Assembly (NCBI GenBank): GCA_963678675.1
Contig: OY783192.1
Span: 9,519,953 to 9,583,952, forward strand
DNA from: Xiphydria camelus
Lineage: Eukaryota > Arthropoda > Insecta > Hymenoptera > Xiphydriidae
Direction of reading: 5' to 3'
DNA: 64,000 nt
The position numbers and the translations under genes were made by a program. Every line of letters starts with the position of its first letter. The first letter of the stretch is position 1. Positions 1 to 64,000 of this stretch are shown piece by piece. Under the pieces are notes generated by a model that saw nothing but the letters and a program-made list of their open reading frames with translations, searched no databases and had not been told where the DNA came from.

Positions 1-2384
1 TCGTAGGGTCCCAATTCCACTGATCCTGACTCATCATCATTATCGGTGTGTTTTCTGACGTTAATCCACGTACCCTTATTTGTGTTGAGCAAAGTTTTTA
101 TTTGGTTTGCGTGGTCTCCCACGAGGCACCATACGGTGTAATCCGCGTAAAGCTGCTCCGGTGTGACAATCGTCTCTTCTGGTGTTTCTAGGTTGATCCC
201 GTCGAGTGCTTCTTGTAATACATCTCTGGTGATGAAGATTCTTGAAAGGGCGTCTGCTGCGCAGTTTTCTTTTCCCTTCATATATTCGATTTGGAAATCG
301 TATTCCTCCAGTTTCAGTCTCCATCTCATTAACCTCGACGAGGGATCTTTGATATTAAAGAGCCATACTAGAGCTTTGTGATCCGTTTTGATATCAAAGG
401 TTCGTCCTAGTAGGTATTGTCTGAGCCTTTTTACTGCCCAAACGATGGCTAATAGCTCCTTTTCTGAGGTGGTGTAGTTTTGTTCAGCTTTATTCAGGGT
501 TCTCGATATGTAGCAACACGGGTGTCCTTCTTGAGAGAGTACCGCTCCGAGTCCTACATTCGATGCATCCGTTGTTAGTGTGAACCTTTTTGAGTAGTCT
601 GGATATCGCAGTACTGGTGATTTGCATAAAGCGTCAATCAGTGTTCTGAATGCCTTTTCTGCCTTTTCGTTCCAGGTGAAAGGTGTATCTTTTTTTGTTA
701 AAGTTGTTAAAGGTTTGCTGATAGTGGAAAATCCCTTGATGAATTTCCTGTAATATCCTGTGAGTCCTAAGAATCCTTTTACCTCTGTCACTGTTGCCGG
801 TGTCTTGAAGTTTTTGACTGCTTCAATCTTCTTGGGGTTCGGTTTTACTCCGTCCTTGGTGATCAGATGGCCTAGGTACTCGAGTTCTGGTCTGAGGTAC
901 TCACACTTGTCGGGTTGGAGTTTGAGTCCAACTTGTCTCAATCTTTCAAACAGGATTTCTAGATTCTCATGATGTTGTTTGAGTGTTGCTCCGAATACTA
1001 CGATGTCGTCGAGATACACCAAACAAGTTTTCCCCACTAGTCCTCTCAATGCTGTATCCATCATCCGTTGGAAGGTTGCAGGTGCGTTCTTTAATCCGAA
1101 TGGCATACGGTTGTATTCGAAGTGTCCGTCTGGTGTAGAGAATGCTGTGTACTTTTTGCTTTCTTCCTCCATTGGTATTTGGTGGAATCCTGAACTTAGA
1201 TCAAATGCCGAAAAGTACTTGGCTTTGCCTAAGTGGTCTAAAATGTCGTCGATCACGGGTAGTGGGTAAGCGTCTTGATCCGTTTTTTCGTTTAACTTCC
1301 TGAAGTCTATTACTATCCTCCATTTCTTCTTTCCGGATGCGTCGGCTTTCTTAGGCACTACCCATACAGGTGAGTTGTAGGGTGACTTCGATTCCCTAAT
1401 TATGCCTTTATCAAACATTTCGCTCATTTGTCTGCTTATTTCTTGTTTATGTATTTCAGGTGGTCGGTAGTTGGCGTGATTGATGGGTTTATTATCCTTG
1501 ACTCTGATCGTGTGTTCTGTATCGGGTGAGCAGGGTAATGGGTCGCCTGGTAGATTGAAGATGTCATTGTACCGTGATATAATCTGGGCGAGTGGGCCTT
1601 TCGTCTGCTCTTCCACGTGTGTGAGTCGAGTGTTTTCCATCAATTTCCTTATCCTTTCTAGATCTCCATGTGTTTGAGGTTGTATTGTTTTTACAACTGC
1701 TGGTTCCATATGAATATCCTCCTGTTTTATGTGTAGTATTCTGTCGTCATGGTTGTGCAGTGGTACGTATACCTTGTGATTCTTTACTCTGTATACCCCT
1801 TCGGGTATGGTATCGTGTCCTGAGATAATTGTACATCCTTTCTTCTGCGTTGTCGCGATATGGAGTACTTGATGAGTCTTCGATGGTACCGAATATCCTG
1901 TATCGTGGAGTTTATGCGTGCATTCGTTGAGGGTGAGGGTGTCGTTAGTAAGCGCGAAATTGTATTGGTTCAGGAAGGGTTTTCCGATTAGGGCTTCCTC
2001 CTCTAATGGGAAGTCATCAGGTATTATTGAGAAGTCTTGCGGGTACCCCTGGTGGCATAGGAGTATCTCGTGCGTAGAGGTATGAACCTCGTTACCCATC
2101 GTAAATTTCTTTTCCTTCGGTTGGGCCTTTGGGAGGTGCTCCGGTTTAATCATTTTTTTCTTTATTAAATTTATTGAAGCTCCTGAGTCGATGAGGTATC
2201 GTCCTGGTCTGATGGTTCCTCCTGGTCTCCATATACAGTGCCATAGTATTCCTCCGGTGCTGAGGATTCGGTCGTTTTGTACTGGTCTTCGTAGTACTCC
2301 ACTTCCTCCGAGATTTCTTCTTGAATGTTGTTCACTCTCTGGGGTGGTCTCTTTTGTGTTTGGCTTTGCTGAAAATTTTGCTTC
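1..2384 (-). CDS. pol: Ty3/gypsy pol polyprotein, 3' end beyond window
   Basis: The minus strand reads as one open frame from 2384 to the window edge. In order it shows a retroviral-type aspartic protease (active site DSGAS at 2189-2175), reverse transcriptase (WVVPKK near 1350, MPFGLKNAPATFQR near 1090, catalytic YLDD at 1016-1005) and RNase H (DAS near 565, TDHKA near 385, DALSR near 250). This order, before any integrase, is typical of Ty3/gypsy elements; integrase would lie left of base 1. The frame has no start codon of its own near the protease and overlaps the gag 3' end in the -1 frame, so it is probably made as a Gag-Pol fusion. I saw no stop in the parts I translated, which suggests a young copy. 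Whether an env gene follows cannot be seen. Confidence 0.93.
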
Positions 2385-3535
2385 TTATAGCATCGGCTTT
2401 CTGAGTGTCCGTTCTGCTTGCAATGTGTGCAGAATAATTTCATTCTATCGAACAACGGTTTATTCTCCATTCTTTGGAAGTTCTTTTCTACCTGGTCTAC
2501 GTGCTGTTTGGAGTTCTGCTGCTGCCAAGTTCCGCTTGAAGGTCTGGATAAATAATTAGGTCGTCTTGTCGTTGGTTGGAACCGATTTGATGTTGGTTGA
2601 AGTGGGGGTCGCGTGACGGGATTACTGCGTCGTCGTTCAAGTAAAAAGGTTTCTACCTCCAGTGCTTCCATACGCGCATCGCGTAACGTTTTCGGGTGCG
2701 TGTTTCTGACTGCCATACATATTTCGTCTCTTAATCCTCCGATGTATGTCTTGACGACGTTTCTTTCTTCTATCTTAAGTGCAATCCGTGTCTCGGTACG
2801 GGAAGTATCTTCGTCCGCCTCGTTCTGGATAGTATATTTTAAGTCGTTGTAGCGTTCTATGAAACGCTTATCATAGCTGCGAACATTCTCGTTTAGCTGT
2901 TTGGTGGACATGAGTTTACTGCGTGCCAGTTCATATGACGTGGCTGCTGATACATTATCCCTAAGTGCTTGGAATAGGTCGCGGTAGCTGTTTATCTCCA
3001 GACCGCGGATACTACGTTCGGCTTCTCCGGTAATCTTTTCGTTGACGATAAGATCCAAGAGTCGGTCGGGTCGCGTGCAGGTGCCGGATGCTCGTTTGCA
3101 GGATCGGATAAATTCCTCTACTCCTACGTCGTCGTGTCCCTTAAGTGCTCGTACGTATTTGATCGCATTCTTAGGAGTTTCAGCGTCCTGTGACGTGACT
3201 CTATCTTGCCTTCGTTCCGGTGACGAATCTGGCGTCGACCATCCAGCTTGCCTCTCTCTTCTCTGTACTTGAGGCATCGATGCGGGTCTGCTGGTATTCG
3301 ATGCTGGCAGTGCCGTGGGCAATGGTGGTGCTTCATCTTCCGTAATGTCTATTTTCAAGTGTCTCCAAATGTCCTTGATTTCTTTGGATCTTCTCTCGTT
3401 CTCCATTCCTAGCTCCGTTACTCCTGTTTCTATTCTCTCGATTTTCATCGATAATCCTTCTAGTTTCTCTAATATGAGCATGGTACTCGCCATGTTGTCG
3501 TTGATGGATCTTGACGGTGATGTCGCTCTTGACAT
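2171..3535 (-). CDS. gag: Ty3/gypsy Gag, 454 aa
   Basis: Intact 454-residue frame. The first 60 residues look coiled (alternating hydrophobic positions after MASTMLILEKLEGL). A Pro/Ser/Arg-rich stretch follows, then a capsid-like helical region at about residues 125-300, a basic linker, and one CCHC zinc knuckle near residue 385 (CTHCKQNGHSESRC, spacing C-x2-C-x4-H-x4-C). The C-terminus is acidic and its last 70 codons overlap pol. Gag coats the element RNA and builds the cytoplasmic particle; the knuckle binds RNA. The start is the first ATG after the leader. The absence of stops suggests a recent insertion. Identity as Gag rests on position, the zinc knuckle and the downstream pol. Confidence 0.9.
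   Translation of the reverse strand: MSRATSPSRSINDNMASTMLILEKLEGLSMKIERIETGVTELGMENERRSKEIKDIWRHLKIDITEDEAPPLPTALPASNTSRPASMPQVQRRERQAGWSTPDSSPERRQDRVTSQDAETPKNAIKYVRALKGHDDVGVEEFIRSCKRASGTCTRPDRLLDLIVNEKITGEAERSIRGLEINSYRDLFQALRDNVSAATSYELARSKLMSTKQLNENVRSYDKRFIERYNDLKYTIQNEADEDTSRTETRIALKIEERNVVKTYIGGLRDEICMAVRNTHPKTLRDARMEALEVETFLLERRRSNPVTRPPLQPTSNRFQPTTRRPNYLSRPSSGTWQQQNSKQHVDQVEKNFQRMENKPLFDRMKLFCTHCKQNGHSESRCYKKQNFQQSQTQKRPPQRVNNIQEEISEEVEYYEDQYKTTESSAPEEYYGTVYGDQEEPSDQDDTSSTQELQ
2372..2378 (-). promoter_or_regulatory. candidate -1 ribosomal frameshift site
   Basis: In the gag frame the minus strand reads CAA AAT TTT, giving the heptamer A AAT TTT, a match to the X XXY YYZ slippery pattern. 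The -1 (pol) frame has a TAA at 2387-2385, six bases upstream, and is open from there through the protease. The heptamer therefore sits at the first possible place where slippage gives a Gag-Pol fusion. I did not fold the downstream RNA. Confidence 0.6.
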
Positions 3536-3961
3536 GTTGGGTGCCGTGTAATAGGGATTCTGGATTCTTCCTACTACGTCGGTGTCACTACTGTCCGTTT
3601 CTTCGCTCGTTGGAATCTCTGTCCGTGCGCGATACGTCGCGAATGCCAGCGTGTGACGAGTTTATAACTTTTATGCCTCGCAAGTTGCTACAAACTTGGT
3701 TGCCATAAAAGTTCACAGTCGGTTTTTATTGACGAGGTTCCGAGCTCGCGGGCTGGGTTCCACGATTTTGCAGGATGCTTACCGCTGTGTTTTTGAAATC
3801 TTCTTTGTTCCTTGCAAATGGTGATGTCTCGTTGTGGAGGACGTCCCAGGGTTCGTATTGGATAGCCTCGATGTGAATTTAAGAAAGTTCAGGGTCCCGG
3901 TCGTGGCTAGTTCTTAAACAGTAGCTCGTACCAAGGAATAACTTTCTAAATCGCGAGAACT

Positions 3962-3979
3962 ATCCTGGCAGGATCGCCA
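3962..3979 (-). promoter_or_regulatory. gypsy primer binding site (tRNA)
   Basis: Immediately inside the LTR, after three spacer bases, the minus strand reads TGGCGATCCTGCCAGGAT. Its complement ends in CCA after a G and has the layout of a tRNA T-stem plus acceptor strand, as needed for priming minus-strand DNA. The discriminator G fits an arginine or serine type tRNA, but I cannot name the tRNA without a tRNA list. The stretch 3536-3961 is the untranslated leader. Confidence 0.7.
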
Positions 3980-3982
3980 AAA

Positions 3983-4488
3983 TGTTACGGGGAAATAGTT
4001 TCAATTGACTTTTTAAAAAGGGAGGCACTGGCTATACCTGAGTATAGTCAGTACTAGTTTATTTCTCTTCTTTTACTAAGTACAATATTATCACTATTTC
4101 TAGGAGTCTGTCACAATATGGCACGTGTGTTGTATTGTGCAGAGGAGGACTCTCGAAGCAGAACTGCCGCCCTAGGTATTTAGGCCGGCTTATATAGGTC
4201 ACCCGTGGTGAGATAAGGGGGTGCCTATCTACGCTTAACACAAGGTATCGCGGAACTATAGTGCATTCAGCTAGTATAAACCAATGAACAATTAATTTAA
4301 TCACTAAATCGTAGTCTGTATTTCTGTCGTTAAATATATTGTTAATTTTCTTATAAATACAGTACAAATCATTGAAACAGCCGATAGGTTGAAAAATACC
4401 TTCCGGTAGTTCGGTTAGTTTGCCAGCCGCGTCACTCACGTGTACTCGGGATTTACGACCCCGGGGAGATCCTAACCTAGATCGCGTG
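3983..4488 (-). repeat. gypsy 5' LTR (right edge approximate)
   Basis: On the minus strand the LTR ends in CCCCGTAACA just before the primer site. It contains a TATA box (4196-4189), a likely start site at 4165 and an AATAAA signal near 4060, the normal U3-R-U5 order. The upstream edge is set near 4488 because CXC-family coding sequence begins there. The outer 60 bp resemble a second, older LTR piece at about 41100-41238, whose end is TGTGCGATC on the minus strand; this copy reads CGCGATC at the matching place. The target duplication cannot be checked because the other LTR is outside the window. Confidence 0.75.
4165..4196 (-). promoter_or_regulatory. LTR core promoter (TATA plus initiator)
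   Basis: TATATAAG on the minus strand starts at 4196. The initiator-like CAGTTC places its A at 4165, exactly 31 nt downstream, the usual insect spacing. AATAAA follows about 100 nt later, giving a short R region. Confidence 0.6.
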
Positions 4489-5268
4489 GCGACCGAACAA
4501 ACTGGATCCGCTACAGTGGGGATGGGAACGATTGAGAGGTGAAAATGCAATACTCATCCCTTCGAAACCAGTCTCCCTGCAGCTCCTGATGAAATTCTAC
4601 GGAAGGTGAGTTATTATGAACAATTTCTCAGGTACAATGTTGCCAAAGGACGGTATTAGTATATTGTTCAGTGCGTCAGTCACAATTACTACCTTAATTA
4701 TCGAAAAATGGTAATGAAAGTTGTACTTCTAAAAGTTTCTATGTGTAATATATGATATGTCCAAAAAACTCTGACGTTTTGAAGATTCACCGAATTTCTA
4801 TTCTAATAACTTCTACGCTGTGGAGCTAAATTCAATGTACAGAATGAAGCAGTTTAGACCAATCTTAATTATATCACTCATGAAAATTATTGCACGCGGA
4901 TCATTTCTGTTACCCTCCTCACTCTTCATCGCGTTAAATCATTTGCTTTCTCATTACAATTTATTAAATTGTGGAAAAATGGTTTCCAGGTGTCTTGCAT
5001 CTGTGCCTCTACTAACTGCAGCACATCCCGATATGTGTGTAAAAAGGCTGGGCTCCATTGCACCCCACTATATAAAAAATGTTCCGATAAAGATGAGTGT
5101 TCTAATCTACCAGTTACAGTATCAAATCAAACTTAAGAAGACATAGATTGCGAGAGTTCAGGGGGAGAAGGGGAAGAAGAAGAAGGAGATAGGGAAGAAA
5201 GAGATGTGGACGAAGGCGACGAAGACAATGAATATGATAAATCTGATCCTTATGAGTTCGAAACATAA
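4489..5268 (+). pseudogene. CXC-family gene 3' end, copy A (cut by gypsy LTR)
   Basis: Starting directly at the LTR edge, the plus strand encodes NKLDPLQWGWERL, then, after a one-base frameshift near 4573, PAAPDEILRK up to a GTGAGT donor at 4606. The next exon begins after TTTCCAG at 4990 in the same phase and gives VSCICASTNC, CKKAGLHC and further paired cysteines. That is the CXC-type tail seen in four other copies in this window. A TAA at 5134-5136 interrupts it, and an acidic tail rich in Glu and Asp continues in frame to 5268. Family: proteins of unknown function with a C-terminal tesmin/TSO1-like cysteine cluster. The upstream part must lie left of the window, beyond the gypsy insertion. 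It is broken by the LTR, one frameshift and one stop. Confidence 0.75.
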
Positions 5269-5611
5269 TAAATATAATAAAATAAACATAATAGTAAAAC
5301 GTAATAAAATAATGAATAATTTGCTGCCCCAAAATGATTTGAATTTCGGGAAAAAAGCGACATTATGATGTTCAACTCAGTTTACTTTTCGGAATAAAAG
5401 CGAAAAATATATTATTGGCGAACTACATACTCTAATTTTTATCAGGAAGAATGAGCGAAGGAGAAGGACAGAAGAGATAGAGAGAGATTGATTGATTTGA
5501 TTGATAAACATGTTTATTACCCATAGTTGGGCAAAAGGTTGCAGTATGACTGCATGTACAGCGTGTAAAATATGAAAAATTATAGGAAATTAAAGAATAA
5601 CAAGTAAAATA

Positions 5612-6019
5612 TGAAAATATTTTCGGCTATAAAAGACGAGATGGACAGCTCCACCCGATGCAAATGACAAAACCGCCTTTGCCAAATTCTTTAATCAGGT
5701 CTTGCAAATGTAATGCTGATTGCAGAACAATGTCCTGTAGTTTCAAAAAAACAAGATTAATTGTATCTCTCTTTGCAAATGCATCCACAACCATTGTAAA
5801 AACTTACCTGCGTAAGTGTTCAATTTTGTTATTTTTCAATACTAATTAATTATGTAAACTACTTATTTCTTTTTCCATTAATAATTAGATTTGTATTGCA
5901 TTATGATGTTGCCGTTTTTTTTATTTCATACCTTACCCAAATAACCTTTTAATAGTCAAGAACAACGTTTTTCTTACAGCTACAGCGACGGAATCGAAAA
6001 CTCCTATTATATTGCCTAA
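5612..6019 (+). pseudogene. CXC-family gene 3' end, copy B
   Basis: Reads GYKRRDGQLHPM, KPPLPNSLIRSCKCNADC and CSFKKTRL; then, after a one-base shift near 5757, it continues CISLCKC and HNHCKN. This matches the WGW-linker-CXC order of the other copies. A CGTAAGT donor at 5812 and a TTCTTACAG acceptor ending at 5979 would join a short last exon that stops at 6019. It is a second, separate tail 350 bp after copy A in the same orientation. I found no inverted repeats around it. Loss of the upstream exons and the frameshift make it a relic. Confidence 0.65.
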
Positions 6020-6259
6020 AAAAATTGGCCACTAATTCCGTCCGGTAACCTCGACGATATCATTTGTTAAGCCTTTCTGAACTTAAATCATAAATCAGAA
6101 TGTGATGAGCGGTTTTAGTATACTCAATGTCTCTCAGCTCCCGGTTTAGCGGAGGAAAAATCCGGTCAGATAGACGTGAGGTGCTTTTCGTAAAATGTGG
6201 GTACCTACCTAAGAATAAGGACGGGTTCCCGGTCTGGGAGGGGGGGCCTCTGCGCGTAA
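6020..6259. other. unassigned stretch
   Basis: No coding signal that I recognise. Contains an 8-base G run near 6239-6246. It ends where the 1-kb tandem element begins. Confidence 0.4.
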
Positions 6260-8458
6260 AGGTCCAGATACACATGCTAGTTTCGAGCACGCAAGCATGC
6301 TTTTTTCCAGGAAGTGCTCCTAGTAGCATGTGTATCCAAGTCTTGCTCGTTTCGAGCATGCTTAAAATAAGCATGCTCACAAATCGACCGACGGTTGATT
6401 TTCGAGCATGCTTCCTGAGGCGGGGGTGAAAAGGGGAACGCTTATGAGCAAGTGTAGACGGTGTTTGCTAATGAGCATGCTGATATCCGTCGCGTCTAGT
6501 CGTGTTCCGTCGTGTCTAGTTGAACCTAATAAAAATTTTATTTGAGATGAAAAGGAATTTATTCTCATTGAATAAGACTCTATTTGAATTAGATAAATGT
6601 TCTACTAGGTTCGTACTCGATTAAAAAGATATGCAAAACATTAATTTAATGTAAATAAACTTTTATTCGATGTAAATAAATGTCTATTTATCTCAAATAA
6701 ATTTTTGTCTTAGGTTTGTAGTTAACTAGACCTCTTCCCTCGGAGTACTTGATTATGGCGAAAAAAATGTTTCTTTAGGCGAAGTAAATATTCATTAGCT
6801 ATTACTCTATTTTTGTTTGAATGAAAGAGACATTGTAATAATTAATATTATATTTACTTGGCCTAATATATTTTTTCCGCCGTAATCAATTATACATTTA
6901 TTAACTGCAAATAAACTCTTTTCTCAGTATATGAAATAACTTTGATCGAGCGAACAAAGTAATCGCTAAACTGGCAAATTTCTAGAAAATCATAAACAGA
7001 ATCAAGGAATTTTACTTCCAAATTTGACCGTGATAAAAATTTAATCGCTGTTTTTCAGAATGTGACATACATTACAAATTATATTTCCTCTTTTACCTTT
7101 GAGCGCGATGCCAAAACTTCGCCAGTTGCAGTTTTTCACGAATTACAGCCTGCCTGCTACAGACAGCCTCCTAGTAAATAGCATGTGTATTCGAGTGCTT
7201 GCTTTAAGCATGCTTATTTAGAAGTATGCTTAAAAGTAGCATGCTCGTATCGAGCAAGTGTAGCAGTTAAGGTCCAGATACACATGCTAGTTTCGAGCAC
7301 GCAAGCATGCTTTTTTCCAGGAAGTGCTCCTAGAAGCATGTGTATCCAAGTCTTGCTCGTTTCGAGCATGCTTAAAATAAGCATGCTCAGAAATCGACCG
7401 ACGGTTGATTTTCGAGCATGCTTCCTGAGGCGGGGGTGAAAAGAGGAACGCTTATGAGCAAGTGTAGACGGTGTTTGCTAATAAGCATGCTCATATCCCT
7501 CGCGTCTAGTCGTGTTCCGTCGTGTCTAGTTGGACCTAATACAAATTTTACTTGAGATGAAAAGGAATTTATTCTCATTGAATAAGACTCTATTTGAATT
7601 AGATAAATGTTCTACTAGGTTCGTACTCGATTAAAAAAATATGCAAAACATTAATTTAATGTAAATAAACTTTTATTCGATGTAAATAAATGTCTATTTA
7701 TCTCAAATAAATTTTTGTCTTATATATAGGTTTGTATTTAACTAGACTTCTTCCCTCAGAGTACTTGATTATGGCGAAAAAAAAATTTCTTTGGGCCAAG
7801 AAAATATTCATTAGCTATTACTGTATTTTTGTTTGAATGAAAGAGACATTGTGTAATAATTAATATTATATTTACTTGGCCTAACGAAATATTTTTTCCG
7901 TCGTAATCAATTATAAATTTATTAACTGCAAATAAACTCTTTTCTCAGTATATGAAGTAACTTTGATCGAGCGAACAAAGTAATCGCTAAACTGACAAAT
8001 TTCTAGAAAATCATAAACAGAATCAAGGAATTTTACTTCCAAATTTGACCGTGATAAAAATTTAATCGCTGTTTCTCAGAATGTGACATACATTACAAAT
8101 TATATTTCCTCTTTTATCTTTGAGCGCGATAACAAATATTCGCCAGTTGCAGTTTTTCACGAATTACAGCCTGCCTGCTACAGACAGCCTCCTAGTAAAT
8201 AGCATGTGTATCCGAGTGCTTGCTTTAAGCATGCTTATTTAGAAGTCCAGATACACATGCTAGTTTCGAGCACGCAAGCATGCTTTTTTCCAGGAACTGC
8301 TCCTAGTAGCATGTGTATCCAAGTCTTGCTCGTTTCGAGCATGCTTAAAATAAGCATGCTCACAAATCGACCGACGGTTGATTTTCGAGCATGCTTCCTG
8401 AGGCGGGGGTGAAAAGGGGAACGCTTATGAGTAAGTGTAGACGGTGTTTGCTAATAAC
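6260..8458 (+). repeat. tandem array of a ~1-kb TIR element, three copies
   Basis: Units begin with AGGTCCAGATACACATGCTA at 6260 and 7270 and with the trimmed GTCCAGATACAC at 8245, giving spacings of 1010 and 975 bp. Each unit has a first 240 bp full of AAGCATGCTT-type palindromes, then an AT-rich body of about 700 bp, then a right end with more GCATGC palindromes. The third copy stops at 8458. The reverse of the left end, CTAGCATGTGTATCTGGACC, is found at the loose right ends further on, so the family is a terminal-inverted-repeat element. No coding capacity seen. The flanking bases TTA or TAA fit a PIF/Harbinger-type target. Confidence 0.8.
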
Positions 8459-9993
8459 CGGCCCATACACGGTGAGGTAAAACTGAAGCGTGCTTGCACG
8501 CGAGCAAATGTGAAATGAAAATTTGGGCACACTGGAATGCCCATACACGGTGAGGCAAAACTGTCACATTTGCACGAAGAGCCAATGCGTGCGTGCAAAT
8601 GCGACCGTTTGTGGCACAAAACTGATGGCTCTGTCAGGTCTAGGCTTGGCGCGACGAGATCTGGCTGAGTTTGATTTTGCGTGTCGCGCCGCGCGCAATC
8701 TTACCAGTTTCTACAGTGAGTGTGGGGTTATGAGTGTAATTCAACAAAGTGATTTATATTTAATCGCCGTCGCCGCCGCTGCGCAAATTTCTTGACAGGA
8801 TCGTCGCCGCGGCGACGGTAAATTTTCAGAACCACGCATGAAAGTGGTTAATCGCGTCATCGCCCGTCAAAATACTGACTGGATCAAATCCTTTCCTTCT
8901 CCTTTTTTTATTTTATTATTATATAAAATAGTTTTTTAATAAATGCGTGGACAAAACCGTGTCGCCAAAAACCCCGGCGACCTTGGGACCCGATGCGCGG
9001 AGCCAGGTACTTACCCCCCGGGGGTTGGGGAGCACACAAAGCTAGTATATACAAATAAATGTACTACCGCCCACTTGTCCGGCAAGACACGGCCCAGCAG
9101 GGACAACATGTGGCAGGGACCGTCGCAGACGGGGTTCATCGCTTCCGATCCTTTCCGTCAAACGACGCGACGGGATGGTCATGAAGACTAGAGTCTGTGT
9201 TCCGTCGCACACCTTTTCCGGAAAAGGTTAATTAACGGACGGATCGAAATAAGCCGTTCCCCGCAATACCTATTCTAATAAACAATGTTCCGTCTTCGAG
9301 CGACGGACTACGCGCCAAATTAATCTTGCATGGTGGGTTTAGGATGAATAAAATTACATCAATTTGTAAGGGAAAACAAATAATGCATTAACTTTATTTG
9401 CGAGCTGTTCCGGTCGCTCGGGGGTTTTCGAACGTACTGGTCGCTCTTCGACCCCGTGGCAATGAGGAACTTTCCCGGATCTAATTTATGGCTCAAAGGG
9501 CCCGAGGAGTGTCGAATTTCTCCCTCACACCGGTCTACGGCCCAAATGCGAAGAGCATTTGGGCGAATATGCGACAGACAATTTATTAATAATTTATTAA
9601 TTCGTAGTGGTCACACGGGGTCCAGTGGACCCCATGGTAATAAAATATACATTTTTCTCATAAAAAGTTTTTTTCACTTTATTTTACACGTTCAAAACCG
9701 ACCTATTTGATTGTACCAGTTTCATGAAAATTAATATCTTCAAACTGTAAAATAAATATACTTTTTTCAAAACTCGTAATACTGTTTTTTTTCTTAAAAG
9801 TATATTATTTTAAGAGTGAAACGCAGGAAGTTCTTTACTCTATCTCAAAAATTGAAACTTTGATGAATATTCCTATTCCTCCTTTTTTTTCTCTTTCAAT
9901 AGAAGATTTCGTATGCATTGAATTGCAAGTAATACAATTATTTTTTTCACTTCTGTGCGGATAGCCACTTGGTGTTCCATCTTTTCCACTGCA
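8459..9993. other. unassigned stretch with a short direct repeat
   Basis: GCCCATACACGGTGAGG followed by AAAACTG occurs twice, near 8461 and 8540. The segment 8700-9450 is richer in GC and in CG dinucleotides than its neighbours, with inverted pieces such as CGTCGCCGCGGCGACG near 8800. I see no gene. It may be DNA inserted into the third copy of the tandem element, since that element's right end resumes at about 9994. Confidence 0.4.
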
Positions 9994-10253
9994 CTGGCAG
10001 ACAGCCTGTTAGGAACTAGCATGTGTATCCGAGTGCTTGCTTTAAGCATGCTTATTTAAAAGCATGCTTAAAAGTAGCATGCTCATATCGAGCAAGTGTA
10101 GCCGTTAAAAGAGCATGCTTTTTTTAAGCATGCTCATAAGCATGCTTTCTTACTAGCATGTGTATCTGGACCTTTAAAAGAGTATGCTTCTTTTAAGCAT
10201 GCTCATAAGCATGCTTTTTTACTAGCATGTGTATCTGGACCTTAACTCTGGCG
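9994..10253 (+). repeat. loose right ends of the 1-kb TIR element
   Basis: Contains the right-end block (CTAGCATGTGTATCCGAGTG) and then two consecutive termini reading GCATGTGTATCTGGACCT followed by TTA, at about 10148-10170 and 10232-10252, with AAGCATGCTT palindromes between. TTA directly after the terminus matches TTA directly before AGGTCCAG at 7267-7269, which supports TTA as the target duplication. Confidence 0.7.
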
Positions 10254-10932
10254 ACCACTAGAATGTGTGCGAACGGCACCAGTGGTTCTCCGGACGCACC
10301 AAGGTTGTCAAAGTAATTTTTAAAGACCGAGATATCTTACAAATTACGACTATTACAGAAAAATGACCCGAGTGTAATGCGTTGGGAATTTAACTAACTA
10401 AATTATGGAACACAAAGAAGAAAAAATTATTCATAATATCGAAAGATATCGTTGATTTTACTTGGCACTTTTTAAACAATTGAGTGAAAAAAAAATATAA
10501 TTTTATTTTAAAAGTAGAGACTTTCTTAAGCAATTTAAGACAAAAAGCATTCAAAAATGTTAAATTTTCGATGTTTAACGATTTTTTCCCCCTTAATGTT
10601 TGCGCGGCTCTAGAGAATAAACCGTGGGAGTGGGGATAAACTGTGTAGAACCTTTTTTATAGAGAAAATTTTGAATTTATACTTTTTTCGATATCTCGCT
10701 TAGTTTTCGAGTTATTCTTGAATAACCTATTTTTGGGGTATTTGTTATTGTTTTTCAACCAAACCACAAGAGGAAAAACCGCGATACTTCACCCAGAGCT
10801 TTATAGGGTCAAATGACAACGTTAAACAAAAACGCAGCCTGTTTAGCAAAAGTTCGTATATCAGACCTTCGTTTACTGAACTAATAGTGGGGACGCGGCT
10901 TAACGCACACGATGAAGTTTTCGTGCGCAGCG
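10254..10932. other. AT-rich unassigned stretch
   Basis: No gene or repeat boundary recognised. Contains phrases such as ATATCTCG followed by TTTTCGAG, common in low-complexity insect repeats. Confidence 0.4.
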
Positions 10933-10935
10933 TTA

Positions 10936-11917
10936 AGGTAGCCACAGACGTACAGTTAGGCTAATATTTTATGGATCCGACAAGTCGGATTGTCGTATAC
11001 GACAAGTCACTCCGATTGGCTGTAAAAAAATCGGGTGGGGGTCCGTCGCAGATATCTTGTCGCAAGAATGAAATAGGGTCGAGATTGACGACAAAATTCA
11101 CTTCTGCACCATTAGTGCCAATATAATTCGTAACGTCAATATTTTTCAGATAGCCATCGGTGGCGTTGAACGTAGCTTACTGTCGCGCCATCACCCGGCC
11201 ATGCACGAGTCCTATTTTTTGTCGTACGAAACCGTCGCTTGAAGTTCAGCACTGTTGAACTTTCGAACAACGAAAAATACCGTCGGTCCGACAGATTTAC
11301 CCCACCACCACTTTCTGTCACAGCCAATCGGAGTGACTTATCGTATACGACAATCCGACGTGTCGGATCCATAAAATAGGCCCCTTATTCCTCAAGGCAA
11401 AACTGTGCAGTAGAGGCCTTGAGGATTTCCTTTAATGGCGGATGGCCCACACACGGAGTGAGGTACACGTCAGTTCGTGACTCGGAATCTGTCGAATGGC
11501 GACATGACCTCTGGCGGTCAAAAAACAAACTAGTTTTAGATAGCAGTTTTGGAAGTTACCTACGCATTAGAAGGACACCAATATAAGTGTATTTATATTT
11601 ATATGTGTATCGTGTGATACGTAATAAGAAAGTATTCAGAACTACGCGCTAAAATCACGCCATAAGAAAATATATTCGCTCTAGTGGCAAAAGTTGGAGT
11701 TAAAAGCGCCAGTAAAGGAGGTTCTTCCACACACGCCGAGTTTGGCCTGTTCAGTCAGGTCTGCGCAGTTATTCTCGATGGTTTTTCGAACAGGATTTTG
11801 TGGACTGTACAATCCACCGGCGGCCTTAAGGTCTTCACCACTCAAGTTGAGGAAAATCTCAAGACTTAGACTGCGCAGTCCAAACCTTGAGGAATAACTG
11901 TACGTCTGTGGCTACCT
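10936..11917. mobile_element. MITE family P, copy 1 (TTA target)
   Basis: Ends are AGGTAGCCACAGACGTACAG and its reverse complement, followed inward by TTATTCCTCAAGG. TTA flanks both sides (10933-10935 and 11918-11920). A second element (10959-11384 plus its TTA) sits inside; removing it leaves about 553 bp, matching the 549-bp uninterrupted copy at 47679-48227 in reverse orientation. The 3-bp TTA target points to the PIF/Harbinger superfamily. No coding capacity. Confidence 0.85.
10959..11384. mobile_element. nested MITE (TTA target) inside family P
   Basis: Long imperfect inverted repeats: the left end begins GGCTAATATTTTATGGATCC and the right end, reversed, begins GGGGCCTATTTTATGGATCC. They continue with CGACAAGTCGGATTGTCG-like sequence. 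TTA at 10956-10958 and 11385-11387 flanks it. The clean copy of family P at 47679 lacks this segment, so the insertion is shown directly. Confidence 0.85.
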
Positions 11918-12188
11918 TTACGCGTACAACGAAGCGCCGTGAAATAAATGCGCGCATTGCGAATATTCGCGCGGGCCGCGATCGTGGTTGAGCATCGCTG
12001 GCGTTGCAGAAAAAGTAGCAAAATATAGATAGATATCCTGTTGCGGCGATGGTAATGTCCTTAAGCGCGCGCGCGCGTTCGGTATCGTAACAGGTTTTCT
12101 GTGGTGAGAGAAGTCTTTACGGGCCGCTCTCGCGTGCGTGCGCGGGACGAGGAACGTGGAAAGGAACGAAACGAACGGTTTACCGTTA

Positions 12189-12320
12189 AGCCGGGTCTTC
12201 ACTGCGCGAAACTGTTTCGCAAAAAAGAGAGAATGAGTGAGAAGAGGGAGCGCGAGAAATATAGGGGACATGACTCGCGCAACAGTTTCGCGTAGAATTT
12301 CGCGCAGTGAAGACCCGGCT
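12189..12320. mobile_element. 132-bp MITE (TTA target)
   Basis: Starts AGCCGGGTCTTCACTGCGCG and ends with its exact reverse complement. TTA is at 12186-12188 and 12321-12323. Inside the termini the arms continue as variants of GAAACTGTTTCGC. A related start, AGCCGGGTACAGACC preceded by TTA, is found at 55737. Confidence 0.85.
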
Positions 12321-13935
12321 TTAGGTACCTATAGCTTGGCTCTAGGATTTTACTCGTCGCGACGCCCGCAACTCGATACAGGATATGCAAAAGGACGTGG
12401 TGGGATCCAAGATCCCAGAGCCCCCAGACCTACGTCATTTTCGCAAAGCTAATATTTTGTGAATAAATAGTGTGATATGTAGTTAAGAATGTATGCGTAC
12501 TTGCTAGCTTGAAAGCGGGGCCCTTTTACAGGTAACAGGTACCAAAGGTACCATAAAAACCTTACTAACCTACGTTAAAGTATGAAAGCTGGTTTTCATA
12601 TATGTTTTACAGAATATTGTTAAAAACCAACATTCATTATTGCCAGACACTTTCCGTGGGCTCTAACTTCTGCCAGACGCTTTAAAGTTCGCAAAAAAGT
12701 GAGGTAACCTACACGGAGAGAAAAGTTCGATAAAAATTACCTAAATAGTAGGGTAAGCGTGTAGCATTCGGTGTTTTACGGTTAATTTTGTAGAGGCGCT
12801 GGTCAGGAATTAACAATCAACCGATATATTTTGACGAACGTTCCAGAATTTTTACCGTTCCAACTCTACAATTTTACCCGAACAGGAATTTTTATGCCTG
12901 CACAATATAGAAAGTATCCCTCCGTTATAATAAACGTTATCGTATAATAGCAGCAAAAATTATCATTCGGCCCTTAAATTGTAACAAGTATTTGGGAGTA
13001 ATAGTAACGTATTGGTGCGCCTTAATTTTTATCATTACGTTACTGCACAATTACCCTAGAGTAACGGAATTTTTACCTATCCGGGTAGATAGATTCTACC
13101 AATGACATCTATAAAGGCGATCACGTGAGCGTCAGTTCGCGTCAGTTCGGCCGTTTTCGGCCGATCGTCAGAAGTCGACGCACGTTGTGAGTTGTGGCCA
13201 TTAGAACCGGTGCGAGTTGTTCCAGAAAATAAAGTGCTTAAACTAATACATTTATAAAAAAAAAACAATTATTTAAAAAGGTGAATTACTGTCTGGTGAA
13301 AGCGGCTTTTGAGGTAAGAGTGATTTTATTTAGAATATTTAGAGATATGAGCGTGAGAGCACCCCGAATGTAATTATGTTGATGGACCTAACCTCCAAAG
13401 TTTGTTTTGCATGAAAATAAAAATGAATTAGAGTTTTTTTTCACGTGAATAATCAACAAATAGTAGAGTGGAATATGACCAAATAAATATTCGTTTTTAA
13501 TTGATGAATGGCACATTTGGGAAGACTAAACTGACCCCAGATGTCAATCGAATCGATTTCTTAGTCCATAAAAATTACAAATTTGTAAAAACTACAAAGA
13601 TTTATGGGGAAATGTTAGTAGATTTTTTAATCATATTTTTTGCCTGATATATACGGAGAAGTCTCACCGTTTTTGTCCATTACCAGGAGTATTTGATGGG
13701 AAATTCTGGTGATTTCTTTTTCGTTATAAATAAGAAGAGAAGACTAGAAGAAAAATTAGGGGAAATTCATGCAAAAAAAATTCTATACTGAAATTTCAAG
13801 GCACCGTTTGGAGTGGACGCGTCAAGCAAGGGTGATTCACGAAGCCAGGTGGAAGCGGGCAGTTTCCCCCATAATGACGTCAAGGCAACGGGGCTTTCCA
13901 ATGCAGGCCCAGGATAAAGGAGTAAGGGGGTTTTA

Positions 13936-14798
13936 AGGTCAAAGCACATCTAGGCGAAGCGACGCGCCGCGAAGCGCGGCTGTGCAACGCACACTTGGGC
14001 GAAGCGCGGCGAATTCTATCCCCTTCTTTACCAGGTATAAACAGCTATACCTGAAAATATCCATATATGGATACCCGGGTAGAGAAGGGAGGGAAGGGAA
14101 GCGCCGTGAAATGTCAGTCATTTTCGCCTTTTTCGCCTTTTTCATTCATTTTCGCCTTTTTCAAACTGATGAACGCAACGTGAAATGAGTCGTGTACATG
14201 TTTTGTTTTGAGAAATTGGCATTCGTGAGGAAAAATAGTATATGTCATTCGGCGGAAATCCTCGGATTTTTAAGACTGTGTTTAGATCGTAGCCTCCTCC
14301 CCCAACCATGCCTCGTGTTACGACCTAATTAAAAACAGTCTGAAAAAAACCCCAATTTCCGCCTTATGATATAAGATACTATTTCGTGTGAGAAAATTCA
14401 TTTCGTTGACGAGATTTATCTTGGAAAGGATTTTCGAATCGTTAACGGAAGTGATCGACGAAACTTTACATCCGTTAACGAATTACATTCCGTCCACGAT
14501 AAACATTTCTCGCGGCGCTTCGCTTCGCCGCGCTTCGCTTCGCTCAAGTGTGCGTTACCTCGTAAGAATCAATGGAAATATAAAAGGTAGCTTCTCGCTT
14601 CGCGGCGCGTCGCTTCGCTGCGCTTCCAGTCGCACAAGTGTGCTTATCCTAGGTCGCGGCGCTTCGCGTCGCGTCGCTTCGCGTCGCGTCGCTTCGCTCA
14701 AGTTTGCGTTACCTCGTAAGAATCAATGGAAATATAAAAGGTAGCTTCGCTTCGCGGCGCGTCGCGTCGCTTCGCTTCGCCTAGATGTGCTTTGGCCT
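13936..14798. mobile_element. 863-bp MITE with GCGAAGCG tracts (TTA target)
   Basis: Ends AGGTCAAAGCACATCTAGGC and, reversed, AGGCCAAAGCACATCTAGGC, continuing GAAGCGACGCG. TTA occurs at 13933-13935 and 14799-14801. The second copy of element E has one TTA and no insert at the same place (near 44655). Inside, runs of CTTCGC and GTCGC units fill 14510-14780, and a 45-bp phrase containing GCGTTACCTCGTAAGAATC is repeated at about 14547 and 14704. No coding capacity. Confidence 0.88.
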
Positions 14799-15439
14799 TT
14801 ATGCTCCTCGAGGCAATCGAAGGAAGCCATTCGATCGACAACCAGCGTGCATATCGGATCGTGATCCGAGTCTCATCGAAGATTGCTTCAGGACTCATCG
14901 TGCAGCCGTGTCGAGTCTACCGCGTCGAATATAGCTTACAATACATAGAGTCTCAGCAGATAAGATTTTCATTGAAAAATTAGAATCTATTTAATTTTGT
15001 ATGTCATTTGTTCTTCTGAGCAGAAAAGTGTGAGGAACGATTTGACGGAGAAAACCTAGGGTCTGCGGGCCGTTAACGGAACATCCTCAATAACGCACGG
15101 ACGACCATACCGATAACAGGACACCGACGCTACCTGAGAACGCACGGTGATCGGCTCGGAATAACGGACGAGCCGGGCATAAGGACGGTTTGGGCAGCTC
15201 GCGCGCGGTGGTCATTCTCTTCTTCGACCATCGCAAGAGCTACTTCGGCGAAGAGCCGAAGTCAAGTCGCAGTCATATTAGGTGCCCATACACACAGAGG
15301 TCGAACTGTCGGTTTGGAACGGCAGTTCGAACCGTCGGGTCGATCCGTCGGTTTTAACCGTCGTCGTCCACTAACGCAGAATAGAAACCCGCGGGTAAAA
15401 CTGACAGGCCGGCCGCAAAACTGCAGATCGACCCGTAGT

Positions 15440-15740
15440 GTCGACCGACAGTAGACGGGCTGAGAAAATCGATTTTGTTGCGCTTGTACTTTATAAGTGT
15501 ACGATTTTAATTCTTCTTTTTTTAAAATACTCGGAAAAATATATAGAACAAATGTGACATAAAGCCAAAGTTTGCTTTTTAATTTTTAATAAAAATGTAT
15601 TTTTTGTACGGCTTTTTCTTTAAATATCTCGAAAACTATTGACAAGTTATCGAGACATGCTCCGGAAAAAATTTAGAGAATTTCAAGACGAAACGATTGG
15701 TTTTTATCTCATTTTGTTACGATGAATAGTCCTCGAGATA
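15440..15740. repeat. dispersed repeat shared with 63570-63900
   Basis: The phrase CAGTAGACGGGCTGAGAAAA near 15450 recurs at about 63572. The block 15610-15735, rich in TCGAGATAT and AAACGAAACG-like sequence, recurs in reverse at 63770-63900. The mixed orientation suggests an element with inverted ends. Unclassified. Confidence 0.5.
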
Positions 15741-15848
15741 TTGCCAGTACTTTAATGACATTAGGGGAAGAGTGGAGTGGCAAGATGAAATGCTACAAGC
15801 TGGTAAAGCTTAAATTTGTGTTAACAGAAGAAGTGCGTAGTAAGGTTC

Positions 15849-16181
15849 AAAAGTTTCCGACCGAATATGTTAGTGACCCGTCTCATTACGTCATCACTAT
15901 ACTGTGTGTTTTTTTTTGCGATATAGGTAAAATTTGGCCGCCTCAGAGTCAGTAGTAGTTGAGCTATAGTAGCAAGAGCGAGGTGGTGTTGAAAATGCTT
16001 AAGGGGGGAACCTTCTCCAGACAACAGGTTTTTCACAATAATTTTGTACAAAAAACTGAGAACATTCATTTGCATTTGCATTCACTCTGATGCGGCCAAA
16101 TTTTAGTTATATTACAATGAGGCACAGAGTATAGTGATGACGTAATGGGACTGGTCACTGAGACTCGGTCGGGAAACTTTT
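15849..16181. mobile_element. 333-bp MITE
   Basis: Inverted ends AAAAGTTTCCGACCGA and TCGGTCGGGAAACTTTT, continuing inward about 80 bp with TCATTACGTCATCACTATAC on the left and its reverse on the right. No target duplication is clear. It lies downstream of the MADF gene exons on the minus strand and may have cut off its last exon. Confidence 0.7.
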
Positions 16182-16249
16182 CAAAATTGGTATTTTCAAA
16201 ATTGAATTAATAATTAAAATAAAAATTAAATCAATTTTCTTTTACCCAC

Positions 16250-17075
16250 CTGCGAACTATTCGTTGGCAAACCATCTGCTTCTTGGGAACAGCTGTCTGT
16301 CTCGCCCAACTGAGAAAGAAGGGAATATCATCAGAAACACTCGTTAGGCAATAATATATTTGATGGCTAGTAAAAAGTAATATACGTGTAGATATCTATG
16401 ACATAGTTATCTTTTGGTTAGTTAATTTTTTAGTTCTTTGTTATCTTAAGATGGTTAATCTACAGATCGGACAATTGACCTGAGGTGACAACTTCTGGGA
16501 AATTTTGTAGAAAATGTTATTTGTTATTGCTGCGTATTATTAAGTTTGAACGAGAATTAAAAAATGTATATGACCAACTGAGCCAACATATTTTTTATTT
16601 TACGTACCTCTGCATTATTCGCGGCAGAATGTTCACCCGTGCTTTCTGCGTCCGAGTTGAGGTCGTCCTGTTCCGCCGAGTCATTAAATTGACTTCCACC
16701 GTCGAAATATTCAGTTTCAATGCTTAGAAGAGGAATTTCCTGATCTCTGGTGAACAGCAGCAACTCAAAATACCACAAGTGTGGTTCATAAACGTCATCA
16801 GAGCCTGACCCTGATCGTCGGGAAGCCTCGATTTTCTTAATCTCCTTACGAAAGGCCCCCCTCATGTTTTGAATTTTTTTCGTAACAAAATTTTTGTCGG
16901 CAGCCGGGTGAAATGTTTTACAGTATTCTAAAAGTGCATTGTAGCCCTGCTTTTTCAAATTCCTGTTCGTATATTCTTTGCTTTTAATTTTCCACAAAGC
17001 CGGATGCTCTCGGTAGATTTCGATGAACTTTGTTAGACATTTTTTGGACACAATGACACTCTCATCCGATGACAT
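16250..17075 (-). CDS. MADF-domain DNA-binding protein, 3' end missing
   Basis: Exon 1 (17075-16608) starts MSSDESVIVSKK; an upstream in-frame ATG at 17132 is possible. It has a MADF domain: FIEIYREHPALW, then GYNALLEYC, a basic helix with KKIQNMRGAFRKEIKKI, and PHLWYFELLLF. An acidic linker follows. A GTACGT donor at 16607 and a CTTTCTCAG acceptor join exon 2 (16309-16250, 20 residues) in phase; a GTGGGT donor follows at 16249, but I find no third exon because a MITE begins at 16181. MADF proteins bind DNA and often serve as accessory proteins in PIF/Harbinger elements. No stops are seen, but the missing end means it may not be functional. Confidence 0.75.
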
Positions 17076-17132
17076 AATGACAACTATTCGGTCGCCGCGC
17101 GATTTGAAATTAACCGAACGTACACACCGCAA

Positions 17133-19221
17133 GGTAAATTTAAACCTATCGGCTAGTGTTCAATAAACTGGACAATGCACTCACTATATAAATTAACAAT
17201 ATGTTCGATTAAAGAGATACAGATATCGATTGGTTTAGCTAAATTTTACACGGTTAGATTAACTCAGTGTGGGACTTCGGTTGCCTTGATGACTGCGAGC
17301 GAGGTTGAGACACGGAACACGACAGGTTAATGATCTGATAGCACATTGGCGAAGACGCGGTTAGCTTCGTGTTATATAGTTCGACCATAACGGCAATTAA
17401 TGTACAGAGGGGATAGCGTGAGCTGATACGATGCGCTCTGATTGGCTGAAGGAGGACGGCGGTAAAACAAGAGATGACGCTGGGAACTTTCCGAGGCTCC
17501 ATGTTCATCATGCATATACTTCAAATGCCGTAAATCTATCCCTACCCCTATTTAAGTGCCGTACTTTAGGGGTAAACGTGGAATTCCTTAAATTGATCAT
17601 TATATGAGGGGTATACAGGGTGTCCGAAAAGTATGGAAACGGTTGAATATCTCGAAAAGTACGCTTCAGATCGGGAAACGAAAAAATACGTATCCGATAT
17701 TTTTTTTAAAACTATCAAATGATACCAAGATTGATCCCACACCCCAACCCCTGTGGATGGGGCAGGGGGAAGCTTCAAAATCTTAAATAGGAACCCCCAC
17801 TTTTGATTGCATATTCGCATTCTACATTAAAAACTACATAACTTTTATTTGAAACATTTTTTTCGATTCGTGGCAGATGGCGCTATAATCGACGAAATTC
17901 AATTTTTTCGGTTTTTGTAATTGAGAGTCGATTTATTCGATTCTGCAATACAATTGCGATAGAAATTTACATTTTTTATTCTCATACTTGATATTTTTGT
18001 TAAACATTTAATTTAGTTTTGCAAATTTGAATTTACAGTAAAACTTTCATCGTTAGACGTTTAGAAATCTTGCAAATACACTACTTTTAGCGTAACCCAG
18101 AAGCAACGACGTGGACGTAATAGTTTTCTGTTCCCTTCGGGGTGCTTGATTTAGGTATGGATATCAGTTCCTAGCAATCAGTATTAGCGCGACGAAGGGT
18201 TCATTGCGATAATAAGGCGGATGGTATATTCTGGCAATCGTAGCTATTCTTTCACTAGTAGTCCGTTTTAATGATATCCATTAACCTGAGTACAGGTAAC
18301 CAGGTACCGCTAATTGCCGGGCCGTGCATAAGGTCGAACATGACCATAAAAGGAGCCAAAATTGGTCGATCCTTCTTACCTGGTTAAGCTAGGTAATTAG
18401 GGTTTCCCGAACTGTCATCTATTAAATTCGTCATTCTCCAAGCTGAATTCAAGCTAATTTAATGTTCTAAGTATAGCGGTATCTATTAGAATAGGTATTG
18501 CGGGAAATGGCTCATTTTATGTTCATTTAACGTAGACCCTTGATTCGCAGAAAAACTGGGTATATTTCCGTTAGTGCGAATTCATTAAAGCAGCAGGGGT
18601 TCGGACCATCGGTGCCTCAACAGCGTCGTATCAATGAACTAAGTGACCAAGTCTTTCCAAATGTCCTGTTCTGTTATCCCTACATTGACGCTATGATATC
18701 AATTTTTTTTAAATTATGATTATAAATATATTTTCATAACAAAAAATGTATCCTTATAACAAAGAAATATGTTTCAACGAAAACTAACTAAAATTTTCCT
18801 ACATCTGCTTGCCAGTAAGGAATACGGTGCTGCTACATATGGAAAAATGCAAATTACGGAACTCGTCAGTCTACCTGGGAAGGTCCGGAACATACCTTTC
18901 GGCCAATACGTTTCATTACATCCCATTAATTAAAGCAAATTCCTGTGAATCGAGGGTGATTTTTCCCTGCAGTTGTTTTCAAGATGTCAAAAAAAAGCGT
19001 TTAAAACGAAAGTTTCTTTCATGCCGCTAGCCACATCCCGCCTATACCTTTTCCACATATCTTTCCTCGAATATTCAGGTAGTTTATAATTATATAAACA
19101 CAGATACTTTTCAACCGCTTCAACAAGCTTCATACAGAATTCTTGTTCGCCGGTTTTGAGCATTTTTCTCTAATAAATATTAACATAAAAATCCAAACGT
19201 CTACGACGATATTTTTAAATA
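17133..19221. other. unassigned stretch inside the composite insertion
   Basis: Contains ACAGGGTGTCCGAAAAGTAT near 17619, a phrase seen at the edges of many insect repeats, and a GC-richer block at 18100-18700 without a readable frame. I compared that block with rRNA from memory and found no match. Nothing else recognised. Confidence 0.35.
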
Positions 19222-20656
19222 GGTGCCCATACACACAGAATTGTCGGTTTATCTTGTCGGTGAACGAAGGGCCTAAATAGCGCTTTCGGTTAGATTAGGA
19301 TGATATTAAGCGGTACGAACCGACGTTCCGTCTGTCGTGCTAAAACGCATGTTAGTGGACGGCGGCAGTTTTTCCCGTCGGTCTGGACTGACGGGTCAGC
19401 CTGTCGGTTCGATCTGGCGCGTCGCGCGCCCACTAACTGAAAGGTAAAACTGCCGGTTCGAACCGCGCCGTTCCAAACCGACAGTTCGACCTCTGTGTGT
19501 ATGGGCACCTATTCATAACGTTGTAACTCACAATCAGTCGCATTCATCAATAAACTGTTCTTTCGGGAAATATTTCCTACAAAAGCTGTCGAATTTTCAT
19601 TAGTAATGAACGCGTAGCAAGGAAGTTAGAAATACTCGTCGTTTGCAGCGATCGTTTACTACCTGGCCGCAATAAACTGCTATTTCTGGCACAGGCAAGC
19701 GCGGGTACGTACCCCGATGCCGCGACTTTCTCCGTGATGCGAATTTATCGGCACTGCACTGGTACGAAAGACGCGGAACGACGCAACACTCGATAGCAAC
19801 GGTCACAAATAAATGCACTTAGCTCAAATGTCAGGAAAAGAATTCAATTCCCGATATTAAACAAGTAATTAGAACCAAATATATGAAAATTTTCATACAA
19901 TTTTTAATATAATAATTAATGTTCACTTAATAAGGTGAAGAAAATTTGCTCATGGATAAATAAAAAATATAAAAACGCAAAATAAAAAGTCTCACATTGA
20001 ACGCTAAATTTATATTCTAATTGGTGGGAGAAAATAATCCTTGAGGTTAGTAATAATTTCAGTACAGGTTAGTATATTTTACCGTACCAGTGCAGCAGTT
20101 TCTACCCCGAAAACAGTAAAATCTCTCTCATTGTTTAACACTTTCAATCTATCTCAGCCATAATTTTCATTTATTCCAACCACATTTTTTATTTGATAAA
20201 GAGATCATATTTTACTTTCGAGAACATGAAAAACTCTTTGAATGCATGATATTTTTTGCTTTACTGACCAAATGCAACACGATTACCGTACCAGTTGGGT
20301 ATTTTTTCCCTGAATTTCAGGCAAATAGTACTGACGATTTCTCTCCGTGTACGTCATAGTAGCACAAGCCTAAATTTTATATATGTTACTTGGGGTACTA
20401 TTTTAAGATCTATTGTAAACAGCTAGATCAATCCGATGGGCTAAACATCCCCCAGGCACGATAAAAGTTCCGCTATGAGTATGAGCGCGAGCGCATTATT
20501 TATACGCACGAGTGCGAGTGAGGTGTACTCGGCGCATGGATCTCTCTTTCTTTTCGCATGGACTACTCTGTGTGAGTTAAGGTATTTCCTCTCCAAAACC
20601 ACTTTTCTCTAAAATTTGAAATTTTGGTCAAATAGAGATTGAGGCGTCCAGGTCTC

Positions 20657-22221
20657 TAGTCCAGGCGTCAGAGACTTAAAAATTGGAAATAGAAAAAAAT
20701 TGCGACAAAGCTGTTTTTTTAAATTTCTTCGTCATTATGTAAGTAATGAATATTACAAAAATGGATACACAAATTCCACCCGGAACATGTTTTTTAAACA
20801 ATTTTAATTGACAAGTTTTAGGTTTTTTGAGGAAATCTCGGAAACTATGGGTTTAATGGAAAAAATAGATATTAGAAATATTGTTCCTTATGAAATTTGC
20901 AATAAAAAATGTCTTTACAGTTTTGCCCCCCGCCGCGTATTTTTTGAGTTATGAGCTTATTATTTAAGTACTCCACGACTTCGCGCTGAGCATGTTACTA
21001 TCAAGCGACATTCTTTGAATTTTAAATTGTGCGTGGCATTTAAATTTCAATTTTACCGTATTTTAATGAGTTTTTGAGCAACATTATATTGGTTTTATAA
21101 TCCTATAAAAAAATACTTTTACATATAACACAAATACATTTGTTGAATAGTTATTTTGAACAGTATGATGCAAACTGCCTCGAAGGAAACACGGTTTGTT
21201 CCGTCGCGACAGACGGAATTTGACACATCGGTTCATACTGCTCGATATCATTGCAATCTAAGTGAAGCACTAATTTAGAATTAATCCCATGAACGGTCAC
21301 AATGACAAGGCAAGTGGTCTGTTTCGGCGAATGCAGGCTGCTAATGAGTACATACTTGGTTAGGAGAGCAATTATCACCTACATGCTGGGGGTGGAAACA
21401 AACATCGAACGGCCTATTACCAATAACTACAATGCAACCACCTGTACCCGAAGCACTTTTGAAAATTGTTTGCTGTAAATGCACCAAAGGCTGCTCTGGT
21501 TATTGCAGTTGTCGCAAGATTGGTCTCTACTGCTCCTCGATTTGTCGCCACTGCCAAGGACGCACTTGTTCTAACATTTCTACGAAAATTGACATAGAAG
21601 AAAATGTGGATGAATGTGTGGATATCGACATGGAAAACTTCCTTTCTGTCCAACTAGACGAAGAATCTGACGCTGAGGAGGCAACTGAAACGGAAATTCC
21701 CGAAGAAGATGCCGATTTCAACGATTCTCCAGTTAGAAAAAAAAAGTCCGATAGTAAATAGTTAATATACAAATAAGCGATCTTTAAATGAAATTTGTTT
21801 ATTCCTCTTCACTTTTCTCTCAGCTTAATCCATCCTTCTTATAAAATTAGCATAACTATGACAGTTCGCGACGCTACCAGAAGCCAGTATTATACGAGTA
21901 CAGTGTTCTATCAGTGGTCTGACTCTCAACGCGGTCTATATTTTGAAAACTATGGGTTTTACTGGAAAAATTGTAGACATTTTTTATTGCAAATTTTACA
22001 AGGATCAAAATTGTTCGTAACTATTTTTTGATTTAACGCATATTTTTCGAGATTTCCATAAAAAACCCGAAATTGCTTATTAAACTTGTTTAAACAATAT
22101 GTTCCGGGCCGAATTTTTGTATCCATTTTTTATTTATTATTTACTTATTAACGAAGAGATTCTAACAACAATTAGCTTTGTCGCAATTTTTTTGGCTAAA
22201 TAACCCCTGACTCCTGGACTA
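20657..22221 (+). mobile_element. CXC element 1 (long inverted repeats)
   Basis: Ends TAGTCCAGGCGTCAG and, reversed, TAGTCCAGGAGTCAG. Inverted arms at about 20657-20960 and 21940-22221 share TTGCGACAAAGCT and ACATGTTCCGGG-like blocks. Flanks are CTC on the left and TTC on the right, a 3-bp repeat with one mismatch. It is inserted in element F: the opposite arm of F lacks it. It carries only the last exon of a CXC-family gene, so it looks like a deletion derivative. Confidence 0.7.
21348..21761 (+). pseudogene. CXC-family terminal exon, copy 1
   Basis: Open from VHTWLGEQLSP, WGWKQTSNGLLPI and PPVPEALLKI into a complete cysteine cluster CCKCTKGCSGYCSCRK, then GLYCSSICRHCQGRTCSN, then an acidic tail (EEESD, EEATE) ending in basic KKKSDSK. 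The cluster resembles the CXC (tesmin/TSO1) domain, a zinc- and DNA-binding fold. An ATG at 21432 (MQPPVPEALLK) could start a 109-residue protein containing just the cluster and tail. Nothing upstream in the element matches the rest of the family, so it is a fragment, although this exon itself has no damage. Confidence 0.75.
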
Positions 22222-22224
22222 TTC

Positions 22225-24197
22225 TCTAATTTGTTCAGGTTTTTTGCATGTAGTTTAATTATTATTAATATTTTTTCAAAGACACTTTTATACGTGTTTC
22301 CTATACCCAAGCCGTAAAAATGACACATTTTCACCTTTTTATGGAAAACTGTAAATATTTTTGAAAAACTAGAGAAATGGAGAAAAAAATTAGAAACTTA
22401 TTTGTTCCTACCTATATTCCCTTCATTAGAATTAAAAAAGAAAATAAAGGGGGAACATTTTTTACATTTTTTTCCCCACATGTCATGGTCCACAGTTATC
22501 CGTTAATTTTGGGTAACTGTGGCCCTTGACGGGAAGACTGTGATCTACCTAGAAAACTGCACCTAAATGGTATTATAATGCGAGGGGTAACTGTGGGCTT
22601 AATGTTAAGTAATATTTTTAATGCAGAAGTGAATGAATGCATATTTAAAAAAAATAAATTTCCAATTTTCTTCTCTATCTCTAATTTTTCAAAAATATTT
22701 ACAGAACAGTTTTCCATAAAAAGGTGAAAATGTGTCATTTTTATGGCTTGGGTATAGGAAACACGTATAAAAGTGTCTTTGAAAAAATATTAATAACTAG
22801 CAGCCCGTCCCGGCTTCGCACGGGTAGATTGTGGATTGATTTTGTCCGTCCACCATTGTTTAAATACATTTTTAATACAAAACTTTTAGTATTTTTCCCG
22901 GGCTACGCTATGGTCATATTGGACTTGACCTTGACCATGACCTTCAAGGTTATATCGAGGTCAAATTAATTTTTTTTCACGTTCAAATGTGTCCTTGACC
23001 ATTTTTTTCATGTTACCTTTATTGTCAGCGGAGGTCAAATTTAGGTCAAGTATAGTTCGACTTTTTGAACACCCTGTATAAGATTTACTAACTCAGAAAC
23101 CTTCGCGGATATGCGTCCAACTGTTCCCCAAATTTTCATCGCAATCGGATGAACGGTTTAGGAAGGCATAATAATCATCCGTACCGGTACTTTTTGAACA
23201 CCCTGTATAAGATTTATTAACTCAGAAACCTTCGCGGGCATGCGTCCAACCATTTCCCAACTTTTCATCGCAATCGGATGAACGGTTTAGGAAGGCATAA
23301 TAATCATCAGTACCGGTACTTTTTGAACACCTTTTATAAGATTTACTAATTCAGAAACCTTCGCGGGCATGCATCCAACCATTCCCCAAAGTTTCATCGC
23401 AATCGGATGAACGGTTTAGGAAGGCAAATAATCATCCGTACCTGTACTTTTTGAACACCCTGTATAAGATTTACTAACTCAAACCTTCGCGGATATGCGT
23501 CCAACTGTTCCCCAAATTTTCATCGCAATCGGATGAACGGTTTAGGAAGGCATAATAATCATCCGTACCAGTACTTTTTGAACATCCTGTATAAGATTTA
23601 CTAACTCAAAAACCTTTGCGGGCATGCGTCCAACCATTCCCCAACTTTTCATCGCAATCGGATGAACGGTTTAGGAAGGCATAATAATCATCAGTACCCG
23701 TACTTTTTGAGCACCTTTTATAAGATTTACTAATTCAGAAACCTTCGCGGACCTGCGTCCAACCATTCCCCAACTTTTCATCGCAATCGGATGAACGGTT
23801 TAGGAAGGCATAATAATCATCAGTACCGGTACTTTTTGAACACCTTTTATAAGATTTACTAACAATAAGAAACCTTCGCGGGCATGCGTCCAACCATTCC
23901 CCAAAGTTTCATCGCAATCGCATGAACGGTTTAGGAAGGCATTTGATATTACCTTAAAGGTCACGGTCAAGGTCAAATCCAATACGACCACTGGGTAGCC
24001 AAGGGAAAATCCTTAAAGTTTTGTATTAAACATTTTTCTCTAAAATGTTTTGCCGCTGAGATAATCGGCCGTACCGGGACTTTTTAAACACCCTGTATAA
24101 GATTTACTAACTCAGAAACCATCGCAGGCATGCGTCCAACTATTTCCCAAAATTTCATCGCAATCGGATGAACGGTTTAGGAAGGCATACGAGACAT

Positions 24198-24244
<47 letters not shown>

Positions 24245-24310
24245 TTCATTTATATATATATATATAGATAATTAAACTACATGCAAAAAAATCTGAACAC
24301 ATTAGAGGAG
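22225..24310. repeat. long palindrome interrupted by a Helitron
   Basis: Arm 22225-22400 and its reverse (22670-22796, continued at 24269-24310) share TTTTGCATGTAGTTTAATTA and CACTTTTATACGTGTTTCC. The spacer of about 270 bp contains GGGTAACTGTGG twice. The right arm is split by the Helitron, the left arm is not. Probably a MITE with long inverted repeats. Confidence 0.75.
22797..24268 (-). mobile_element. Helitron family G, copy 1
   Basis: On the minus strand it begins TCTATATATATATATAAATG and ends GGGACGGGCTGCTAG, with a short hairpin (CCCGT/ACGGG) before the CTAG end. It sits between A and T with no target duplication, the Helitron hallmark. The intact left arm of the surrounding palindrome shows the empty site. 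It contains a CAGA run (24190-24240) and seven tandem units of about 128 bp (23062-23940) plus one degenerate unit near 24080. No Rep/helicase gene, so non-autonomous. Confidence 0.85.
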
Positions 24311-24914
24311 GTGCAGAATACGTCAATATCTATTTGACCAAAATTTCAAATTTTAGAGAAAAGTGGTTTTGGAGAGGAAATACCTTACATACACACAGAG
24401 TAGTCCATGCGATAAGAAAGAGAGATCCATAAGCCGAGTACATCTCACTCGCACTCGTGCGCATGAATAATGCTCTCGCGCTCATACTCATAGCGGAACT
24501 TTTATCGTGTCTGGAGGGATGTTTGGCCCATCACATTGGTCTGGCTGTTTACAATAGATCTTAAAATAGTACCCAAGTAACATATATAAAATTTAGGCTT
24601 GCTACTACGACGTAGGTTACCTCATTTTTTTGCGAACTTTAAAGCGTCTGGCAGAAGTTAGGGTCCACGGAAAGTGTCTGGCAATAATGAATGTTGGTTT
24701 TTAACGATATGCTGTAAAACATATATAAAAACCGGCTTTAATACTTTAACGTAGGTGAGTTAGGTTTTTATGTACCTTTGGTACCTGTTACCTGTAAAAG
24801 GGCCCCGCTTTTAAGCTAGCAAGTACGCATACGTTCTTAACTACATATCACACTATTTATTCACAAAATATTAGCTTTGCTAAAATGACGTAGGTCTTGG
24901 AGCTCTGGGATCTT

Positions 24915-25207
24915 ACTCACGCCAGCGCCCCGTGTACGCGGAACTTGTTTATGCCAGTATCCGAACCGAGTTAACCATAGGTTCGTTCCAACTAACACGA
25001 GAACTGGTTCTGAACTCGACGGAGTGTGCGCAGTGACCTAGCCGTTCCAACAAACACAGAACTGATTCTGGAACGATTCCAAATAGCGTTCCAACTAACT
25101 GCGAACTGTAACAGAACTGGTTCTCGAACGGTAATTTCAGTCCCTAGTTTTGAGTTGGGACGATTTTCTAGCGTAGTAAGGCTAGGGGAGCGAAACGCAT
25201 TCTATTT
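24915..25207. other. GGTTC-rich repeat end
   Basis: Contains AGGTTCGTTCCAACTAACAC near 24982 and several variants of GTTCTNGAAC. The reversed end GTTGGAACGAACCT lies at about 32983-32998. The two may be the outer ends of one large old element spanning 24980-32998, but their similarity is short. Confidence 0.35.
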
Positions 25208-25818
25208 GAATCGGTGAGTCCAAGAACAGTACAAATGCATAAAGATAGTTTTGAGAAAAAATGAAAAAAACATAATAACTTCACAATGAGTGAAGTTACG
25301 GCGTTGGCCATCATATAAAAGTTGTGATAGCTTTTTAGGTAAATGATAATTGAAAATAAAAAATCCGAAAAAATCACTCCCCTCCACGTTATAGAAGGAA
25401 AAAATGCATGCACTCTCTCTCTTGTACTGTTTATGGACTCAGTCTTTCTTTTTCTGCTTTTTTCAATTTTTGTATATGATAAGCTCTTGAAAACTGTAAT
25501 GAGGAATGCTAAATATGTGAAAGATATTTTATTAAGGAAATTTAACAAAAATGTTAATTAAAGAAACATTATATTGTCGACTTAGTTATCAAAAGATCTT
25601 CATCTGCGTAACTTTGCTTCCAAGAAGTTATATGATAGTAAAACTCCAGTGTTTCATTGTTAATATACTTCATAACTTTTTTAACATCAATGATCTTCTT
25701 GTGACTGATGGGAATCGGTTCTTAACAATATATGGAGCTTCGAATTTTAAACATTTTGGCTATCTCTAAGTCAAAAAACCATTTCTTGGACTTGTAGTGT
25801 TCTTGGACTCACCGATTC
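25208..25818. mobile_element. 611-bp TIR element (ATTT target)
   Basis: Perfect 20-bp ends GAATCGGTGAGTCCAAGAAC, flanked on both sides by ATTT (25204-25207 and 25819-25822). The interior is AT-rich, with no recognisable protein. The 4-bp target separates it from the TTA and TA families here. Confidence 0.75.
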
Positions 25819-25822
25819 ATTT

Positions 25823-26352
25823 CTATTCGGGGGCGTTGAAGGATATTTTAAAATATGCTAAACTTGCTCTCTCAAATATTGTTTACTGGCAAAGGTTTAC
25901 TAGTACGGAGAAAAAACTCAACTGTTAATTCCGATGATAACGTTAAAAAAGGTCAAAATAAATGTTTAGAAATTGCGGGAAAGACATGATGGATAACAGA
26001 AAACATTTTTTTATTCGGTAACATAATATGTACATGATTTTATTATGTGTATATTATTCTGTTGTTTATATAAAATACTATACGATTTAAGCTATTATAT
26101 CACGATATTTTCATTCGCAATTTTTTCAATGCTGTTATAATGAATTTGAATAAAAGGAGATAATTTCCTTGAGAAATCCAGTTAAGAAGCTGGTAAAATT
26201 AAATAGTATCATATAGAATACGTCGTTGGGAATGATTAAAATTCTTCATTGTATAGAATGATTTTGTTTTGGCGTAAATTTTATAACTTCATGTTCAGGC
26301 ATTCGTCCTTCATTTTAAAGTGTTTGTTAAATCTGAAAGAAGCGTACCTATT
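25823..26352. other. AT-rich unassigned stretch
   Basis: No gene or repeat end recognised. Confidence 0.35.
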
Positions 26353-26406
26353 ACACAGCTCCACAAAAAAAAATCGAAAAAATGCTTCCTCTGACCAGAC
26401 TAGTAT

Positions 26407-27314
26407 ACCTTTATGTTTTTGAGGTCGCTGAATCCGAATCCGGTCCGTCTGTCTCCATCACGTCACGTTCAAGGTCATTTCAAGGTCAAATCCTGGAAAA
26501 ATAGTCAAATCAATTCAAATTAGTATTCCTATATATTTTTGAGGTCGCTGAATCCGAATCCGGTGTCCGTTTGTCTCCATCACGTCACTTTTTTTTTAAT
26601 CTCAAAAAACCATCAATAGATCATGATTTTCAAAAAGTTAATGGACTTAAACCAAATTCGCTATAGGAGGTTTTTTGGGTCGCTGATCACGAATCTGAAA
26701 TCGGATTTCAAAAATTCAAGATGGCGGATCCAACATGGCGGACGAGATTTTCGAAAATCGACAGATTCATGCTGAATTTTTTGTAAGGGGGTTTTTTGGG
26801 TCGCTGATCATGAATCTGAAGTCAGATTTAAGAAATTCAAGATGGCTGATCCAATATGGAGGACGAGATTTTCGAAAATTTTGAATTTTTGTAAATATAA
26901 CTTCATATTCGTCATCAGCGATCGAAAAAACCCCTGTATAGCAAATTTGGCATGAATCCGTCGATTTTCGAAAATCTCGTCCTCCATATTGGATCCGCCA
27001 TCTTGAATTTTTTTAATCTGATTTCAGATTCATGATCAGCAACCTAAAAAAACCCCTTGTACCAAATTCGGTATGAATCCGTCGATTTTCAAAAATCTCG
27101 TCCGCCATATTGGATCCGCCATCTTGAATTTTTGAAATACCATTTCAAATTCGTGATCAGCGACCTAAAAAAACCCCTATAGCGAATTTGGTTTAAGTCC
27201 ATTAACTTTTTGAAAATCATGATCTATTAATGGTTTTTTGAGATTAAAAAAATGTGACGTGATGGAGACAAACGGACACCGGATTCGGATTCAGCGACCC
27301 CAAAAACATAAAGA
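26407..27314. mobile_element. 908-bp palindromic MITE (TA/TAT target)
   Basis: Ends ACCTTTATGTTTTTG and, reversed, ATCTTTATGTTTTTG-like, flanked by TAT on both sides. Arms of about 380 bp meet near 26900. Each arm holds two to three copies of a phrase with AAGATGGCGGATCCAA and CGAGATTTTCGAAAATC. The left arm has an extra 120-bp copy of its own end. Inserted in the left end of element J; the right end of J shows the uninterrupted sequence. Confidence 0.8.
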
Positions 27315-27447
27315 TATTGGGATCTGCCGAATGGCGCTATAACATCTGGTGGCGGAAAAAAAAAATCAGCTTGAGGTTGCAAAGTCCCAAACGAGTGCAA
27401 ACAGAAATCGTAACGCGTGTTATTTTTTCGATTATTTCATTTTATAA

Positions 27448-28440
27448 ATGTTATCTACAAAGAGGAATTTAACAGTGAAAGGGAAAGGAAGACTTGTTTG
27501 TTCAGTGCCAGGCTGCAAGTGTCAGGGGAAAAAACCAGTTTGAGGTTACAAAGTCCGGAGCGATTCCAAATATATTTGGTAATTTAGAGAAAATTGATCA
27601 GTTTCAATAATGGAAAAACGTATTAAAATTACAAAATGTTACGGCGAGTTCAAAAGTATGCTCACGTCACTTTACAAAGGATGATTACATATTACCAGGT
27701 AATTATTTAATTTTACTAAGGGCATGCTTGCGTTTAACCTTACTAATGTATTCCAAAATGATGTTGTATAGACAAAGCAACTCAACTAAGGCGATTGAAA
27801 AGCAATGAAGTGTTCCCTCGTATAACCTTCAGAATAATAAGAAAAATAAGGACCAATTAACTCGCTCGAAACTTTGGGAGGATCGGTTATTGCAAAGGAA
27901 TGCTAAAAAACAGATCCGAAGAAATGATGGATTCACCAAAGCGGGAAATGGAAATGGAAGATGAAAATTTATTAATGGACGAAACTTCAACGCACATCAA
28001 TGATGAGAATATAAATTTCACTCTTCTAGTTGTGTTAAAACATGATATAGGAGTGCAAGTGGAGACCGATTTAATGCGACTAAGATTTGTGGATTTTATT
28101 ACAAATGAAAGCGAATTAAGTACTCTTACAGGTTTCGAATCTTTTCAAATTTTAACAACCATTGTCAATCTTGTATGAGAAATGTTTGACGATCAATTGC
28201 AACATCATAATATGAAAATAAGTCTTTATGATAAAGTAGTAATGATGTACATAAAATTGAAACAAAATTTATCATTCAGTTGTTTAGCCATTCTGTTCCA
28301 GTGTTACCGAGCAAAGAATTGCAAAACAATATTTACCGATATGATAAAATGTTTAAAGCAGTGTTTAAAAGTATTTATTAAATGGCCTTGCAGTTTGGAG
28401 GCAATATACGGTGTAACACTTGTAACCTTTTCACTCACGC
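27448..28440 (+). pseudogene. THAP plus HTH transposase fragment
   Basis: The first part gives a THAP zinc-binding start (CSVPGC) and, after frameshifts and a TAA near 27607, the THAP end WKNVLKLQNV and KVCSRHFTKDDYILP before a GTAATT donor near 27701. A TTGTATAG acceptor near 27770 leads to RRLKSNEVFPRI-like sequence, an acidic stretch, TGFESFQIL, then KISLYDKVVMMYIKLKQNLS and IKWP, the helix-turn-helix block that precedes the DDE nuclease in THAP-containing PIF/Harbinger relatives (ISL2EU type). The nuclease is absent. THAP binds the element ends in such transposases. At least three interruptions make it a pseudogene. Confidence 0.65.
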
Positions 28441-28796
28441 TACTATTTCTCCCACATTTTATAATATGACCTGCTTTTAGTAGTCGCTTCCCCTCAATAA
28501 AATTCCTATTACTTGGTGCCGTAGGCACCGAGGCATAAATTTCACGTATACTAATCATTTTTCAGTTAAAAGCCTCGCTATCCCGTTTAAACGTATATTT
28601 ATTTGCAACCTCGTCGGCGCCATGACAGTTTAGGCTCCTCCCATTCGACAGATCCCAATACTGGTCTGGTCAGAGGAAGCATTTTTTCGATTTTTTGGAG
28701 CTGTGTTATCAAAACGATTATCATCAAATGAAATATGAATATTATATAAAATGAAAATATCCTGATCACAATCTAATAATAATTAAATAAACTTAC

Positions 28797-29282
28797 TCTA
28801 GAAAATCGAAGTCGATATTTGAATGTTCGCTCTGTATAAGCGCCCGGCAACCCCAGAAGAAATGAGATAAAGGAGAAAATTTAAACCTCTCGGTATAAAG
28901 TTTAGTAACAGTATCTTCGGATACATCTGTGGCTTCATTATACGTACGAAGATATACCTATTCTAAGCCAAGCCTTTTGCAATGTTTCCTCCGGATACAG
29001 AGAAAAATCAGGATTATATCTATACCTGAAAAATAAGAGATTTCGTATTACTTCTGTGCTATAAAAATGATTAGTTTGTGTGGTAAATGGATCATTTAAT
29101 TACCAGTAAATCCAATAAAATGATTGGATGTATAAAAGCCTCATATTTAAAAGCAGGGTACTTGTAGTCAATGAAAGTAACGCTATTTTCTTTTTCATTG
29201 TACAATACATTTCCCAGTAGAAGATCATTGTGAGCGTATACTATAGGACTATCAAGTTCTGAAAGAGTTTCCTTTAATCCTC
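28797..29282 (-). pseudogene. ethanolamine kinase-like gene fragment, two exons
   Basis: The first exon (29282-29104) carries the choline/ethanolamine kinase signature: IVYAHNDLLLGNVLYNE (Brenner-type HND) and VTFIDYKYPAFKYEAF; NHF-like residues then appear only after a frame change. It ends at a GTAATT donor. The next exon (29025-28797, after TTTTTCAG) gives NPDFSLYPEE, KAWLR, then after another one-base shift YLRTYNEA, TKLYTERFKFSPLSHFFWG and IDFDFLE, the known C-terminal region, ending at GTAAGT. The enzyme phosphorylates ethanolamine in phospholipid synthesis. Two frameshifts and no other exons: a stranded piece of a host gene, either moved by an element or left from an old duplication. 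Confidence 0.75.
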
Positions 29283-29370
29283 CGTAACCCGCGCACGAAC
29301 ATAGCGTGCCCTAATATATAAGGCAGCGGTTCTAGGTGTGACACTGAACAGCGCGGGCTACGGTTTAAGC
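29283..29370. repeat. short hairpin
   Basis: CCGTAACCCGCGC near 29282 and GCGCGGGCTACGG near 29353 form a stem around about 60 bp. Function unknown; small MITE possible. Confidence 0.4.
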
Positions 29371-30356
29371 ATCGATATTCCTTTTGAAGACCACATAAGG
29401 TCGGATTAGCCATTTAAATCTGGAAACAGAAGAGTATTGGAATACTTTACACAAATAAAATTAGATATCAAGCATACTCCAATACCTCACTTCGCGTCTT
29501 TTGCAGTATCCCTGAATCCCTTTGTAGTCCAGGCAACGAAGACCAAAAAGGCCGAATAGAGGGAAAAATTGACGGGGAGCCAAATTTTTGCACAGTTGTA
29601 GGGGAAGGTGTCACTAACAATATACTAAAAGTCCTGGTGGGTGGGAGTGGAGCTAAGGGGGGGGGGGGGGTCTATGGGTCCCCTTTTTCAGTTTTCCGTT
29701 AATAACTCGTAAACTACTACCTCTAGCGAAAAAAAGTTAAATAACAAATTAATCTACATAAAATTCTCTACAAGAAAGGTCTTATACACTTTTTCGCTAG
29801 GACTAATACTTCAGGAGATGTGGAGGGGGGGGGGGGGATGGAACATTAAAAAAATTGGTTTTTATTGTTAAAAATCAAAAATTTTAACGATAAATTAACT
29901 ATGCTCAGACCACATTTTAATGACTTTACTGCATGTAAGAGAGAGTGTAATCATGTAAAATATATCGACGTTGTCAAGTATAAAACCTGCTATGTGGAGA
30001 ACCTGCTATATGTCGCTTGGCAGTTTTTAACTAGGAAAAACTCTCTTTGATTTATGTGACATTCCTTCAAAAGTCATCCTAAATGATAATCCTAATTACC
30101 TTCCGGGGGATCATCCGGTAATCACCTGGGGTTAATCTTTCGATCGGTGAAGCAGGTTTATTTTAGGGAACATAGGTCATTAATACCTCGATCCCGCGCT
30201 TTTTCCGGACCGTGATTACCTAACGACCCCCGGGAAGGTAATTACCGGATGGCTCGTAATGAGCGTCATCATCCGTTGAACCGCCATTCCTCCTTCGGCC
30301 AATCAGGGTGCATAGTGTCGCCCACGCAATTCCCTCCGTCGACCAAACGTCGCTAA

Positions 30357-30391
30357 TATATAAGCTGGGACAAACCGCATCTTCATCAGTG
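30357..30391 (+). promoter_or_regulatory. core promoter of the CXC-family gene
   Basis: TATATAAG starts at 30357 and a TCAGTG initiator has its A at 30388, 31 nt downstream. The leader runs about 105 nt to the ATG at 30494. Its phrases AAGGTATCGCG and ATAGTGCATTCA also appear in the gypsy LTR near 4246-4276, about 80 nt upstream of that TATA box (minus strand). Confidence 0.65.
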
Positions 30392-30493
30392 TATTATCAC
30401 CCATCATAGTATCGTGTTCCGCGTCTCAACCTCACTCCCAGTCAAGTTAAGGTATCGCGAATCATCGATAGTGCATTCACGTAGTAAGTGACT

Positions 30494-32166
30494 ATGGCTG
30501 AGAAGTGTTTAATTTGTGACGGTAAAGTTGAAAGTGATTTGTGTAACGTCGTGAAAAAGGGATAGTTGGATTAGTGAAGGCAAGTGTGTTAAGGAAAGAT
30601 GGGAAAGAGAAAGGTTTCAGGAGTAAGACAAGTGGTGTTGTTCACCATTCTTGCAGAAAAGAATACGTCAGAAGTGACTCAATAAAGAGGTCTTTGAGAG
30701 AAACTCTTTCAGAGCAACCTTCAACATCACGTGATGCCTCGTCTTTGCGTTCAGGCAAGTGAAATTCGATTTCAAAATAATGTGTTTTTTCTGCACAGAA
30801 ACGTACGATGAAGAGAAGGAGAGAAAGAAACTTTATGCTAGGCATCAAACAGTTTATAATGTTGGTACGACTACGTTTCATAATTCCATTATCGTTCGTG
30901 GGCGGAAAAGAAAGGATGAGTGGGGAAACGACGTAGTAAGACGTATCTGCACTGTTGGGGATCTATACGCAGTAGATGCAATATATCATGAGGATTGTTA
31001 CAAAAAATTCATGCTCGCCTCTGCTCTCCGAAAAAGAAGCTATTAGAAGCAATGGAAGAAATCTACGATTACATTGAAGGGAATGGTAATTGCCAATTCT
31101 CTATTGACGAGTTGTTGGAACAGATTACGGGGGAAGTACCAGATATGAAGACCATCAAAGGGAGAATGAGGGAAAAATATGGGGACCGAATTGTTTTCAG
31201 CACAATTCGTACTAGATAAACTATCGTCTCCTTTCGTACTTTTAGTGATAAAATTTTGAGCGACTCATGGTACACTTCAAGGTGTAAAGATGAACAGACA
31301 GAACGTGAGAGAATTGTACGAAAAGCTGCTGGAATTATCTTGGAAGACATTGAATCTATGGCTTACGACAACAGTGCCTATCCTCCTTCAGCTAGCTTCT
31401 GCAGTAAGGCTGAACAATTAATACCTCAATCTCTCAGAGCCTTCATGGACTACATTGCAAAGAAAAAAAGGTCGAACGACACCACCTCAGCGATACATGG
31501 AAATAGCAAAGTGGGAATCGCTAAACTTTTCACAGCAAATCCTGGCCTTACCCATGACATCTCAGCAATATTCACAGATCCCTTAACTTCACCTGAAGAT
31601 ATTGAACAGGCTGGCGAGAAGCTTTTTCTGGCTGTATATCAAGCGCCTGCGCATCAAGACAACCTGAACAAACATCGGTACTCAGCATTTTTGAAAGCAT
31701 CAACGAAGCCCAAATTGGACATAGCCACTCTTCCTCCCACCAGAGGAGCTTCAAAGCAACACTCGCTCAGAGTATATCTACAGGTAAATTCATTTACATA
31801 TAGTTGTTAAATACAGGTTTCTTAAAATTAGGCATATCAATTTCTGCTAAATACCTTAGTCTGATTACTTTCTTACAGATACAACAGTGGCTCGGTAACC
31901 CCCTACCACCCACCCAATAGGGCTGGGACATGGGAGCAGATGGGATCCTCAACCCAGTTACCATGAACGACTCTGTGGCACCCGCTTCCGTTTTGAACAT
32001 GATCTTTTGCCGATGCACGACTGGGTGTGGAGTGCGCTGCGGTTGCCGCAAAGCAGGAATTGCCTGCTCCGGAGCCTGCGGCGTGTGCCTCAGCTCATGT
32101 ACGAACGGAGCCCCCATCCAAGACATCATCGATGATGATGAAAATTCAGATTCTGACGAAAATTAA
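30494..32166 (+). pseudogene. CXC-family gene, copy 2, internally deleted
   Basis: The N-terminus has paired cysteines (MAEKCLICDGK), then HHSCRKEYVR, then a second cluster MCFFCTETYDEEKERKK with a later CYKKF, then EAMEEIYDYIE. Frames change by single bases near 30562, 30753 and 31035, and TAA lies at 31217-31219. From 31256 it reads SDSWYTSRCK, AYPPSASFC and FMDYIAKKKRSN, then jumps straight to DTTSAIHGNSK. Copy 3 has over 100 residues before its matching DTTSALYRQGK, so the middle is deleted near 31478. It continues LFLAVYQAP, LPPTRGAS and VYLQ; an intron (31784-31878) follows, then QQWLGNPLPPTQ, TAG at 31918 where copies A and 1 have Trp of WGW, then CRCTTGC, CGCRKAGIAC and a DDDE tail. 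Function unknown. Confidence 0.8.
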
Positions 32167-32565
32167 TATTCAAGATACATCCTTGAACATTAATTATTTC
32201 ATTTTTAACAATAAACATTTCATTTTTAACCATAAAACCGATTTTTTTTAATTTTCCATTTCCCCCCTCCATATCTCCTGAAGTATTGATCCTAGCGAAA
32301 AAGTGTATAAGATCTTTCTTGTAGAGAATTTTATGTAGATTAATTTGTTGTTTAACTTTTTTTCGCTAGAGGTAGTAGTTTACGAGTTATTAACGGAAAA
32401 CTGAAAAAGGGGACCCATAGACCCCCCCCCCCCCCGCCCTTAGCTCCACTCCCACCCACCAGGACTTTTAGTATATTGTTAGTGACACCTTCCCCTATAA
32501 CTGTGCCAAAATTTGGCTCCCCGTCAATTTTTCCCCCTATTTTTCCTTCGCTGCCTGGACTATTG

Positions 32566-33571
32566 GCATGTGATCTAAACATATAATGATAAGCACAAAC
32601 CAGATCCACAAAATGTATACCACAGGTAGAGACGAGAATGCGACCCCTTCAATCATTTACGCCAATAAACAAAAAATGTAAAACACGAGTCATGAATGTT
32701 TACAGTTGCATTCCCGGACGTTTGTAGGTTAGAGCAGCGCGAAGGGGATTATCCGTAACTTCTAAATGGTGTCTATTTGAGAAATAGCAATTGAAAGAAA
32801 GACTTACGTTTCAACAAAATGTATACAAAAGGTGGACACAAGATGCAAGCCTCCCTGTGCTATGTGCAATTCTGTGTTCCAACACCTCCCATGAATTCAG
32901 TTCTAGAACGCATCTTTCTGGCGCATATGCATAAAATAGTTTTCAACTAGTTCCAGGATGGTTCTAGAACTGTCCTAATTTGCTTGTTGGAACGAACCTC
33001 ATTACTCGCGCCTGCGGACTCCTTCGATTGGTTTATTCTATCGCGTTTAAAGGGCCTTTGTCCAGCTCTCGTTTTGCCGCGTGTTGATGTACCGCAGGTT
33101 GCTCTCGGACCGACGTAGATTGACTCTCGCGCTTCGGTCCCATCTGACGGGTCAGAGCGATTACCACTTTCTTCCGGCGAAAATCCAGTATGGAGCTTGA
33201 CAGCCGTAGGAATTTATATACCGAGTGTTTTCGAGGCTGGACTATATACAAGACGTGTGAGTGCGAGTGAGGACGTTGATCAACCCGGGTAAATACATAA
33301 AAACTTCTCCGTCGCACACTTGAACTGGACTAGTTTGAGAAGGGCACAGAACAAGCGACAGAGAGACTCTTATGCGTCATCCAGGTTAATTGGTGTTCTC
33401 AAACGGATTCACGTACTCCCTATGTGCCCCCATCTTTAAAGCATATGTACTGGTATACGATGTATTGGCGTTTCCCTACTCTCTTGCGCGCGAGATGTTC
33501 TCGTGGGAACCTTGTCGACACAGCGACCGAGAGCCAATTATAAAGGAAGCAATTAGGATGCATCCACGGGG
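32566..33571. other. unassigned stretch between CXC elements 2 and 3
   Basis: Holds GTTCTAGAAC-type sequence at 32895-32975 and the possible GGTTCG element end at about 32998. A 94-codon minus-strand frame at 33033-33317 has no family I know. Nothing firm. Confidence 0.35.
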
Positions 33572-34141
33572 AAATAGGCCAGTCGCCAAGTCGTATAAAA
33601 TAGCTGATAACGGAAGCAATTCCGGGCAAGCTGGAAATAATTTTACTCTGTTTGTGTGTGTGTGATTTGGTGTTAAGAAGCACGTATTAAATTTGCACCC
33701 CCCAGAAAGCCCGAATTTGGCCGCCATCTTAACAAAAGGGGCTAAAAAATGTTTTTTCTTCGTTATTTGTCAATAACTCGATTTCTATAAAGTTAAGAGC
33801 AAAATATGTAGTTACCGAAATTAAAGCAAATTAAATTACCTATAAAAAATGTTCTATGTATTTTTCCGTGCGACTATCTGGTTCGAAGTTATATGGGCAT
33901 CAAAAGCTGGATATATTATAGGCACTTATTATGTTCTTTATTCTAGGCATATTTAAAAGCAAGCAACAGCTATTATGCTTTCATGATTGCATTCATATTT
34001 ATTTTCTGTTGGCCAACCCTACTCCTATTGTATACGGAATGTTTAACTCAAGGTCATTAACCCTGTAGCCACCTAAACAAAGAATGTCAGGTGTAAACAT
34101 CTAGACAGGGAAAGTCGGGCTTTTTCCCGATCGAGCCTCCG

Positions 34142-36015
34142 GAAATTCATTTTCATGAAAAAATGACGGCAACTGTATCTTAGGGAAAATTCTTGCCAAA
34201 TGAGAGGAATAAATGTCGAATAATCTCAATAATTTGTAATCGTTTGACGAACGAAGGTTTCAGAGTCAAGCAGGCTGATGAAGATGCTGATACATTAATT
34301 GGAGCAAGTTACTCGAAAAGAAACCATGCGCCATTTCCTAAATGTGCAGGAAATTGATTTGAAATATCTATTTGATTAAAAAATAATCTTAAACTCTTTC
34401 TGAATAATTTTTATCACATTTAATGTATTTTGGGTTAGTAATTATTATTCTATATACAACACTTCCAAATATTCAAAAATTAACTTTGATTTTGAATTTT
34501 TACGCTTGGTTCCTTTTCGATTTCAATAAAAAAGCAAGTTGGTTCTTTCTAAAGAAATATATTTTTTCTGAGAACATATTTTTTTCTTAAAATTAACCAA
34601 TAACATACAAATTTAAACGCAAAGCCATTCTATATCTAAATCATTCATCGGCTCTTTTAATAATTTAGCAATTTTTTGCCACCTGCTAGACATGTTTCTG
34701 TAAACAAAATATGTGATGCAATTATAAGGACACAAACCTTTAAAATCCGAATCGAAATTTAAAAATTATTACTTCTCGTATTACGACTGCACCGTTACAC
34801 AAACCAAGTGACACTGACGGACTGACGCGGTTTATTCAAAAAGAACCAAACGCTTGGATCCCTTTCTAGAATATACGAATACGTGTTTCACAAACACTCG
34901 GTCGGTTGGTTCTTTTACCAGCAGATATCACTAAACTACTTTTAACATGTGGATATTTTTGTAGTAGCTGAATAAGTCATTTCAGAGTCGTTTGGCACCC
35001 ATAACTAAAAAATTAGGTTTTGGTGCATGGTTCCCTTTCGAGTAACTTGCTCCAATTGTCAACACTGCAATTGAAGAATCAAATCACTATAAAACGGGAA
35101 TTATAATTGACGAAAAGACACCGATTTACTGATAATTCTTACCGCCTTAAATGGGTCTCGCTCTAATATTTATTTTCTAAAGCCAGGCAAGGGAAAGTCG
35201 CAAAGTAGAATGTATGCACCCCATAATATGAATTTGGATGCTTCAATTATGGACAACATTTTATTTCTACACGCATTTAGTGGCTGCGATACTACATCCG
35301 CACTATACAGGCAGGGAAAAATGAAATTCGTTGAAGGTTTAGGTACAGAAAGAAAAAAAATTACAAAAAACTGTACAAATATTTAAATACCAAAACGCAT
35401 CCCTAGCGGATATAGACAAAGTTGGAGAACAATTTCTTCTTTATCTGTATGGATAAAAAAATGCGACTCATTAAATAAATACCCATACCAGTGTTTCGTA
35501 CAATCTATTACCAAAAGCTTACCAAACCTAGCATCGTTACCGCCAACCGAAGATGCAGCTCGCTTGCACTTTTTCCGTACTTACCATCAGGTACAGCTAT
35601 GGTATGGAAATGACAAATCAGCTTTAGATTGGGGATGGAAAAATTAAAAAAATGGGTTAATGCCCATTGCTACTTTACAAGACACAGCTCCCCAAGAATT
35701 ATTGAAACTTATTTCTTGTAAATGCGCTAAAGGTTGTAATGCAGTTTGTAGCTGCCGCAAAGCAGGTTTGGGTTGCAGGTGTGTCCAGGCTCAGTACTGT
35801 ATGCATTTTGCCAGGGAAAATCTTGTTCGAATACTTTGGAAGTGGTCGAATTAGATGACGAAGACTACGAGGAGAATTTCCCTATCGATATAGAAAGAGA
35901 TCTAAACCAATCAATAGAATATTCTGCACATTATGAGCCAGGTCCGGAATATGAGACACATGTTGAAGACATTCAGGATGATATTGAGGGTTATATTGAA
36001 CAGCCAGTAACATAA
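34142..36015 (+). pseudogene. CXC-family gene, copy 3 (middle and 3' part)
   Basis: Reads EIHFHEKMTATVS, TAG at 34181, FLPNERNKCRIISII, NRLTNEGFRVKQADEDADTL up to 34300, then, after a 753-bp insertion, VNTAIEESNHYKTGIIIDE in the same frame from 35057. A two-base shift follows, then DLLIILTALN, IYFLKPGKGKSQ, FLHAFSGCDTTSALYRQGK. Further on come LPPTEDAARLHFFRTYHQVQ, LWYGN, WGWKN, a TAA, LISCKCAKGC, CSCRKAGLGC, one more frameshift in the cysteine cluster (CQGKSCSN follows) and an acidic tail ending at 36015. The N-terminal third present in copy 2 is missing. Function unknown. It has at least two stops and three frameshifts. Confidence 0.8.
34301..35053. mobile_element. 753-bp TIR insertion in CXC copy 3 (AATT target)
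   Basis: Ends GGAGCAAGTTACTCGAAA and, reversed, the same 18 bases. AATT is at 34297-34300 and 35054-35057. The CXC reading frame continues across the insertion when it and one AATT are left out, which proves both ends. AT-rich interior, no protein. The pair GCTTGGTTCCTTTTC (34504) and AAACGCTTGGATCC (34848) gives an inner inverted piece. 4-bp target, as in the element at 25208. Confidence 0.85.
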
Positions 36016-37218
36016 AAAAGGCGAACAAACTCTGATGAGCCTACAATCTCAAAAGAAACTTAGTTATCTAAGTTGGTGGCATAGTGGATTAGGCCTATTG
36101 GGGAGACCACTTTAAAAAAACGCGCCGGGTACTTCACCTCTAGGTGGTGTGGAAGCAAATACAAGTATGTGACATGATTTCTTTACCAAATAAAAATGTA
36201 TATCACCAAAAAGTAATAGAATGTGTTTAAGAGTACCTACAATAAGAAAATTATTATTAAGTGCTCATTGACTTATCCAAGTTTCGAGAGTTGGACGCCA
36301 ACAACTTCAAAACAGGTAGTCGTACAAAAAATGTACATAACGTTTTTAATAGAGTATCTACTCTTCCTTCATTTTAATAATTACATATTTTGCTATAAAA
36401 TTGATACTAATCGAGATATTTGCTAATATTAAGAAACAATTCTTTTTTTGGCCCCTTTTTCAGCATAGCAGCAAAATCCAGGCCTGTTTGAGGATGCAAA
36501 ATTAATAGGTATCTTGTTGGTCAAAGGAAAACAGATTAAAATTTATTCCAGCTTGTCCGGATTTGCCCCCGCTATTAATGCACTTATCGACTGGCCTAAA
36601 ACTCGAAATTGCGGGCATTAAAAAACGCCCGAGAAAAAGCGATAGACCGTCCTTGGTAACACCCCAACGGGAGGCTCGATCGGGAAACCCCAACTTTCCC
36701 TGTCCAGATGTTTACACTCGACATTCCTCGTCTAGGTGCTTACAGGGTTAATGACCTTGAGTTAAACATTCCGTATAAAACAGGAGTAGGGTTGGCCGAC
36801 AGAAAACAAATATAAATACAATCATGAAAGCATAATAGCAGTTGCTTGCTTTTAAATATGCCCAGAATAAAGAAAATAATAAATGCCTATAATATATCCA
36901 GCTTTTGGTGCCCATATAACTTCGAACCAGATAGTCGCACGGAAAAATACATACAACATTTTTTATAGGTAATTTAATTTGCTTTAATTTTGGTAACTAC
37001 ATATTTTGCTCTAAACTTTATAGAAATCGAGTTATTGACAAATAATGAAGAAAAAACATTTTTTTAGCCCCTTTTCTTAAGATGGCGGCCAAATCCGGGC
37101 TTTCCGGGGGGTGAAAATTTAATACGTGCTTTTTAACACCAAATCAAATAAATTAAAATTATTTCCAGCTTATCCGGAATTACTTCTGTTATTAATGCAC
37201 ATATCGACTGGCCTAAAA

Positions 37219-39487
37219 CTGGAATACGACGAAATGACGGAGCGTTGTGAAAGGGGGTGGTCAAATTTAAGGAGGGTCCTCAGTATTTTTATGAAAAATG
37301 AATACAATGATGTACAGCTTTGAACTTTTGAGGATATATTCATTAATTAGTTCTCAATAAATCCTCAAAATTTCAAAGAAACTTACCGTACGCATTTTCG
37401 AGAAAAAAAATAATAAAAACTTCCGGGGTAGAGAAAGAAAAATTGCAACGATTGACGGAAAAACTTGATTTGGAAATAGAGGAAAGTGTCCAAATATAGG
37501 GTACTTTTTTTTAAACCACTATAATACAAAAATGTAGTGACTTTTAAACACTATTTCTAAATTTTGCGTTTCCTTGAACACTTTTTAAGCATTTAATAAG
37601 AAGAAACAGGTTTTAAAAAAATGCAGAAGAAAATATGCAGCATTGAAAAAAAGTTTCACTACCCCATATTAGGAGTATACGTTATCCTAATATGGGGTAC
37701 ACTATGTTAACATGTAAAATTTGAAAATAACTAAAATTATTTTGGGTTTTTTGTATAAAAACTATTTATTTATGGAAATGAAATATAAAAATTATATCTA
37801 ACAAAAGATTTTTTTCTTATGAACCAAAAAATATACTTATCTAAGAAGAACACAAAACAAATCTATTTACTAGCGCAAAAGTCACAAATATACCGGCTTT
37901 TTTCACAACCAGAACATTCAACGTGATTCCATATGAAGCAGCCTTGACACATCGCTCATTCTTCGCCTTTAAGATACCCCAAATTAGGAATTGATAGGTA
38001 TCCCATATTAGGAGCAAACTAGATTTTTAGGAGGGGCGACTTTTTGCAAAAAATGTGGTGTTCTTTTAAAAAACAAAACCATTTTCATAAACTACGCAAA
38101 ATTTTATATAGAATGATATTATTAAAACTTTTAAAACTCATCTTTAAGTCTCCTTAAACGTCCAAAATGCAACAACTCCAAAAAGAGAATGGGCACTTTC
38201 TGGCAAGCCGGTGATTAGTACGCAATTTACAAAATAGATGTCGGAACTAATACTTGCTCAAAATTTAACTACCCCATATTAGAAACTATCCTCATATTAG
38301 GGCACTCCTCTACATTCTTAGAAAGTTAAATTTTATATTTCCACAATAAAAATGCCCACTAACCGTTCTAACTTTTGAGCAATAATGAAAAAACCATCAG
38401 GTAACCTAGAATTTACTTTGAATGAGATAGAAATTGCGGTGAAACTTGGCAACGGCTCAGTCGAAGACTCGCTTGACGCGCTTTGCGCATGCGCTGGGAC
38501 ACTGAGCGGGCACTTGCAGGCACTTTTCTTAATAAATTTTCCTTTTACTTGTGACTGTCCTTGATGCTCCATGGCTTTCTTCATATTTTTCTCTTCATAA
38601 AATAACAATGTACTTCACTTGCTTGCACTCGTGAACACAGGACATAACCTCATTAACACATATGACTCACCTCATAACATATGACTTGTCATCACAACCG
38701 CGCAAGTTTTAATGGTAACGTTCCGATTTTACCGTCTGGACCAATACCAACCACTTATTCCAAAAAAGCGTGGTTGCCAAGTTTATTCAATAAATCTAAT
38801 TCATTTATAAAATTCGGAATTAATAATTTGTCAATTGGAAATTAAAATCCAAGGTGCCAAATTGAATGATAATCGAAAGAAACTATTTTAGAAGGTTTTC
38901 CGTAAGCATCATTGCATTTTTAAAAAGTTAAAATTTTGTTTCTACAAGTTGCAGCTGACTGTCGGCACCTTTGAAGTTTACCCCTCACTCCTTACCCCTA
39001 AATTCAACTGAGGACCCTCGTAGGGGGGGACAAGCGTATATGAGTTTTACCGCGGAGTAATAAACGATTACCTAATTCTAAGTGAATCTATCTACTAGAA
39101 TCTCGGGAACGTACTCGATATTATTTTACCCTTTCTCAGTCCCTCGATCTTTCGTTTCGTTCGCCTCTTCCTTATTTCTCCCGCGCCGATACGTGCGATT
39201 TCCGACTTCTGAGAGAGGAATTTCTCCGAGTCCTCCGCAAAGTACGGTGGCGCGGGAAGAGAAATTAAAGCCGTCTTTTTTTTCCCCCGTCTTCTTCTTT
39301 TCCCTCCCTCCCTTTCACCCTTTTCTCCCTTCCAGAATCCACTTATCCGCTACTTTCGAACTTCCCCGGAATCTCGAATTTGTTTCTTCAGGTTGCCGCG
39401 GTAACGTCGCGCGACATCGAAGAGTTATGCCGCGCCTCCATTGCTGCACCGGGCGCGATTTGCGATACGTGACGCACCCAGTCTGAA
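37219..39487. other. unassigned stretch
   Basis: The phrase CCCCATATTAGG or close variants occurs several times between 37660 and 38290, in both orientations, so an old repeat is likely, but I cannot place its ends. A 91-codon minus frame at 38333-38608 resembles nothing I know. No gene supported. Confidence 0.35.
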
Positions 39488-39610
39488 TAGTTATTTTCGT
39501 TATTAGGGCGTGAAGCGCTGTTTCTAACGAGTGTGAAGTTTGCCGCACGAGCGAAGCGAGTACGGCAATCACACTCGTTAGAACGGCGCGAAACAACCGA
39601 ATAACGAATT
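39488..39610. repeat. hairpin, probable small MITE
   Basis: Stem TTCTAACGAGTGTGA (39522-39536) pairs with TCACACTCGTTAGAA (39568-39582). Outer parts GTTATTAGGGCGTGAAGC and GCGCGAAACAACCGAATAAC also pair roughly. Confidence 0.6.
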
Positions 39611-39619
39611 CTATTTTTT

Positions 39620-39768
39620 GTCACTAAGTGTCAAATACGAGGTTGACGATTTCACGCACTGCGCAGGTTATTTCACGCACTGCGCAACTTTTCACGAATT
39701 GGTGTGTGAAAAATGATTTCACATGCGTCGAGGACGCCCATGAAACCGAGCATTTGACACTGAGTGAC
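39620..39768. mobile_element. 149-bp MITE
   Basis: Ends GTCACTAAGTGTCAAATAC and, reversed, GTCACTCAGTGTCAAATGC. TTTTT precedes and AAAAA follows, extending the inverted repeat. A phrase TTTCACGCACTGCGCA is repeated twice inside. Confidence 0.7.
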
Positions 39769-41089
39769 AAAAAGGGGCATTACGAAACGGCGCGGCGATG
39801 CGGTAGTGATTCTCCCCCACGACCTTCCGTATACAGCTGTGCAACTCGAATGCAGGCCGAGCAGATCTCGCTGTGCAAAACAACACGCCAAGTATTGACA
39901 CAATAAGAAGCTGTTTGCGTCTGTCGCGCGTTTATTAAGTTTCGCCTTACAAGAACGCGGAGGGGGAGAGTAGAACAAAGGGAAGGAGATGAACGTGCGA
40001 CTGAAAGGGGAAGAGGTCGAACCCTGATCATTTGAGCTCGATGTAACATTCCACTTGCACTTTGACATCTTGTGCCGTACGACGCGAGCGGTAACGCGAG
40101 AGAGATCGTTCGACGTCTCTCACCGCGATACTTGCCGGGCGATTGACGACGAGGAGGGATAAAAGGAGGAATGGAGATCGCGCGCGACGCTCGATGCGAT
40201 AGCTCCTCTGTAGGTACATTCTGTACGGTCGTTCGGTGGCGTTCAAGGCGGATCTACGAACGCCACGAACGAACGCCCATGAACGACCGTAGAGCTCATT
40301 GAAGGAAAGTTGGGCGCTTTTCGCCTTCTTTTTCCGAGTTTTAGAGAATCTCTGACCAAACGACGAGACTTGTCCGCACGGAAGGGGTATATGCGTTACA
40401 ATGATTTCCAAACTGCAAGGCATTCTTTAGCGTGCCGGGTTCTTGCGGAGCACGCTGATTTTATCACTCGAAAACATTGAATGGAGAAACGGGAGACCTG
40501 CCGTTGCCCTCATCGTACAAGGAAGTTATTATAAACCGTTCGTGTATTATTTCTTCGCTCGATCGCATTTCTTTTTTGAAGTTAAACTTCTTTGCGGAGG
40601 GTACTGAATGCGCGCCCGAGGAGACGAAAATCGTAACGAAACCCACACACTCCACCGCTCTCGACCGTGTCTCACTCATACAGCGCTCTCGACCCTGTCC
40701 CAATACACCGCTGTCGACTCTGCAAGCGTGCCGCGTGTTGGATCACCTTGCCTAGTGAAGCTGCCGCCGTTCGTTTGTCTACATATTCCGAGGCAAAAAT
40801 GTCTTAAGGCTGCCTTGCGCGGCAGTCTCGCAAGCCAGCCTCACAAAATATGTGTTCCGTCGCAAAGGGGACTTCTACGTCATTTCTTACCGCTCACTAT
40901 TATCACAACCTAAGTAACGCACTAATCTAGATCTAATCTGTACATCGGTCGCAACAGCGAGGCGGGCGGTATGTTTTGGTGAATGGGGGTTGCGAATGCG
41001 TTCGCAGTCCTACACCTTTCGCTCAAAACAACCTCGCAGTGTATCTAATTGTAAACCACGGCTACATCACGGAATTACTGTATCTCTTT
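39769..41089. other. GC-richer unassigned stretch
   Basis: Several short frames on both strands, none with a family I recognise and none clearly favoured. Could hold an old LTR element belonging to the LTR piece at 41090-41238. No gene supported. Confidence 0.3.
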
Positions 41090-41238
41090 GAATCCAATAT
41101 AATCACCAGTAATATTGTGAGTGCGGTATTAAATCATTTCAACTAACCGATACGGTTTAAATCCACCACACTACATTTTCGGTCACTAGTCGTGTCACGC
41201 AGTAGTGCCTTCGGGATTTACGACCTCGAGGAGATCTA
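41090..41238 (-). repeat. old LTR piece related to the gypsy LTR
   Basis: Two blocks match the outer part of the LTR at 3983-4488: AAATCATTTCAACTAACCGA (here near 41136) versus AAATCATTGAAACAGCCGA, and CGGGATTTACGACC followed by GAGGAGATC (here near 41212) versus the same with CCGGGGAGATC. On the minus strand it starts TGTGCGATC, a plausible LTR start. The extent to the left is unclear. Confidence 0.45.
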
Positions 41239-41647
41239 CTCTTGATCGCACATGTTATAGTTATTAATTTGAAACTGAAGAATAAATGAAGCAAAAATCA
41301 ATCGCGGTTTAGACTGTGCAGAGGGGGTCTGGTTTGTGTTGCTCGAGAGGGTTTCTTCGGGCAATGGAAGCTATTGTTCATATTACGAGGCGACGCAGTG
41401 CCGCACCTCCGCTAAGAGGACTGTTAGACTCACCATAAATCTAGCGTTTAGGACCCTTTTTGAGCGTATCCTTAGGTGAAGCCAGACTAGAGGGCGCAGA
41501 GTTACTTATGAGTTGTTTGTATTTCGTTTGTCGCATTTTTAGTTTTCCGGATTTTACCGCATCGAGTGGCCGGCCATACGGAGCTCGTGTAGTCTGCGAT
41601 CGGAGTAGCGACTTTTCTCGAGTAACCACCGTGCATGTACATTCTTT

Positions 41648-41674
41648 CGCGCGCGCGCGCGCGTGTGTGTGTGT
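41648..41674. repeat. GC/GT dinucleotide microsatellite
   Basis: Seven to eight CG units run directly into five to six GT units. Confidence 0.8.
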
Positions 41675-41993
41675 TATTTATAATTATTATTGCAAAAAAG
41701 GCCACAGAACGGTCGAAATAGTACAGTGACAGGCAACATGTTAAATAAACTTTCCATTTCGTAAACGTCAATGAACACTGAACATTCTTTCGCGTGTGTG
41801 TTATATTAAAATTATTATGGTAAAAACAGGAAAACAACGGGCAAAAGAGTTTCGTGAGAGGCAATGTGTAAAGAAAGCGATGATGAAGGTACTACCGAAA
41901 ACTAGTACAGAACGAAATCGAGGATGGAGAGAAAGAATTAAATTCATACAATATCACACATTGATGGATCTGAGCATAGTTGAGGGTGAAAAA

Positions 41994-42214
41994 TCAACAA
42001 AACGTGTGGCCGCCACACGCGGAAGAAGTGAAACTTCGATACCAGTTTCTCTGAATTTGATTCCGGTGGTATTAGTTTCAATTGGCTCTATACAAGTCTT
42101 TTACTATGCTTCTTCGTAGAGCCAATTGAAACTAATACCACCGGAATCAAATTCATAGAAACTGGTATCGAAGTTTCACTTCTTCCACGTGTGGCGGCCA
42201 AACGTTTTGTTGTT
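41994..42214. repeat. 221-bp near-perfect hairpin
   Basis: Arms of about 97 bp (41994-42092 and 42118-42214) pair with few mismatches around a 25-base loop. They share CAACAAAACGTGTGGCCGCC-like outer ends and TGGTATTAGTTTCAATTGG near the loop. The pairing is fresh compared with other palindromes here. The left arm overlaps a 107-codon frame (41796-42119) starting MVKTGKQRAKEFRERQ, a motif seen in some insect element proteins. Confidence 0.75.
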
Positions 42215-42283
42215 CCTGCAGATATTTATTTAGGAGGTTGCATTGACAACCGCTGTTCTCCTGTAGATGGCTCTAACTACTTA

Positions 42284-42454
42284 GGGGCCATCCATATATT
42301 ACGTAAGATGTTTTTGGCCTCTTTTTGACCCCCCCCCCCCCCCCCCAGTGTAAGATACTTGTACATACAGTTTACACTGTATTTACATGCAGTGTAAGAA
42401 ATATTCACACCCCCCCTCCCCCTCAAACGTCTTACGTAATATATGGATGGCCCC
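42284..42454. mobile_element. 171-bp MITE with GGGGCCATCC ends (TTA target)
   Basis: Ends GGGGCCATCCATATATTACG and its exact reverse, flanked by TTA at 42281-42283 and 42455-42457. An 18-base C run and TACAGTTTACACTGTA lie inside. Confidence 0.8.
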
Positions 42455-42639
42455 TTATGTCGTGCGCAGCGACTAATACTTCTTGTATCACTCTAAATTA
42501 TGGACACTACTCATTAAGATTCAGTTATTAAACTGCCATTTTTGATTAATATAAGTCTATGTCTATAACCAAAGGAAATAGAACGCGACAAGTTGTTTTT
42601 TCGATGTGTACTTCTACACTACTTTAATTTTTTTTAAAG

Positions 42640-43483
42640 TGCTACTGCAGCTCATCATAAGTGCACTTGTGCAAATTTATGCTGAATCTGCTCCATCAGA
42701 AACAGTATGTAGAGACTGGTTTCGTCGCTTCAAAAGTGGAAACTGTGATGTTCATGACAAACAACAGCCAGGTCAAATAAAACAGTTCGAAGATGAACAA
42801 CTGCAAGCTCTATTGGAAAAAAACCCTACTCAAACACTCAAAGAATTGGCTCAACAGCTTGAAGTCAACAAATCTACAATTTCACGACGTTTACATGCAT
42901 GGGAAAGATTCAAAAAGAAAGGTAGTGGATGTTACATAAATTAACCGAAAATACCATTGCTAATTGTTTGAACTTCTCGATTTCTTTGCTTGCAAAGCAT
43001 AAAAAGAAAAGTTTTTTATAGCGTATCTCGTAACCAATGGTGAGAAATGGATCTATTTCGACAACCCGAAACGCAAAAAATCATGGATTGATCCTGGCCA
43101 ACCATCAACATCGGTACCAAAACGGAATACCCACGGTCACAAAACAATGCTTTCAATTTGGTGGGGTGGGGTGGAAGGTATCGCTTATTATGAGCTGTTG
43201 AAACCGGATGAAACAATTACTGCCGAACGTTATCAACAACAATTGGAGCGTTTAAATAATAATTTGATGCAAAAATGACCATCGATTACATGAAATGGCC
43301 GAAAAGTGATTTTTCTTCACAACACTCGGCCTCATGTAGCTAAAGCCGTGAAAGAAACATTGATGGAGCTTGAATGGGAAGTTCTCCCGCACCCAGCCTA
43401 TTCTCTAGACCTGGCCCCGAGTGATTATCATTTATTTAGATCGATGCAATACGACTTGGAAGATACACACTTCCGTAATTACC
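42640..43483 (+). pseudogene. mariner transposase, dead and truncated
   Basis: Pieces in changing frames: SETVCRDWFRRFKSGNCDV with the following QALLEKNPTQTL and NKSTISRRLH (helix-turn-helix DNA-binding part); SWIDPGQPS; IWWGGVEGIAYYELL; LHNTRPHVAK; and PHPAYSLDLAPSDYHLF, which holds the third Asp of the mariner D,D34D centre. The usual second Asp in the LHDNARPH block is missing by one codon, so the enzyme is inactive even apart from the stops. The C-terminus is cut at 43483, where element E copy 2 starts. Confidence 0.85.
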
Positions 43484-45862
43484 GTAAAATATGATCTCTT
43501 TATCAAATAAAAAATGTGGTTGGAATAAATGAAAATTATGGCTGAGATAGATTGAAAGTGTTAAACAATGAGAGAGATTTTACTGTTTTCGGGGTAGAAA
43601 CTGCTGCACTGGTACGGTAAAATATACTAACCTGTACTGAAATTATTACTAACCTCAAGGATTATTTTCTCCCACCAATTAGAATATAAATTTAGCGTTC
43701 AATGTGAGACTTTTTATTTTGCGTTTTTATATTTTTTATTTATCCGTGAGCAAATTTTCTTCACCTTATTAAGTGAAAATTAATTATTAAATTAAAAATT
43801 GTATGGAAATTTTCATATATTTTGTTCTAATTACTTGTTTAATATCGGGAATTGAATTCTTTTCCTGACATTTGAGCTAAGTGCGTTTATTTGTGACCGT
43901 TGCTATCGAGCGTCGCGTCGTTCCGCGACTTTCGTACCAGTGCAGTGCCGAAAAATTCGCATCACGGAGGAAGTCGCGGCATCGGGATACGTACCCGCGC
44001 TTGCCTGTGCCAGAAATAGCAGTTTATTGCGGCCAAGTAGTAAACGATCGCTGCAAACGACGAGTATTTCTAACTTCCTTGTTACGCGTTCATTACTAAT
44101 GAAAATTCGACAGCTTTGGTAGGAAATATTTCCCGAAAGAACAGTTTATTGATGAATGCGACTGATTGTGAGTTACAACGTGATGAATGTGACTGCGACT
44201 TGACTTCGGCTCTTCGCCGAAGTAGCTCTTGCGATGGTCGAAGGAGAGAATGACCACCGAGCGCTGCCCAAGCCGTCCTTACGCCCGGCTCGTCCCTTAT
44301 TCCGAGCCGATCACCGTGCGTTCTCAGGTAGCGTCGGTGTCCTCAGGTAGCGTCGGTAGCGCCGAGAATGTTCCGTTAACGGCCCGCAGACCCTAGGGTT
44401 TCTCCGTCAAATCGTTCCTCACACTTTTCTGCTCAGAAGAACAAATGACATACAAAATTAAATAGATTAAAATTTTTCAATGAAAATCTTATCTGCTGAG
44501 ACTCTATGTATTGTAAGCTATATTCGACGCGGTAGACTCGACGCGGCTGCACGATGAGTCCTGAAGCAATCCTCGATGAGACTCGGATCACGATCCGATA
44601 TGCACGCTGGTTGTTGATCGAATGGCTTCCTTCGATTGCCTGGAGGAGCATAAGACCCCCTTACTCCTTCATCCTGGGCCTGCATTGGAAAGCCCCGTTG
44701 CCTTGACGTCATTATGGGGGAAACTGCCCGCTTCCACCTGGCTTCGTGAATCACCCTTGCTTGACGCGTCCACTCCTAACGGTGCCTTGAAATTTCAGTA
44801 TAGAATTTTTTTTGCATGAATTTCCCCTAATTTTTCTTCTAGTCTTCTCTTCTTATTTATAACGAAAAAGAAATCACCAGAATTTCCCAACAAATACTCC
44901 TGGTAATGGACAAAAATGGTGAGACTTCTCCGTATATCAGGCACAAAAAATATGATTTAAAAATCTACTAACATTTCCCCATAGATCTTTGTAGTTTTTA
45001 CAAATTTGGAATTTTTATGGACTTTAAGAAATCGATTCGATTGACAGATGTCTGTTTGGTCTTCCCAAATGTGCCATTCATCAATTAAAAACGAATATTT
45101 ATTTGGTCATATTCCACTCTACTATTTGTTGATTATTCACGTGAAAAAAAAAACTAATTCATTTTTATTTTCATGCAAAACAAACTTTGGAGGCTAGGTC
45201 CATCAACATAATTACATTCGGGGGCTCTCACGCTCACACACATATCTCTAAATATTCTAAATAAAATCACTTACCTCAAAAGAGCCGCTTTCACCAGACA
45301 GTAATTCACCTTTTTAAATAATTGTTTTTTTTATAAATGTATTAGTTTAAGCACTTTATTTTTTCTGGAACAACTCGCACCGGTTCTAATGGCCACAACT
45401 CACAACGTGCGTCGACTTCTGACGATCGGCCGAAAACGGCCGAACTGACGCGAACTGACGCGAACTGACGCTCACGTGATCGCCTTTATAGATGTCATTG
45501 GTAGAATCTATCTACCCGGATAGGTAAAAATTCCGTTACTCTAGGGTAATTGTGCAGTAACGTAGTGATAAAAATTAAGGCGCACAACTTGTTACAATTT
45601 AAGGGCTGAATGATAATTTTTGCTGCTATTATACGATAACGTTTATTAACGGAGGGATACTTTCTATATTGCGCAGGCATATAAATTCCTGTTCGGGTAA
45701 AATTATAGAGTTGGAACGGTAAAAATTCTGGAACGTTCGTCAAAATATATCGGTTGATTGTTAATTCCTGACCAGCGCCTCTACAAAATTAACCGTAAAA
45801 TACCGAATGCTACACGCTTACCCTACTATTTAGGTAATTTTTACCGAAAATTTCTCTCCGTG
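43484..45862 (-). mobile_element. element E, copy 2 (left end lost)
   Basis: Reverse copy of 12712-20349 without either insertion found there. The right end TTTCTCTCCGTG stops at 45862, followed by TA. The left end is missing about 140 bp and joins mariner sequence within a shared GTAAAATATGATCTC. It supplies the empty sites for the 863-bp MITE and the 4.2-kb composite. Confidence 0.82.
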
Positions 45863-45869
45863 TAGGCGC

Positions 45870-46140
45870 GTGGAAATAAATGGACCCGTCCATAACGGCG
45901 CACGGCCCTTCGCCTCGCACATTTCGCCCTCGCACAAGGAATAGAGCGTCCACAACGGCGCACCGCACCTCGCACCGCCCTTAGCCTGGTACAGGCGAGG
46001 TAAATAGGTGCGTGTGTAAATAAATGGATCCATTTTCACAACGGCACACGGCCCTTCGCCTCGCACATGGCATGGTACCATCGCCCTCGCGCAAGAAATA
46101 GAGCTTAGTATTTCTTCGAGCCTCGAGCATCGCACATCTC
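45870..46140. repeat. GC-rich imperfect tandem repeat
   Basis: AAATAAATGGACCCGTCCAT and AAATAAATGGATCCATTTTC, each followed by ACGGC and ACGGCCCTTCGCCTCGCACA, occur near 45876 and 46018. A reversed relative lies at about 55630-55730. Confidence 0.55.
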
Positions 46141-46311
46141 CCAGTGCTCCGTCGCATCATTGCATAATTTTTTGATGTGTAAACATCTATGCTATGGCTC
46201 TGCGGTAGGACCTTCCTGGGAAATTGAGCGTCAGACGTAAGCCATGTAGATGTGACTGCGTCAGTGTGTGTGTGGCGATACTGCGCATACTAATCGCGCA
46301 AGCTGGATTAT

Positions 46312-46930
46312 CTCAACGGGAAAACATTTTAGAGAAAAATGTTTAATACAAAACTTTAAGGATTTTCCCTTGGCTACTCAGTGGTCGTATTGGATTTGAG
46401 CTTGACCGTGACCTTTAAGGTAATATCAAATGCCTTCCTAAACCGTTCATCCGATTGCGATGAAACTTTGGGGAATGGTTGGACGCATGCCCGCGAAGGT
46501 TTCTGAGTTAGTAAATCTTATACAGGGTGTTCAAAAAGTACCGGTACGGATGATTATTATGCCTTCCTAAACCGTTCATCCGATTGCGATGAAAATTTGG
46601 GGAACAGTTGGACGCATATCCGCGAAGGTTTCTGAGTTAGTAAATCTTATACAGGGTGTTCAAAAAGTCGAACTATACTTGACCGAAATTTGACCTCCGC
46701 TGACAATAAAGGTAACATGAAAAAAATGGTCAAGGACACATTTGAATGTGAAAAAAATTAATTTGACCTTGATATAACCTTGAAGGTCATGGTCAAGGTC
46801 AAATCCAATATGACCATTGCGTAGCCCGGGAAAAATACTAAAAGTTTTGTATTAAAAATGTATTTAAACAATGGTGGACGGACAAAATCAATCCACAATC
46901 TACCCGTGCGAAGCCGGGACGGGCTGCTAG
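46312..46930 (+). mobile_element. Helitron family G, copy 2 (5' end lost)
   Basis: Plus-strand copy matching 61538-62280 in reverse. Ends CGGGACGGGCTGCTAG followed by T. The TCTATATA start and CAGA run are absent. Two units of the 128-bp minisatellite at about 46430-46680. The DNA after it (46931-47095) also matches, in reverse, the DNA before copy 3 (61420-61537), so a larger block was copied. Confidence 0.8.
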
Positions 46931-47132
46931 TAAGTTATAAATCTAATATAATAATAATAAATATTTTATTATAGAAAAAATTAAACTTCTTTATGTCGAA
47001 CTACGACGTCATATTCCCCAATTAAACTCGGACCGCAGATAATTGTAAGATGTTTACACATCCTCCGTGAGTACAACGGCACTCACACCTTTTTTTTAAA
47101 GAAATGAAAACATTATTTTTTGTATTCGATTA

Positions 47133-47537
47133 TACAGTATGTCCCGTGGATAACGCAAGTGTTTGAATTTCCCTGACATTTGACTTTGGTGGTGCTTGGA
47201 ACGGTGCTGTAGTTAGAATTGGCTTCAGAAGAGTGCGCTGCGTTCTTACGAGCCGTGTTTCGAGAGCGAAAAGTGTAAAACGTCTGATTTCCCGGGAACT
47301 GTCAATTCGGGAAATCGAAGCGTCTAACCTCGAAATTAACTGAATTTGTAAAAATAATGGTAAATAATGTGTAGAAGTGATGAGAAATAATCATACAGGT
47401 TTCGCAGAAACACGGCTCGTAAGAACGCAGCGCACTCTTCTGAAGCCAACTCTAACTACAGCACCGTTCCAAGCACTACCAAAGTCAAATGTGGGGGAAA
47501 TTCAAATACTTGCGTTATATCCACGGGACATACTGTA
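47133..47537. mobile_element. 405-bp MITE (TA target)
   Basis: Ends TACAGTATGTCCCGTGGATA and its near-exact reverse, flanked by TA. The arms contain CAGAAGAGTGCGCTGCGTTC. Related in its inner sequence to the element at 54276-55092. Confidence 0.8.
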
Positions 47538-47678
47538 TAGGTATCTGATTAGTGAAAAATATTATTAAAAATGTTTATTAAATTTTATCGCCTATTGAAA
47601 CAAAAAACAAATTACTGCATATTAACTACAGCATGCAACTGTTAACAAAACTAATTATGTTGCATATTTGCAACATTA

Positions 47679-48227
47679 AGGTAGCCACAGACGTACAGTT
47701 ATTCCTCAAGGTTTGGACTGCGGAGTCCATGCCTTGAGATTTTCCTCAACGTGTGAAAGACCTTGAGGCCGCCGGTGGACTGTACAGTCCACAAAATTCT
47801 GTTCGAAAGACCATCGAGAATAACTGCACAGATCTGACTCAACAGGCCAGACTCGGCGTGTGTGGTAGAACCTCCACTACTGGGGCTTTTAACTTCAACT
47901 TTTGCCACTAGAGCGAATATATTTTCTTATGGCGTGCTTTTAGCGCGTAGTTTTGAATACTTACTTATTACGTATCACACGATACACATATAAATATAAA
48001 TACATTTCTATTGGTGTCCTTCTAATGCGTAGATAACCTCCAAAACTGCTATCTAAAACTAGTTTGCTTTTTCACCGCCAGAGGTCATGTCGCCATTCGA
48101 CAGATCTCGAGTCACGAACTGACGTGTACCTCACTCCGTGTGTGGGCCATCCGCCATTAAAGGAAATCCTCAAGGCCTCGACTGCACAGTTTTGCCTTGA
48201 GGAATAACTGTACGTCTGTGGCTACCT
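47679..48227. mobile_element. MITE family P, copy 2 (TTA target)
   Basis: Uninterrupted copy, reverse to that at 10936. Same AGGTAGCCACAGACGTACAG ends; TTA at 47676-47678 and 48228-48230. Confidence 0.88.
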
Positions 48228-48239
48228 TTACAGGACAAA

Positions 48240-48545
48240 CTAAGAATGAAATAATCTAAAATAATTTTTGCCTTTCGTGAGGCACAAAAACACTCCACAT
48301 TTGTCACATTTGAAATGGGTAAACCCTTTGCAAGTAGGCAACTTGCATCTTTGTCTTGAGGAATTGTATTTTATCCAATGACTTGCTTCGTCGTTTCTAA
48401 TATTTATTGGAGGGATACGAGCTGCTGGCCCTCTTTTTATTTTTTCATCAATTAATTGTTGAGTGCCATTTGATGGTCTTCCACTTTTTTTCTCCTTCCT
48501 TGACCCCAGGTTGCAGAGGCACTCTGTTACTTCTAATCTAAATTA
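48240..48545 (-). pseudogene. piggyBac transposase C-terminus
   Basis: About 100 residues read FRLEVTECLCNLG, SGRPSNGTQQ, then the cysteine-rich end RCKLPTCKGFTHFKC, DKCGVFLCLTKGKNYF and a stop at 48240. This pattern of CxxxxC, CxxC and a closing LC is the zinc-binding tail of piggyBac-type transposases, which cut at TTAA. The catalytic part is absent; the frame is closed just upstream. An isolated 3' end. Confidence 0.75.
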
Positions 48546-49370
48546 CCATATGGGGCATTATGTGTCAAGATAGCCACTTTTTTCATGAGGGTCTCAAAAA
48601 AATCTGATTTTTATTTACATGATCATACTTGATAAAAAAAACATTACCTGAATTTTTAAGGTTTTTTCACGCGCGAAAAATAAATGTTAACTTTAAGGGG
48701 TTTCAAGTATACTATTAGGGAGTTTTTGAGCTCCTTAATTTGAGAACGTTAAACGTAAAACGTTATGTTGAGCATGCGCAGTGGCTTCATAATAACCGAT
48801 TACGCTATTAAACGATAACGGGATACCTTATTAGACGGAGAATAGGGTACGCTTAATAAGCGATAACAGAAATGTACTGTCGCTAGAGTGCGCTTAGGGA
48901 GTAGGGAGAAGGACCAATGGCGTCAGAAGAAAGACCGAGTGTGGAGGAAAGCAGCACGTGCTCGACCGATGACAGTTGTAAGCGTTGTAAGTGAAATAAA
49001 GGAATTACCGTCACTGTGTAAAAAGAGTTGTTTCCCCGAGAGCCCCGGACACAACAATAAGGATCGATTAATTATTGGTTAGTACGTTTAAAAATAATAT
49101 TTTAAAAAAGTCATCAGCGACAGAATCCGAGAAAAGTACATTACTCAGTAGTAGTGTTGACACAGTATAAGCAATTATTTTGTGTTTTGGTTTCGCTGTG
49201 CTTCAAAATAGTTTAGAAAGATTATGTTTGGCAACGTTTGGTTCTCACATAACCTTCAAACAACACGTGTTTAGTGCCCTACACATTTTACATTTTTCCA
49301 GCTTGTTGTGGTTTTAAGAGTAATTTTTCTGTTTGTTGTGAAGGTTTTCAAAAAAGGAATATATTCAGGA

Positions 49371-50971
49371 ATGGAGCTGCCAAGAAAAAGATTACGTTTT
49401 ACGGAGCACGATGATTTAACGCTTTTAAGAGAAATTGTGGGTCAAAATCCATTTAATAATCCAGAATTATAGGAAGTGATACAAGAGAATATGAATCTTG
49501 TAACTGCCAAGAAATTCAGTATAAGAACCTTAAGAGAACATTTGGAAAGGCTTATAAAACTTTGGCTAGAAAAAATTAAGTGCTTGGAAAAGAAGTAAGT
49601 ACGCATGTTATTTTTTAATTATTTATATTCACCTGGTTCCTAGATAGAAAAGTATGCCACAGGATTGGTGCTGTGCCGCCAATATACCGCCAAAGTTGAT
49701 AAAGACCTTGTCGAAGCACGTCGTGTCGGTAGAACCTGATATTCCTACCGTTGCATTATACCGCAATTCTGGAGGATTCTTTTCTATCTGGGTTGTTCCG
49801 GTTTTCGTAAAAAAAATTGTATATTGTGATTGTGGTACTTATGACAAAATTTAATACGTTCACTGCCGTCTCGGTCTATATGACCGAGAGAAAAGTTTCC
49901 GCGCAGGCCGTCTCAGTCTATTAGACCGAGAATGTTACATTTGCACATAATTTAGTAAAGACTTTTTCAACATAATTTAGTAAAGAATAGGAATTTTGAA
50001 AAAAATGTAGTCGTTACTACACTTATAAAAGTCTATCTGCGCACTGTTGCGTGGAGGGAAAATTTGTTACCCATTTGGCAAAACCACCATCAGCGTCAAG
50101 GTAAAGAATCGCTTTGAGCCCTACGGCAGTGAAAGTGTTAATGGAAGAAAAATAATGAATTCTTATCTCTTCAATAGTTTTAATTTTAAAATTCAAAAAG
50201 CACAAGCAAACTTAACTGAGTACTTACCCTATTGGATTGCAGGTCCGGGATAGAAGAAGAGAAAACTGAGAAAGATGTGTTATGCCAGGATATTTATGAT
50301 ATAATGGTTGAACATAAAAATGTTAAAAGACTGAAAAAAACTTCTACAAATGCTCATCAGAGACGGAAAGGTGAAGAGGAAAGAAATAAGTGGGCAAATA
50401 ATGACTTCTCTTCTCCTTGCACAATACTTCTCTCGATGCAGTCGATCCCTTGATGGAAGATGAATCTCAACTCAAAATTGAATATCTTGATGAAGTTCAT
50501 TCATGTAAGTAATGTTAGTAAAATAAAATGAACATACTTTTACATAATATGTTTGTACTGTAAAATTTGTATTAATTTGAAATTGACTACATGTTTGCTT
50601 ATCCATATCCTTTTTTACAGATGTCAATGTTTTAAATTTAGAGAACGGAGATCAGGCTGAAGACGAGACCGAGATGAAAACCGATTGTACGTTAAAAACA
50701 TATTTTTATTTGCTGACATTAGGTACAATAATAATTACATTAGGTAATAATGAAATAATAACTTTCAGGTGTATTCAATAACGAAAGAGACAAGGAAAAT
50801 TATGAACCACCTTCACGATCAGTTGGAATCCACGATCACAATCACATGGAAAGATATACTATTACTTCTCAGTCACAACGTACAGTTCCTCCAAAAGCAT
50901 CTAAGGTTCTAGGTGAGATAGTTTTTAGTTTGAATATTTTATCTAAAGAGAAAGAATATATTTCTCATTGA
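49371..50971 (+). pseudogene. Harbinger Myb/SANT-like accessory protein
   Basis: Exon 1 (49371-49594) begins MELPRKRLRFTEHDDLTLLR and reads like a Myb/SANT-type trihelix (NPFNNPEL, then RTLREHLERLIKLW). Exon 2 (50243-50504) joins in phase through GTAAGT and TTGCAG: SGIEEEKTEKDVLCQDIYD, then a basic region. Exons 3 (50621-50686) and 4 (50769-50971) give NGDQAEDETEM and KENYEPPSRSV. In this superfamily such a protein carries the transposase into the nucleus and helps it bind the ends. Two faults: TAG at 49470-49472 where Trp is expected, and a one-base frameshift near 50415. All splice signals look intact. Confidence 0.7.
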
Positions 50972-51060
50972 AGTAGAAAATGATATTGTTTCAATAAAGA
51001 GTAAAGAGTTCATTTTTTACTAAGAAGCGTTTGGTTTTAATGCTTAAAGGGTTAAGGTAC

Positions 51061-51390
51061 TTTGATGATTAATAAAATTATGAAGCATTTCATGTCTGTT
51101 TTATTTCGCTCATGTTAACAAAACTTTATATATCATTTCTCAAGGTGCAACGATTAGTATTCTAATTTAAATATTGTTTCAATGTAATAAGACGGATATT
51201 AAAATATTGGGCTGTTTGACTACTACACAATTTGATGATTAATAAAATTATGAAGAAGCATTTCATGTTTGTTTTATTTCGCATATGTTAACAAAACTTT
51301 AGATATAATTTCTCAAGGTATTCTAATTTAAATATTGTTCCAATGTAATAGGACGGATATTAAAATATTGGGCTGTTTGACTACTATACA
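51061..51390. repeat. 170-bp tandem duplication at the transposase 3' end
   Basis: 51061-51230 and 51231-51390 are near-identical, starting TTTGATGATTAATAAAATTA and ending in TTGGGCTGTTTGACTACT. The second unit holds the last codons of the transposase; the first is a non-coding copy downstream of its stop. Confidence 0.8.
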
Positions 51391-52547
51391 AACAGGTGTG
51401 GCAATTTGTCAAAATAACTGCAGTTTTGTACATAGTTTGAATGTCCTGAAGCAATAACTTCTGATTTTTCTTAAAGTCAACAAAAGCGAACTCGGCAATA
51501 ACTTTTTGAAACCCCCATTCAACGGCCTGCCGTACTAAGCTCATGCTCCTATTAAAGTTTTGTTGAGCTTCATTAAGTCCCTGTCCTGGATATGGACATA
51601 ATAGTAATTCTCTAATTCCATATGCCTGGTCACCATATACAACAAAATGGTCATCATTAAACCCTGTTCTTTCTTCCAATTGCCTGTACAGACCACTTTC
51701 GCGAAAAACGAAAGCATCGTGACGCCTTCCAGGATAAGCCCCTAGAAGGCTCACAATTATGTCATCTGGTGTCAGAACGGATTGGTATTTGACACAATGA
51801 AACCTCTTGTGCCCTGAATAATAATCTTGTTGCTCCTCAGAGGGCCTACAGATTCCTCGAGCAGTGCCATCAATAAAGGACCAACAATTCTGCAGAGCTG
51901 CTCCCTTGGCATAAATTGCCTAAAAATTTAAATAATTACATAATATTTATATAAATATTATGTGACAAATTGGTGTGTAAAATATAGATGGAAAAACATT
52001 GCAATTTTACCTCGGAATAATAAGCCAGCTTAGGTCTATCCAGCCATTGCAGGTGCCCCAAATCCTCTAGCAAACGTCCAAAATGCTCACAAATATAGGC
52101 ACTCATGAAGTTGCTTATTTCTGATAAGGCTGAACTTGATCTTCTAAAAAGCCCTTCTAATTCACACAGCCTATTTGGATAAGCTAATCTTCTAAGCAGT
52201 ATGCATAAACCTTCAGTACCTAAAAATAGTTTTATGTTTGTAAAGTTGCACCTAACTAACGAATACGAATTACCTAACCTACCTGTAGCTGCAAATCCTG
52301 AACGTGTTCTTATTATCTCTGGAATTCTTAAAGCCCTTACAAGTCGAACTATATCTTCCCTTTCAAATCTAAAAAACTGCTTCACTACTCTGGCTTCAAG
52401 ATTGTTCAAGTTGAAATTTCTTTCAACATCTGCATTATGAGGATTTGCAATTGCAAAAATATCATTAAGAATTACTCTTCTTATTAGATTTCGATCAAGA
52501 CCATTATTATCACGTCTTCTAATGATACAATTTAATTGATTTTCCAT
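51323..52547 (-). CDS. PIF/Harbinger transposase, 377 aa, apparently intact
   Basis: Exon 1 (52547-52011, 179 codons) starts MENQLNCIIRRRDNNG and holds the helix-turn-helix block (EGLCILLRRLAYPNRL). A GTAAAA donor and TTTTTAG acceptor remove 91 bp. Exon 2 (51919-51323) continues in phase AIYAKGAALQNCWSFIDGTA, then GHKRFHCVKYQSV, GAYPGRRHDAFVF, YGDQAYG and RQAVEWGF. These are the DDE_Tnp_4 blocks with all three acidic residues in place: Asp in FIDGT, Asp in YGDQAY, Glu in VEWGF. It cuts and rejoins the element ends at TTA-type targets. No stop or frameshift, and 377 residues is normal for the family. Confidence 0.9.
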
Positions 52548-52630
52548 TTTTGTTATGGGTGCAAAGTATTTGTTAGAAATAATAACACAAATTTACGCTT
52601 GAAGGTTAGGTTTTATGTTTATGTGACCAA

Positions 52631-52939
52631 TGTCCTCTGCGGGTAAATCGCCACAATCGCGTCGGGCTATAGCTGATGATGGCGGAATCGCGCTATCTAA
52701 TCGTTTCCCTACGCAGATCTCGAACTCGTGCTCTCATTACTACATTGCGCGAGGAGAAGACAACTCGTCGGTAGGGTTAAACACAAAAGATAACTTTATT
52801 CACACAAAACTTCGAGAAAGAGGCTGAAAGGCGTCTAGCTGCTATGGCATGCGAACTTGAACTGAAGCGGCCGCGTCTCCGAGGGTCGCCGCTGCCGGGC
52901 GTGCCTATACGAACGCGCCTTATAGTGTAGTCCGCTACA
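52631..52939 (-). repeat. possible solo LTR
   Basis: Begins TGTCCTCTGCGGG and ends GTCCGCTACA; TATAAGG (minus, near 52925) and AATAAA (minus, near 52797) lie in LTR order. It is GC-richer than the surrounding element. No matching target duplication, so tentative. Confidence 0.3.
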
Positions 52940-53088
52940 CTTACGTTATACGTAACGCCTTCTTGAGGATCAAAAACTAATTTCAACAAGATGGCGTTAA
53001 CGTTAAGGGAATAAATCTGCGCATGCTCATAATAACCGATAACCGAAAACCAGGACGTGCAGTTTAGTAGTCCAAAAACTCTCTATTA

Positions 53089-54275
53089 ATGGCATAAATA
53101 ACTTTGTATACATGAAAATTTTTGTTTTTTCTCAATTAAAAAAAATATATCAAAATTTCTAAGTGACATTAAAAGGCATTTTCTTACAAAAAAGTGAAAA
53201 AAACACCAGAAAATATTTATTTCGCCAATGCGACAGTCTCGATTTTTCTTTAAAAAATTCAGTAAATTTGAAATCAATAAAAACTGTGTAGAAAAAAATT
53301 TGGTACTGGGAGGGCCATTTTTTCATGGCCCATGGATAAATCTTGGTAAAAGTGATGATTAATGTGATGCTTAATATTTGTCATTGAATACCGCTACGTG
53401 CCTGCCACTACGTGCCGTAGTGGGGGCTGCCGCGCCGTGCCACTGGCTATCCCCTCTCCGTAGCAAAAGTACTACTGAGTCCCAAGGTCACATGAGAGGG
53501 CTAAATCAGCTGTGCGCAGTGTTGCCACATCACCGTTACTCGTCCCCACCACTTTGCAGTTTCAAGAAAAATCTCAGTTTTTAAGTTATAATTTCTCTGA
53601 AACTATATGGCTCAGCACTTCCCGTTTTTGTGAACATAATCCTACAATATTATTTTATTCGCCGTTAGTTTTTCTTTAACATTGTAAGATTGGTTCTGTA
53701 GTTATAACTCAAAACGTCACTGAGGTACCGTCCTTCTACATGTTAGCCATTGAAAGTCAGTGTAGAAAATGCTACTTTGAATTAACATTTTCTTTTAAAC
53801 TACATGGCTCAGCGTTTTGAAAATTTAGGAATCGATGGGTAATATTTCAGTTTTTTGATTGGCAAAATTTCATGAGATTCGTAAGAAAAACGCAAAACTA
53901 TAGAAATAGCTGAAGTGATGGAACCTCTCCCGGTAGTCGGGTAATAAATTGTACTTTCGCTGCTCCTTCACGGTAATAAATCATAGTCTTAAATATAGAA
54001 ATATAAGTGCCTGACATGGACTAGATTTTGCTTATTTCGATAGTAGGTCATTCATTTCAGTGATTGCAATTAAACATTATTCTATTTACTTCATAAATAT
54101 CCCTAAAATTGATAATTTGTTTTTAGTTTGCTATGATTACATTTAACAGTGTTGACTTCTCAGAATGAGAGACAGTTCACGGAGGCGAAATCTCATCTTC
54201 CATTGGAAGGTTCAAAAATTAAAGAAAAAGGATTAAAAAATTTCAAGGTATACAATGGCTTAATACAGCTCCATA
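53089..54275. other. unassigned stretch
   Basis: AT-rich at first, then a GC-richer block near 53380-53540 with a repeated GCCACTACGTGC-like phrase. The phrase AAACTAYATGGCTCAGCR occurs at 53602 and 53800. No gene supported. Confidence 0.35.
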
Positions 54276-55092
54276 TACCGCATGTCCTATGGCCAACCGC
54301 GCAGGTGAGCTGCGACCTGAATTCTTGACTTCGGCAGTATTTATGGTACAGTTAGAGTGGGCTTCAGACGAGTGCGCTGCATAAGAACGAAAAGTGTCGA
54401 CTGCTCTTCTAATAGCTGTCAATTCGGGAGATCGAAGCGTTTCGTGTAACCTCAAAATCGTAAAGTTTTGAATTAGTAGTGAATAATTTGTAGAAGTGAT
54501 GAGAAATAATCATAAATAATCTTCCGAATTGACACCTTAGGTATCGCTCACGCCACTTCGTAAAACTATTTCCTAGCCTCGCGCGGTGCTAGCGCGGAAA
54601 TAATTTCTGAAACAAATAGGCATGAGGCGTGTAATTCGGTTGGACATCGAAAAAACCCGAATGATTGTTAACTCTCACTTCTGAACATTACTTACCATTT
54701 ATTCAAAGATTCACGATTTCCAGCTTAGACTTTGATCTCCCGAATTGATAGCCATCGGGAGATCAGACGTTTCACACTTTTCGTAAGAACGCAGCGTAAG
54801 AGCGAAAAGCGTCGTCTGATTTCCCAATGGCTGTCAGTTCGGAAGATTATTTATGATTATTTCTCATCACTTCTACAAATTATTCACACTACTAATTCAA
54901 AACTTTACGATTTTGAGGTTACATGAAACGCTTCGATCTCCCGAATTGACAACTATTAGAAGAGCAGTCGACACTTTTCGTTCTTATGCAGCGCACTCGT
55001 CTGAAGCCCACTCTAACTGTACCATAAATACTGCCGAAGTCAAGAATTCATTTCGCAGCTCACCTGCGCGGTTGGCCATAGGACATGCGGTA
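54276..55092. mobile_element. 817-bp MITE (TA target)
   Basis: Ends TACCGCATGTCCTATGGCCA and, reversed, TACCGCATGTCCTATGGCCA, flanked by TA. Arms of about 260 bp. The spacer (54535-54840) holds more inverted phrases such as CGTCTGATTTCCC. Confidence 0.8.
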
Positions 55093-55506
55093 TACAGGAT
55101 GTTTTCAAACCTCTCATCCAGAAGAAAACCCTATATTCATTAAAAAATTACGGACATAATGCAATTGATTTTATTGAAATCCGTCAAGAATTTACGGAGA
55201 AATTAATTATTAAATAGTAATCAATGTTTTGAATTTATTCGGAATTGATGATGTCATCTATTATATCAATTAATCAATATATCAATTAAGATCATCGCAG
55301 TTGCTATCGTTATTATAAACATTATCTTCATGAGCCTTGATATGACGTCATCAATGCCGAATAAATTCAAAATATTAATTACTTTTTAATAATTAATTTC
55401 TCCGCAAGTTCTTAACGGATTTCAATAAAATCAATTGCATTGTGTCCATAATTTTTTAATGAACATAGGGTTTTCCTCTGGGTCAGAGGATTGAGAACAC
55501 CCGGTA
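55093..55506. mobile_element. 414-bp MITE abutting the previous one
   Basis: Ends TACAGGATGTTTTCAA and, reversed, TACCGGGTGTTCTCAA, arms of about 170 bp meeting near 55300, TA on both sides. It begins at the very end of the preceding element. Confidence 0.7.
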
Positions 55507-55589
55507 TATGTAGCTTTGCTGTCATTTACTCTAAACCGAACGATGATTCTGTAATTTGTTAGAAACAAGTGGGTTATAGTTCCTGTGAG

Positions 55590-55900
55590 AATGACTCTAG
55601 TATGACTGAATGGCTAGGTTAGATGCGAGGCACCACTATGAGCACTGCTCCATGCTATGGGCGAAGCTCGAGGCGAGGCTATGTGCGGTGCGATGTTCGG
55701 TGCGATATGCGGTGCGCCGTTATGGACGGCACCTTAAGCCGGGTACAGACCTGGCCAACGAAGGCCAACGAACGGCATTCGCCGTTGGTTGCCGAACGTT
55801 CGTTGGTCGTAGTATAAACTGCGTACAAACCGCATCAACGAAAGTCAACGAAAGGGCTTCCAACGCCAACGCGTGCCGCCAGTGAGTGCAGCGTTCAGTT
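55590..55900. repeat. GC-rich repeat and a one-ended AGCCGGGT element
   Basis: 55630-55730 is a reversed relative of the block at 45870 (GCCGTTATGGACGG). At 55734-55736 TTA precedes AGCCGGGTACAGACC, the start of the family seen at 12189. No right end found. Confidence 0.45.
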
Positions 55901-56228
55901 TATTCGTTACCCGTTTCCGTACCTTTTGAAGCAGAGTTATTTCATAACGGGAATCAACCAGACAGCGGAGTGTACACGAGTTTCATATTGGATATAAAAT
56001 CAAAATGGAAGTCAGTTAAGAACGAGAAAGTTATTACTGTAAAATGGCCGAAAAATGGAAAAAAGATACATAATGTTTTTCCAACGCCTGAAGTAAACTT
56101 CATAACACGCTTCAGTTTAATGCACAACCGAACTCGGCAATAATAATAACTGACATTCTCTCATTTAAAAAAATGTTTCATATTTATGTGGCAAAAGAAC
56201 ATGAAAGAAAATTAATGAAAAAAGAAAT

Positions 56229-56760
56229 GAAATCCCCCCCCTCCCTCTCAAAACATCGACGATGTATGATAGCACGAATTAATAAAATAGCTCCCTTTCC
56301 AAAGTAATCATTTAACAACTTACGAATCACGAAAAGGTAATGAAAAAATTATGATAAAAAAGTAATGAAATCATTACCGCCAAATTAATGAAAGCAAATG
56401 TGTTGTCAAGGTATGTTGAGCTAATGAGAGAAATAGTACATAATTTCATACAATATGGTAAACTTTGCTGCAGAGACTAACAAACGATATAGAAGAAAAA
56501 ACCAAGTTCCAGTGAAACTGAATATATTCTCTGTATGGAATTATGTACTATTTCTCTCATTAGCTCAACATACCTTGACAACACACTTGCTTTCATTAAT
56601 TTGGCGGTAATGATTTCATTACTTTTTTATCATAATTTGTTCATTATCTTTCGTGATTCGTAAGTTGTTACATGATTACTTTGGAAAGGGAGCTATTTTA
56701 TTAATTCGTGCTATCATACATCGTCGATGTTTTGATGGGGGAGGGTGGGTGGGTGGGGGG
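56229..56760. repeat. long palindrome with poly-C/poly-G ends
   Basis: Arms 56229-56445 and 56535-56760 pair over about 215 bp, starting at a run of C followed by TCAAAACATCGACGATGTAT and ending with GAAATAGTACATAATT near the 90-bp centre. Probable MITE. Confidence 0.75.
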
Positions 56761-58925
56761 GTTACTATATACTCGTAGCTAACAGTTAGTCCAAGTAGAT
56801 ATTGCTTCGTCGATAAGCGCTGACTTGAATTAGAGTTTCGACCAAGTTCTTTCACTGCATTCTTTTTTCGATTATCCGCGGAATAAAATTTAGAAAACAC
56901 TTTAAAATGATCTCGACTTGATCGCTTTCGATTTAATACCCGGTCCGTGTATGTATTATCCGTCGCATAAGTACACTCAGAATCGTAAAGTCATATGCGA
57001 AGCAGAATATTTCTATCCCGCCGCGCTCCCGAGAGGCGGGGCAATCTTCCGAACGCTACAGGTGCGATTCGCTACAGGTTGCTGATTTCGTCGCGAATCT
57101 TTTTGTCCTCGCGGTTTTTCGCAAGGTCCAGGACATCGTGGTACCATGTGGGTTACTGTTTCGGTGTGTTCGCACATATTCGCGAGTGCACTTGCACTTA
57201 TACATGCTCAGATAATACAATAATTGAAGGGTACAGGAATAAAACAGGGAATGTCCACTTTTCGTCGAAAATTGGGTTTTCATCGCTATCTATAGTATTT
57301 TATGTGTACTTTTTGGTGGTAGGACTGTTACAGGAATAAAACGATAGATGTCCATAGAAAATGCAAATAAAATCAAGAGACACGGCAGTGTCTCGCGGCA
57401 TGTTCGTTCAAGTAGTTCCGCGCTCAGACACGACAGCGCTGATGTCGCGAGCACCCGTGTCTCTTTACACCACAAATGTCTGCCCCCTGCACCCCTCAAT
57501 TTTTACATCGAATTTTCTCAATAAATATACGGTTATAACCAAAATTATGCTTAGTTACGCCATATAAATCGACTATTCTCTATCGATAGAGACCAGAGTA
57601 AATGTTGTAAGTTACATATTAACAGAGATTTTTCCTTAGCAACGCGAAGCCACGCCCCTTGCGCCTAAAAGTCGAGAATCCGATTTCTCGGGCGATATTC
57701 ATATATGTCAAAATCTCACAAAAATTCCGCCTGTCTTCGGCGATATTCGGCCATGGTCGGAAATGTGTACACAGATGCGGCCACACGCATACGCCATCAA
57801 ATGTATGTGAGAGTGTGTGACAGAATATATTCCTTGAATGTTTAGTTGTTTTTCAAAATTAATAAAATATTTCCATTCGCGAAACGATTAACCTCGCGTT
57901 TATTTCGATCCTCGGACGCGCTTGTTAATAAAATGTAAAAATTCAGCGTAATCGAAGTTATGAATCTCAATAGTGGTGAATGTGACAGACGCTCCGTATA
58001 GTTTAATAATCGTTTGTTTTTTTTCGATAATCGAGATAGTGAACGGATGGAGTGCTGTGTTTCTCTGGTTGCCTGTGCATAAAGAGCAGGAAAGGAGACG
58101 GCAGTATCTCAGAAGAATTACCGTCAGATAAGTTTAATTGCCATCTGACAGCTTTAACCTCACTTTCGATGGAAGGACAATTATCTTTGTGATATAATTC
58201 TATTTTTTGTTTCAGCGTCATGCGAGCACGAGACGAATCGATGGCTTTTCTTCTCTGTCACAATCAAAGCCGTGGGAGAAAAATAGGAGATGCAATGGAA
58301 TTGTATCACAACACACAATCAAGTAATTACTTTATCATTATTTTTTCTCTATCGATATATGTCCTCTTTCGTACTATTACAAGTTCCAATTTACACACCG
58401 ACCTGTCAAACCTGAAGTGTACATATACCTCACTTCTATTTCATCTGTTCTTCGTCTTCGTTGTAACGACAGTCAATGAGGAATCACTGATACCGATTAG
58501 GGTTCGAGGGTTATTCCTTATTCTTTCTAGCACAGCATCGATATTTTATCGCACCTGTTTTCTTCTGGGACTTCCTAAAATAATTATAAAAACCCCATAT
58601 GATTGTTATTTACAATTTGTTACAGATCGTATGCGAACCCGAGGGGGTTTCTTTCGAACGAAGGATCATCCACTTGTTGTTCCAAGAACCAGTTGCATTA
58701 GTTCATTTGGCGAGCTGGATCTGCTGTCTCGAGTGCATGGACGTGTGCCACTTTAAATGGATATTTTGTAGTTTCCATCGTTACATCAGAGGCGAAGAAG
58801 AGATGAAATAGAAGTGAGGTACATGTACATTTCACGTTTGATAGGTTGGTATATAAATTGGAACTTCTGATAGTATAATACGAAAGAGGAAATATATCGA
58901 TAAAGGAAAAATAATAATAAAGTAG
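56761..58925. other. unassigned stretch
   Basis: Longest frame is 178 codons at 58220-58756, rich in Ile, Leu and Phe, with no family recognised. TTGTTACAG at about 58624 could be a splice acceptor before HLLFQEPVALVHLASWICC, but this is weak. ACAGGAATAAAACAGGGAAT near 57233 recurs reversed at about 60812. Confidence 0.3.
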
Positions 58926-59106
58926 TTACTACATTATTGTAATCTAATTCCTTTGTATCCCTTACTTTTCTGCCACGACTTTGATAGTTGATAGTGAATA
59001 AAAATCAAATTTATTAGCTGATCCATCCACTATCAACAATCAAAGTCGTGGCAGAAAAATAAGGGATACAATAAAATTGGATTACAGTAATGGAGTAACT
59101 ACTTTA
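58926..59106. repeat. 181-bp hairpin
   Basis: Arms of about 78 bp share AAGTAGTTACTAC outer ends and CTTTGATNGTTGATAGTG near the loop. A related single arm lies near 58255-58310. Confidence 0.7.
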
Positions 59107-59285
59107 AAAACTTGGGGAAACTCACCGAAGAAACCGGAATAATTATCTTATCACTTGTACACTTGATTTCGAAGTTACATGCATGATTTGACAGCTACCG
59201 GGTGATCAGAGGGGCCTTTCTCGAGTCACTCGTATCTTTGCGTGCACGCAACTCAGCGAAGAGACCAATCAGGTTCAAGTATTCT

Positions 59286-59373
59286 GTTGCGGCGGGGGTC
59301 CTGATTGGTCTACTCGCTAAGAAACGTATATGCATCTTTGCGAGTAGACCAATCAGGACCCCCACCACAACGG
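59286..59373. repeat. 88-bp hairpin
   Basis: GTCCTGATTGGTCTACTCGC and its exact reverse around a 22-base loop; the stem extends outward with GTTGCGGCGGGG and CCCCACCACAAC. Confidence 0.75.
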
Positions 59374-60007
59374 AATAGTTGATCTGCAACAGTTAATAGA
59401 TGATTTTTATTCGAATTGGCATGTTTATGATGATATTTGCAATGAATGTTCTACTCAGATTGAAATGAGTCGTAAGGTCAGCATCGAAGCTGTAAATGAT
59501 GTAGTAATAATTACATTAAATTTATTTATGACTAAGGGCGAAATTTCAGCGGTGCATGCAAAAGGATTTCTTAAAACTATTCCAACGTCTCGAGTTAATA
59601 TATGTAACAACATATATACTGTCATAAGTGGTATCTTTACATGTGATGAAACAATTCGTCATGTCCATTGGAAGAGTATACTTAGAGAGTTGAAGGTAAA
59701 ACGTCTCCATGGATTTCTGTAGACGACCAAAATATAAGAAAAATCCGATGGCCTGTAAATTCGAAAGCGGTATATGTTTTATTTCTCCAAAATACTAAGG
59801 CAAAGTGAAAAATATAAGGGCTCTCTAGTCTATAAATCTCTTTCAAAATATTACGAGAATAAATCAAAAGTAAATAAGTGGTTATAATTAATTGGCTCGT
59901 ATCGGTATAAAAAATGTGAGACTTTAATTTTGTGGTAATAGAAAGCTATTCTTCTATATGTACGTATTCTCCTCATGAATAAATTCCAAAAAGTAATGAA
60001 ATCCCCC
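59374..60007. other. unassigned stretch
   Basis: An 85-codon frame at 59465-59722 (starting MSRKVSIEAVNDVVIIT) matches nothing I know. No repeat edge seen. Confidence 0.3.
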
Positions 60008-60732
60008 CACAAAAACAGATTCTCTGTAAAAAAAAGTCGGCATGTTCATTCAGTGCCAACAAAAATTGATACGTAAAATACTCTCCAAAAAAGATTTGAA
60101 ATCAATTAAGATCGCCATGTTCAAGATTTATGTATTAAAAGTAAAAGGCATCATTTGAAAGCAAAATTATTGTAAATCAAGTTACTAAAAAATTCGACTA
60201 AAAAATTTTATAACAAAATTTTAATAAAAAAGAACTTGCCGCGTTTTTCCTTCAAAATAAAAAATTCAGACAGAATTATACTCGATGTTTATGCACTTAT
60301 GATTTTAAATAAATTCATACACTTATATGATACCACCAGTATACCGAATGTCGCACGGGAAACCAATCAGGCGGGGGCCTTTTGAATTTCTCTGAATTTG
60401 ACTTCGGCAGTGCAATTTATGAATTACTCTAGCACCATCCAAGCACTACCAATTATTCGGTATAGTGGACAAAAGATGAAAACTTAAACGCGGCAAGTTC
60501 TTTTTTATTACAATTTTTTTTATAAATTCTTTAGTCGAATTTTTTAGTAACTTGATTTACAATAATTTTCCTTTCAAATGATGCCTTTTACTTTTTATAT
60601 ATAAATCTTGAACATGGCGATCTTAATTGATTTCAAATCTTTTTTGGAGAGTATTTTACGTAGGTATCAATTTTTGTAAGCGCTGAATGAACATGCCGCC
60701 TTTTTTTTTTACAGAGAATCTGTTTTTGTGTA
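60008..60732. repeat. long palindrome with a MITE near its centre
   Basis: Arms 60012-60250 and 60490-60732 pair over about 235 bp (CACAAAAACAGATTCTCTGT at the outside, AAAAGAACTTGCCGCG inside). The spacer contains the 121-bp MITE. Confidence 0.75.
60342..60462. mobile_element. 121-bp MITE (TA target)
   Basis: Ends TACCGAATG and, reversed, TACCGAATA, flanked by TA. TTGACTTCGGCAGTGC inside links it to the larger element at 54276. Confidence 0.6.
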
Positions 60733-61537
60733 TGAGGTATTGGTATGCAGGCATAAAACAAGAGATCTCCAATCTTAAAAAGCTTAATTTCTCAAGATTT
60801 TGTTTTTGTGACACATTCCCTGTTTTATTCCTGTACTTTTCAGTGTATACCTATATGGTCGGAGAGAGGCATCGCGGTCGAAGTGCAGCACGCGCGCGCG
60901 CGCGGTTTGCGCAACTGGTGTCCAATGACGAGAAGGTATGGACGAGATCCACCTCTGATGCACTTACGTCCCGAATATCATTCTATAGTGGTGCTTTGGC
61001 TAGTTTTAGCTATAGATCCGATACGCCTGCCTCTTTGGGCTGACGGATATCGCACGCACCTTACGCGCGGTCACGCGCTTCAGCGAGCAGAGACGGTTAA
61101 TCCGCATATGTGTGATGACAATCGGGAACCACCTGTTGAACGGCCAACCCATCGTCGGCGTTACGTGCCATCGAATATCCGACGAAGCCTCAAATCCTGC
61201 AGATCGGACGATCGTACACCTCGTTAAGCTTCTTCGATCTGCTCGAAGCCCTGACGCGGGCAGCTGCGTACGCTCCATCCCCCTCCCCCTTCCCCATGAA
61301 CATATATCTCGCGTATTCGAGAGCGTCGCGCCGGCGTTATGTCATATTACGGATAGGGGAGGTCGGGGCAAAATGACCTGCCTAAGGTTCAAATCGATAG
61401 AGCTTTGTACCGAAAAAAAGGTGTGAGTGCCGTTGTACTCACGGAGGATGTGTAAACATCTTACAATTATCTGCGGTCCGAGTTTAATTGGGAAATATGA
61501 AAATATTTATTATTATTATATTAGATTTATAACTTAC
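60733..61537. other. unassigned stretch; end shared with 46931-47095
   Basis: GC-richer block at 60840-61370 with frames on both strands, none recognised. From about 61420 (GGTGTGAGTGCCGTTGTACT) it matches 46931-47095 in reverse. Confidence 0.4.
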
Positions 61538-62459
61538 TAGCAGCCCGTCCCGGCTTCGTACGGGTAGATTGTGGATTGATTTTGTCCGTCCACCATTGTT
61601 TAAATACATTTTTAATACAAAACTTTTAGTATTTTTCCCGGGCTACGCAATGGTCATATTGGATTTGACCTTGACCATGACCTTCAAGGTTATATCAAGG
61701 TCAAATTAATTTTTTTTCACGTTCAAATGTGTCCTTGACCATTTTTTTCATGTTACCTTTATTGTCAGCGGAGGTTAAATTTAGGTCAAGTATAGTTCGA
61801 CTTTTTGAACACCCTGTATAAGATTTACTAACTCAAACCTTCGCGGATATGCGTCCAACTGTTCCCCAAATTTTCGTCGCAATCGGATGAACGGTTTAGG
61901 AAGGCATAATAATCATCCGTACCGGTACTTTTTGAACACCCTGTATAAGATTTACTAACTCAGAAACTTTCGCGGGCATGCGTCCGACCATTCCCCAAAG
62001 TTTCATCGCAATCGGATGAACGGTTTAGGAAGGCATAATAATCATCCGTACCGGTACTTTTTGAACACCCTGTATAAGATTTACTAACTCAGAAACCTTC
62101 GCGGGCATGCGTCCAACCATTCCCCAAAGTTTCATCGCAATCGAATGAACGATTTAGGAAGGCATTTGATATTACCTTAAAGGTCACGGTCAAGGTCAAA
62201 TTCAATACGACCAATGGATAGCCAAGGTAAAATCCTTAAAGTTTTGTATTAAACATTTTTCTCTAAAATGTTTTCCCGCTGAGATAATCGGCCGTACCGG
62301 GACTTTTTGAACACCCCGTATAAGATTTACTAACTCAGAAACCATCGCGGGCATGCGGCCAACCATTTCCCAAATTTTCATCGCAATCGGATGAACGGTT
62401 TAGAAAGGCATGAGAGACATACAGACAGACAGACAAACATTCACTTTTATATATATAGA
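61538..62459 (-). mobile_element. Helitron family G, copy 3
   Basis: Complete: on the minus strand TCTATATATATAAAAGTGAA at the start and GGGACGGGCTGCTAG at the end, between A and T. Three minisatellite units (61801-62165) plus a degenerate one near 62302, and a short CAGA run. No coding capacity. Confidence 0.85.
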
Positions 62460-64000
62460 TACGATATATTGATTTTCATCAAAACGTTTTTTGTTCGATT
62501 GGACCAACGTTGTAAGCAAAATTTTAGAGTAATGTAAAGGGGCAAAACTATATCAAATATATAAACTGGATGGGAAAATTGATTTTTACCATTTTCTCAT
62601 GATATTGTTAAAGGACGAGATTCCAGTATAATTAATTAAATACAATAAGCCTATCCACTTATTTTATGGATATTGTTCCCTTTGCATGCACGTTTAGTTT
62701 TAGAATACGATATACAAGAATTACGCGCGCTGAATTTAATATCTAATACTGGGAAATTATTTTCTAAAGTATTGGGTAGATGCAAAAGTTCGTCCCGTTT
62801 TCATCAGTAGAAGGCATTGAATCGCAAAACCAAAGTGCTCTCTACTTCACACTCGTGAAGTTTTGGTGTTATTTGATAGTAGGAACTTCATAGAATATCT
62901 GGGGAAAAAATTGTGTTATTTGGTTGTGTTTTTTGAATTTTATTAAGCATTAAAAGTGGCAGAAAATAAGGAGCATTTTCGACATACACGTATTATACTT
63001 TTTAGTGTCTGAAAGGGCAAGAATGCTTCGCGTACGCAAAACAAAATATGGATATATACTAGACTGATTCAAAAAAAAAAAGCTTTTTCAATTAATTCTT
63101 TTGGCGGGCACTTAAGACGTTAGTATTTAATGTAACTTTGAATATGTCGCCGGGTGCACATTCTCACTCAATATTTAGGGGTGTCTCAATCGCTTTTTCT
63201 GATTTCCATTTGAATAACACGGTGAAATTGTTGAATCATTGGTTTAGTGCTAATTCCTTCTACGGTAAAAAAATTTCCCCGTGAAAAATTAGAAAAATTG
63301 AGAGTTTTAGGTGTAATTGACGTAAAGAAATATTATTTTTAATTATTAAATAGAATGGAGAAGTTGCACATATTTTTTTACATCATAAATGGATTGAGCA
63401 CGTAAAAAAAGTTGGGACATGTTTTTTTATTTTTTTTCTGACGCAAAATTAAGCCGTAAAAAATTAATAAAATTTGCGATAAACTCCTCCCACTTGAAAC
63501 AGCCAGTCGAGCGGTACGCCGCGCCGTGACGTCACGATTCATTACCGGTTCGCCTGCGCGCCTTCTAGAACAGTAGACGGGCCGAGAAAATCAACTTTGT
63601 TATCCACTTTTCTTTACAAGTATCCGAGTTTTTGTTTCTGATGATTGCAATATTTAATTACCTTTAAAACAAAACAAAAATCGTCGAAAAATATCAATTT
63701 TCAGTGAAGTTAGACGCACTTGTTTACAAGAGCGCGCGGGCGCTACGGCGCGTATTTATGTACAAAATGCGATATCTCGAGAACTATTCATCGTAATAAA
63801 ATGAGATAAGAGCCAGTCGTTTCGTCTTGAAATTCTCTAAATTTTTTCCGCAGTATATCTCGATAACTTCTCAATAGTTTTCGAGATATTTAACCCTAGA
63901 TAACTAACCTTCCTTTATATACTTAATAAGCTAACTATTCGTCGATGAGACAAACATTGAGGTTTAAATATTTTTTGTTGTTAACAAATACTCTTTTGTT
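62460..64000. other. AT-rich stretch; 63570-63900 shared with 15440-15740
   Basis: No gene recognised. The block 63572-63900 has CAGTAGACGGGCCGAGAAAA and, at its far end, sequence reversed relative to 15610-15735. Confidence 0.4.

What the first reader, a model, noticed from the sequence alone, without database searches (positions are those of the whole stretch)
20657..37215. CXC-tailed genes inside long-inverted-repeat elements: a candidate new DNA transposon group
Seen: three separate segments (20657-22221, 29525-32562, 33575-37215) each have inverted arms of about 280-550 bp, each enclose a gene of the same family in the same orientation, and have similar outermost bases (TAGTCCAGG, TAGTCCAGG, TAGGCCAGTCG). 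The last two are flanked by exact 3-bp repeats, TTG and AAA; the first by CTC/TTC. Arm sequences otherwise differ, so these are not recent copies of one element. Known: I am aware of this family only as uncharacterised proteins with a tesmin/TSO1-like end in insects and cnidarians. Inference: the protein is the transposase or an essential partner of a transposon group with TAG...CTA ends and 3-bp targets.
Basis: partly seen in the sequence, partly recalled or inferred. Interest (0 to 1): 0.9.

Follow-up and report, generated by a model that had tools for sequence, protein, structure and literature searches.

The report
Jumping gene with built-in nuclease
Three decayed DNA transposons sit side by side here; in the same genome intact relatives carry one very large protein that joins a cut-and-paste transposase, a DNA-repair-type (FEN1/XPG-like) nuclease and a cysteine-rich tail, most likely a branch of the known Academ transposons.

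Summary
Each segment is a transposon copy with TAG...CTA ends. In the window's own genome e2-type and e3-type copies are repeated (40 scored of 255 and of 335 candidates); 39 of 39 other e3-type copies start at that end; 11 of 16 elements have an exact 3-bp duplication (mismatched pairs 6 of 240). One copy lies inside a sister copy, and 11 of 13 other copies show the clean empty site. The window copies are broken: none keeps the catalytic transposase half. Full-length relatives encode one protein of about 1,475 residues: Cys/His pairs, an RNase H-like DDE transposase (nearest folds P element, Transib, Hermes, RAG1), a FEN1/EXO1/XPG-type nuclease with conserved catalytic acids, and the CXC tail. 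One 6,486-bp copy has an open frame, 99%-identical 597-bp arms and a GTA duplication. 'New group' is probably wrong: DDE plus nuclease, 3-bp duplications and 5-6 kb length fit AcademX of the Academ superfamily. No Academ sequence could be compared, so membership is likely (about 0.85), not proven. Ten paper searches (listings, few papers opened) showed no description of the CXC tail on it.

The parts
20657..22221 (+). Element e1: short non-autonomous copy, TAGTCCAGG...CCTGGACTA, flanks CTC/TTC
   Evidence: inserted in one arm of a palindromic element whose other arm lacks it
21348..21761 (+). Last exon of the transposase gene (CXC tail) in e1
   Evidence: tblastn with 185 of 245 family proteins; stop-to-stop frame of 137 codons
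29525..32562 (+). Element e2: internal-deletion copy, TAGTCCAGGCA...TGCCTGGACTA, target duplication TTG (29522-29524 / 32563-32565)
   Evidence: 93% and 95% identical to full-length copy L011 on either side of a stretch missing here, L011 1975-4679 of the element
29525..29879 (+). Left terminal inverted repeat of e2
   Evidence: 90% over 359 columns with 32218-32562
32218..32562 (-). Right terminal inverted repeat of e2
30494..31483 (+). e2 gene remnant, N-terminal part (Cys/His pairs and following region), with frameshifts
31478..32163 (+). e2 gene remnant, end of the nuclease domain and CXC tail, split by a short intron, by eye at about 31784-31878
33575..37215 (+). Element e3: truncated copy of another subfamily, TAGGCCAGTCG...CGACTGGCCTA, target duplication AAA (33572-33574 / 37216-37218)
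   Evidence: 39 of 39 other scored genomic copies begin at query 97-103, the element starting at 101; full-length relative L037
33607..34140 (+). Left terminal inverted repeat of e3
   Evidence: 91% over 535 columns with 36670-37192
36670..37192 (-). Right terminal inverted repeat of e3
34142..34300 (+). e3 gene remnant, part of the nuclease domain (P0132 residues 1114-1166)
35054..35988 (+). e3 gene remnant, rest of the nuclease domain and CXC tail, with stops and frameshifts
36303..36598 (-). Second, diverged copy of the e3 right terminus (72-73% like 36918-37224, same orientation); L037 has the same feature at 788-980

Best explanation
e1, e2 and e3 are decayed copies of related DNA transposon subfamilies, most likely of the AcademX lineage of the Academ superfamily. 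Shown: a unit bounded by TAG...CTA with inverted repeats of about 0.24-0.6 kb inserts at dispersed sites and duplicates 3 bp; full-length copies have one gene whose product carries Cys/His pairs, a DDE region, a FEN1/EXO1/XPG-type nuclease domain and a CXC tail; the window copies lack the DDE part. Inferred: the Cys/His pairs (taken as zinc-binding) and/or the CXC tail bind the terminal repeats; the DDE domain (D, D, E as in P element, Hermes and RAG1) cuts the ends and joins them to target DNA with a 3-bp stagger (cut and paste); the fused structure-specific nuclease trims a branched or hairpin intermediate, for example the second strand at the donor or the 5' flap or gap at the new joint. 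Broken copies such as e2 would be moved in trans by intact ones.
Confidence: 0.88

Rival explanations
1. The family is a DNA transposon superfamily of its own, not Academ: it merely shares a nuclease partner, short target duplications and length with AcademX.
For: No Academ sequence was compared. The passage read names only 'nuclease' for AcademX; that this nuclease is XPG-like is my recollection. No CXC tail is mentioned in the Academ passages read. The host range fits Academ unevenly.
Against: DDE plus nuclease, 3-bp duplication and 5.7-6.5 kb length all fit AcademX (3 or 4 bp; mean Academ length 5,565 bp in bivalves). A screen of whitefly counts 1,097 Academ copies (PMC9143410), and this family is present in whitefly (P0045); that these are the same elements is not shown.
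Confidence: 0.12
2. A host gene family (CXC proteins) that lies by chance between unrelated inverted repeats.
For: The window is rich in inverted repeats: 68 pairs of 60 bp or more. Decayed family pieces at 4487-5121 and 5553-5786 have no enclosing repeats among the 25 longest pairs shown for that region.
Against: Copies across the genome share the same ends, arms and gene, with target duplications and an empty site; full-length copies carry a DDE domain.
Confidence: 0.01
3. The CXC/nuclease gene is a passenger captured by transposons that are moved by another, unrelated transposase.
For: The three window copies contain no DDE domain.
Against: Full-length copies in the same genome encode DDE, nuclease and tail together. 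In 30 long proteins (picked for length) D422, D425, D588 and E827 of the DDE region and D1048 of the nuclease are invariant, and the other nuclease acids and the tail cysteines are kept in 90% or more.
Confidence: 0.02
4. The nuclease domain is not catalytic; it is a DNA-structure reader that positions the ends.
For: Sequence identity to solved FEN1/EXO1/XPG structures is low (9-18% in the structural alignments).
Against: The seven counted acidic positions are kept in 84 of 88 non-gap proteins at the lowest, nearly as strictly as the DDE residues.
Confidence: 0.1

Closest known systems
AcademX lineage of the Academ superfamily (Repbase; in PMC10045372 the nuclease-encoding lineage with 3 or 4 bp TSDs)
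   Same: DDE transposase plus nuclease, 3-bp target duplications, element length 5.7-6.5 kb
   Different: DDE homology to reference Academ not tested; the CXC tail and the TAG...CTA ends could not be compared
AcademH (PMC10045372)
   Same: DDE transposon with an accessory enzyme
   Different: helicase and 9-10 bp duplications; here a nuclease and 3 bp
KolobokE / KolobokP / KolobokD (PMC9587614, passages read)
   Same: DDE transposase with an accessory nuclease
   Different: nucleases of other folds (lambda-exonuclease-like, His-Me finger, DEDDh); Kolobok shares the C/DxxH motif, here the motif is GGFH
P element, Transib, Hermes (hAT) transposases and RAG1
   Same: RNase H-like core with a large helical insertion before the catalytic E
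   Different: no fused flap-type nuclease; duplications of other lengths (8, 5, 8 and 5 bp; recalled)
FEN1 / EXO1 / XPG / GEN1 nucleases
   Same: fold and acidic active-site positions
   Different: here one domain of a transposon protein, 9-18% identical in the structural alignments

Membership tests
AcademX (Academ superfamily) | Target duplication of 3 or 4 bp | tested here: met
   Exact 3-bp duplication in 11 of 16 elements; mismatched pairs 6 of 240. Definition from PMC10045372, passage read.
AcademX (Academ superfamily) | Encodes a nuclease besides the DDE transposase | tested here: met
   One gene with DDE and FEN1/EXO1-type domains. That the AcademX nuclease is of XPG type is recalled, not read.
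AcademX (Academ superfamily) | DDE domain homologous to reference Academ transposases | not testable with these tools
   No Academ sequence was at hand; the two papers sought are not held.
AcademX (Academ superfamily) | Element length in the Academ range | tested here: met
   5,752, 5,764 and 6,486 bp against a mean of 5,565 bp for bivalve consensus sequences in PMC10294476.
AcademH | Helicase and 9-10 bp duplications | tested here: not met
   3-bp duplications; no helicase among the 8 Pfam families listed for 30 proteins at E up to 0.1.
DDE transposase, RNase H-like | D in the first strand, D after a later strand, E on the helix after the insertion | tested here: met
   D85/D88 in strand 79-89, D251 after strand 246-250, E496 in helix 491-504 of model P0240; conservation; fold (but no Foldseek hit at E <= 0.001).
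hAT/P/MuDR/Kolobok/Dada signature group | C/DxxH between second D and E (PMC9587614, passage read) | tested here: not met
   The conserved motif is RLGGFH: H281 in 86 of 86 non-gap rows, and the third residue before it, G278, is a glycine in 90% or more.
FEN1/XPG nuclease family | Fold and catalytic acids | tested here: met
Tesmin/TSO1 CXC (Pfam TCR) | Cys pattern recognised by the family model | tested here: inconclusive
   Nine near-invariant Cys and a final CxN and UniRef names, but no TCR hit in Pfam.

The most novel reading that the evidence does not exclude
These elements form a separate, undescribed animal transposon superfamily whose transposase has fused a P-element/RAG1-like DDE core to a flap-type nuclease and a CXC DNA-binding tail, so that one polypeptide both moves the DNA and does a processing step normally left to host repair enzymes; it is intact and recently active in this genome.
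Probability: 0.12. Interest if true: 0.75.

Novelty: new member of a known kind. Interest (0 to 1): 0.45.

Why it matters
Many animal proteins filed as 'uncharacterized' or 'Tesmin/TSO1-like CXC domain-containing' are here shown to be transposases or pieces of them, so gene catalogues can be cleaned. A DDE transposase fused to a FEN1/XPG-type nuclease makes a question testable: whether a transposon can bring its own enzyme for second-strand, hairpin or flap processing, and whether this sets the 3-bp duplication (PMC10045372 suggests that the partner enzyme is related to duplication length in Academ). The genome has copies with open frames and nearly identical arms, so there is natural material for the test.

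Tried and rejected
Chance inverted repeats or host gene: rejected. Passenger gene: rejected. Pfam on five window pieces: one match below significance. Phage collection with one e2 piece: no match. IMG/VR with the family alignment: 43 pattern hits, none confirmed as a relative. Foldseek of the DDE model against PDB and the viral library: no match at E <= 0.001. A strict motif count on 68 long proteins found all ten motifs in only 17; the expressions were too narrow, and the alignment count replaced it. My longer arm alignments over-extend with many gaps and are not used. One search placed the right end of e1 4 bases too far left; searches use 22221. In one search L010 was read 3 bp off; its flanks are TAG/TAT, inexact either way. 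L021 has two matched right ends; the inner one (2,443 bp) was used, the outer one being that of the host copy. In one search two further loci (L028, L017) matched the L021 flanks on one side only and are not among the 13. The e1 arm search and the e2 arm-plus-flank search did not complete, so the left end of e2 was not tested with flank, and e1 has no genomic copy test, only the twin-arm empty site, which is imprecise at the junction. Ten paper searches (capped listings) showed no title or abstract that describes this protein; passages of eight papers were read.
Full report
OBSERVATION. The three segments exist at the stated coordinates with the stated ends and flanks. The arms are far beyond chance: 79% over 238 columns, 90% over 359 and 91% over 535. 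TAGNCCAG occurs on the + strand of the window only at the three left ends. Each segment holds pieces of one protein family on the + strand. Older pieces of the family at 4487-5121 and 5553-5786 lie outside the repeat pairs shown for that region (25 longest of 44).

THE WINDOW COPIES ARE BROKEN. Mapped on full-length relatives (P0132, P0137, P0166), e2 keeps about residues 1-350 and 1260-1430, e3 about 1114-1435, and e1 only the end from about 1344. Against the full-length copy L011, e2 is 93% and 95% identical on either side of one missing stretch of about 2.7 kb. Thus none of the three holds the catalytic transposase domain.

THE PROTEIN. A search with the e2 read-through gave 17 proteins among 3,003 candidates. 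Two more searches gave 150 proteins (120 listed) among the 7,996 candidates scored, and 151 (120 listed) among 7,993; 245 proteins were in hand. Source names include moths and butterflies, aphids, whitefly, beetles, ants and parasitoid wasps, thrips, stick insects, a sand fly, a spider, a coral and a snail. Several species have many entries, for example eight of Dryococelus australis and five of Phaedon cochleariae in the two lists; some may be pieces of one copy. Full-length members are mostly about 1,475 residues. Conserved parts in order (30 long proteins, P0132 numbering; all invariant or kept in 90% or more): two Cys/His pairs (C8, C11, H54, C57 and C96, C99, H167, C170); a DDE region (D422, D425, D588, H617, E827); a nuclease region (D1048, D1088, D1161, D1163, D1186, D1188, D1242); a tail with nine cysteines.

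MOBILITY IN THE OWN GENOME. The search of the genome (357 Mb, 38 contigs) was answered three times. The e2 arm has 255 first-look candidates, 40 scored, all matching at 85-100% (this query held no flank). I fetched the 20 best of the 39 others; 18 of 20 begin TAGT at the expected end, and 12 of 20 had a matched right end within the stretch. The e3 arm with 100 bp of flank has 335 candidates, 40 scored; all 39 others begin at query 97-103, the element starting at 101. Over 16 elements with both ends (12 fetched, e1-e3, L037) 11 have an exact 3-bp duplication; pairing the left flank of one element with the right flank of another gives 6 of 240. The 2,443-bp element in L021 sits inside another copy of the same family: with it and one ATG left out, the flanks align without a gap at the junction with 11 of the 13 copies whose match spans it, e2 of the window among the 11; L019 and L022 have small gaps there. 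e1 lies in one arm of a palindromic element (20393-24574) whose other arm lacks it, with some divergence at the junction.

INTACT COPIES. The protein search of the genome returned 34 rows for 32 scored places of 2,988 candidates; 17 of the 32 places have no stop inside, 10 of these with frames of 1,370 residues or more (counted by hand). L037 is an e3-type element of 6,486 bp with 597-bp arms 99% identical, an open frame of 1,511 codons carrying all domains, and flanks GTA/GTA. It is 48% identical to P0137. It also carries a second diverged terminus like the one in e3, so the inner right end of e3 is a feature of the subfamily. L011 and L013 are full-length e2-type copies with stops and frameshifts.

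HOW IT LIKELY WORKS. Shown: movement as a TAG...CTA unit with 3-bp duplications. Inferred from fold and conservation: DDE cleavage and strand transfer with a 3-bp stagger; binding of the ends by the Cys/His pairs or the CXC tail; processing of a branched, flapped or hairpin intermediate by the fused nuclease. Which substrate the nuclease cuts is open.

WHAT IT IS CALLED. PMC10045372 (passage read) says that AcademX makes 3 or 4 bp duplications and AcademH 9 or 10, and links this to the nuclease and the helicase that they encode. PMC10294476 (passages read) gives a mean length of 5,565 bp for bivalve Academ consensus sequences. The present elements fit AcademX on these counts. That the AcademX nuclease is XPG-like is my recollection of Kojima 2020, which is not held. 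DDE homology to reference Academ could not be tested, and the host range reported for Academ in molluscs and one aphid fits unevenly. I therefore rate the Academ label at about 0.85 and the finding as a new member of a known kind. Of curated Pfam families only DUF6589 recurs, in 13 of 30 proteins (best E 1.7e-8).

Noticed in passing
34301-35053: A 753-bp element with inverted ends of about 41 bp (GGAGCAAGTTACTCG...) flanked by AATT on both sides interrupts the e3 gene inside a conserved nuclease motif.
   Followed up: partly
20393-24574: Palindromic element with about 250-bp arms (93%) that contains e1, a 535-bp inverted-repeat element (22262-22796, 91-bp arms 99% alike) and an array of units of about 128 bp (from 23060) also found near 46.4 and 61.8 kb.
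   Followed up: partly
4487-5121 and 5553-5786: Strongly decayed CXC-tail pieces of the same family without enclosing inverted repeats seen.
   Followed up: partly
1-3661, minus strand: Retroelement-like stretch, including a 496-codon frame (2171-3661) with what looks like a CCHC knuckle (by eye).
   Followed up: no
26405-27317, 54274-55094, 60070-60662: Short inverted-repeat (fold-back) elements; the window is generally rich in inverted repeats.
   Followed up: no
L038:517-7240: Another subfamily with an open frame of 1,468 codons and 92% arms of 315 bp but no TAGNCCAG end; the true ends were not determined.
   Followed up: partly
L037:788-980: A second copy of the element's terminus (70% like the right end) just inside the arm, also present in e3; its role is unknown.
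   Followed up: partly
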